Source: Gemmatimonadota bacterium (GTDB lineage Bacteria; Gemmatimonadota; Gemmatimonadetes; Gemmatimonadales; Gemmatimonadaceae). From it: a stretch of DNA of 40,103 nucleotides. Position 1 is the first letter of the stretch, and the number at the start of each line of letters is the position of its first letter. Below the pieces are notes generated by a model. It was not told where the DNA came from. It saw only the letters and a list, made by a program, of their open reading frames with translations, and ran no database searches. Both the position numbers and the translations under genes were made by a program. This document shows positions 1 to 40,103 of this stretch, one piece after another. Location: positions 76,079 through 116,181 of the forward strand of contig PMYN01000033.1 in NCBI GenBank assembly GCA_003171215.1, read 5' to 3'.

Positions 1-926
1 TTCGCGCCGACGATCGTGCGCGTGGTGTCGGACTCGAGCACGTGCGAGAGGCGCTCACGCGCCGCGGCCGAGAGAACTTCCTGCGGATTTTGCAGCACGC
101 CCGTCGATCCGACGATCCATCCCGCGGGCATGTCGATCTTCACGTCGAAGTGCCCGAAGTTGTTGTAAAACTCCGAGGGCCCGAGGTACGGATCGGTGTC
201 CCATCCGCCCTGGCGAAGGTCGTCGAACACGGCGACTCGCGGATACCACTGCGCGACCTGATAGAGCGTGTCGGCCCAGCGCCCCATGCGAATGCCGCGC
301 ACGTTGTCGGCGCGCGGAACGCGGAAGCTCCACTCGGCTTCGATCGTCGCGCTTCCCTTCGCGGCGATCGGATTCGGAAGTGTGATGCGCGCGGAGGTGG
401 TGTTGACGCCCGTTGCCGCGAGGCGCACGGCAGGCGGCGCGGCGCCGCGCCCGCCGCCGCCGCGGCCCGCCGGCGGCGGGCTGAGATCCACGGCTTCACC
501 GTTCACCGTGAGCTTCGAAAGTTTCATCCCCTCCGTGATCTCCGTGACGGCCTCTGCACGCGCGACGTTGGGCGCGAACAGGTTCTGGTCGAGGCGCATG
601 ACAATCGTGCGCATCGCGGAATCGCTCTGGTTGTGAATGACCGCGGTCTCGCGGCCGGTGATCATCGACGTGGTCGGCTCGAAGCGCGCGTTGATCGTGT
701 AGTCCATCCAGAGCTGCCAGTAGTTGCGGCCCGGCCGTCCGGTGGAGTCGCGCGTGCCGGCGTCGAAGGCGCGCCGGATCATGTTCGTGAGCGGGATGTC
801 GTGGCGGACGGCGCGCTCAGGGATCTTCGAAGCGGGTTGCGCGCGGCCAGCCTGCGGCGCCAGCGCGGCGACCGTGGCGAGCGCGAGCGGAATGAGTGCG
901 CCGAACCGATTGCTCGTGCGAGCCAT
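1..926 (-). CDS. M1-family metallopeptidase, N-terminal part (runs off left edge)
   Basis: Reading the minus strand from the ATG at 926-924 gives an uninterrupted frame of 308 codons to the window edge. It begins with a basic/hydrophobic signal peptide (MARTSNRFGALIPLALATVAA, then an A-x-A-like cleavage region ending GRAQ), so the product is exported. The mature part reads like the beta-rich N-terminal domain of M1 (gluzincin) aminopeptidases: an LFAPN segment, a stretch WYPRVAVFDD followed by GGWDTDPYLG and EFYNNFGHFDV, and later MPAGWIVGSTG. The HEXXH zinc site would lie further on and is not in the window, so catalysis cannot be checked. A Gly/Arg/Pro-rich linker (GRGGGGRGAAPP) interrupts the domain around residues 155-167. 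AGGAG sits 5 bases before the ATG, a good ribosome binding site. It diverges from the GH3 gene. Family assignment rests on remembered motif similarity only. Confidence 0.75.
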   Translation of the reverse strand, partial: MARTSNRFGALIPLALATVAALAPQAGRAQPASKIPERAVRHDIPLTNMIRRAFDAGTRDSTGRPGRNYWQLWMDYTINARFEPTTSMITGRETAVIHNQSDSAMRTIVMRLDQNLFAPNVARAEAVTEITEGMKLSKLTVNGEAVDLSPPPAGRGGGGRGAAPPAVRLAATGVNTTSARITLPNPIAAKGSATIEAEWSFRVPRADNVRGIRMGRWADTLYQVAQWYPRVAVFDDLRQGGWDTDPYLGPSEFYNNFGHFDVKIDMPAGWIVGSTGVLQNPQEVLSAAARERLSHVLESDTTRTIVGA

Positions 927-1028
927 GCGAACTCCTGGTGCGTGAACGGGTGCCCCTTCAACGGGAATCCTGCCGTGCCCGAGAGATACCACAGATGCGC
1001 GCAACGGGGGAGTGGCTTAAGGTTTCTC

Positions 1029-3680
1029 ATGCGCCGCGCGCTCCTCTTCCTGTGCATCCCGTTGCTGAGTTGCGCCACCGCGCCGCGCGCCGGCGGTCCT
1101 GCGTACAGGAATTCCACGCTCCCGGTCGACGCGCGCGTCCGCGACCTGCTCGGCCGCATGACGCTCGAGGAAAAGTTCTGGCAGCTGTGGATGGTGCCGG
1201 GCGACCTCGACAGCGGAACCACGTTGTATCAGCACGGCGTGTTCGGGCTGCAGGTTCGCGAGCACGGAATCGTTTCAGACGGCAGCGATCCCGGGGCGGC
1301 TGCGCGGAGAATGGCCGGGAAGCTGAACTCGATCCAGCGTTATTTCGTCGAGCGCACGCGTCTCGGCATCCCGATCATCCCGTTCGAAGAGGCCGTGCAC
1401 GGTCTCTACGGAAACGGCGGAACCATGTTTCCCGCGGCGATCGCGCTCGCCGCGACGTGGGATACCTCGCTCATGGGTGCCGTCGCGACGGCGATCGCGA
1501 CCGAATCGCGCACGCGCGGCGTTCGGCAGGTGCTCTCGCCGGTGATCAACATCGCGAACGACCCGCGATGGGGCCGGGTGGAGGAGACGTACGGCGAGGA
1601 CCCGTGGCTGACCACGGCGATGACGCTCGCGTTCGTGCGGCCCTTCGAGCGGATGGGTGTGGTGACGACGCCGAAGCACTTCGTCGCGAACGTCGGCGAA
1701 GGCGGGCGCGACAGCTATCCGATCGACTTCGACGAACGCATGCTCGACGAAGTGTTCTTCCCGCCGTTCAAGGCCGCCATCCAGCAGGCCGGCGCGCGCT
1801 CCGTCATGGCGTCGTACAACTCGGTGAACGGACAGCCGGCGACGGCGAACGAGTGGCTGCTCACGAAAGTGCTGCGCGACGACTGGAGCTTCGGCGGCAT
1901 CGCGATCGGCGACCAGGCGGGGACCGGCGGCGCGCAGGTGCTGCACTTCACGAGCCCGAACAATCTCGTGTCCACCAAGCAGGCGATCGAAGCGGGACTC
2001 GACGTGATCTTCCAGTCGTCCGTGCAGCAGTACACGCAGTTCTGGCCGGCGTTCGAACGTGGGATGATCGACCAGCGCGCCATCGATCGCGCGGTGAGCC
2101 GGGTGCTGCGGCTGAAGTTCGAGCTTGGCCTGTTCGAACATCCGTACGTCGACGCCGACGAGGCGGCACGCAGCGGAGGTTCGCGAGAGAACCGCGCGCT
2201 CGCGCTCGAGTCGGCACGCGCGTCGATCACGCTGCTCAAGAACGACGCCGGGACGCTTCCATTGAAGAAGAGCCTCAAGTCGCTCGCCTTAATTGGCATC
2301 GACGCCGACGAGGCGCGGCTCGGCGGCTACAGCGGCGAAGGCAACGGCAAGATCTCGATCGTCCAGGGCATCCGAAAGAAACTCGCAGCGGCCACCGAAG
2401 TTCGCTACGCACCCGGGCCGGGGCGCTTCGCGCTCGAATACGTGCCGGTACCGGCCGCGAATCTCGTCACGGTCTCCGACGGAAAGCGGACGCCGGGACT
2501 GGCCGCCGAATATTTCGACAACAACCGGCTCGAGGGCGCACCGCGCGTGAGGCGACAGGACGACCGCGTGGATTTCGGGTGGACGCTCAACTCGCCCGGG
2601 CGTGGAATTCCGTTCGACTGGTATTCCGTGCGGTGGACGGGCAAGCTCGTCGCGCCTGCGACGGAGACCGTGCGACTCGGAGTGGAAGGAAACGACGGGT
2701 ACCGACTCTATCTCGACGGCTCGTTGCTGATCGACGACTGGCAGAAGAAGTCGTACGGCTCGTTGCTCAAGGACGTGCGGCTCGAAGCCGGCCGCGAGTA
2801 CGACCTGCGTCTCGAATATTTCGAGAGCACGGGGAATGCGCGGGTGAAGCTCGTGTGGAATCACGCCGTGCCGACCGACTGGCGCGCGAAGATCGACAGC
2901 GCCGTGCAAATCGCGCGTGGCAGCGATGCGGTGGTGATCGTGGCGGGAATCGAGGAAGGTGAGTTCCGCGACCGGTCATCATTGAAATTGCCGGGCCATC
3001 AGGAGGAGCTCATCGAAGCCGTTGCGGCGACCGGGAAGCCGGTTGTGGTGGCGATCGTCGGCGGGAGCGCCGTGACGATGCGCGACTGGATCGACCGCGT
3101 GGGGGCCGTGGTGGACGTCTGGTATCCCGGTGAGGCGGGCGGCGAGGCGGTCGCGGACGTGCTGTTCGGCGATCACGATCCGGGCGGACGCCTCCCAATC
3201 ACCTTTCCGGTGTCGGAAGGCCAGCTTCCGCTCACGTACAACCACAAGCCGACCGGGCGCGGCGACGATTATCTCGACGGAACCGGACAGGCGGCATTTC
3301 CGTTCGGCTTCGGGCTGAGCTATACCACGTTCGAGTACGGCGGACTGTCTATCGAACCGTCGGAGATCGCCCCCGGCGGCACCGCGACGGTGCACTGTAC
3401 GGTGCAGAATTCCGGCGCGATGGCGGGCGACGAAGTCGTCGAACTGTACCTGCGCCAGGAAGTCACATCGGTGGCCACTCCGCTGATCGCGCTCAAGGGG
3501 TTCAAGCGCATTCACCTCGCGGCCGGCGAATCGAAAGACGTGTCGTTCACGCTCTCGAGCACGGAGCTCGGCCTGCTCGACGCGAAGTTGCGGAGCGTCG
3601 TCGAGCCCGGCACGTTTCGCGTGATGATCGGCCGCTCGTCGAAGGACATCCGGCTGCGTGGCAAGCTCCAGGTGAGATAA
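1029..3680 (+). CDS. Secreted GH3 beta-glycosidase with PA14 insert (probable lipoprotein)
   Basis: 883 residues. The ATG at 1029 is chosen because a signal peptide starts there (MRRALLFLCIPLLSC, Cys15 a plausible lipidation site); the open frame upstream to position 42 is antisense to the M1 peptidase gene. The order is typical of large GH3 enzymes: an (alpha/beta)8 domain with the MTLEEKFWQLW start, the NPRWGR-like segment NDPRWGRVEETYGEDPWL, the KHFVAN motif and the nucleophile region FGGIAIGDQAG (Asp295 the likely nucleophile). Then come the second alpha/beta domain, a PA14 domain near residues 488-630 (TPGLAAEYFDN onward), the acid/base region EEGEFRDRSSLKLPG (Glu643-645) and a C-terminal fibronectin III-like domain. 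GH3 enzymes of this layout hydrolyse beta-linked glucosides or xylosides; PA14 is thought to help carbohydrate recognition. Exact substrate cannot be read from sequence. The gene stands alone, divergent from the peptidase. Confidence 0.93.
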   Translation: MRRALLFLCIPLLSCATAPRAGGPAYRNSTLPVDARVRDLLGRMTLEEKFWQLWMVPGDLDSGTTLYQHGVFGLQVREHGIVSDGSDPGAAARRMAGKLNSIQRYFVERTRLGIPIIPFEEAVHGLYGNGGTMFPAAIALAATWDTSLMGAVATAIATESRTRGVRQVLSPVINIANDPRWGRVEETYGEDPWLTTAMTLAFVRPFERMGVVTTPKHFVANVGEGGRDSYPIDFDERMLDEVFFPPFKAAIQQAGARSVMASYNSVNGQPATANEWLLTKVLRDDWSFGGIAIGDQAGTGGAQVLHFTSPNNLVSTKQAIEAGLDVIFQSSVQQYTQFWPAFERGMIDQRAIDRAVSRVLRLKFELGLFEHPYVDADEAARSGGSRENRALALESARASITLLKNDAGTLPLKKSLKSLALIGIDADEARLGGYSGEGNGKISIVQGIRKKLAAATEVRYAPGPGRFALEYVPVPAANLVTVSDGKRTPGLAAEYFDNNRLEGAPRVRRQDDRVDFGWTLNSPGRGIPFDWYSVRWTGKLVAPATETVRLGVEGNDGYRLYLDGSLLIDDWQKKSYGSLLKDVRLEAGREYDLRLEYFESTGNARVKLVWNHAVPTDWRAKIDSAVQIARGSDAVVIVAGIEEGEFRDRSSLKLPGHQEELIEAVAATGKPVVVAIVGGSAVTMRDWIDRVGAVVDVWYPGEAGGEAVADVLFGDHDPGGRLPITFPVSEGQLPLTYNHKPTGRGDDYLDGTGQAAFPFGFGLSYTTFEYGGLSIEPSEIAPGGTATVHCTVQNSGAMAGDEVVELYLRQEVTSVATPLIALKGFKRIHLAAGESKDVSFTLSSTELGLLDAKLRSVVEPGTFRVMIGRSSKDIRLRGKLQVR

Positions 3681-3729
3681 CGGCGCGGAGCTGGAAGTAC
3701 GAGCGGAAGTAGCACGGCAACTCTCTCAC

Positions 3730-3757
3730 CTGACGGCGGTCAGCGGATCGCTGTCAG
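3730..3757. terminator. Possible bidirectional terminator hairpin between convergent genes
   Basis: The 87-base gap between the GH3 stop and the stop of the TPP-enzyme gene holds overlapping stem-loops: CTGAC/GTCAG around a 4-base loop (3730-3743) and CAGCG/CGCTG around GAT (3741-3753). There is no clear run of T on either side, so intrinsic termination is uncertain. The convergent position favours the call. Confidence 0.3.
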
Positions 3758-3767
3758 CAACGACTTC

Positions 3768-4385
3768 TTACCGATTGGTTTGGCGGAGGGCCTCGCTGAA
3801 CTTCCGGGCGCGCTCGACGGTCGGGCCGGGCGACTTGGGTCCGACCGCGCCCGGGACCGGAGCCACATCGAGCGCGATGAAGACGGGTCCAGGCGAAGCG
3901 ATGGCTTCACTCGCGGCATCGCGCCACTCGTCCAGTTCGTCGAAATAGAACACCGACGGCCAACCGCAGGCGCGCGCGATTTCCGCGAAGTCCACACCGC
4001 GCCGGTCGGGCCGGCCGAGCGCGCTACCCGGGGTGGGCTGCGCGCCCGTCACCTCGTACACGCCGTTGTCGAACACGATCAGGACAAGATTCCGCGGTGA
4101 TTGGGCGCTGATCGTCACCAGGGCGCCGAGATTCATGAGCATCGAGCCGTCGCCGTTGCACGCGAACACGCGACGCCGGGGCTGCGCGAGCGCGATGCCC
4201 AGCGCGAGCGACGGCGCCTGTCCCATGCTGGACGGCACGAACACGAAGTCGAGCGGGTCGAGCGGTCCCATCGCCATCCACTCGCGCGCCGAGCCCATCG
4301 ACGTGATGACGACGTCGCCGCTCGCGCGATGCTCGCGCAGCACGGCGAGCGCTCCGCCCGGGTCCATCGCGGCGTGGCCACTCAT
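3768..4385 (-). CDS. Thiamine-diphosphate decarboxylase, beta (TPP-binding) subunit
   Basis: 205 residues from an ATG at 4385 that overlaps the stop of the upstream alpha gene by 4 bases (ATGA). The protein is a single C-terminal-type TPP-binding domain: MGSAREWMAMG near the start, a GIALA helix, then the diphosphate/Mg2+ motif NGDGSMLMN (GDG at 78-80) followed after the usual spacing by FDNGVYEVTG (Asn107). Such half-size subunits are known in sulfopyruvate decarboxylase (ComE) and in phosphonopyruvate-decarboxylase-like enzymes, where the PYR and PP domains are on separate chains. The partner domain is encoded just upstream. The substrate is probably a 2-oxo acid; no coenzyme M or phosphonate genes are nearby, so the specific reaction is open. 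A longer open frame to 4784 is antisense-like shadow over the alpha gene and was not used. Confidence 0.85.
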   Translation of the reverse strand: MSGHAAMDPGGALAVLREHRASGDVVITSMGSAREWMAMGPLDPLDFVFVPSSMGQAPSLALGIALAQPRRRVFACNGDGSMLMNLGALVTISAQSPRNLVLIVFDNGVYEVTGAQPTPGSALGRPDRRGVDFAEIARACGWPSVFYFDELDEWRDAASEAIASPGPVFIALDVAPVPGAVGPKSPGPTVERARKFSEALRQTNR

Positions 4386-4870
4386 GCGTTGCCCTCCGCG
4401 ATAAGCACGGCGCCCGGCTTGCCGGCTGCGAGACACGCCCGATAATGCTCGCGGATGGTGCCGATCTGCGATTCGCTCCTGATCAGCTTGTACTCGATCT
4501 TCCACGCGTCGAGCACCGGCTCGCTGAACACGAGGCAGGTGTCTCCCGGGAGCGTCTCCTGGTTGAGGAAGCTGCGGTATCCGATGACGCTGAAGATCGG
4601 GAGCTTCCAGTCGTGCAGCACGTTGCGCAGGGAGTCGCCCGACTCGAACAGCCCCGTGCACTGGATGAGCACGAGCGGACGCGCCCCGCCGAAGTGGAGC
4701 CCCGCGGCGACGGCCCACGCCTCGCCTTCGCGGCAGACGCGAACGAGGTGCATGTCGCTTGCCCGCGCGATCGCGTCGCCCCACTTCCCGATGGTGCTGT
4801 CGGGGACGGTGACGACGTGCGTGACTCCGAGATCGGCGAAGAGCGCCGCGACTTGTTCACCCGAGAACAT
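4382..4870 (-). CDS. Thiamine-diphosphate decarboxylase, alpha (PYR) subunit
   Basis: 162 residues, first gene of a two-gene minus-strand operon. The chain is a PYR-type TPP domain: MFSGEQVAALFADLGVTHV, then VPDSTIGKW, and REGEAWAVAAGLHFGG, where Glu48 or Glu50 would be the glutamate that activates the thiamine ring in the partner active site, followed by PLVLIQCTGLFESGDSLRN. The closest remembered relatives are the alpha subunits of sulfopyruvate decarboxylase (ComD) and the N-terminal half of phosphonopyruvate decarboxylase. AGGAG lies 7 bases before the ATG. The 4-base overlap with the beta gene suggests equimolar production of an alpha/beta enzyme. Its promoter must lie in the 142 bases shared with the divergent acyl-CoA ligase. 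Confidence 0.83.
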   Translation of the reverse strand: MFSGEQVAALFADLGVTHVVTVPDSTIGKWGDAIARASDMHLVRVCREGEAWAVAAGLHFGGARPLVLIQCTGLFESGDSLRNVLHDWKLPIFSVIGYRSFLNQETLPGDTCLVFSEPVLDAWKIEYKLIRSESQIGTIREHYRACLAAGKPGAVLIAEGNA

Positions 4871-4937
4871 GGTGCCACTCCTGGGATGCGCCTCAATGTA
4901 AGGAGCGCGATTGAACTCGCGATACGCCCCCGCAGGA

Positions 4938-4966
4938 TTGCAGTCAGCCGTACCCGGAGCTATAAC
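4938..4966 (+). promoter_or_regulatory. Probable sigma-70-type promoter of the acyl-CoA ligase operon
   Basis: TTGCAG (4938-4943), a 17-base spacer and TATAAC (4961-4966) match the -35/-10 consensus closely and stand out in GC-rich DNA. Transcription would start near 4973, about 40 bases before the GTG at 5013, which supports that start over the TTG at 4911. Confidence 0.55.
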
Positions 4967-5012
4967 ACTCGAATTCGCGATCCCCGGAAACCCTCAGGAT
5001 ACGAGCGCGCTT

Positions 5013-6617
5013 GTGATCTTGCGCAGCCCCTTTCCCGACGTACCGATCCCCGACGTCTCGCTCGGCGAGTTCGTCTTCGAACATGCGGGCGGGTGGTGGA
5101 ACGAGCCGGCGCTGATTGACGGGTCCAGCGGCCGCGTGCTGACGTATGGCGGGCTGCGCACGCTGATCGAACATTGCCGGGCGGCGCTGCGGGCCCGGGG
5201 CTTCGGACGTGGTGACGTGCTCTGCCTGTACAGCCCGAACGTTCCGGAGTACGCCGCCGTCTTCTTCGCCGTCGCGGAACTCGGCGGCACCAACACGACG
5301 GCCAATCCGATGTACGGCGCCGAGGAGCTCGCGCGCCAGCTGAAGGATTCCGGCGCAACGATCATCGTGACGACCCCGCAGCTCGCCGAGAAGGCATGCG
5401 CGGCGGCGGCCGCGGCGGGCATCAAGGAAGTGGTCGCCTGGGCCGACGCGCCCGGCTGCACGGCGTTCGCGGCGTTCGCGTCCGGTGCGTCCGGTGCGTC
5501 CGGTGCGTCCGGTGCGTCCGCTCACGTGGCGCCGCCGCAGCCGGTGAACCCGTCGCGTGACGTCGTCGCGCTCCCGTATTCGAGCGGCACGACGGGCCTC
5601 CCGAAGGGCGTGATGCTGACGCACCGCAACCTTGTGGCGAACCTGGCGCAGATCGAATTCAGCGACAGCACCGAGCCGGGCGACCATCTCGTGGGGGTGC
5701 TGCCGTTCTTCCACATCTACGGCATGACGGTCGTGCTCTGTGGAGTGTTGCGGAAGGGCGGGTGCGTGGTGACGATGCCACAGTTCGATCTCGAGCTGTA
5801 CCTGCGGCTCACCTCGACGTACGGAGTGAAGCGGGCGTTCCTGGTTCCACCGATCGCGCTCGCGCTGGCGAAACATCCGGTCGTGGACCAGTTCGACTTG
5901 TCGCGTCTGAAGTTCGTGACCTCGGGCGCGGCACCCATGGGCCGCGAGCTGGAGGTGAGCTGCGCCGCGAGAATCGGCTGCGTGGTGAAGCAGGGATACG
6001 GGATGACCGAGGCGAGTCCGGTCACGCACTTCACGCCGGAGGATCCCGCGTTCGTGCGGCACGGGTCGTGCGGCCTGCTCGTGCCGAACACCGAGTGCCG
6101 CATCGTCAACCTCGAGACGAACAAGGACGTCGCCCCAGGCGAACAGGGCGAGCTGCTGATCCGCGGGCCGCAGATCATGCTGGGATACTTGAACAATCCG
6201 GATGCGACGGCACAGGCGGTCGACGACGACGGGTGGCTGCACACCGGTGATGTCGGGTATGCCGACGCAGACGGATTCTTCTACATCGTCGACCGCCTCA
6301 AGGAGTTCATCAAGTACAAGGGCTTCCAGGTCGCGCCGGCGGAACTCGAAGGCGTGCTGCTCACGCATCCCGCGGTGGCGGATTGTGCGGTCATTCCGGT
6401 GGCCGACGCGGAGGCCGGCGAAGTTCCCAAGGCGTTCGTCGTCACGCGACACGATGTAACTTCCGAAGCGCTGATGGCGTACGTGGCGGGCGTGGTGGCG
6501 TCATTCAAGAAGGTGCGGTCGGTGGAATTCATCGAGAAGATTCCGAAGTCCCCATCGGGCAAGATCCTGCGCCGCGAGCTGATCGCGCTCGAGCGGTCGC
6601 GTAACGTGCCTTCGTGA
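5013..6617 (+). CDS. Acyl-CoA ligase, 4-coumarate-CoA-ligase-like (ANL superfamily)
   Basis: 534 residues from GTG at 5013. An in-frame TTG at 4911 with an AGGAG before it would add 34 residues, but a good promoter lies inside that extension and the family typically starts at the ILRSPFPDVPIPDVSL segment. Adenylating-enzyme motifs are complete: the P-loop-like YSSGTTGLPKGVMLTH (from residue 189), GYGMTEASPV, the hinge/ATP region GWLHTGDVGY and DRLKEFIKYKGFQVAPAELE, and the C-terminal PSGKILRREL with the catalytic Lys517. The enzyme activates a carboxylic acid as acyl-AMP and transfers it to CoA; aromatic or medium/long-chain acids are both possible. A Gly-Ala-Ser repeat lies before the P-loop. 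The stop overlaps the DNA methylase start (GTGA), so these unlike functions share a transcript. Confidence 0.9.
   Translation: MILRSPFPDVPIPDVSLGEFVFEHAGGWWNEPALIDGSSGRVLTYGGLRTLIEHCRAALRARGFGRGDVLCLYSPNVPEYAAVFFAVAELGGTNTTANPMYGAEELARQLKDSGATIIVTTPQLAEKACAAAAAAGIKEVVAWADAPGCTAFAAFASGASGASGASGASAHVAPPQPVNPSRDVVALPYSSGTTGLPKGVMLTHRNLVANLAQIEFSDSTEPGDHLVGVLPFFHIYGMTVVLCGVLRKGGCVVTMPQFDLELYLRLTSTYGVKRAFLVPPIALALAKHPVVDQFDLSRLKFVTSGAAPMGRELEVSCAARIGCVVKQGYGMTEASPVTHFTPEDPAFVRHGSCGLLVPNTECRIVNLETNKDVAPGEQGELLIRGPQIMLGYLNNPDATAQAVDDDGWLHTGDVGYADADGFFYIVDRLKEFIKYKGFQVAPAELEGVLLTHPAVADCAVIPVADAEAGEVPKAFVVTRHDVTSEALMAYVAGVVASFKKVRSVEFIEKIPKSPSGKILRRELIALERSRNVPS
5478..5522 (+). repeat. 9-base tandem repeat inside the acyl-CoA ligase gene
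   Basis: Four perfect copies of GCGTCCGGT plus a fifth ending in GCT run head to tail and encode Ala-Ser-Gly units. Being a multiple of three, copy-number slippage would lengthen or shorten the linker without shifting the frame. Confidence 0.9.
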
Positions 6618-7702
6618 TCAAGTACATCGGTTCGAAGCGCACGCTCGTTCCGAGGATCCTCGCGTACGCCAAGGCGATTCGCGATCGCACGGGTGCGGGC
6701 TCGTTCAGCGACATGTTCACGGGGACCACACGGGTCGCGCAGGCGCTCAAACACGCGCACTTTCAGGTGACCGCGAACGATCTCGCGTCGTATTCCGAGG
6801 TTCTCGCGATCGCGTACATAGAGGCAGACGCGAACCTGCATCGCGGGCCGCTCACGGCTGCGAAGCTCGGCCACCTGAACGCGCTTCCGGGCCGCGACGG
6901 TTATTTTACGCAAACGTTCTGCGTGGACTCGCGCTACTTCCAGCCCGGCAACGGACGGCGCATCGACGCCATTCGCGAGGAGATCGACCGGATCAGCGAT
7001 GATCGCGTCGAACATGCGATCCTCCTGACGTCGCTCCTCGAGGCGGCGGATCGCGTGGATTCGACCACGGGCCTGCAGATGGCGTACCTGAAGGAGTGGG
7101 CGCCGCGGTCGTTCAACGCGATGGAACTGCGGATGCCATTGCTCATTCCGGGCGCCGGCGCAGCGCTGCGCGAGGACGCGAACGCGCTGGCGGCGGCGAT
7201 GGCGCCCGTGGACATCGCATATCTCGATCCGCCGTACAACCAGCACTCGTATTTCTCGAACTACCACATCTGGGAGACGCTGGTGCGCAACGATTCGCCG
7301 GAGACGTACGGTGTGGCGTGCAAGCGCATCGACTGCCGGGTGACCAAGAGCGCGTACAATGCGAAAGCGCGTTCGTGGGCTTCGTTCGAGTCGCTCGTGC
7401 GGACCATTCCGGCGAAGCATCTCATCGTCTCGTTCAGCAACGAGGGCTACTTCGCGCACGACGATCTCGTCGCGCTGCTCGAATCGACGTTCGGCGAGGT
7501 GGAGGCGGTGCCGGTGGATTTCCGGCGGTACGTCGGCGCGCAGATCGGGATCCACAACCCGAAAGGCGAGAAGGTCGGCACGGTCAGCCACCTGACGAAT
7601 CGCGAGTACCTGTTCGTCGCCGGGCCGGACGCCGGTCGCGTCGTTCAGGACGCCACGCTCAGCATGGCGGGCGCCGCGCCATCCGGTGGCGGAAAACGCT
7701 GA
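6614..7702 (+). CDS. DNA N6-adenine methyltransferase, D12 class
   Basis: 362 residues, GTG start overlapping the previous stop by 4 bases. N-terminal MIKYIGSKR is the usual opening of Dam-like (D12) enzymes, followed by the SAM-binding motif DMFTGTTRVAQAL, in which the second Gly of the common FxGxG form is Thr, and ANDLASYSEV. The catalytic motif IV is LDPPYNQHSYFSNYHIW, with DPPY at residues 205-208, specific for amino-methylation of adenine. The C-terminal part, with FSNEGYF and EYLFVAG, looks like the rest of the catalytic fold. It should methylate adenines in a short target. No restriction endonuclease of a known type is adjacent, but the next gene encodes a nuclease and overlaps it by 17 bases. 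Confidence 0.87.
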   Translation: MIKYIGSKRTLVPRILAYAKAIRDRTGAGSFSDMFTGTTRVAQALKHAHFQVTANDLASYSEVLAIAYIEADANLHRGPLTAAKLGHLNALPGRDGYFTQTFCVDSRYFQPGNGRRIDAIREEIDRISDDRVEHAILLTSLLEAADRVDSTTGLQMAYLKEWAPRSFNAMELRMPLLIPGAGAALREDANALAAAMAPVDIAYLDPPYNQHSYFSNYHIWETLVRNDSPETYGVACKRIDCRVTKSAYNAKARSWASFESLVRTIPAKHLIVSFSNEGYFAHDDLVALLESTFGEVEAVPVDFRRYVGAQIGIHNPKGEKVGTVSHLTNREYLFVAGPDAGRVVQDATLSMAGAAPSGGGKR

Positions 7703-9164
7703 GATTGCGGTGAAGCCGCTCTCGAAGTCGCGGTATCTGCTCGGGCTGCGCTGCCACAAGCTGCTCTGGCTGGACGAACACGAGCCCGACCCGTCGCCGC
7801 CGAACGATGAGGCGCTCTTCCGCATGAACGAGGGCATCGCGGTCGGGGAGCGCGCCCGTGGCGTGACGGGACCCGGCGTGCTCATCAAATCGCCGGATTT
7901 CGCGCGCGAGCAGAAGCTCGCCGAGACGCAGCGCGCGCTCGACGCCGGCGCCGTCCTGATCTACGAGGCGACGTTCAGCGCCGGCGGCGCCGTGGTCAGG
8001 ACCGACATCCTGCGGCGGACCGACGACGGATTCGACCTGATCGAAGTGAAGTCGTCGACGAGCGTGAAGGAGGAGCAGCTCGCAGAGGTGGCGATGCAGC
8101 TGTGGGTCCTGCGTGCGGCGGGACTGTCCGTGCCGCGTGCGTTCGTGATGCACCTGAACCGCGAGTGCCGGTACCCGGATCTCTCGAATCTGTTCGTCAC
8201 CGAGGACGTGACCGCCGATGTCGAACCGGTGCTGGCAGACGTTCCGCGTGAGCTCGCTGCGCAGCAGGCGATGCTGGCCGGGCCTGTGCCGGAAATTTCG
8301 TTCGGTCCCTATTGCAAGCGGCCCGGGAAGTGCGCGCGGTTCGGCGAATGCTGGGGCACGCTGCCCGAGCACCATGTGCACACGCTGTACCGGATTCAGT
8401 GGAAGTCGGTCGAGAAGAATCTTGCGGCCGGCCGCGCGACGATCGACCAGATGGACGAAGGCATGACGACCATGCTGCCGGCGAAGCGGCAGATCCGTTC
8501 CGTGCGCGCGCGGGAGCGGATCATCGAGGACGGGCTTGGCGCCGCACTCGACACGCTGCGCGCGCCGGTCGCATGGCTCGATTTCGAGACCGTCGGTCTC
8601 GCCGTTCCGGCATGGCCCGGATGCGCGCCCTTCACGCAGGTGCCCGTGCAATTCAGCGTGCACTGGACCGGCAGGAGCGACAACCGGACGCGCGCGTACC
8701 TGGCGACCGCAGGCGGAGATCCAAGACCGGCGCTCGCCGCGGAGCTGGTGCGCGCTTGTGAAGGCGCGGAGACAATTGTGGCATACTACGCGTCGTTCGA
8801 GAGAGGGTGCATCGAACAGCTCGCCGAGGCGGTGCCGGAACATGCAGCGGCACTGCGCCGGATCAACGAACGGCTGGTGGACTTGCTGCCGATCGTCCGC
8901 GACCACGTGTACGACCTTGCGTTTCACGGCAGCTTCAGCTTGAAGAAAGTGCTGCCCGCGCTCGTGCCGTCGCTCTCCTATGACGATCTCGAGGTGAAGG
9001 AGGGCGGATCGGCGATGGCGCTGCTCGCGCAGCTGCTGCTCGACCCCGAACGGATCGGCGGCGATGACGTCGTGCAAAAACTGCGGCGAGATCTGCTCGC
9101 GTACTGCGAGCGGGACACCGAAGCGATGGTCCGGCTCGCGGAGGCGTTGCGTGCGATGTCGTGA
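7686..9164 (+). CDS. Cas4-like PD-(D/E)XK nuclease fused to DEDD exonuclease (DUF2779-like)
   Basis: 492 residues from GTG at 7686; a second GTG at 7710 would remove the overlap with the methylase and is equally possible. The N-terminal half resembles Cas4/RecB nucleases: active-site Asp107 (VVRTDIL), then IEVKSS with Glu120 and Lys122. Four cysteines are placed as in Cas4 iron-sulfur proteins: Cys23 near the start and Cys210, Cys216, Cys222 after the core. The C-terminal half is an RNase H-fold exonuclease: WLDFETV (Asp299, Glu301), YYASFERGCIEQL, and YCERDTEAM (Tyr473, Asp477), the DEDDy pattern. This agrees with proteins annotated as DUF2779. It probably acts on DNA or RNA ends. Its physiological role is not established; co-transcription with the methylase and a DNA glycosylase suggests a DNA-processing cassette. 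No cas genes or CRISPR repeats are present. Confidence 0.8.
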   Translation: MAENAEIAVKPLSKSRYLLGLRCHKLLWLDEHEPDPSPPNDEALFRMNEGIAVGERARGVTGPGVLIKSPDFAREQKLAETQRALDAGAVLIYEATFSAGGAVVRTDILRRTDDGFDLIEVKSSTSVKEEQLAEVAMQLWVLRAAGLSVPRAFVMHLNRECRYPDLSNLFVTEDVTADVEPVLADVPRELAAQQAMLAGPVPEISFGPYCKRPGKCARFGECWGTLPEHHVHTLYRIQWKSVEKNLAAGRATIDQMDEGMTTMLPAKRQIRSVRARERIIEDGLGAALDTLRAPVAWLDFETVGLAVPAWPGCAPFTQVPVQFSVHWTGRSDNRTRAYLATAGGDPRPALAAELVRACEGAETIVAYYASFERGCIEQLAEAVPEHAAALRRINERLVDLLPIVRDHVYDLAFHGSFSLKKVLPALVPSLSYDDLEVKEGGSAMALLAQLLLDPERIGGDDVVQKLRRDLLAYCERDTEAMVRLAEALRAMS

Positions 9165-9210
9165 AACGGACCGCGCTCGTGGGCGCGCGTCGCGCGCATT
9201 AAGATAGGGC

Positions 9211-9822
9211 ATGCATCGCAAGGCTTTGAAGCATCTTCGCAGCGCGGACCCCGCGCTCGGCGCGATCATCGACCGGGTCGGCCCATTCAAGCTGGTTCCG
9301 CGCGCCGACGGCACGCACTTCGATCACGTCGTGCGCAGCATCGTCGGACAGCAGCTCTCCGGGAAGGCGGCGCAGACCATCTATTCGCGTGTGCTTGCGC
9401 TCAAGAAGGGGAAGCGCCCCACGCCGGCGGACTTCCTGAAGTTTCCGGATGCGACGCTCCGCGCCGCCGGGCTCTCCGGCCGGAAGGTGGAGTACGTCAA
9501 GGAACTCGCGCGGCGCACGCACGATGGATCGCTTGCCATCCTGAAGATTCACGAAATGGACGACGAGTCGGTGATGGAGACGCTGGTGAGCGTGCGCGGC
9601 ATCGGGCCCTGGACTGCGCAGATGGTGCTGATGTTCCGGCTCGGCCGGCCCGACATCTTTCCGGAACTCGACCTGGGCGTGCAGAAGGCGGTGCAGCAGC
9701 TGCGCCGCATGAGGAAGCTGCCCTCGCCGAAGCAGATGACGAAGATCGGCGAGACCTATGCGCCGTACCGCACCTACGCGGCGTGGTACCTGTGGCGGAG
9801 CCTCGAGCTTCCCGGGGAATGA
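9211..9822 (+). CDS. AlkA-like DNA-3-methyladenine glycosylase (HhH-GPD)
   Basis: 203 residues, near the usual length of compact AlkA/MagIII-type glycosylases. Visible are IVGQQLSGKAAQTIYSR (early helix bundle), the helix-hairpin-helix LVSVRGIGPWTAQMVL (residues 125-140) and the catalytic segment RPDIFPELDLGVQKA with Asp154 as the likely catalytic aspartate. No C-terminal Fe-S cysteine cluster is seen, which argues against endonuclease III or MutY. It should excise alkylated purines such as 3-methyladenine from DNA, starting base-excision repair. A -10-like TAAGAT (9200-9205) ends five bases before the ATG and there is no clear ribosome binding site, so a leaderless transcript is conceivable. 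The following SDR gene overlaps its 3' end. Confidence 0.9.
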   Translation: MHRKALKHLRSADPALGAIIDRVGPFKLVPRADGTHFDHVVRSIVGQQLSGKAAQTIYSRVLALKKGKRPTPADFLKFPDATLRAAGLSGRKVEYVKELARRTHDGSLAILKIHEMDDESVMETLVSVRGIGPWTAQMVLMFRLGRPDIFPELDLGVQKAVQQLRRMRKLPSPKQMTKIGETYAPYRTYAAWYLWRSLELPGE

Positions 9823-10657
9823 CGCGCTGAACGTCGCCGTCACGGGGTCGAGCGGGCTGATCGGCCGGACGCTCGTGCGCACGCTTCGGCTGGACGGACA
9901 CGGCGTGATCGCCGTGCCGCGTGACCAGGCGGACATCGGCGGCGCCGACGCCGTCGTGCATCTCGCGGGAGCGCCGATCGCGGTGCGATGGACCGCGCGG
10001 CGCAAGCGCGAGATGCTCGAGAGCCGCGTCCAGGGCACGAGGCGAATCGTGGAGGCGATCGCGCGACAGGAACGGGCGCCGCGCGTGCTCGTCTGTGCCT
10101 CGGCGATCGGGTTCTACGGCGATCGCGGGAACGAGGAACTCACGGAGGAGAGCGGCCCGGGGTCGGATTTTCTCGCGCAGGTCGTTCGCGAGTGGGAGGA
10201 CGCGGCGCGGGCGGCCCAAGTGCGAAGCGTGCAACTGCGTTTCGGAATCGTGCTGAGTCCGCACGGCGGTGCGCTCGCGAAGATGCTTCCTGCGTTTCGC
10301 CTGTGGGTGGGCGGCCGGCTGGGATCTGGCGCGCAGTGGATGAGCTGGATCGGGCTGCACGATCTCGTGCGCGTGATCCGGTTCGCGATCGACTCCGATG
10401 CATTGGGCGGCCCGGTGAACGCGGTCGCGCCGCAGCCGGTGACGAACGCCGAATTCGCGGCGACGCTCGGACGGGTGCTGCGAAGGCCGGCCGTGATACC
10501 GGTTCCGGCGATTGCGTTGCACGCGCTGTTCGGCGAGATGGCGGGCCTGACGATGCTCGTGAGCCAGCGCGTGAAGCCCGCGCGGCTCGAGCGTGCCGGA
10601 TTCCGCTTCGAATCTCCCGCGCTCGAGGGAGCGCTCCGGCACGAACTCTCCGGCTGA
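9758..10657 (+). CDS. YfcH-like (TIGR01777-type) NAD-dependent epimerase/SDR protein
   Basis: The frame encodes an extended-SDR protein: the nucleotide-binding VAVTGSSGLIGRTLV (GxxGxxG), VVHLAGAPIAVRWT, and ASAIGFYGDRGNEELTEES, then a C-terminal domain ending RFESPALEGALRHELSG, all typical of the TIGR01777 family (cell-division-inhibitor SulA-like/YfcH). The biochemical reaction of this family is poorly defined. Start: the ATG at 9758 is the only standard start upstream of the Rossmann fold, but it lies 65 bases inside the glycosylase gene and adds 23 residues of atypical Arg/Thr-rich sequence. Homology begins right after a CTG at 9827, which has a GGGGA eight bases before it; a CTG start is quite possible. 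Confidence 0.85.
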   Translation: MRRTAPTRRGTCGGASSFPGNDALNVAVTGSSGLIGRTLVRTLRLDGHGVIAVPRDQADIGGADAVVHLAGAPIAVRWTARRKREMLESRVQGTRRIVEAIARQERAPRVLVCASAIGFYGDRGNEELTEESGPGSDFLAQVVREWEDAARAAQVRSVQLRFGIVLSPHGGALAKMLPAFRLWVGGRLGSGAQWMSWIGLHDLVRVIRFAIDSDALGGPVNAVAPQPVTNAEFAATLGRVLRRPAVIPVPAIALHALFGEMAGLTMLVSQRVKPARLERAGFRFESPALEGALRHELSG

Positions 10658-10777
10658 CCGCCAGTAGCGGCGTCTGGAGGCGTCATCGTAAGTTGCCGGA
10701 ACACATGGATCTCTCCTCCGCGCGCGTAGAAGTCACCGGCGATTCCGGCTTCCGTGGCCGGCGCTAGTGTTCCATCT

Positions 10778-11596
10778 ATGAGCACCGCGCCATCCATCAC
10801 CGACTTTCACAACCACCTCGTGCCGGGCGTGGACGACGGTGCGCAGGAACCCGCGGACAGCGCGGCGGCGCTCGGACGATTCAGGGCGGAGGGTGCGTCA
10901 CAGATCATCGCGACGCCTCATTTCATGGGCTCGCTCACGCTCGATCGCGAACGTGGCGAGGCTCGGCTCGCCGAGCTCGACGCCGGATGGGAATTGCTGC
11001 GCGCGGTCGTCTCGACCGACGGCGAGCGGATGGGGAGCGCGCTGCGCGTCGAGCGCGGCGCGGAGGTCATGCTCGACGTCCCCGACCCGGACCTTTCCGA
11101 TGAGCGGCTGCGTCTCGCAGGCGGGCCGTTCGTGCTCGTCGAGTATCCCGCGCTGCGGCTGCCGCCGGTGAACGCGGAGTTCGCGCTGGAGGAGCTTCGC
11201 ACGCGCGGGTGGACGCCGGTCGTCGCCCATCCGGAACGGTACAGGAACCTCGATCCGACGCTGGTGGAACTCGTGCGCTTTCGCCGCGCGGGTGCGTTCC
11301 TGCAGATGAACGCGGGATCGCTCTTCGGCGACTACGGCAAGACGGCGGCCGGACACGCGCGCCGGATGCTCATGGCCGGCGAAGCCGACTACGTCGCGAG
11401 CGATTACCATGCCCGCGGCGAACCGGGGCTGCAACGATTCGTGCGGGCGATGGGCGACGCGGGGTTCGGTGAACAGGCGGAGCTGCTGACGATGACCAAC
11501 CCGGCGCGATTGCTGGCGGGCGAGCCGCCGCTGCGCGTGCCGCCGATCGAGGCGAAGAGCGAATCGCGCTCGCTGTGGGAGCGTCTCTTCGGTTAG
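10778..11596 (+). CDS. CpsB/YwqE-type protein-tyrosine phosphatase (PHP family)
   Basis: 272 residues from ATG 10778; an in-frame GTG at 10754 would add eight residues. The metal-binding motifs of the PHP fold are in order: DFHNHLVPGVDDGA (His11, His13, Asp19/20), IIATPHFMG (His48), the central glutamate region, VVAHPERY and YVASDYHARG near the end. Members such as CpsB and YwqE are Mn-dependent phosphatases that remove phosphate from the tyrosine tail of bacterial (BY) kinases controlling capsule or exopolysaccharide length. A cognate BY-kinase with a tyrosine tail is encoded at 15287-17641, so this is very likely its partner, although two genes of other function and a divergent ATPase gene lie between. 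It converges on the PilT-like gene with only seven bases between stops. Confidence 0.88.
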   Translation: MSTAPSITDFHNHLVPGVDDGAQEPADSAAALGRFRAEGASQIIATPHFMGSLTLDRERGEARLAELDAGWELLRAVVSTDGERMGSALRVERGAEVMLDVPDPDLSDERLRLAGGPFVLVEYPALRLPPVNAEFALEELRTRGWTPVVAHPERYRNLDPTLVELVRFRRAGAFLQMNAGSLFGDYGKTAAGHARRMLMAGEADYVASDYHARGEPGLQRFVRAMGDAGFGEQAELLTMTNPARLLAGEPPLRVPPIEAKSESRSLWERLFG

Positions 11597-11603
11597 TGCT
11601 CGG

Positions 11604-12761
11604 CTAGCGCCGCAGTCCGCGCAGCTGCAGTTCGAAGTCGAGCGAGTTCGTCGCGAGCGTGAGGGCCACCTCGAACGATACTCTTCCGCTGATGACGAGA
11701 TCGGCCAGGTTCTGGTCGAACGTTTGCGTTCCGTACTCGGCGCGACCCTCGGCGAGGGCCGGCCGAATCTCCGCAAGACGGCCGGCGTCGGAGATCACCT
11801 CGCGCACGAGCGGCGTCATCACGAGCAGCTCGGCGGCGAGCACGCGGCCCTGTCCGTCGGCGCGCGGAAGGAGCCGCTGCGACACGACCGCGCGGAGCAT
11901 CTCGGACGCATGAAGCCTCGCGGCGTCCTGCTGGTCCGCCGGCAGCCCGTTGAAAAACGCGCGCAGCGTGGCGGTCGCATCGGGCGCGATGAACTTTCCG
12001 ATCACGAGACGCCCGGCCTCGGAGGCGCGCACGGCGAGCTGGATGAGCTCCGGATCGTCGAGCTCGCCGACGACGATCACGTCGGCGTCCTGCTCGAGCG
12101 CCGCGCGCATACCCTCGGCGAAGTTGTCCGTGTCGATGCCGACCTCGCGCTGCGTGATCGAGCACTTGTCGTTCTTGTGCAGGAACTCGATCGCCGACTC
12201 GATGACGACGACGTGCCGGCGCTCGGGGGAATTCGCGTTCAGGTGATGCACGAGAGCGGCGAGCGTGCTGGTGCGCCCGGATCCCGGCACGCCGCTCACG
12301 AACACGAGGCCGAAGGCGCTGCTGAGGACCGCGTCGCCGAGCGCCTTGGGCAGGCCGAGCTCGTCGAGCGTCGGCACGATGCTCGGCACGACGCGCATCA
12401 CGATCGCAAAGCTCGAACGCTGGCGCAGGATGCTTACGCGGAATCGCGCCACGCCCGGGGCGCTCCACGGGCCGGAGTAGTCGCGAACGCTGTCGATGTT
12501 CGGCGCGTTGACCGACGTACCGAGGATATGCGTGACCATCTCGAAGGTGCTGACGGCCGTCAGGATGGGCGTGTCGAGCGGCGTCAGCTTGCCATTGACG
12601 CGCGCATAGACCGCGTCACCGGCGCGGAGATGAATGTCCGTAGCGCCGCGCTGTAGCGCATCGACGAGATATTGCCGGAGACGCTCGACTTCGACCGGGG
12701 AAGCCGACGGCCGAAAACGCAGCTCTTCGCTGCTGCCAGCGGAACCCAAGGAGTCGCCCAT
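11604..12761 (-). CDS. PilT/PilU-like ATPase with degenerate nucleotide-binding motifs
   Basis: 385 residues from ATG 12761; a TTG at 12794 would add 11 residues, and neither has a convincing ribosome binding site. Over its whole length it follows PilT: the N-terminal ATDIHLRAGDAVYARVNGKL, a RecA-like core, and the C-terminal QTFDQNLADLVISGRVSFEEAL-like end with LATNSLDFELQLRG. Key positions differ from active ATPases: the P-loop reads GVPGSGRTST, with Arg163 where lysine is expected; the Asp box is VVVIESAIEFLH (Ser189 for Asp); Walker B is VVGELDDPE rather than GEMRD; and the His box reads KFIAPDA, lacking the HTNSA histidine. It may be an inactive or slow partner that tunes an active pilus retraction ATPase. 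It is alone on the minus strand inside a polysaccharide locus, which suggests a link between pili and polysaccharide, but no other pilus gene is in the window. Confidence 0.85.
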   Translation of the reverse strand: MGDSLGSAGSSEELRFRPSASPVEVERLRQYLVDALQRGATDIHLRAGDAVYARVNGKLTPLDTPILTAVSTFEMVTHILGTSVNAPNIDSVRDYSGPWSAPGVARFRVSILRQRSSFAIVMRVVPSIVPTLDELGLPKALGDAVLSSAFGLVFVSGVPGSGRTSTLAALVHHLNANSPERRHVVVIESAIEFLHKNDKCSITQREVGIDTDNFAEGMRAALEQDADVIVVGELDDPELIQLAVRASEAGRLVIGKFIAPDATATLRAFFNGLPADQQDAARLHASEMLRAVVSQRLLPRADGQGRVLAAELLVMTPLVREVISDAGRLAEIRPALAEGRAEYGTQTFDQNLADLVISGRVSFEVALTLATNSLDFELQLRGLRR

Positions 12762-12878
12762 CGCGGAGTTGGACGTGTTCAGCGCTCGATTCAAGCGAGG
12801 AGATTTACGTGAGGGTCAATGCGATCGAGCGGGCGTCGACAGTATCTCAGGCCTCGGTCGCGTTGCATTACACAAATG

Positions 12879-12902
12879 TGGACACTGGCCTAAGACTGTC
12901 CA
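12879..12902. promoter_or_regulatory. Inverted repeat in divergent control region (candidate operator)
   Basis: TGGACA and TGTCCA face each other across 12 bases in the AT-richer region (about 12762-13022) between the PilT-like gene and the first polysaccharide gene. The spacing would suit a dimeric regulator on either or both genes. No certain -35/-10 pair was found in this region. Six-base arms can arise by chance. Confidence 0.25.
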
Positions 12903-13022
12903 GCGCAATAGTTTACCCACTAATGAACGCTCGGGCAACCTGCGACACAATTGCGCCACCCGGTTGGCCGCCGAGTTCGAGATCTCCCTCTTTAAGACGA
13001 TAGACGACTCGTTGACGGATTC

Positions 13023-14498
13023 GTGACGGCTGGCACGCCGGTTCATCTCACGCGTCTAGAGCTTCGGCATCGCGCGCTCGCACTCCAGCGTCGTCGATTC
13101 TGGCGCGAGTTCAGCTACGGCGCGATCCTGGTGCTTGCCGACATCCTCACGCTGGCGGCGGTTTTTTCGTTGCTCGGGATGTTGCCCACCGACGGGCTGA
13201 TTCCCGGCATGGGCGACGGCGGCGAGTCGTTCGTGCGCGGCCTCATCCCGCAGACGGCGCTCGCGCTCGGCCGCCGCGTGACGTCGCTGCTGTTCTGCCT
13301 CATCGTGACCGGAAGCTATGCGCACACCGAGCGGCAGGCGCATCCGGCGCGCATGGCCGCTGCGCTTCTGCTCGGCCTGCTGCTTCCCCGCTGGGTGGAG
13401 ATCTGGCAGTCGGCGCTCCCGGCTCGATGGCTCCTGTTCGGATTCGTCCTGGCGGCGACATGGGTGGCGCTCGTACTGCAGCGGCGGGCGCTTGTCGCGA
13501 CGCTCAAGCCGATCGATCCGCGCCGACTCGAGCGTGCGCGCACGCTGATCGTCGGACCGGCGGAGGACGTGAACAACGCTTCCCATGCGCGGGATGACGC
13601 CCGTGACCAGTCTCCCTCGCCGACGTTCGTGCTCTCGGGCACGTGGCCTGATGGCACGGCGGAGAGCATGCGCGAACTGTATTCGGCGCTCGCGGAGTGG
13701 GACGCGGACGCGATCGTGCTGGTGGGATCGCTGAGCGACGCGGCGCTCCAGGCGGTGATGATCGCGGCGTCGAGTGCGGGGGCGAGCGTCTACGCCACGC
13801 GCCGGGCGGCGTTTCGGCAGCTCGACGAGCCGAGTTTCGTGCTTCGACGGGCGGAACCGATCGCGGTGCTGTCGCGCCCGGCGCTCGTGGGTTCGCAACT
13901 CGTGCTCAAGCGAGTGGTGGACCTGTCGGGTGCCGCGCTGGGATTGATCGTGCTCTCGCCGATCCTGCTCGCCGTGTCGCTCGCCGTGCGGCTGACGTCG
14001 CGCGGACCGGTGCTGTTCCGGCAGGTGCGCATCGGCCTTGGGGGCGACCCGTTCGTGATGCTGAAATTCCGGACAATGGTGGACGACGCGGAACGGCAGC
14101 TGGCCGAGTTGCAGCAGTCGAACGTCTACTCGACGGAGCCGCTGTTCAAGCTTCCGAAGGATCCGCGCATGACGTCGATCGGGATGTTCCTGCGGAAGTC
14201 GTCGCTCGACGAGCTGCCGCAGCTCCTCAACGTGCTGGCCGGCGAGATGTCGCTCGTGGGACCGCGTCCGGCGCTGCCGTCAGAGGTGCGCCGATACCAG
14301 CAGCATCACTTCGTGCGGTTCGAGGTGCTGCCCGGGATCACCGGTCCGTGGCAGGTGAGCGGCCGGAACGCGATCACGAGCTTCGAGGACGTGGTCCAGC
14401 TCGAGTCTTCGTACATTCGCGGGTGGACGGTGTGGCGCGACCTGGCCATCCTGGCGCGAACGGTGCCGGCCGTGCTTAGCATGAAGGGGGCGTTTTAA
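13023..14498 (+). CDS. Undecaprenyl-phosphate sugar-1-phosphate transferase (initiating enzyme)
   Basis: 491 residues, GTG start. An N-terminal region with about four membrane helices (for example SYGAILVLADILTLAAVFSLLG and WLLFGFVLAATWVALVL) and a CoA-binding-like domain precede the conserved catalytic part from about residue 296: KRVVDLSGAALG, a membrane re-entrant helix, LTSRGPVLFRQVRIGLGG, MLKFRTMVDDAE, DPRMTSIGMFLRKSSLDELPQ and MSLVGPRPALPSEV. This is the WbaP/WcaJ-type polyprenyl-phosphate hexose-1-phosphate transferase family, which puts the first sugar phosphate on the lipid carrier at the inner membrane. It is the first gene of the long plus-strand locus, directly after the divergent control region. 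Which sugar it uses cannot be told from sequence. Confidence 0.93.
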   Translation: MTAGTPVHLTRLELRHRALALQRRRFWREFSYGAILVLADILTLAAVFSLLGMLPTDGLIPGMGDGGESFVRGLIPQTALALGRRVTSLLFCLIVTGSYAHTERQAHPARMAAALLLGLLLPRWVEIWQSALPARWLLFGFVLAATWVALVLQRRALVATLKPIDPRRLERARTLIVGPAEDVNNASHARDDARDQSPSPTFVLSGTWPDGTAESMRELYSALAEWDADAIVLVGSLSDAALQAVMIAASSAGASVYATRRAAFRQLDEPSFVLRRAEPIAVLSRPALVGSQLVLKRVVDLSGAALGLIVLSPILLAVSLAVRLTSRGPVLFRQVRIGLGGDPFVMLKFRTMVDDAERQLAELQQSNVYSTEPLFKLPKDPRMTSIGMFLRKSSLDELPQLLNVLAGEMSLVGPRPALPSEVRRYQQHHFVRFEVLPGITGPWQVSGRNAITSFEDVVQLESSYIRGWTVWRDLAILARTVPAVLSMKGAF

Positions 14499-14502
14499 CG
14501 AC

Positions 14503-14525
14503 AGACGGCGGACGGCAGACGGCGG
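14503..14525 (+). repeat. Short direct repeat in intergenic gap
   Basis: AGACGGCGG occurs at 14503-14511 and again at 14517-14525 in the 123-base gap before the Wza-like gene. The gap also holds an AT-rich patch (14557-14573) that could contain a weak internal promoter, but no good consensus is seen. Confidence 0.5.
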
Positions 14526-14621
14526 CGCGGCGGCGACTGGCGGTGACGTGCGCCTCTAATGATCGTGTATATCGACGGGCGCCGGCGCGTCCGGTGCGGA
14601 CTTCACTATTGGATTGAGTGC

Positions 14622-15278
14622 ATGACGGCATCTCGACACATCGGATTCGTGATGGCGGCGGCGATCTCACTCGCCGCGTGCGCGACGCGTCGGCCGGTGA
14701 TGATGATTCCGGAGGCGCCGCGATCGATCATTCCGGTGTGGAAGCTGGAGACCGGAGACCAGATCACGACGAAGATCTATCGCGAGCCGGACCTCGCGTC
14801 GCAGACGACGGTGTCGCAGACGGGCGACGCGTACTTTCCCGGGTTGGGCCGCGTGAAGGTGGCGGGGCTCACGATGGATTCGCTCCAGGTGGAGCTGACG
14901 AATCGCTACGACAAGCTGGTGATCGACGCGGCGGTGGACGCGGTGATGATGCGCGACGTCGTCATTTACGGACAGGTGCGGGCGCCGGGCGTGTACAACG
15001 TGGATCCCTCACTCACCGTGCTCGGCCTTGTCGCGAAGGCCGGCGGCGCGACGGGCGCAGGCAAGTCGGCGCTGCTCACCCTCATGAAAGGGGATGGCCG
15101 CCAATTCCGCTTGACGCGTGAAGTCCGACTTTCCTCGCTCGAGCTTGTCCACGGTGACGCCATCTATGTGCAGGACGAATCGTTCATTGGGCGAAATTCG
15201 GCGAATTTCGGCGGCATCCTGATGATCTCGACGCTGATTCTTTCGGTGGCGTCGCTCCTCATCCTGTTCCTCAAGTAG
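14622..15278 (+). CDS. Wza-like polysaccharide export lipoprotein (SLBB domain)
   Basis: 218 residues from ATG 14622, where a lipoprotein signal begins (hydrophobic core then LAAC, Cys20). The upstream in-frame ATG at 14559 would place 21 atypical residues before the signal and is rejected. The mature protein has a polysaccharide-export (Poly_export) domain: LETGDQITTKIYREPDL, then DAYFPGLGRVKVAGLTMDSL, followed by an SLBB-type segment with VIYGQVRAPGVYNVDP and LGLVAKAGGATG. It ends in a hydrophobic segment (GGILMISTLILSVASLLILF), as expected for an outer-membrane helix of Wza-type channels. It should form the outer-membrane pore for the polymer, working with the BY-kinase encoded eight bases downstream. 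Confidence 0.92.
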   Translation: MTASRHIGFVMAAAISLAACATRRPVMMIPEAPRSIIPVWKLETGDQITTKIYREPDLASQTTVSQTGDAYFPGLGRVKVAGLTMDSLQVELTNRYDKLVIDAAVDAVMMRDVVIYGQVRAPGVYNVDPSLTVLGLVAKAGGATGAGKSALLTLMKGDGRQFRLTREVRLSSLELVHGDAIYVQDESFIGRNSANFGGILMISTLILSVASLLILFLK

Positions 15279-15286
15279 GCGGGTCA

Positions 15287-17641
15287 GTGGACAATCTGCC
15301 TGCCGTCCAATCGCCGTTCGACGAACCGAACGAGGAAATAGACCTTCGCCGCGCGTGGCAGACGGTAGCGCGCAGCGCGTGGATCATCGTGGTGTGCGTG
15401 GGGCTCGCGGTCGCGGCGGCGGTGGTGGCGGCGAGACGCATCGTGCCGCAGTACGGCGCGGCCGCGACCGTTCGACTCGTCGAACAGCCCAAGGGGTCGT
15501 CGCCGCAGTCGGCGATGATGTACTTCGGCAATGAAACGCAAAGCTCCCTCGCGATGGCGGCGGAAGTGATCACGAGCCGCACGCTGGCCGCGGAGGTCGT
15601 CGATTCGCTCGGGCTGCGCCTGTATGTGATCGTGCCGCAGCGAGTGGTGCGCAGCACGCTGATTGCGCGCGCGCAGTTCGCGACGGACGCGCCATCGGTA
15701 CAGTATCGCATTACGAAGGTGCCCGCGGGGCGTGAAGTGCGGGTGCTGCCCGAAGATTCCGTGCTCGGAGTGTTTCCGGACACCGGCGCGCTGAAGCTCA
15801 TCGGCGGCAGCATCACGCTCTCCGGGGAGGGTCGAGCGCTGCCGAAGATGACGGTCGCGGTGGATCCGCGGATCGCGATCGCGGAGGCGCTGCGCAGCCA
15901 GCTCGTCGTGCAGCCGACCAACAAGGACGCGAACGTCCTGATGATTTCGTACTCGGGGCCCGATTCGCAGTTGGTGCGCGACATTCCGAATGCCGTGGCG
16001 CGCGCGTTCGTTCGACGACGGATGGAGCTCGACCGCGGCGGCGCCGTGCAGCGAATGGATTATCTCCGCCGGCAGCGCGCGACGCTCTCCGCCGACGTGG
16101 CCGACGCCGAGGCGGCCATGAAAGCGTATCTCGAAAAGGAAGGCATCTCGGGAGTCGCGGAGCAGCAGCAAGCATTGCAGACGCAGCTGCTCAGCCTCGA
16201 GGGGACCCAGCGGGATCTTCAGGCGAAGCGCGAGAACATCGCGCGCGCGCTGGAGCCGCTGAGCAGTCCCGATTCGCTGAAGGCGCGCGACCTCTTCCTG
16301 CAGAAATTGATGACGACCGAGGCGTTCGAGCGTTCGGGAATCGCGACGGAGGAAGTCTCGCACTACAAGCAGCTGCTGCAGACGCGCACGGACATGGTCG
16401 CGCGGCGCGTCCCGACTTCGCGCGAAGTGATGGACCTCGACAAGGCGATCCGGCAGTCGCAGGACGCGATCCGGCGCAGCACCGAGACTTTCCTCGCGAA
16501 TCTCGACCAGGAAATTCTTGCGCTGAAGCCTCGCATCGACTCCCTGGAGGCGGGGCTGAAGAAGGTGCCCGAGCAGAAGCTTCAGGCCGAGAAGCTCGAG
16601 CGAAACCGGCGCATCGTCGAGGGGATGATCACGCTCGTCGAGGGCGAGCTGAAGGACGCGGAGATCCAGGCGGCAGTGACGGACTCGACGGCGACCGTCC
16701 TCGATGAAGCCGTGACGCCGGCGCCCCAGGGCGGATCGTCCACGACGTTGATCTACGCGGTGGGTGTGTTCTCCGGCCTGCTGGTGGGCGTGATCGTGGC
16801 GTTCATGCGCGATTGGCTCGATACGACGGTGCGCACCGAGGCCGACCTCGCGAGCATCGTCGGCGTGGCCGTCATCGGCACGATCCCGAACCTTCAGCAG
16901 CAGGCGCGCAGCGTCGGATACCGGTTGCCCGTGCCGAAGGGCGCGGACGAATCGGCGCCCGCGACCGGACGCGAGTACCAGACGCCGGCGGCAGAAGCGT
17001 ACCGGACGCTGCGCACCAACCTGAACTACCTGACGCCGCCGCGGCCGCCGCACGTGATCGTGATCACGAGCGCGCTGCCGGGCGACGGCAAGACGACGAC
17101 CGCGGTGAACCTCGCCGTGACGCTCGCGCATCAGGGACAGCGCGTGATCGTGATCGACGCGGAAACGCGCCGTGGCACGGTGCACGACCTGTTCGGTATT
17201 CCGCCCGCTCCCGGATTCTTCGACCTCATGTACGGGCAGGCATCGCCGGGCGAATGCATCCGGCGCGTGGAGATGGAGGGCGGCGGCACACTCGACGTGC
17301 TTCCGCTCGGCAGCGCGCCGAGCGTGAACCCGGCCGACCTGCTCGTGGCCGGCCGCCTGCAGCCGCTGTTCGAGCGCCTTCGCCCGCAGTACGACTACGT
17401 GATCATCGACACGCCGCCGCTGAACCTGTTCACCGACGGCGCCCTCATCGGCGCGCACGCGGACGCGCTGCTGCTCGTCGCGCGCGCGGACAAGACCGAC
17501 CGCGACGAACTTCGATATGCCGTGCAGCAGCTCCGCAACGTGAATGTCACGCTGGCTGGAACCATCCTCAACGACGTGGAATTCCGGCGCAGTTCGCGGT
17601 ATCGGCTGGGCTACGGCTACTATTACGACTATGCCCGCTGA
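15287..17641 (+). CDS. Wzc-like chain-length regulator and tyrosine kinase (BY-kinase)
   Basis: 784 residues, GTG start. An N-terminal Wzz domain with a membrane helix (about residues 31-52), long periplasmic coiled-coil sequence, a second membrane helix (about 486-510), then a cytoplasmic kinase. The kinase has Walker A SALPGDGKTTT (Lys602), Walker A' VIVIDAETRRG (Asp624, with Glu626 where a second Asp is usual) and Walker B YVIIDTPPL (Asp708). The last 14 residues hold six tyrosines, the autophosphorylation cluster. Such proteins control polymer length and open the export complex through cycles of tyrosine phosphorylation; the PHP phosphatase at 10778 is the expected opponent. The gene for an unknown membrane protein starts within the codons of the tyrosine tail (11-base overlap). 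Confidence 0.94.
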   Translation: MDNLPAVQSPFDEPNEEIDLRRAWQTVARSAWIIVVCVGLAVAAAVVAARRIVPQYGAAATVRLVEQPKGSSPQSAMMYFGNETQSSLAMAAEVITSRTLAAEVVDSLGLRLYVIVPQRVVRSTLIARAQFATDAPSVQYRITKVPAGREVRVLPEDSVLGVFPDTGALKLIGGSITLSGEGRALPKMTVAVDPRIAIAEALRSQLVVQPTNKDANVLMISYSGPDSQLVRDIPNAVARAFVRRRMELDRGGAVQRMDYLRRQRATLSADVADAEAAMKAYLEKEGISGVAEQQQALQTQLLSLEGTQRDLQAKRENIARALEPLSSPDSLKARDLFLQKLMTTEAFERSGIATEEVSHYKQLLQTRTDMVARRVPTSREVMDLDKAIRQSQDAIRRSTETFLANLDQEILALKPRIDSLEAGLKKVPEQKLQAEKLERNRRIVEGMITLVEGELKDAEIQAAVTDSTATVLDEAVTPAPQGGSSTTLIYAVGVFSGLLVGVIVAFMRDWLDTTVRTEADLASIVGVAVIGTIPNLQQQARSVGYRLPVPKGADESAPATGREYQTPAAEAYRTLRTNLNYLTPPRPPHVIVITSALPGDGKTTTAVNLAVTLAHQGQRVIVIDAETRRGTVHDLFGIPPAPGFFDLMYGQASPGECIRRVEMEGGGTLDVLPLGSAPSVNPADLLVAGRLQPLFERLRPQYDYVIIDTPPLNLFTDGALIGAHADALLLVARADKTDRDELRYAVQQLRNVNVTLAGTILNDVEFRRSSRYRLGYGYYYDYAR

Positions 17642-18290
17642 CCGGTTCAAGGCGAACGCGACGCCGCGCGGTATTGCGCTCCCGAATCCCGCGCCCGAGG
17701 TGGTGCCCGACCTGTTCGAGACCGGGACGGAGCGGCTTCCGTCGTCCGGCCAGTTCAGCGCCGCAACGATCGCCGGCCTTGCGCTGTTTGCGGCCGAGCT
17801 GCTCGTCGCACCGCTCGTGTTCGCCATCACGCTGGTCGCGTCGCTGCTGTTCTGGTGGCTCCTCGACCAGCCATGGTCCGGGCGCCGCCGCCGGACGCGC
17901 CGCCGCGGGATCACCTCGCGCCTGCTCTACCTGAGCACGCTGCTGCTGACGGGCCTGTGGCTCTCGGTGATGTTCGTATTCCGCGCGAGCGATCCCACGC
18001 TGTCGTCGGGCTTCACCTCGACGCTTCCGAGCGCGGTGCTCGGTGTGGACATCTCGATGCTGTCGTCGCTCAACGGGATGAAGCAGTTTCACGCGGCGAA
18101 CGCCACGGTCGCGCCGCCTCCGCAGACGCTCGCGCCGTTCAGCCTGTTTGCGCACGGCACGGCGAGCACGGTTGCGATCAGCTTGCTGGCGTACGCGGTG
18201 GTGTCGGGGCGCAGGCGAAAGCGCCGGCGCCTGCGCGAGATAGCCATGCAGGAAATGCGCACGAATCCACCGCCGGTTCGTGAGCGGTAG
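17631..18290 (+). CDS. Unknown integral membrane protein coupled to the BY-kinase
   Basis: 219 residues from an ATG inside the last codons of the kinase gene. Not recognised as any named family. A polar N-terminus of about 50 residues precedes a long hydrophobic region (about 35 residues from SAATIAGLALF, probably one or two helices), a very basic loop (GRRRRTRRRG), a second helix (LLYLSTLLLTGLWLSVMFVF), a Ser/Thr-rich loop of about 60 residues, a further helix (TASTVAISLLAYAVVSG) and a basic tail (RRRKRRRL). The basic segments suggest which parts face the cytoplasm. It is far too short and has too few helices for a Wzx flippase or Wzy polymerase. Its position between kinase and polymerase, with overlapping reading frames, suggests a part in assembly or its control; this is inference only. 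Confidence 0.8.
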   Translation: MPADRFKANATPRGIALPNPAPEVVPDLFETGTERLPSSGQFSAATIAGLALFAAELLVAPLVFAITLVASLLFWWLLDQPWSGRRRRTRRRGITSRLLYLSTLLLTGLWLSVMFVFRASDPTLSSGFTSTLPSAVLGVDISMLSSLNGMKQFHAANATVAPPPQTLAPFSLFAHGTASTVAISLLAYAVVSGRRRKRRRLREIAMQEMRTNPPPVRER

Positions 18291-18308
18291 CGCGGTCGCG
18301 CGAGCTCC

Positions 18309-19832
18309 GTGACCGCCATCACCGTACCACGGGTTCCGGACTCGCCGGCGCCATCGGCGCCGGCCGCGAGGCAGGCGTCGCGTCCGAAGCGCGGCATGAG
18401 CGACACCACGGTCGCAGTCGGGCTGTTCATCGTCGCGACCGCCGCGATGCTCACCGGCCTCGGCGGCCGGGCGGCGAACGTGGCCTACACGGTCGCGGCC
18501 GTCCTGACGGCTGCGGTGCTGCTGGCGCGCTCGCCCGCGATGTATTCGAGCTTTGCCCTCTGGATCTGGTTCCTGTCACCGTTCGTGCGTCGCGTGCTGG
18601 ATTACCGGCACGGCTGGAATTCGACGAATCCCGCACTGCTCGCGCCGCCGTTGGTCGCGGCGCTCTCCATTATTACGGTCGCGCGCAACGCTCGCGAACT
18701 TCGCGGACGGCTCTTCGCGCCGTACCTGCTGATTCTCGGCGCGCTCGCCTACGGGTATTCCGTGGGAATGATCAACGCGGGGCTGATTCCCTCGACGTAC
18801 GCGCTGCTCACGTGGCTCGCGCCGCTGGTGTTCGGCCTCCATCTGGCGCTCAGCTGGCGTCACTATCTGGAGCTGAGTGCCGCGATCCGAAAGACGTTTT
18901 CCATCGCGCTGCCCATACTCGCGGCCTATGGCATCTATCAGTTCGTGCGGCTTCCGGTGTGGGACGCGCAGTGGATGATCAACGCCGACCTCAAGAGCCT
19001 CGGGACGGCGTTGCCGTTCCTCGTGCGCGTGTTCGGCACGCTGAACACACCTGGTCCATACGCGGCGTTTCTGCTCGCGGGAATGTTGATGGTCCTGACC
19101 GGAAAGGGGTTCATCCGGTTTCCGGGGATCGCGGTGGCGGTCGTCGCGCTCCTGCTGACCCGGACGCGCGCCGTGTGGGTGGCGTTCCTCATCGGGCTGG
19201 TGATGCAGCAACTCTCGCAGCCGGTGATCCGGCTTCCGAGGCGTATCGTGACACTGGTGATCGTCTCGATCCTGGCCGCGCCGCTGACGCAGATCCCGGC
19301 GTTCCGCGACACGATCGGGAGCCGCCTATCCACACTGAAGAGCATCAGTGCGGACAACAGCTTCATCAAGCGCGTTCAATTCTCGCAGTCGAATGCGACC
19401 GAGATCGTGGAGACCGCGCTGGGCAACGGACTCGGCACGACGGGCGGTGCGATCAAGCTGAACCGCGCGCAGGTGGGCATCCGATCCCTCGACAACGGCT
19501 TCCTCGAGCTGTTCTACCTGTTCGGCTGGCTCGGTGGCGCGATGTTCCTTCTGGGCGTCGCGGCGCTGTTGTACCAATCGTTCCGGTTCGCCGAGGCCCG
19601 CCGGGATCCTTTTTCGAGCGCCGTGCGAGCGACGGCGATCGCGCTCGTCGCGATCCTGCCGATCGGCGACGTGTTCACCGGATCGACGGGCACGCTGCTG
19701 TGGACGATGATGGGGCTCGGCATCGCGGCGCACGCGTACCACCTCACGACGGGGCTGGCCCTGCGATCGCGCGCCGCGCGGGCGCACTTCGCCGCCCAGG
19801 CGCGGGCGCTCGTCGCTACCGGCCCGCGCTGA
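18309..19832 (+). CDS. O-antigen ligase/Wzy-like polysaccharide polymerase
   Basis: 507 residues, GTG start, 18 bases after the previous gene. About ten to twelve hydrophobic helices span the chain, with a larger hydrophilic loop around FRDTIGSRLSTLKSISADNSF and NGLGTTGGAIKL in the second half, followed by LDNGFLELFYLFGWLGG. That layout, including the GNGLG...DNGFLELF pattern late in the protein, is typical of the O-antigen ligase/polymerase (Wzy_C) superfamily. It would join lipid-linked repeat units at the periplasmic face of the inner membrane. Polymerase is the more likely role because it sits with Wza- and Wzc-like genes. The first 30 residues are Pro/Ala-rich and probably cytoplasmic. 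Confidence 0.87.
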   Translation: MTAITVPRVPDSPAPSAPAARQASRPKRGMSDTTVAVGLFIVATAAMLTGLGGRAANVAYTVAAVLTAAVLLARSPAMYSSFALWIWFLSPFVRRVLDYRHGWNSTNPALLAPPLVAALSIITVARNARELRGRLFAPYLLILGALAYGYSVGMINAGLIPSTYALLTWLAPLVFGLHLALSWRHYLELSAAIRKTFSIALPILAAYGIYQFVRLPVWDAQWMINADLKSLGTALPFLVRVFGTLNTPGPYAAFLLAGMLMVLTGKGFIRFPGIAVAVVALLLTRTRAVWVAFLIGLVMQQLSQPVIRLPRRIVTLVIVSILAAPLTQIPAFRDTIGSRLSTLKSISADNSFIKRVQFSQSNATEIVETALGNGLGTTGGAIKLNRAQVGIRSLDNGFLELFYLFGWLGGAMFLLGVAALLYQSFRFAEARRDPFSSAVRATAIALVAILPIGDVFTGSTGTLLWTMMGLGIAAHAYHLTTGLALRSRAARAHFAAQARALVATGPR

Positions 19833-20632
19833 TGGCGGCGACGAGCGAAGAGCTGTTCGCGCGCGACGCGCACCACTATTTCCAGATGGATCTCACGCCG
19901 CCGGAGCGCGTCTTCCTCGACCGCATCGGCACCCGCTGGGGATCGATCGACATGCTCGACCTGGGCGTGGGAGCCGGGCGCACCGCCTATACCTTCGGCG
20001 CCATCTGCCGCCGCTACGTGGGGATCGACTACGTGCCCCGCATGATCGAACTGTCACGATCGCGCGTGGGCGAGAGCGAACGATGTCGGTTCGAAATCGG
20101 CGACGCGCGCGACCTGTCGCGCTTCGACGACGGCGAGTTCGACGTCGTTCTGTTCAGCTTCAACGGGATGGACAACATCTCGCACGATGACCGGATGCGC
20201 GTGCTGCGCGAGGTGCGGCGCGTATTGCGGGCCGGCGGAACGTTCTTCTTTTCGTCGCATTCGCTTAACGTCTTTCCCTTCCGGCTGATCTGGCCCGAGG
20301 TCAGCTGGCGGCGGCCGTTCAAGGCACTGCGCTGGCACGGGGGCGCGGCGCGACGCTGGCTGCGACTGCGGATCGGGAACCGCTCGGTTGACGCGGCGTC
20401 GGTGCATGCGCGCGGCTGGTCGTTGCTCGTCTCCGACGCGCACGGATACGAAATGCAGATCTACCACGTGACACCGGCCGAGCAGCTCCGCCAGCTCCGC
20501 CACACGGGCTTCGCATGCGACGCAATTCTGGACCTACGCGGACGGCCGCTGGCGGACGCCGGCGCATCGCGCGATGACTGGCTCCACTACCTGTGCCACG
20601 CCGATGCGATCGGACACCCGACGACGCAATGA
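19832..20632 (+). CDS. SAM-dependent class I methyltransferase
   Basis: 266 residues from ATG 19832, which shares one base with the upstream stop (TGATG). The motif I region MLDLGVGAGRTAYTFG, then YVGIDYVPRMIELSRSR, FEIGDARDLSRFDDGEFDVVLF and the post-core LREVRRVLRAGGTFFFSSHSLN make a full Rossmann-like SAM-binding domain (Methyltransf_11/25 type). The C-terminal 100 residues (YEMQIYHVTPAEQLRQL) resemble the cap of small-molecule and sugar methyltransferases. In this context it probably methylates a sugar nucleotide, a lipid-linked intermediate or a glycan hydroxyl. Longer frames upstream overlap the polymerase gene and are not real. Confidence 0.88.
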   Translation: MAATSEELFARDAHHYFQMDLTPPERVFLDRIGTRWGSIDMLDLGVGAGRTAYTFGAICRRYVGIDYVPRMIELSRSRVGESERCRFEIGDARDLSRFDDGEFDVVLFSFNGMDNISHDDRMRVLREVRRVLRAGGTFFFSSHSLNVFPFRLIWPEVSWRRPFKALRWHGGAARRWLRLRIGNRSVDAASVHARGWSLLVSDAHGYEMQIYHVTPAEQLRQLRHTGFACDAILDLRGRPLADAGASRDDWLHYLCHADAIGHPTTQ

Positions 20633-21783
20633 GCGCACTCACCGCGCGCGTCATCGTGAACCGGGACCTCGTTGACGAGATCGTTCCCGCGTGGAACACG
20701 CTGCTGGACGATGCCGCGCAGATCGAGGTATTCTCGACTCCGGAGTGGCAACTGACGTGGCTGGATTCCTTTCCGGGCGTGTCGCCCCGGTATGTCGCGA
20801 TGTCGGACGAAACGGGACGCATGCGGGCACTCCTTCCGCTCGGGGTTCGCACCCGGCGCGTCGGGCCTTTCTCCCTGCGGGCTCTGGAACTCGGTGGCGA
20901 AGCCGTCGCGTGCGGCGATCACCTGGGGTTGATTGCATGCCCGGCGGACGCCGGCGATGCGTGGGCCGCCGCCGCACCGCTCGTGCGATCGTGCGCGGCG
21001 GAGGCCGACCTCGTCCGCTTCGCGTCGATGGATGCGGCGGAAGCGGCCGCCGCGCTTGCGGTGACATCGATGAACCCTGGGTGGGCCGCATGCCATCCGC
21101 CGGACGACGTCGCGCCGCGCATGATGCTCCCGCCGCCCACCACCGACGTGCTCGGCGCATTTCGGTCGAGCCGTCGCGCGAAGCTGCGCTACTACGAGCG
21201 GCAGTTCGCGAGTTCACATCCGTCCGCCTCGGTCGCCCTCAACGACGAGCGAATGCCGCTCGACGACGCGCTCGACGCGCTCGACGCGCTCCATGCATCG
21301 CGCTGGCGCCAGCGCGGAGAAACCGGCGTGCTCGCGGACCCGCCGTTCATGACATTCGTGCGCCGGTTCTCGAGACTCGCGCACGAGCGCGGCTGGCTCC
21401 GTCTCTATCAGATGTTCGTGGAGGATCGTGTTGTGGCGACGTTGCTGACGCTGCACCGGCGCGATGTGGCGTCGGGATGGCTGCTCGGCTGGAACCCGGC
21501 ATTCGCAAAATGGAACGTGTCGGAACTGCTCTGGCTCCACTCCGTGCGGGAGGCCGCGCGGGAGGGACTTCACACGTTCGATTTCCTGCGCGGCGGCGAG
21601 GCGTACAAATTCCGGTTCCCGGTCGAGCCTTCGGCGCTGCTCTGCCGGCAATGGACCGTGACGGCGCGAGGGAGAGTCGCGGTCGGCACGGCCTTGGCGG
21701 GGGAGCGGGTGCTCGCGTCCGCGAGGCGGTGGCGGACGCGTGCCTACCGCGTGGCGCAGAAGCTGCGCCGCGCGCCGGACTGA
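20629..21783 (+). CDS. CelD/BcsL-type (FemAB-like) GNAT acyltransferase
   Basis: 384 residues; the ATG overlaps the methyltransferase stop by 4 bases (ATGA). The protein shows the double-GNAT pattern of the Acetyltransf_6 family: an early VFSTPEWQLTWLDSF segment, RALLPLGVRTRRVGPF, and a second half with RRAKLRYYERQF, LHASRWRQRGETGVL, RLYQMFVEDRVVATLLTLH, SGWLLGWNPAFAKWNVSELLW and FDFLRGGEAYKFRF. Such proteins (CelD, BcsL, FemAB-related EPS proteins) are found in cellulose and exopolysaccharide loci and are thought to acylate or aminoacylate the polymer or a precursor. A 9-base repeat near 21264-21290 encodes an LDALDALHA helix. Donor and acceptor are unknown. Confidence 0.85.
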   Translation: MSALTARVIVNRDLVDEIVPAWNTLLDDAAQIEVFSTPEWQLTWLDSFPGVSPRYVAMSDETGRMRALLPLGVRTRRVGPFSLRALELGGEAVACGDHLGLIACPADAGDAWAAAAPLVRSCAAEADLVRFASMDAAEAAAALAVTSMNPGWAACHPPDDVAPRMMLPPPTTDVLGAFRSSRRAKLRYYERQFASSHPSASVALNDERMPLDDALDALDALHASRWRQRGETGVLADPPFMTFVRRFSRLAHERGWLRLYQMFVEDRVVATLLTLHRRDVASGWLLGWNPAFAKWNVSELLWLHSVREAAREGLHTFDFLRGGEAYKFRFPVEPSALLCRQWTVTARGRVAVGTALAGERVLASARRWRTRAYRVAQKLRRAPD

Positions 21784-21793
21784 GGCGCGGACC

Positions 21794-22744
21794 ATGCGCC
21801 CGCTGAGGTCGCTGCCCGGCGTGTGGCACGCGGCGCGCGCAGGCCGCGCGATCGCCGGCGCGCTTCGCCGCCGCTCGCGGCGCGGACTCGTGCTGCTCTA
21901 TCATCGCATCGCCGGCCCGCGGCGCGACCCGCAAATGCTCGACGTGAGGGCGAGGAATTTCGACGAGCAACTCGGCATTCTCGCGCGCACAACGACGCCG
22001 CTGCCGCTCGATGAGTTCGAATCGCTCCGCCGCTCGGGAAGTCTCCCGGCGCGCGCCGTCGCGGTGACGTTCGATGACGGGTACGCCGACAACCTGCACG
22101 CGGCCGCGCCGGCCCTGATGCGTCACGGTATTCCGGCGACGGTGTTCATCACCACGGGAATGATCGGATCGGAGCGCGAGTTCTGGTGGGACGACGTCGA
22201 GCGCATCGCGTTCGATGCACCGCTCGCGGGCGACGATCCGGCGTCGCGTCAGCGCGAGTACGCTTCGCTCGTGTCGGCGCTCCACCCGCTACCCACCGCG
22301 GTGCGCGAGCAGCGCCTGGCCGCGCTGCGCGCGTCGGCGTCCGTGCCGGAGAAGGGACGCGAGTCGCATCGGGCGCTGACTCCGGACGAATTGCGCGGCC
22401 TCGCCGCCCGGCCGCGGATCTCGATCGGCGCGCACACGATCACGCATCCGTCGCTCGCGCGGCTTTCCGTCGACGACCAGACCCGCGAGATGGCCGGGAG
22501 CACGGCGTGGCTCGAGCGGGAGCTCGGGATTCATGTGCGTGCGCTGGCCTATCCGTTCGGCACGCCCGGCGATGTATCGCGCGATACCGTGCGTGCGGCG
22601 GCTGACGTGTGCGACTACGCCATGGCAACGGACTCGGGCGCGGCTTGGAGATGGTCGCCCCGGTGGAGACTTCCTCGCGTCACCGTGCGCGACTGGGACG
22701 CCGCGCTGTTCTCGCGTCGTCTCGATGAATGGTTCGCGGAATGA
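21794..22744 (+). CDS. Polysaccharide deacetylase (NodB/CE4 family)
   Basis: 316 residues from ATG 21794. CE4 motifs: LVLLYHRIAG near the N-terminus, motif 1 VTFDDGYADN (Asp94-Asp95), motif 2 IGAHTITHPSLARLS (His214, His218 as metal ligands) and motif 3 ALAYPFGTPGD. An insertion of roughly 70 residues lies between motifs 1 and 2, common in EPS-associated members. No clear secretion signal is seen, so it may act in the cytoplasm on a precursor or carry an atypical anchor; the basic N-terminus (RAIAGALRRRSRR) is compatible with membrane association. It should remove N-acetyl groups from amino sugars. The following gene begins within its stop codon (ATGA). Confidence 0.9.
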   Translation: MRPLRSLPGVWHAARAGRAIAGALRRRSRRGLVLLYHRIAGPRRDPQMLDVRARNFDEQLGILARTTTPLPLDEFESLRRSGSLPARAVAVTFDDGYADNLHAAAPALMRHGIPATVFITTGMIGSEREFWWDDVERIAFDAPLAGDDPASRQREYASLVSALHPLPTAVREQRLAALRASASVPEKGRESHRALTPDELRGLAARPRISIGAHTITHPSLARLSVDDQTREMAGSTAWLERELGIHVRALAYPFGTPGDVSRDTVRAAADVCDYAMATDSGAAWRWSPRWRLPRVTVRDWDAALFSRRLDEWFAE

Positions 22745-24150
22745 CGACCGTGCGCAGGCCGCTGACGGTCGTGACGGTGAACACCTGGGATTCGGGCGGC
22801 GGCGCCGAGCGCATCGCGCGCGAGTTGCATCAGAGCTACCAGGCGGCCGGCGAGGACGCGTGGCTGGCGGTCGGCACCGCGCTCGGCACCGACCCGCGCA
22901 CCGTGCGACTGCCGAATCGCGAGCGGCGCTCGGCCTGGACGCGCGCGTGGATGGCGGCGGCCGACGCGCTTCCGCAGCGCGGCGCGGGTTTCCACCTGGC
23001 GAGAACGTTGCGTGACATGGTCGCCGACCCGGTGCGCTGGGCGGCGCGCCGCAGTGGACGCGAGGATTTCGATTTTCCGGGAACGGCGGCGCTCCTGGGC
23101 CTGCACGGCCGCACCCCGGACCTGTTGCACCTGCACAATCTCCACGGCGGATATTTCGACCTGCGCGAGGTTCCCCGTCTTACCGAGCGCGTCCCGACGA
23201 TCCTGAGCCTGCACGATGCCTGGATGCTGAGCGGGCACTGCTCGCACTCGCTCGGCTGCGGGAGATGGGAGACGGGATGCGGGAGCTGTCCTGCGCTCTG
23301 GATATACCCGGCCGTTCCCCGCGATGCGACCGCGTTCAACTGGGAGCGCAAGCGCGACATATACGCGCGCAGCCGCCTGCACGTCGCCGTTCCATGCGAG
23401 TGGCTCGCCGACCGCGTCCGTCGTTCCATGCTCATGCCGGCCGTGCGCGAACTTCGGGTGATTCCGTTCGGCGTCGACCTGGACGTCTTCCGGGCCGCCG
23501 ACCGTCCGTCCGTTCGCGCCGGCCTCGGACTCGATCCGTCGCGCCGCGTCATGCTCGTCGCGGCCAACGCGCTGCGCGAGCGGACGTGGAAGGACAGCGA
23601 GGCATTCCGCGGTGCGCTGGAACGCCTGCGCGGCGAGGCGGCCGCTGCGCAGTGGATCGCGCTCGGCGAGGAGGGCCCCGATCTTCAGGTGGGCGCCGTG
23701 CGGCTCCGCCGTGTCGCGATGGAATCCGATGACCGGCAGCTCTCCCGCTGGTATCAGGCCGCCGACGCATATGTGCACCCCGCGCGCGCCGACACGTATC
23801 CGCTCATGGTGATCGAGGCGCTCGCGTGCGGCACGCCGGTGATCGGGACCGCCGTGGGCGGTGTACCCGAGCAGATCGCCAGCGCGTCGTTCATCCGCGG
23901 CGCGCACGAGCGTGCCGGACTCGACGAGGCCACCGGTGCGGTGGTGCCTGCCGGCGATCCGCTTGCGCTCGTGGCGGCGATCGAGGGAACGCTTGCGCTC
24001 AATTCCGGTGTGCGAGCGGCACTCTCGGCAAACGCCGCTCGCACGGCGCGGGAAAAGTTTGACAGGCGCCGGCACGCGCGCGAATATCTCGACTGGATTC
24101 ACGCACTGGTCGCAGAGCGCTCCGGCTCGCCGCGGGAACAGCCTCGATGA
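22741..24150 (+). CDS. Glycosyltransferase family 4, WcaC-like
   Basis: 469 residues. The N-terminal domain has [18 protein letters not shown], and then the cysteine-rich stretch [28 protein letters not shown], a signature I associate with colanic-acid WcaC-like transferases. The C-terminal domain has [13 protein letters not shown], a nucleotide-sugar site, and [36 protein letters not shown], the E-x7-E region of GT4 enzymes. It would be a retaining transferase using a nucleotide sugar at the cytoplasmic face of the inner membrane. A 16-base gap separates it from the next gene. Confidence 0.9.
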
Positions 24151-24166
24151 CCGTATATCACCGCTC

Positions 24167-25075
24167 ATGAACCAGCCGCGCCCCAGTCTCACCGTGATCA
24201 CCCCGTCGTTCAACCAGGGGCGATACCTGGAAGAAACGATCCTGTCGGTGCTCAATCAGGGCGTGAAGGACCTCGAGTACATCATCGTCGACGGCGGAAG
24301 CACCGACGAGAGCGTCGAGGTGATCAAGAAATACGAGCGTCATCTCAAGTGGTGGGTCTCCGAGAAGGATCGCGGCCAGTCGCACGCGATCAACAAGGGA
24401 CTCGCGCATGCCACGGGCGAGTTCGTCGCGTATCTCAACAGCGACGACGTCTACCTTCCCGGCGCGCTCCATGCCGCGCTCGACCTGCTGCACCGCACGA
24501 AGGGTGCGCGCTGGATCGCCGGCGGCATCATCGATTTTGGATCCGAAGAGATACAAACGTACGACTGGTACAGTCCCAAGGTGCCGACGTCGCTGCTCGA
24601 TTGTCTCACCCTGCGATTCCAGGCCGCGCAGCCGGGCCACGTCTGGTCGCGCGAGATGCTCGAGTCCGTCGGCGGCTTCGATGAATCGATGCGGTACTTC
24701 TTCGACCTCAATCTCTACGCGGAACTGCTCGCACGCGGGGAGCGCTGCATTCCGCTCGACCGGCCGCTCGCGGCCTACCGCTTCCATCCCACGAGCAAGA
24801 CGGTCGGTGAGCAGCATCTCCGCGAGGCTGATTGGGACCGCATCCGTGAACACTTCGTGCCCATGCTGCCGCTGCATCAGCGTGTGGTGGCGCGGCACCG
24901 GATCGCCCTGCTGAAGAGCGGGGCGCTGTACACGCAGGCGGCGCGAGAGCAGGCCGCGGGGCACCGCGCCGAGGCGCGAAAGCAGTTCACGTCGGCGGTG
25001 CGGCTGTACCCGCCGAGCTTGCTGTCGCGCAGCGGCCTCGGCTGCGTGCGACGCCTGTATTTCGGCGGGACGTGA
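24167..25075 (+). CDS. Glycosyltransferase family 2
   Basis: 302 residues, ATG 24167. GT-A fold: [34 protein letters not shown], then the metal-binding region [11 protein letters not shown] (DxD-like Asp-Asp) and [20 protein letters not shown], which positions the acceptor side. The tail of about 70 residues is helical ([29 protein letters not shown]) and may contact the membrane or another enzyme. An inverting transferase for repeat-unit assembly is the natural role. The upstream frame that extends into the previous gene is not used. Confidence 0.9.
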
Positions 25076-26223
25076 CCGCGCGCGAAGCGGTGCGCGTCTA
25101 TTTCCCCTGCACGGGTCTCGGACGCCAGCGGCGCGGATTCGAGACCTTCACCCGATCGTGCGCAGCGGCGCTGCGGGGGGAGCCTGGTCTCGAGATCACG
25201 GTGTTCGGCGGCGGCGGCCCGGACTCGCGGCCCGACGAGCGCACGGTGCCGAATGCGCCGCGTGACGGCTTGACCGCTCGCGCCGTCGGAGCGCTGACGC
25301 GCCGCGATCCGTACTTCGTCGAACAAGCGACCTTCTTCGCGGCATTCCTTCCGAGACTCGTCGCGGCGCCGCCGGACGTCGTCTATTTCGCCGACCTCAG
25401 CCTTGGCAACGCGTGCTGGCACTGGCGCCGGATTTCCGGCCAGCGCTTCCGGTTGCTCTTTTACAACGGGGGCGCGACGACGATGCCGTTCACACGCTGC
25501 GACCTCGTGCAGCAGGTGAGTCCGGAGCACTTCGACAGCGCACTCGCGCGGGGAGAAAGGGCGGATCACCAGGTGCTCCTCCCGCATGGCGTCGACGTCG
25601 CCGAAGACTATACCCCGCCCACATCCGCACAGCGGGCGGCCGCCAGGCAGGAATTGGGGATCGCGCCGGGCCGCCCGCTGCTCCTGAGCGTGGGGATGCT
25701 CGACGCGCAGGTGAAGCGGATGGACTACGTGATTCGCGAGGTCGCCTCGCTGGGTGCGGCGCGGCCGCACCTGCTGCTCGCGGGAGCGATGTCCCGGCAG
25801 ACGCCGGAAATCCTCGTGCTCGCCCGCGAGATGCTTGGCGCGAATGACTTCACCGCGCGCACGCTCTCCCGCGCCGAGATGGCGCTCGCATACCGCGCGG
25901 CCGACGCGTTCACGCTCGCGTCGCTCCGCGAAGGGTTCGGCCTGGCCATGCTCGAGGCGCTTGCGGCGGGACTTCCGTGCATCGTGCACGACACGCCGAA
26001 CACCAGGTACCTCTGCGGCCCGCACGCGGAGCGCGCTGACCTGCGGACGAGCGGCGCGCTCGCGGTGCGACTGGCGGTTGCGTTCGCCGAGCGCGGAGAT
26101 CCGCAAGCGATGCGCGCGCGGCACGAATGGGTGCGGAGCCGGTTCTCCTGGGGGGCGCTGCGCGACCGCTATGCGGAACTACTCCGCGCGTGCGCAGCCG
26201 GCCGGCGGCCGGAGTGGGCATGA
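25072..26223 (+). CDS. Glycosyltransferase family 4
   Basis: 383 residues; GTG start overlaps the previous stop (GTGA). GT-B layout: [18 protein letters not shown] at the N-terminus (the Gly-rich loop), [13 protein letters not shown] in the linker, [18 protein letters not shown] at the start of the donor domain and [33 protein letters not shown] with the E-x7-E acid pair. The donor sugar cannot be predicted. It belongs to the run of consecutive transferase genes. Confidence 0.9.
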
Positions 26224-26257
26224 CCGGCCTTACGCTCGTGCCGTACATTTGGGGACG

Positions 26258-27202
26258 ATGCCGAGACTTCCGCGGAGCCGCGTGAGCGCGACAGTGCCGG
26301 TGGCGTATTTTGCGCACAGCCGTGCCGACCTCGTCGTGCGCACGCTGGCTGCCCTGCGCGAGAACGGGGTGACGCTGATCTATGCTTTTGCTGACGGCGC
26401 GCGAAGCCCCGAAGGCCAGAAGGACGTCGATGACGTCCGGCGCATCCTCCGCTCGGTGGACTGGGCCGACCTGCACCTCGTGGAACGACCGGTGAATGTC
26501 GGAATCGATGCCGGGATCGTAGCTGGCATCTCCGAGACACTCGGCGCGCACCAGGAGGTCGTCGTCTGCGAGGACGACATCGAGATGTCTCCCGGCACGT
26601 ATGAGTATTTCGTTGCCGCCCTCGAGCGGTATCGTGACGAACCCCGCGTCATGTGCATCAGCGGATGGACGCACCCGCGCGTGACGCCGGCCGGCGCACG
26701 CGCCGCGCCGCACTTCACGGGGCGCTTCCCCTGCTGGGGATGGGCGACCTGGAGGCGGGCCTGGGCCGGATTCCCGGGGATGTCGGCGGTAGAGCTGCGC
26801 GACCGCTGCCTCGCCGCCGGGATCGACATCGGGAAGTATGGCGAAGATGTCCCCGCGATTTTCGCGGGCGACGCGGCCAAGGCGACGTGGGACTACTGCT
26901 TCAGTCTCCACATGATGCTGCATGGCGGCCTGAGCCTGTTGCCTCGGCACACGTTGACCGCGCACATCGGCTACGACGCTCGCGCGACGCACCCGCAGAA
27001 TGACGAAGGGTGGGAGGACCATCCCGAATCGCCGCCGCCGCCGGACCAGGTTCGCTGGCCGGCCGTGCGAGAGGAACCCGACAGTGCCGAATGCTGGAGG
27101 CGCGCGCTGAATGCACCGCCGCGACCATCCGTCGTTGCGCGCATCCGCCGCCGGCTCGCGCGACTGATCGCCACGCGCGCTGGGCGAGAGCCACGCGCCT
27201 GA
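26258..27202 (+). CDS. GnT-I (GT13)-like glycosyltransferase
   Basis: 314 residues from ATG 26258; a GTG at 26282 is an alternative that begins just before the conserved part. The sequence VPVAYFAHSRADLVVRTL, then RPVNVGIDAGIVAGI, VVVCEDDIEMSPGTYEYF and FPCWGWATWRRAW resembles bacterial relatives of animal N-acetylglucosaminyltransferase I, in which EDD is the metal-binding motif. The C-terminus is Pro-rich then basic (ARIRRRLARLIATRAGR), possibly a membrane-touching helix. It probably adds a sugar, perhaps an aminosugar, to the repeat unit. The 34-base gap upstream has no strong ribosome binding site. Confidence 0.82.
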   Translation: MPRLPRSRVSATVPVAYFAHSRADLVVRTLAALRENGVTLIYAFADGARSPEGQKDVDDVRRILRSVDWADLHLVERPVNVGIDAGIVAGISETLGAHQEVVVCEDDIEMSPGTYEYFVAALERYRDEPRVMCISGWTHPRVTPAGARAAPHFTGRFPCWGWATWRRAWAGFPGMSAVELRDRCLAAGIDIGKYGEDVPAIFAGDAAKATWDYCFSLHMMLHGGLSLLPRHTLTAHIGYDARATHPQNDEGWEDHPESPPPPDQVRWPAVREEPDSAECWRRALNAPPRPSVVARIRRRLARLIATRAGREPRA

Positions 27203-28203
27203 ACATCGTCTCTGCGCCAGGAGCGGGAACGCGGCCGGTCATTTCGGTGATCGTACCGTCGTACCGGCGCACGGAGTCGCTCGGGCGCTGTCTCCGGGCG
27301 ATCGCGGCGCAATCACATGTGCCGGACGAGGTGGTGGTCGGTGTCCGATCGGATGACGCGGACACGGAGTGCGCCGTCGCGTCGTTCTCGCGCACGTTTC
27401 CCTCGCCACTCCAGTGCGCGGCGACGGACGGGGCCGGCGTCGTCGCGGCGATGAACGCCGCGCTCGCCGCGTGCCGTGCGGATTCCGAAATCATCGCGCT
27501 CACGGACGACGACACGGAGCCGCATCACGACTGGATCGAGCGCCTGGCCGCCTGCTTCACCGATCCGCGCGTGGGAGGCGCGGGCGGCCGCGACTGGCAG
27601 CCCCTCGAGCGGGGCGACCGCGCCGTCGTGGGGAAGGTGCAGTGGTTCGGCCGCGTGATCGGCAACCATCATCTGGGCGCGGGACCGGCGCGCGACGTGG
27701 ACGTGCTCAAGGGTGCGAACTGCGCGTATCGCGCACGGCTGCTGCGCGCGGTCGGGTTCGACACGCGCCTCGCCGGATCCAGCGCGCAACTATTCTGGGA
27801 ACTCGCTCTCTGCCTGCCGATCCGGCGCGCGGGCTGGCGGCTGGTGTACGATCCCGCGATCGCGGTCGAGCACCACGTCGAGCCGCGCAGCGACGGTGAC
27901 CAACTGCACCGCGGCGTGTTCGCACCGGCGCCGCTCAGCGACGCGGCGTACAACGAGACGCTGGTGCTCCTCGAGAACCGGGGCGACGGCGCACGCGCGG
28001 CATTCATGATCTGGGCACTCCTGGTGGGAACGCACCACGAACCCGGGCTCGCCCAGCTCCCGAGGCTCGTGCTGCGCGGAGACCGGCACGCATTCACGCG
28101 ATGGCGGGCCGCGCTCGACGGGCGGATGCGCGGCTGGAGGCGGTGGCGCGCCGAGGGACCGGGGCCGGCCACTCTTCACGTTCCGCCGGCACCGGCGCGA
28201 TGA
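27199..28203 (+). CDS. Glycosyltransferase family 2 (apparent CTG start)
   Basis: 334 residues if it begins at CTG 27199, which overlaps the upstream stop in the same 4-base way (CTGA) as neighbouring ATGA, GTGA and TTGA junctions. The next standard start in frame, GTG 27247, would cut into the first beta strand (ISVIVPSYRR), and the nearest upstream ATG lies more than 100 bases inside the previous gene. GT-A motifs: SVIVPSYRRTESLGRCL, EIIALTDDDTEPHHDWIE (DDD metal site), VLKGANCAYRARLLRAVGFD and a C-terminal acceptor region with FWELALCLPIRRAGWRL and a histidine-containing AVEHHVEPR. The family assignment is firm, the exact start is not. Confidence 0.87.
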   Translation: MNIVSAPGAGTRPVISVIVPSYRRTESLGRCLRAIAAQSHVPDEVVVGVRSDDADTECAVASFSRTFPSPLQCAATDGAGVVAAMNAALAACRADSEIIALTDDDTEPHHDWIERLAACFTDPRVGGAGGRDWQPLERGDRAVVGKVQWFGRVIGNHHLGAGPARDVDVLKGANCAYRARLLRAVGFDTRLAGSSAQLFWELALCLPIRRAGWRLVYDPAIAVEHHVEPRSDGDQLHRGVFAPAPLSDAAYNETLVLLENRGDGARAAFMIWALLVGTHHEPGLAQLPRLVLRGDRHAFTRWRAALDGRMRGWRRWRAEGPGPATLHVPPAPAR

Positions 28204-29318
28204 AGCCGCTCCGGGTCCTCGTCGTCATGCCGCTGGGCACCGCCCTGGGCGGCGGTGAGTCGATGCTGCGACAGCTGCTCGTGCACGGCCGCGGCCAGGA
28301 CGTGGAATGGATCGTGGTGTTCCTGCGCGACGGGCCGATGGTCGCGGAGATGCGCGCGCTCGGACTCGACGTTCACGTCATCGAGGCCGGCCGCTTTCGC
28401 CACGTGACCGCTCGCATCCGGGCGATCCGAAAGGTCGCGCGGCTCGCCAAGTCGAGCGGCGCTGACGTCGTGCTCGGCTGGATGGTCGCCGGCCAGCTCA
28501 CCGCCGGCTCCGCGGCGCTGATCGCGGGACTTCCGTGCGTGTGGTTCCAGGTCGGCACGCCGCGGCCCGACTGGCTCGACCGCCTCGCGACCCTGCTCCC
28601 CGCACGAGGCGTGCTCGTGCTGTCGCGCGCCGCCGCCGCGGCGCAGGCGCGCGTGTGGCCGCGCCGGCGCCAATGGCTCGTGTATCCCGGCGTGCCGCTC
28701 GACGCGTTCGATCCATCGCGGCTGCCCGCGCCCACGGTCGTGCGATCGAAGCTTCGATTGCCGGCGCAGGGTCCGCTGATCGGCATGGTCGGGCGGCTCC
28801 AGCGATGGAAGGGCATGCACGTGTTCATCGCCGCGATGGCGCGCGTGCACTGGTCACGTCCCGGCGTGCGAGCGGTGATCGTCGGCGGTCCGCACGAGAC
28901 GGAGCCGCGATACGCCTCCGAACTGCGCGCGCAAGCAAGCTTGCTCGGCCTCAGCGACGTCATCACCTTCGCGGGTTTCCAGACCAACATCCCCGAGTGG
29001 ATGCAGGCGATGGACGTCTTCGTGCATGCGTCGGACCGTGAACCGTTCGGCATTGTATTGATCGAAGCGATGGCGCTCGGGAAGCCGGTGATCGCGGGGT
29101 CCGGGGGCGGACCAGCCGAGATCATCACCGATGGGGAGAACGGGCTCCTCGTGCCGTACGGCGACGTCGGGTCGCTCGCGCATGCCATCCTGCGGTACCT
29201 TGATGACGACGCGTTCGCGGCGCGGGTCGGCGCGGCGGCACGGAACCGCGCGGCGGTCTTCGACGACCGGACCTACGCGGCGAACGTCATCGCGGCATTG
29301 CGGGAGTGCGTCTCCTGA
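28200..29318 (+). CDS. Glycosyltransferase family 4
   Basis: 372 residues, ATG 28200 overlapping the previous stop (ATGA). GT-B features: VMPLGTALGGGESMLRQLL, DVVLGWMVAGQL, VYPGVPLDAFDPSRL, IGMVGRLQRWKGMHVFIAA and SDREPFGIVLIEAMALGKPVIAG with the paired acid residues, then ENGLLVPYGD. It is a typical cytoplasmic-face transferase using a nucleotide sugar. The 67-base gap after it is the longest in this part of the locus. Confidence 0.92.
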   Translation: MKPLRVLVVMPLGTALGGGESMLRQLLVHGRGQDVEWIVVFLRDGPMVAEMRALGLDVHVIEAGRFRHVTARIRAIRKVARLAKSSGADVVLGWMVAGQLTAGSAALIAGLPCVWFQVGTPRPDWLDRLATLLPARGVLVLSRAAAAAQARVWPRRRQWLVYPGVPLDAFDPSRLPAPTVVRSKLRLPAQGPLIGMVGRLQRWKGMHVFIAAMARVHWSRPGVRAVIVGGPHETEPRYASELRAQASLLGLSDVITFAGFQTNIPEWMQAMDVFVHASDREPFGIVLIEAMALGKPVIAGSGGGPAEIITDGENGLLVPYGDVGSLAHAILRYLDDDAFAARVGAAARNRAAVFDDRTYAANVIAALRECVS

Positions 29319-29385
29319 TTCCACCGTCAGCATGGCCGTTGATCATCGTGGAGGTTCCGGGCTGCGACCGGCCGCCGGCGGTGCC

Positions 29386-30552
29386 ATGAGAAACTTCTCG
29401 CTGGCATTCATCGCCGACGCCGTGCACCGTCGCGGAGGCCAGGAACGTGCGGCCGCCGAGGTGCTGTCTCGTATATCGCGGCGCATTTCCGTGACCGTCA
29501 TCGCGAAGGAATGCGACCTCGGCGATGCGCCCGTCCGCTGGATCCCGGTTCGCGCGCCGCGGCGCCCCTCGGTGCTGCGCACGTGGGCGTTCGCGCGCGC
29601 AGCACGTGCCGCTGAACATCGCGCGAACTGTACGATCACGAACAGCATCGGCGCGGCGGCGCGGGACGCGGACGTCATCACGGCGCAGTTCTGCCACGCG
29701 GCGTTCACCGCGCGCTTCGGCGGAATCCGCGGCGGCTCGGGCCTGCGAGCGGCGTACCAGCGATTCGCGCAATCGCGATTCACAGCGGACGAGCGCCGGG
29801 CGTATTCGTCTCCGAGGCTGAAGCGCGTGATCGCGGTGTCGGAGGGCACGGCCCGCGAGCTGCAGGAATTCTACCACGTGCCCCGGGAGCTGATCGCCGT
29901 CGTGCCGAACGGAGTGGACGGCGCGGTGTTCCGCCCGGCGGCCGACGCGGCGGCACGGCGCGCGCTTCGCGAGCGGCTGTCGCTGCCGGCGGGCGAGTTC
30001 ATCGCGCTGTTCGTGGGTGGTGATTGGGAACGGAAGGGCGTTCGCGACGCGATCGCGGCGATCACCGGCCTCACCGGGACGCGGCTCGTGATCCTCGGCA
30101 CCGGTGACGTAGGCGCGATGAAGGCGCACGCGATCAAGCTCGGCGCGGAACGCCAGGTCATGTTTCCCGGCGCGTCGCGCGCGCCGCAGGACTGGTACGC
30201 GGCGTGCGACGCGTTCGTCTTCCCGTCGCGTTACGAGGCGTTCTCGCTCGTCACGCTCGAAGCCGCGGCGTCGGGACTTCCGATCGTCGCGCACGCCATC
30301 AACGGCACCGAGGAGCTCGTGCGCGACGGGGAGAACGGCTGGCTCGTTCCGTTCGGCGCCCACGCGCTGCGCGAGAAGATCGAGCTCCTGCGCGACGATC
30401 CGGCGCGCCGAGCGCGGATGTCGGCCGCCGCGGTCGCGTCGTCGCGCCGGTACGACTGGGACCGGATCGCCGATGAACAGTTCACCGTGTTCCAGGCCGC
30501 GGCGACGCTCGCGACCGGCGGCGCCACGAGCAGCGCGCGGAGCGCACCGTAG
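29386..30552 (+). CDS. Glycosyltransferase family 4
   Basis: 388 residues from ATG 29386 (MRNFSLAFIAD). An in-frame ATG at 29332 adds 18 residues that do not look like the family and is less likely. Motifs: RRGGQERAAAEVL, ITAQFCHAAF, VIAVSEGTARELQEFY, VVPNGVDGAVF, FIALFVGGDWERKGVRDAI, and FPSRYEAFSLVTLEAAASGLPIVAH with the acid pair, then ENGWLVPFGAHAL. The Cys/His-containing segment QFCHAAFTARF and the following ERRAYSSPRLKRVIAVSEG resemble heptose/glucosyl GT4 enzymes such as WaaG; that closer match is tentative. One base separates its TAG from the next ATG. Confidence 0.9.
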   Translation: MRNFSLAFIADAVHRRGGQERAAAEVLSRISRRISVTVIAKECDLGDAPVRWIPVRAPRRPSVLRTWAFARAARAAEHRANCTITNSIGAAARDADVITAQFCHAAFTARFGGIRGGSGLRAAYQRFAQSRFTADERRAYSSPRLKRVIAVSEGTARELQEFYHVPRELIAVVPNGVDGAVFRPAADAAARRALRERLSLPAGEFIALFVGGDWERKGVRDAIAAITGLTGTRLVILGTGDVGAMKAHAIKLGAERQVMFPGASRAPQDWYAACDAFVFPSRYEAFSLVTLEAAASGLPIVAHAINGTEELVRDGENGWLVPFGAHALREKIELLRDDPARRARMSAAAVASSRRYDWDRIADEQFTVFQAAATLATGGATSSARSAP

Positions 30553-30553
30553 C

Positions 30554-33500
30554 ATGTGCGGCATCATCGGAGTCGTGCAGGACGGCGCGGCGCAGTCGCG
30601 GGAGCGGCTCGTCGCTGCGCGCGAGCTCATGTGGCAGCGCGGTCCGAACGACGCGGGCGTCTGGGCCGGCGAGCACGCATGCCTCGGCGCACGCCGCCTC
30701 TCGATCATCGACCTCTCGAGCGCCGGCCACCAGCCGATGATCAGCGACGATCGCCGGCGCGTGCTCGTGTTCAACGGCGAGATCTACAACTTCCACGAAC
30801 TTCGCCGCGAGCTCGAGCCCGACTTCGCGTTCCGGTCGCACACGGACGGCGAGGTGATCCTGCACGGCTACCGGCGCTGGGGACTGCCGGGGCTGCTCAG
30901 CCGCCTGGCGGGCATGTTCGCGTTCGCGCTCTGGGACGAGGACCGGCGGATGCTGTTCGCCGCGCGCGACCGCGTGGGCAAGAAGCCGTTCCTCTTCCGG
31001 CACGAGGGACGCACACTGCACTTCGCGTCGACGCACAACGCGTTGCTCGCCTTGCTGCCGGGGACGCCGCCGCTCAATCCGCACGCCGTGGACGCGTTCC
31101 TCGTCTACCAGGCCGTGCCGGCGCCGCTCTCCGTCTTCCGCGGCGTCACGCGGCTCCTGCCGGCGCATTCCCTCGTATTCTCATCCGACACCGGCACGTG
31201 CGTCGTCGAGCGCTACTGGGACGTGTCGTACGCGAAGAAGACGCGCGAATCCGAACCGGAGGTGCTGGAGCACGTCGAGTCGCTGGCGCGCGAAGCCGTC
31301 CGCAAGCGGCTCGAGAGCGACGTGCCCGTGGGCGTGTTCCTCTCCGGGGGTGTCGATTCCTCTCTGATCGCCGGCCTTGCGGCGCGCGAAAGTTCAAAAC
31401 CGATCGAGGCGGTGACGCTCGGATTCGACGAACCGGAATTCGACGAGCGCGCGTACGCGCGCAAGGTCACGGATCATCTGGGCATGCGGCTGCACGAGGA
31501 GACGCTGCGTCCCGCGCTCGTCGCCGACCTGCCGGCCATCGTGTGGCACTACGGCCAGCCCGTCGCCGACGTCTCGATCGTGCCGAACCACTATCTCGCA
31601 CAGGCGGCCCGCCGCTGGATGACTGTCGCGCTCAACGGTGACGGCGGCGATGAACTCTTCGGCGGCTACGCACGCCCGATGCTCGCGCGCGTCGCGGCGC
31701 CGTATCGTCGCCTGCTCCCGCAGTCCGTGCGTTCGGCGGTGTCGCGCGCGCTCCGGGACCGTGACAGCGGGCCGCTGCGCCGCCTGGCGCTCCTCGCGCG
31801 CGCCGGCGGCGAGTCCGCCGCCGAGAGCTTCACCTACGATCGCGGCTTCCGGCTTTTCCGTGCGGAAGCGTACCCTGAGGCGTTTCTCGCATCGCTCGGC
31901 GACACCAATCCCGACGCGATGTACCGCGAGGTCTGGGACCGGGCCGACGGCACGGACGACGTCGATCGCGCGCTGTACGGCGACTTCAGCACCTATTTGC
32001 CGGATCAGCTGCTCGTGAAGGCGGACCGCGCATCGATGGCGCACGGTCTCGAGGCGCGCTCGCCGCTCCTCGATCGCGCCCTGATCGAATACGCCGCGAC
32101 GATTCCGACCTCGATTCGCCTCAAGCATTTCGAGACGAAATACGTGCTGAAGAAGCTGGCCGAGCGCTACGTGCCCCGCTCGGTGATCTACCGGCGCAAG
32201 AAAGGCTTCGTGATGCCGGCCTCGCGATGGCTGCGCGGCGAGCTCTCGCCCTACGTGCGAGCGGCGCTGGACAGCCGCACGTTCTTCGACCGCGGATGGG
32301 TTCGGCCCGAATTCGTGCGCCGCATTCTCGCGGAGCACTTCACCGGCCAGCACGACTGGGGCGAGCAGCTCTGGACGCTGCTGGTGCTCGAGGTGTGGGC
32401 CCGTCTCACGCTCGATCGCACGCTCGAACGCGACGAGCAGATGGACGCGCTGCTGCGCAAGCCCGAGCGTCCACGCCGAGCGACAGTCCGCACGCTGCAG
32501 CTCGGGATGGAGTGGTTCCCGGAGAAGCCCGGCGGGCTGAATCGCGTCTATTTCGAGCTGATCAAGCACCTGCCGCAGGCCAACGTGGAGGTGCAGGGAC
32601 TCGTTGCGGGCACCGCCCAGGTCACGCAGGACTCCGGCGGAATGATCGAAGGATTCGCGCCCCGTTCCGAATCGTTGCTGCCCCGCTTGCTCGCGGTTCG
32701 ACGGCTCGCCGTTCCAATGTTGCGCAGCGACCCCAAGCTGCTCGTCGTCTCCCACTTCTCGCTTTACACAGCTCCCGTAATCGACGCCCTCGCCGGCCAT
32801 CCGATGGTCGTCCATTTCCAGGGGCCGTGGGGACTCGAGGGCGGAGCCGAGCGCCAGTCGCGACTCACCGTTCGGGTGAAGACCGCTGTCGAGCGGGCCG
32901 TCTATCGCCGCGCGAGCGCATTCATCGTCCTCTCGCGGCCGTTCGGCCAGATTCTCGAACGCCGCTTCGGTATCCCGCCCGACAAGATCCACGTGATACC
33001 AGGCGGTGTGGACGTGTCGCGCTTCGCGATCCGGGAATCACGCGCGGAGAGCCGCACCAAACTGGGATGGCCGCAGGACCGACCCATCGTGCTCGCCGTC
33101 CGCCGCCTGACGCGCCGCATGGGGCTGGACGACCTCGTTCGCGCGGCGCTGCGTCTCCGCGAGCGAGTGCCGAACGTGCTCGTGCTGATCGCCGGCGACG
33201 GACCGGTCAAGGGAGAACTCGAGCGGCAGATCGTGTCGCTTGACCTCGAGCAGAACGTGCGCCTGCTGGGCTTCGTGCCGGACGCCGACCTGCCGTTTGC
33301 GTATCGCGCTGCCGACCTGACCGTCGTGCCAACCGTGACGCTCGAGGGATTCGGGCTGATCGTCCCGGAGTCTCTCGCGGCAGGCACCCCGTGTTTCGTA
33401 ACGCCGGTCGGTGGACTTCCCGAGGCGGTGAGCGGCCTCTCGCGCGCGCTCGTACTGCCGTCGACGGGCGCCGAGGCGATCGCCGACGGGCTCGCCGGCG

Positions 33501-33622
33501 CACTCATGGGAGTGACGCCGCTGCCGAGTGCGCGCGAGTGCGTCGATTTCGCGCGGAGGAACTACGACTGGCCGGTCATCGCGGAGCGCGTGCGGCTCGT
33601 GTACGAGGAGGCGCTGCGTTGA
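30554..33622 (+). CDS. Asparagine synthase (AsnB) fused to a GT4 glycosyltransferase
   Basis: 1022 residues in one uninterrupted frame. Residues 1 to about 640 are a complete glutamine-hydrolysing asparagine synthase: N-terminal nucleophile Cys2 (MCGIIGVVQ), RGPNDAG, FNGEIYNF, HTDGEVILHGY, then the ATP-binding SGGVDSS at 264-270, NGDGGDELFGGY, ADRASMAHGLEARSPLLD and a C-terminal RRKKGFVMP. From about residue 643 a GT4 enzyme begins: LQLGMEWFPEKPGGLNRVYFEL, VVHFQGPWGLEG, VIPGGVDVSRFA, IVLAVRRLTRRMGLDDLV and TLEGFGLIVPESLAAGTP. AsnB-like amidotransferases in polysaccharide loci are thought to amidate uronic or other acidic sugars. A fusion would couple amidation to sugar transfer. Homologues usually appear as two genes, so this is either a true fusion or a lost stop between neighbours; the frame and codon use stay regular through the junction. 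Confidence 0.9.
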   Translation: MCGIIGVVQDGAAQSRERLVAARELMWQRGPNDAGVWAGEHACLGARRLSIIDLSSAGHQPMISDDRRRVLVFNGEIYNFHELRRELEPDFAFRSHTDGEVILHGYRRWGLPGLLSRLAGMFAFALWDEDRRMLFAARDRVGKKPFLFRHEGRTLHFASTHNALLALLPGTPPLNPHAVDAFLVYQAVPAPLSVFRGVTRLLPAHSLVFSSDTGTCVVERYWDVSYAKKTRESEPEVLEHVESLAREAVRKRLESDVPVGVFLSGGVDSSLIAGLAARESSKPIEAVTLGFDEPEFDERAYARKVTDHLGMRLHEETLRPALVADLPAIVWHYGQPVADVSIVPNHYLAQAARRWMTVALNGDGGDELFGGYARPMLARVAAPYRRLLPQSVRSAVSRALRDRDSGPLRRLALLARAGGESAAESFTYDRGFRLFRAEAYPEAFLASLGDTNPDAMYREVWDRADGTDDVDRALYGDFSTYLPDQLLVKADRASMAHGLEARSPLLDRALIEYAATIPTSIRLKHFETKYVLKKLAERYVPRSVIYRRKKGFVMPASRWLRGELSPYVRAALDSRTFFDRGWVRPEFVRRILAEHFTGQHDWGEQLWTLLVLEVWARLTLDRTLERDEQMDALLRKPERPRRATVRTLQLGMEWFPEKPGGLNRVYFELIKHLPQANVEVQGLVAGTAQVTQDSGGMIEGFAPRSESLLPRLLAVRRLAVPMLRSDPKLLVVSHFSLYTAPVIDALAGHPMVVHFQGPWGLEGGAERQSRLTVRVKTAVERAVYRRASAFIVLSRPFGQILERRFGIPPDKIHVIPGGVDVSRFAIRESRAESRTKLGWPQDRPIVLAVRRLTRRMGLDDLVRAALRLRERVPNVLVLIAGDGPVKGELERQIVSLDLEQNVRLLGFVPDADLPFAYRAADLTVVPTVTLEGFGLIVPESLAAGTPCFVTPVGGLPEAVSGLSRALVLPSTGAEAIADGLAGALMGVTPLPSARECVDFARRNYDWPVIAERVRLVYEEALR
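33605..33621 (+). promoter_or_regulatory. Strong ribosome binding site deciding a TTG start
   Basis: GAGGAGG at 33605-33611 is followed after seven bases by TTG at 33619-33621. This Shine-Dalgarno match inside the end of the AsnB-GT4 gene makes TTG the start of the next gene, in a TTGA overlap with the upstream stop. Confidence 0.7.
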
Positions 33623-34809
33623 GCGGGAGCGGCTCTGCGACGAGCGAGAGCGGCGCCGCGTCGAGCGAGAGCGGCGTCCTCTTCGTCGATCACGCCGGCG
33701 TCCTGGGCGGCGCCGAGCTCTCGCTGCTCGATCTCGCCGCGGCGTTCGGCGCCGGCTCCGAAACGCTGCTGCTCGCCGAAGGACCGTTTCGCACCGCCCT
33801 CGAGTCGCGCGGCGTGAAGGTGAGCGTGGAACCCCTCGGCGCGCTGAAGCACGTGAAGAAGGAAACGCGCCTGCCGGGCCCCGCCGCATTCACCGATGCC
33901 GTACGCATCGCGCGCCGCGTCGCGCGGCGTGCGAAGCCGCACAAGGTGATCTACGCGAACTCGCAGAAGGCCTTCGTGGTGGCCGCCGCAGCGGGACTGC
34001 TCGCACGGCGACCCGTGGTGTGGCACCTGCGCGACATCCTTGCGCCGCCGCACTTCAGCGGGACGAACGTGCGCGCCGCCGTCACGCTCGCAAACCTCCG
34101 TGCGGCGCGCGTGATCACGAACTCGCGCGCCACCGCGGCGGCGTTCATGGCGGCGGGCGGCCACGCATCGCTCGTACGGGTCGTGCACAACGGAATCGAC
34201 CCCGCGCCGTTCGACGCCGTGACGCCGGCCGCCGCCGCTGCCACGCGAGCGGCGCTCGGCGTTCCGGCGGACGCGTTCGTCGTGGCGCTGTTCGGCCGTT
34301 TCCATCCGTGGAAGGGACAGCAGGTGCTGCTCGACGCGCTCACGCGGCTGCCCCGGGTGCACGCGCTCTTCGTCGGTGCGCCGCTCTTCGGCGAGGAGGC
34401 GTTCGCGTCCGCGCTGCAGGCGCAGGCGGCGAAGACCGGCGTGGCGGATCGCGCGCACTTTCTCGGATTCCGTGCCGACGTGCCCGAACTCATGCGCGCG
34501 TCGGACGCCGTCGTTCATGCGTCCGTCTATCCCGAACCCTTCGGGCGCGTGATCGTCGAGGGAATGCTCGCGGGGCGGCCGGTGATTGCGACGCGCGCGG
34601 GCGGCGTCACGGAAATCGTCGACGACGAAACCGGTGTGCTCGTTCCGCCGAACGACGCCGAGGCACTGGCACGGGCGATCGAGTCGCTCGCAGGCGATCC
34701 CGGGCACGCCGCGGCCATGGCCGCGCGCGGTGCCGCGAGGGCGCGCAAGGAGTTCACCGTCGCGGCGATGGTGCGGGGCGTGGAAGACGCGATGCGCGAC
34801 CTGCTGTGA
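33619..34809 (+). CDS. Glycosyltransferase family 4 with Ser/Gly-rich leader
   Basis: 396 residues from TTG 33619. The first 18 residues are Ser/Gly/Ala-rich (SGSGSATSESGAASSESG), encoded by two copies of a 15-base sequence 21 bases apart (33641 and 33662), before the fold proper starts at VLFVDHAGVLGGAELSLLDL. Further motifs: VIYANSQKAFVVAAAAGLL, VVWHLRDILAPPHF, VVHNGIDPAPFDA, VALFGRFHPWKGQQVLLDAL and VYPEPFGRVIVEGMLAGRPVIATRAGG with the acid pair, then ETGVLVPPNDAEAL. A further nucleotide-sugar transferase of the locus. Its stop overlaps the acyltransferase start (GTGA). Confidence 0.9.
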   Translation: MSGSGSATSESGAASSESGVLFVDHAGVLGGAELSLLDLAAAFGAGSETLLLAEGPFRTALESRGVKVSVEPLGALKHVKKETRLPGPAAFTDAVRIARRVARRAKPHKVIYANSQKAFVVAAAAGLLARRPVVWHLRDILAPPHFSGTNVRAAVTLANLRAARVITNSRATAAAFMAAGGHASLVRVVHNGIDPAPFDAVTPAAAAATRAALGVPADAFVVALFGRFHPWKGQQVLLDALTRLPRVHALFVGAPLFGEEAFASALQAQAAKTGVADRAHFLGFRADVPELMRASDAVVHASVYPEPFGRVIVEGMLAGRPVIATRAGGVTEIVDDETGVLVPPNDAEALARAIESLAGDPGHAAAMAARGAARARKEFTVAAMVRGVEDAMRDLL

Positions 34810-36764
34810 GTTCGGCCGCGACGCGAAGTCCATCGATTTCGTCCGCAGCCAATCACCGCGAGGACCTGGACGGATTGCGCGCCGTCGCGGTGCTCGCGGT
34901 GGTCGTGCATCACGCCAGTCCGCGGATCCTTCCCGGCGGATTCATCGGCGTCGATGTCTTCTTCGTGATATCGGGTTTCCTGATCACGTCGATCATCCTT
35001 CGGGATCTCGATGCCGGAACGTTCTCGTTCGCCGGATTCTACGAACGCCGGGTGCGGCGGCTGGTCCCGAACCTGACGGTGCTGCTGGTGTTCTGCTCGT
35101 GCGTCGCCTGGTTCCTGCTGCTCCCCTCCGATTTCCGGAACTACGCGAAAAGCCTGTTCAGCACGACCACGTTCACGTCGAACATGTTCTTCTGGCGCGA
35201 CTCGTGGTACTTCGCGGCGCCGTCGCAAACCAAGCCGCTGCTGCACACGTGGTCGCTGGCTATCGAGGAACAGTACTACCTGCTCTTTCCGGTGATCCTG
35301 TGGGCACTCAAATGCTACTTGCCCAAGCGCATCCGCATCGTGTGCATCTTCGGGTTCGCGGCATCGCTCGCCCTGAGTATCTGGGCAGTGCGAAATGCTC
35401 CGGCGGCGGCTTTCTATCTCCTGCCATCACGCGCGTGGGAGTTGTTGCTCGGGTCCGTGCTGGTCGTAGGCGTGCTGCCGAAGACCGAGTCGATCCGTGC
35501 GCTGGAGGTACTCTCCGCCGCCGGGTTGATCGCGGTCGTCGCGGCGACGCTGATCTTCGACACCTCCACTCCGCTTCCAGGCGTGGCCGCGCTTCTCCCA
35601 TGCGCCGGGGCGGCGCTGGTGATCTACGCAGGCACCGTGCCCAACGTCACGATGGTGCGCCGCCTGCTGAGCTGGCGACCGCTCGTGTTCGCCGGGTTGA
35701 TGTCGTATTCCCTCTACCTCTGGCACTGGCCGCTGCTGGCTTTTGCGCGGTATTATTTCCTCTCGGGGCTCACGACGGGTGCGACGCTGCTGTTCGTCTG
35801 TCTGTCGCTGCTTCTCGCTTATCTCGCATGGCGATTCGTCGAGCAGCCGGTTCGAGCGAGAACGCTCCTGATGAAGCGACGGCACCTCGTGATCGCATTC
35901 GGGGCGAGCTCCGCGGTCCTGCTGCTGTTCGCGGCCGCCGGAGATCGATCGGGAGGGTGGGCGCAACGATTCGGACGGATCCCGATCATCGACTACGACA
36001 GCGTCGTGGCCGACATCGGCCGCGATGCGACCGGCGGCTGTTTTCTGCCGGCGAGCCGGAATGCCTCGTGGAATGCTGCCGCCTGCACGTACGCTTCTGC
36101 AGCCGGCACTCCCGGCGACGGGTCTCGCCGAATCTTCCTGATCGGCGACAGTTTTGCGGCGCAGTTCTCGATCTGGCTGAAACTGAACTTTCCCGGCACG
36201 GTGGTCGAGCTGACGTCGTCAGCGTGCCCGCCGCTGTTCGATTTCGTGCATGAGGTGCGTCCGCGCTGGTGCACGGCGATCAACGCGATGCGAGAAGAGG
36301 CGCTGCGCACGCAACACTTCACCGACGTGTTCCTCGGTGCGTGGTGGGGTCAGACACAAAACCCGGAGACGATGCGCGCCCTCGAGCGAACGGTGCATCG
36401 CATTCTGGATTCCGGCGTGTCGCGCGTCACGGTGCTGGGTACCGCGCCGCACTTTCGGGACTCGCCGGTCGACATCGTGAACCGCCAGCGAGTATTCGGC
36501 CGGCCGGTAGTGGACGCTCTGCCGGCGGACGTGTATGCCGAATACCGCGGCACACTGGATCGCATTTCGAGGCTGAACGGCGTCCGGGTTCTCAATGTCG
36601 ATGATTGGGTCTGCCGGAGCGGGGCGTGCCCCTATATGCTCAACGGAGAGTTGCTGTTCGTCGATGGCGCCGCGCACCTGACGCGCTCAGGCGTTCGATA
36701 CGTCATGGCGCAGGCAGACTGGATCAGCACCCAACCCGCATCATCGCAATCAGTTCGACGGTGA
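34806..36764 (+). CDS. OafA-like acyltransferase-3 fused to SGNH domain
   Basis: 652 residues from GTG 34806. The N-terminal 350 or so residues are an acyltransferase-3 membrane domain: HREDLDGLRAVAVLAVVVHH (the conserved Arg and His), GGFIGVDVFFVISGFLITSII, TWSLAIEEQYYLLFPVILW and about ten helices including SLYLWHWPLL and a FVEQPVR segment. A linker helix leads to a periplasmic SGNH hydrolase-like domain with IGDSFAAQ (Ser449 the likely nucleophile) and the VDGAAHLT pair (Asp620, His624). The two-domain design is that of bacterial O-acetyltransferases of LPS, peptidoglycan and exopolysaccharide: the membrane part receives acyl groups from acyl-CoA and the SGNH part transfers them to sugar hydroxyls. 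It is thus a probable polymer O-acetylase. Confidence 0.93.
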   Translation: MSSAATRSPSISSAANHREDLDGLRAVAVLAVVVHHASPRILPGGFIGVDVFFVISGFLITSIILRDLDAGTFSFAGFYERRVRRLVPNLTVLLVFCSCVAWFLLLPSDFRNYAKSLFSTTTFTSNMFFWRDSWYFAAPSQTKPLLHTWSLAIEEQYYLLFPVILWALKCYLPKRIRIVCIFGFAASLALSIWAVRNAPAAAFYLLPSRAWELLLGSVLVVGVLPKTESIRALEVLSAAGLIAVVAATLIFDTSTPLPGVAALLPCAGAALVIYAGTVPNVTMVRRLLSWRPLVFAGLMSYSLYLWHWPLLAFARYYFLSGLTTGATLLFVCLSLLLAYLAWRFVEQPVRARTLLMKRRHLVIAFGASSAVLLLFAAAGDRSGGWAQRFGRIPIIDYDSVVADIGRDATGGCFLPASRNASWNAAACTYASAAGTPGDGSRRIFLIGDSFAAQFSIWLKLNFPGTVVELTSSACPPLFDFVHEVRPRWCTAINAMREEALRTQHFTDVFLGAWWGQTQNPETMRALERTVHRILDSGVSRVTVLGTAPHFRDSPVDIVNRQRVFGRPVVDALPADVYAEYRGTLDRISRLNGVRVLNVDDWVCRSGACPYMLNGELLFVDGAAHLTRSGVRYVMAQADWISTQPASSQSVRR

Positions 36765-36786
36765 CGAAACCGCACATGAGAATGCG

Positions 36787-37593
36787 ATGAGGATTCTGCA
36801 CGTGGCGCGCCTGTGGGGCGAGGCGCTGTTCGCGCAGCGCATGCCTTCCATCTATCACGGAATTCTCAAGCTTTGGGGACGGTCGAACAGCATCAAGGTG
36901 CTGCTGGCCGGGCTCGTGCGCCGCGGGGACGTCGTGTTCGACGTCGGCGCCAATCGCGGAATCCTCACGTCGCTGATGTCGAACCTCGTCGGTGCTGACG
37001 GGCGCGTCCACGCATTCGAACCCTCACCCGACACCTGCCGGTTGCTCCGCGTGACTCTTGTTGAGCGCGCGCGCCACCCGGAAAACGTGGTGGTCAATGC
37101 ATCGGCAGTGGGCACGGAAGATGGCGTCGGGACGCTGTACACGCCCCAGCAGGACCACGGGCAGGCTTCGTTGAGGACACACGACACGGGATCGTGGTCC
37201 GCGCATGCGTCGGTGCGATCCGACGAAGTCGCTGTCACCAGGCTGGATACGTACTCGGCGGCGCAGGCGCAATCGCGCATCGACCTCGTGAAGATGGATG
37301 TCGAAGGCGCCGAGCTTCCGGCGCTTCGCGGGTTTGCGGCAGGACTTCGATCATTTCATCCAATCATCGTGTGCGAGCTCTGCGGCGCGTGGACGCGTGC
37401 GTTCGGCTACGAGCCGAGCGCAGTCATCGAAGAACTGAAGGGTGCGGGGTACGACTCGTTCCACCTCGTCACCGACCGCGGCGGCCTTCGTGCACTCACC
37501 AGCTCACACTTGGTGAACGACGGTGAATCTCACGACCTCGTGGCCAGCGTCGAAGGCGCCCACGCGAGTCGGGTACGACGGCTGGTGAGGTAG
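36787..37593 (+). CDS. FkbM-family SAM-dependent methyltransferase
   Basis: 268 residues from ATG 36787. VVFDVGANRGILTSLMSNLV is motif I for SAM; VHAFEPSPDTCRLL follows, then NASAVGTEDGVGTLY and the FkbM hallmark IDLVKMDVEGAELPALRGF, with the C-terminal PIIVCELCGAWTRAFGY. FkbM-type enzymes O-methylate sugars or polyketides. Here methylation of a glycan hydroxyl or of the chain end is likely, perhaps as a termination cap. It follows the acyltransferase by 22 bases and precedes the GT9 gene by five. Confidence 0.9.
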   Translation: MRILHVARLWGEALFAQRMPSIYHGILKLWGRSNSIKVLLAGLVRRGDVVFDVGANRGILTSLMSNLVGADGRVHAFEPSPDTCRLLRVTLVERARHPENVVVNASAVGTEDGVGTLYTPQQDHGQASLRTHDTGSWSAHASVRSDEVAVTRLDTYSAAQAQSRIDLVKMDVEGAELPALRGFAAGLRSFHPIIVCELCGAWTRAFGYEPSAVIEELKGAGYDSFHLVTDRGGLRALTSSHLVNDGESHDLVASVEGAHASRVRRLVR

Positions 37594-37598
37594 CCGCC

Positions 37599-38723
37599 AT
37601 GGGCTGGAAGGGAGCGCTCATCGAAGGGCCGCTGGCGATCGCAAGCCGCCTTGCTGCGCCGTGGGGTCCGCTTGCTGCGACGCCACGGGAAATCCTCGTC
37701 ATTCGCCCGAACGACCTCGGCGACCTGCACACGACGACGCCCGCCTTCGCGGCGCTGCGCCGCCGGTTTCCGTCGAGTCGCATCGTGGCCGCCGTCGGGT
37801 CGTGGGGCAGCGCCGTGCTCACGGGCAATCCCAACGTCGATGAAGTGGTCGAACTCGACGCGCCATGGAACAACAAGTTCGTGGCCGACCAGTCGTGGCG
37901 GGCGATCGCGAGGTTCCTGTGGAAGTCGGAGCAGGTGCGCTCTCTGCGTCGCCGGGGTGGTTTCGACGTGGGGATCGACGTGCTCGGCAGTCACGTCGGT
38001 GCACTGCTCATGATGCGGTTGGGCGTCCGCTATCGCATCGGTGTGCGCGGCTATCGCGGCGGCTGGTCGGCATGCCAGCGTTACATCCGATTCTCCGATC
38101 GGGTGCACGTCGCTCGCGCGGCGTTGAATCAGGTGGCGTTGCTCGGGGCGACGGAACTGCCGGACGCGATCCCGCAGCTGTTCCTATCCGAATCGGAGCG
38201 GCGGGATGCCGAGCGAATGTGGGGTGAACGTCGGCACGGCACCGCGCGGCTGATCGTCGGATCCGGAGGAGGGCTGGCCGGGAAGTGCTGGCCCACCGAT
38301 CAAATGGCCGGTGCGTTGGCGAGCCTCACGCGGACGCTGCGCCGGGGTGAATCACCAGCTGTCGACGTGCTCCTGGTGGGCGGCGCCGCCGACCGGGATC
38401 CGGGCCGTCGGATCGTCGAGCTCACCGGAGGCGCCGTGAGATCCGTGTGCGGTGAGACATCCTTGCGATCGACGTTCGCGCTCTGCGCCGGCGCGGACGC
38501 GGTGCTGACGAATGCGAGCATGCTGTCGCACACGGCCGCGGCCTTTCGCAAACCGACCGTCGTCGTGCTCGGCGGGATGCATCAGGACCAGGAGGCCTAT
38601 GATCGCTTGTGGGGGTATCCTGCGCCGTATCGAAGCGTCGGTCCCGCGAGCGCGGCAGAGCGCGAGCGTGGATGGCCGGGTGTCGAGTCCGTCGCGGGGG
38701 CCGTGCTATCGTGCCTGCGGTGA
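37599..38723 (+). CDS. Glycosyltransferase family 9 (heptosyltransferase-like)
   Basis: 374 residues. ILVIRPNDLGDLHTTTPAFAALRRRFP is the typical N-terminal loop of GT9 enzymes, followed by NPNVDEVVELD. The donor domain has VGSGGGLAGKCWPTDQMAGAL, where family members usually carry a KxWP sequence, and TNASMLSHTAAAFRKPTVVVLGGMHQD, where the common acidic residue before the Ser/Gly is replaced (TNAS). GT9 enzymes transfer heptose from ADP-heptose, or other sugars in polysaccharide loci. The gene ends on top of the last codons of the convergent GT2 gene. Confidence 0.88.
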   Translation: MGWKGALIEGPLAIASRLAAPWGPLAATPREILVIRPNDLGDLHTTTPAFAALRRRFPSSRIVAAVGSWGSAVLTGNPNVDEVVELDAPWNNKFVADQSWRAIARFLWKSEQVRSLRRRGGFDVGIDVLGSHVGALLMMRLGVRYRIGVRGYRGGWSACQRYIRFSDRVHVARAALNQVALLGATELPDAIPQLFLSESERRDAERMWGERRHGTARLIVGSGGGLAGKCWPTDQMAGALASLTRTLRRGESPAVDVLLVGGAADRDPGRRIVELTGGAVRSVCGETSLRSTFALCAGADAVLTNASMLSHTAAAFRKPTVVVLGGMHQDQEAYDRLWGYPAPYRSVGPASAAERERGWPGVESVAGAVLSCLR

Positions 38724-39581
38724 CGCGGCGACAATCGCGCGCACCTGCTGTCGCCAGCGATTCCAATAGAGCAGCATCACTCCGATTTCCACGACGGCAG
38801 AGATCTCCGCGCTCACGCCATCGGCGCTGAACGGCGCGCGCGCGATCGCGTGCAATCGTCCTCTCGCGACGGCGCGCAGGTTGCCAGGCAGCGTGTGCGG
38901 TTGATGGTGAATGGCCGAGAACAGCATATGCGCGAGATGCCACGGAGCCGTGTCGGCACCCCAGCGCTCGCGGCGCGGCGGATGATCCACGATGGCCTTC
39001 GGCGCGAAACGCCACGACAGCTTCGCGGCGAACGCCCGCTCGCGGAGATCGGCGTCTTCCATGTGCGGCACGGTGAACCGTTCGTCGAACCCACCGATCG
39101 TGTCGAAGGCCTCTCGACGAATGGCGAGATTCGAGGTCCACCATCGTCCGCCCAATTCGTTGACCGGTGCATGCTCCCTTGGCGACCGCACGCCGATCCT
39201 GCAGACCGTACGCCCTTCCACCGCTTGCACGCCATCGCTCGCGGCAAGCAGCTGCTCGAGCCAATCGCGGTCGGGAAGCGTGTCGTCGTCGGTGAAGGCA
39301 ATCCACTCGCCGCGCGAGGCGCGCACTCCGGCGTTGCGGTTCGCGGCTGGTCCGCGGCGCGGTCCCGCGGCGTATGCCGCCCAGGGAAACCGCTCGGCGA
39401 GCAGCGCGCGCGCGTCGCCGGTGTCGCCGTCGTCGGCGACGACGACTTCGTATCGCGTCGCATCGAGTGTCTGCGCGCCGGGCGCCAGCTGCTGGAGGCA
39501 GGACGCGAGCGACGCCGGCCGGTGCCGCGTGGGGATCACCACCGAAATGCGCGGCGCGGCCGGAGCCGCCGGGTCACCCAT
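38706..39581 (-). CDS. Glycosyltransferase family 2
   Basis: 291 residues on the minus strand, from ATG 39581. GT-A motifs: ISVVIPTRHRPASLASCL, EVVVADDGDTGDARAL, WIAFTDDDTLPDRDWLEQLL (metal-binding DDD), WWTSNLAIRREAFDTIGGFDERF and HMEDADLRERAF. After these comes a hydrophobic C-terminal segment (AEISAVVEIGVMLLYWNRW), a possible membrane anchor. The last 18 bases overlap the 3' end of the GT9 gene on the other strand. The start has no nearby ribosome binding site; a 19-codon frame ends eight bases inside it, so coupled translation is possible. It appears to be a separate minus-strand unit with the gene to its right. Confidence 0.9.
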   Translation of the reverse strand: MGDPAAPAAPRISVVIPTRHRPASLASCLQQLAPGAQTLDATRYEVVVADDGDTGDARALLAERFPWAAYAAGPRRGPAANRNAGVRASRGEWIAFTDDDTLPDRDWLEQLLAASDGVQAVEGRTVCRIGVRSPREHAPVNELGGRWWTSNLAIRREAFDTIGGFDERFTVPHMEDADLRERAFAAKLSWRFAPKAIVDHPPRRERWGADTAPWHLAHMLFSAIHHQPHTLPGNLRAVARGRLHAIARAPFSADGVSAEISAVVEIGVMLLYWNRWRQQVRAIVAASPQAR

Positions 39582-39649
39582 CGGCGGGGTCGTTCCACGC
39601 GAGGCCTTGCCGCCACGCCTTGCGATCGAACATCAGCGAGAGCTCGCGG

Positions 39650-40103
39650 CTAAGGCGCGAGCTTGAACCCGCCGACACCCAGCGACAGCCGCAGGAAACT
39701 TCCGACCGGTCCCGCATCGGGCGCGCCGACGACATTTCGTCCCTCGTACGTCCATGCGGTGCGGTGCGGCGAGATGGTTGTGCCGAAGCGCATGCCGAAC
39801 GTGACGCCCACGTGCGACTTTTCGGAGCGAAGCATCAGGAAATCGAGACCGATGCCCGGCTGAAACACCGAGTACGAACCCGTGATGTTGCTGGAGAATC
39901 CCGGGCTGGCGAGGATGTCGTCGAACAGCGGATCGACGCTCGTGCCGACGGTGGCGCCGCCGTTTCGGTCGCTGACCGTGATCTTCGTCGTCCCCATGCC
40001 CACGCCGAGGAACCCGACGAAGTTGAACCTCCACGTCGTGTACAACGCGTAGCCCACCGTCCCCATCCAGTAGTGGCTGTGCATCTTGTTCGTGCGGCCG
40101 GTG
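39650..40103 (-). CDS. Beta-barrel-like exported protein, C-terminal part (runs off right edge)
   Basis: The frame is open to the window edge; the ATG at 40084 (in the first complete stretch) may be internal because the codons before it (TGRTNK) are also open. At least 151 residues are visible. They show alternating polar/hydrophobic strands with aromatic and Gly residues (YALYTTWRFNFVGFLGVGMG, SYSVFQPGIGLDFLM, SHVGVTFGMRFGTTI, SFLRLSLGVGGFKL), as in outer-membrane beta-barrels. The family is not identified. It ends with Pro, not the aromatic residue common at the end of barrel proteins. It lies upstream of and on the same strand as the GT2 gene, 68 bases away. Confidence 0.6.
   Translation of the reverse strand, partial: TGRTNKMHSHYWMGTVGYALYTTWRFNFVGFLGVGMGTTKITVSDRNGGATVGTSVDPLFDDILASPGFSSNITGSYSVFQPGIGLDFLMLRSEKSHVGVTFGMRFGTTISPHRTAWTYEGRNVVGAPDAGPVGSFLRLSLGVGGFKLAP

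Follow-up and report, generated by a model that had tools for sequence, protein, structure and literature searches.

A putative bifunctional AsnB-GT4 fusion protein in a polysaccharide locus of the Gemmatimonadota

In the 40,103-nucleotide stretch of Gemmatimonadota DNA analyzed here (the window), one reading frame joins a complete class II glutamine amidotransferase of the AsnB type (residues 1 to 617) to a complete GT4 glycosyltransferase (residues 644 to 1022). The fusion recurs at full length at 17 loci among 179 genomes of the same family, spread over four genera of mostly uncultured bacteria. We lean toward the reading that the fused protein is a bifunctional repeat-unit enzyme, which amidates a uronic acid and adds the adjacent sugar during synthesis of a Wzy-dependent exopolysaccharide. 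Both halves are of a known kind and often lie in adjacent genes; the single-chain form is apparently unreported, and we found no published account of such an AsnB-GT4 fusion in the open-access literature.

Architecture and conservation of the fused protein

Translation and Pfam searches agree with the preliminary description of this DNA, which had proposed a single frame of 1022 codons encoding an AsnB with Cys2 and SGGVDSS and then a full GT4; a stop codon or frameshift at the junction was sought by translation, and none was found. The ATG of the fused gene lies one base past the TAG (30550-30552) that ends the upstream GT4 gene. Four Pfam domains follow one another in the protein, namely GATase_7 (4.3e-39, residues 47-166), Asn_synthase (3.2e-96, residues 241-617), Glyco_transf_4 (1.6e-19, residues 659-823), and Glycos_transf_1 (9.6e-32, residues 830-984). 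The AsnB half scores 133.8 and 323.5 bits against PF13537 and PF00733, for which the cut-offs are 25 and 21, and its PP-loop, SGGVDSS, occupies residues 264-270 (window 31343-31363). The GT4 half is assigned to its class by both Pfam domains and an E-x7-E motif (residues 931-939; window 33344-33370).

Table 1. Features of the polysaccharide locus and of the fused gene, in window coordinates
Feature	Position	Strand	Remarks
Initiation/export module: sugar phosphotransferase, Wza-like, Wzc-like, and Wzy-like genes	13023-19832	+	
GNAT/FemAB-like (PF13480) gene of the polysaccharide locus	20593-21783	+	
Polysaccharide deacetylase gene of the polysaccharide locus	21740-22744	+	
GT2 gene	27010-28203	+	43-50% identical to Burkholderia, Azospirillum, Skermanella, and Deinococcus GT2s near a BceK-like GT4
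GT4 gene directly upstream of the fusion	29131-30552	+	Start codon uncertain; adjoins the fusion in most relatives
AsnB-type amidotransferase-GT4 fused gene	30554-33622	+	1022 residues plus stop; starts MCGIIG
Glutaminase (class II GATase) half	30554-31153	+	Residues ~1-200
Synthetase (PF00733) half	31274-32404	+	Residues 241-617
Linker	32420-32482	+	Residues ~623-643; pLDDT <50; sequence and length variable, always in frame
GT4 domain, GT-B fold, BceK-like	32483-33619	+	Residues 644-1022
GT4 gene directly downstream	33619-34809	+	Start codon uncertain; place kept whether the locus is fused, split, or GT4-only
Acyltransferase-3 plus SGNH gene (probable O-acylation)	34800-36764	+	Start approximate

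The mechanism of class II amidotransferases needs Cys2, exposed through removal of the initiator methionine. This residue, together with R48, N74, G75, D98, and the SGG-DS of the PP-loop, is invariant in 20 proteins (the 17 fused proteins and three from split loci), as are D366 and E367; D363 is kept in 19 of the 20. The fused proteins also have K549 and both GT4 glutamates, 931 and 939, without exception. Across the 17 fused proteins, invariant positions number 188 of 620 in the AsnB half and 99 of 371 in the GT4 half but only 2 of 25 in the linker. One fused protein (L078, from genome G139) has a tyrosine at position 363, which aligns with Glu348 of E. coli AsnB. Beta-lactam synthetase likewise has a tyrosine at the Glu348-equivalent position, and the chemistry of the G139 copy may differ.

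An AlphaFold model of the fused protein has a mean pLDDT of 82.7 and a pTM of 0.61, with both domains confident. The linker is predicted to be disordered, and at this pTM no fixed interface between the domains is predicted. The structures that Foldseek matches are TsnB9, AsnB, and ASNS for the first half and the GT-B enzymes MshA, PimB', and HepE for the second; among the 50 chains listed, none covers both halves.

Distribution of the fused, split, and GT4-only forms

The search for AsnB-GT4 fusions with the same junction that the preliminary description called for returned the 17 full-length loci, each with the linker in frame and counted only after six-frame translation had been split at stops. 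Ten belong to the genus of the window (18 genomes searched), five to genus g13, and one each to g35 and g44. Identity to the window protein is 62-86% for the nine further fusions of its own genus and 56-62% for the seven from the other three genera. Four more genomes (G011, G147, G156, and G029) gave partial matches, of which at least some are truncated where a contig stops. With relatives in four genera carrying the fusion, the prospect that close relatives would all have two separate genes does not hold, and the presence of the fusion in many independent genomes rules out an assembly or sequencing artefact. Measured from anchor to anchor, the linkers of the fused relatives span 30, 34, 36, 39, 42, or 45 residues, so every difference in length preserves the reading frame. 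Neither chance nor sequencing error can account for several such in-frame changes in many separate assemblies, and retention of the frame despite them argues that the fused protein is made as one chain.

Other members of the family have the same components in other arrangements. In genus g14 (G030, G064, and G065), the same AsnB and GT4 proteins are encoded by neighboring genes; the AsnB stop and the GT4 start overlap as ATGA in G030 and G065, and extra sequence separates the two genes in G064. The rpoB of the G064 genome (L171) groups with another family, and on that sequence the genome may be a mixed bin. In five g47 genomes and in G024, the GT4 (48-56% identical) is not preceded by an AsnB. 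The order in g47 is otherwise unchanged, with the fusion-type GT4 between counterparts of the GT4 genes at 29131 and 33619; in G024, the GT4 sits in a different setting. Because the GT4 occurs without AsnB in these genomes, transfer cannot in general require amidation, and the existence of fused, split, and GT4-only loci indicates that the locus treats AsnB as an optional module.

An AsnB-GT4 pair of overlapping or adjacent genes is the probable source of the fused form, or else a form interchangeable with it. In the AsnB tree, the fused protein of G072 falls outside the split genus; the GT4 tree lacks resolution, and in the rpoB tree, the GT4-only g47 is nested in the clade of fused genera. 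These placements leave room for repeated fusion, for fission, and for transfer alike: the fusion may have happened once, with fission and loss of AsnB afterwards, or several times, or the genes may have been transferred.

We sampled 395 genomes of Gemmatimonadota (of which the family that has the fusion makes up well over a third), 297 of Acidobacteriota, and 249 of Pseudomonadota. Outside the family, no fusion was seen in approximately 800 sampled genomes among the top matches listed, a ranking by score that might miss a fusion to a very different GT4, and among plasmid records none covers 80% of the fused protein. An AsnB gene adjoining a separate GT4 gene is common outside the family, and in one Acidobacteriota locus (L138) and four of Pseudomonadota (L151, L152, L154, and L155), the two share a reading frame that is interrupted by one stop codon. 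Such pairs, in g14 as in the Acidobacteriota and Pseudomonadota, have the same enzyme types in the same order as the window, but they are two genes, and beyond the Gemmatimonadota, the GT4 is only distantly related. The earlier statement that AsnB and GT4 are separate genes elsewhere is thus borne out by the g14 pairs and by the interrupted AsnB-GT4 arrangements of the other two phyla.

Several apparent fusions were rejected. Frames of approximately 1030 residues in Pseudomonadota (G741, G860, G795, and G764) and Acidobacteriota (G569) are in fact an AsnB, a stop, and a GT4. Long frames at other AsnBs (L107-L126, L144-L146, and L157-L159) proved on retranslation to be GC-rich N-terminal read-through with the AsnB last. 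A match on an Azospirillum B510 plasmid to residues 546-1022 is an annotated standalone GT4, the extra matching part being the preceding O-antigen ligase gene.

Relatives of the two halves

Standalone GT4s of Burkholderia, Azospirillum, Skermanella, and Deinococcus share 46-56% identity with the GT4 half, which is far closer to them than to the other glycosyltransferases of its own genome. The match of the GT4 half to a BceK-like GT4 of Burkholderia reaches 55.6% identity over 100% of the half. The Burkholderia cluster also shares other genes with the window locus (GT2, 43% identical; Wzy, 31%) and runs in the order sugar phosphotransferase, UDP-glucose dehydrogenase, Wza, Wzc, GT2, GT4, Wzy, GT4, BceK-like GT4. 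This order fits the published list of the cepacian genes bceB-K (PMC7378592), and since the matching GT4 comes last, it is BceK by position. The UDP-glucose dehydrogenase and the bce-I order rule out the alternative assignment of this Burkholderia locus to the Bep cluster. By sequence and gene order, then, the GT4 half is an ortholog of BceK, a name that comes from the order of genes in an unannotated record. Cepacian BceK resembles the entire GT4 half and lies in a cluster with related GT2, Wzy, and Wzc proteins, but it is a standalone protein with no AsnB before it, whereas the GT4 of the window is fused to one. The cepacian polymer includes glucuronic acid.

For the AsnB half, which is the sole full-length AsnB in the genome of the window, the best NCBIfam model is TIGR03108 (eps_aminotran_1, the XrtA/PEP-CTERM system amidotransferase), although its 522.5 bits fall under the cut-off of 816.9, so that it does not rank as a member. 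The same model scores best for the AsnBs of G072, G139, and G152, the split G030, and the outgroup G384. The cut-off of TIGR01536 (asn_synth_AEB) is exceeded, with 440 bits against 267.1, but this model is broad and says little on substrate. The uronamide makers WbpS and WbqG have been placed in the TIGR03108 family, and deletion of the WbpS of Porphyromonas gingivalis, PGN_1234, converts glucuronamide to glucuronic acid as seen by mass spectrometry; that study did not decide if WbpS acts on the nucleotide sugar, on the acceptor, or on the product (PMC7468200). In a biofilm locus of Rubrivivax, a wbpS-like gene is flanked by two group-1 glycosyltransferase genes, and its mutation alters growth mode and colony form (PMC3684757). 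WbpS, WbqG, and PGN_1234 share with the window protein the order of GATase and Asn_synthase domains and a place in polysaccharide loci with GT4 genes adjoining. Unlike these standalone proteins, the window protein has a C-terminal GT4, and its uronamide function is putative.

E. coli AsnB (1CT9) and TsnB9 (7YLZ) agree with the N-terminal half in fold and in catalytic framework but are without a glycosyltransferase domain. NGDGGDE in the window protein (361-367) aligns with SGEGSDE, an acidic motif of the E. coli enzyme. At its aspartate site, E. coli AsnB has TTIRAS (TTVRAS in the human enzyme); a weak phmmer alignment pairs this stretch with ADVSIV in the window protein, which may not have kept it. 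Six positions are invariant in the clade of 20 proteins and different in most of 40 other AsnBs, among them Q335, which is glutamate in most of the others and lies beside the acceptor loop.

Proposed function and alternatives

We infer the amide and its site, which carboxyl group is the substrate, which of the two steps comes first, and whether they are coupled. In the reading that we favor, the N-terminal half would hydrolyze glutamine at Cys2 and spend the released ammonia, with ATP, on amidating a carboxylate. The carboxylate would most likely belong to a uronic acid, and the product would then be a uronamide, as made by WbpS and WbqG. The C-terminal half would add a sugar onto the same lipid-linked repeat unit, and the flexible linker would tether the halves one to one, such that the amide would be set where and when the sugar joins. 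The conserved fusion suggests that the slime polymer carries amidated sugars. The preliminary description had placed the amide probably on a uronic acid, a proposal that the sub-cut-off proximity to TIGR03108 and the BceK orthology favor; counting against it, no nucleotide-sugar dehydrogenase gene occurs in the polysaccharide locus or on the contig of the window. The genome does have two such genes, in tandem on another contig, and the pair is present in 17 of the 18 genomes of the genus, with or without the fusion, so uronic precursors are likely to be available, unlinked to the fused gene. The same description had amidation accompany sugar transfer. The fusion suggests such coupling, but the same GT4 stands at the same locus without AsnB, and we consider quite unlikely a strict form in which the freshly amidated sugar or acceptor passes directly to the protein's own glycosyltransferase site, with amidation and chain building obligatorily coupled.

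The AsnB half could instead amidate an amino-acid carboxylate borne by a sugar, placed there for example by the PF13480 protein, or another carboxylate substituent. The PF13480 and deacetylase genes of the locus do form a set resembling VimA, VimE, and the amidotransferase of Wbp/Vim and PEP-CTERM loci, and the six clade-specific positions, Q335 included, hint at a different acceptor; yet in stretches of 10-19 kb around the fusion in relatives, the FemAB-like gene was not detected and the deacetylase was found only in some, so neither is tied to the fusion, and we regard this substrate as unlikely. Still less probable is that overlapping genes gave rise to the fusion as a neutral by-product, with halves that work independently and a linkage without function. 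The disordered, unconserved linker and the pTM of 0.61 with no fixed interface would fit, as would the relatives in split and GT4-only states, but the single frame has been kept across four genera through the changes in linker length. It is quite unlikely that an ordinary asparagine synthetase, serving asparagine supply, became fused to a GT4 by happenstance. Passage of the TIGR01536 cut-off and the lack of a second full-length AsnB in the genome speak for that role; the position of the gene inside a polysaccharide locus speaks against it, and the ADVSIV opposite E. coli TTIRAS (in the weak alignment) may do so too. Moreover, only short PP-loop matches, and no complete AsnB, occur in two genomes of the genus (G009 and G010), which means that the genus can do without the fused AsnB for its asparagine.

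A polymer whose uronic acids are amidated changes in its charge, in how it binds metals, and in how it gels. The fusion of an amidotransferase to a glycosyltransferase is a pointer to the sugar addition with which the amide is paired, which clusters of separate genes do not, and here it steers the search for the AsnB substrate to the glucuronic acid/BceK step. Relatives whose locus is fused, split, or AsnB-less provide a natural comparison. Polysaccharides of the Gemmatimonadota appear to be little studied, as full-text literature on the phylum together with exopolysaccharide and asparagine synthase yielded only a soil biofertilizer study.

Two further observations concern other genes of the window. 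Upstream of the locus, at 6614-9164 (+), a D12-class adenine DNA methyltransferase gene precedes a DUF2779/Cas4-like gene, and the two may form a pair for DNA modification or defense. A GT2 gene (PF00535, 2.3e-20) lies at 38706-39581 on the minus strand, opposite to the direction of the locus, and the plus-strand frame over it (38850-39653) is probably spurious.
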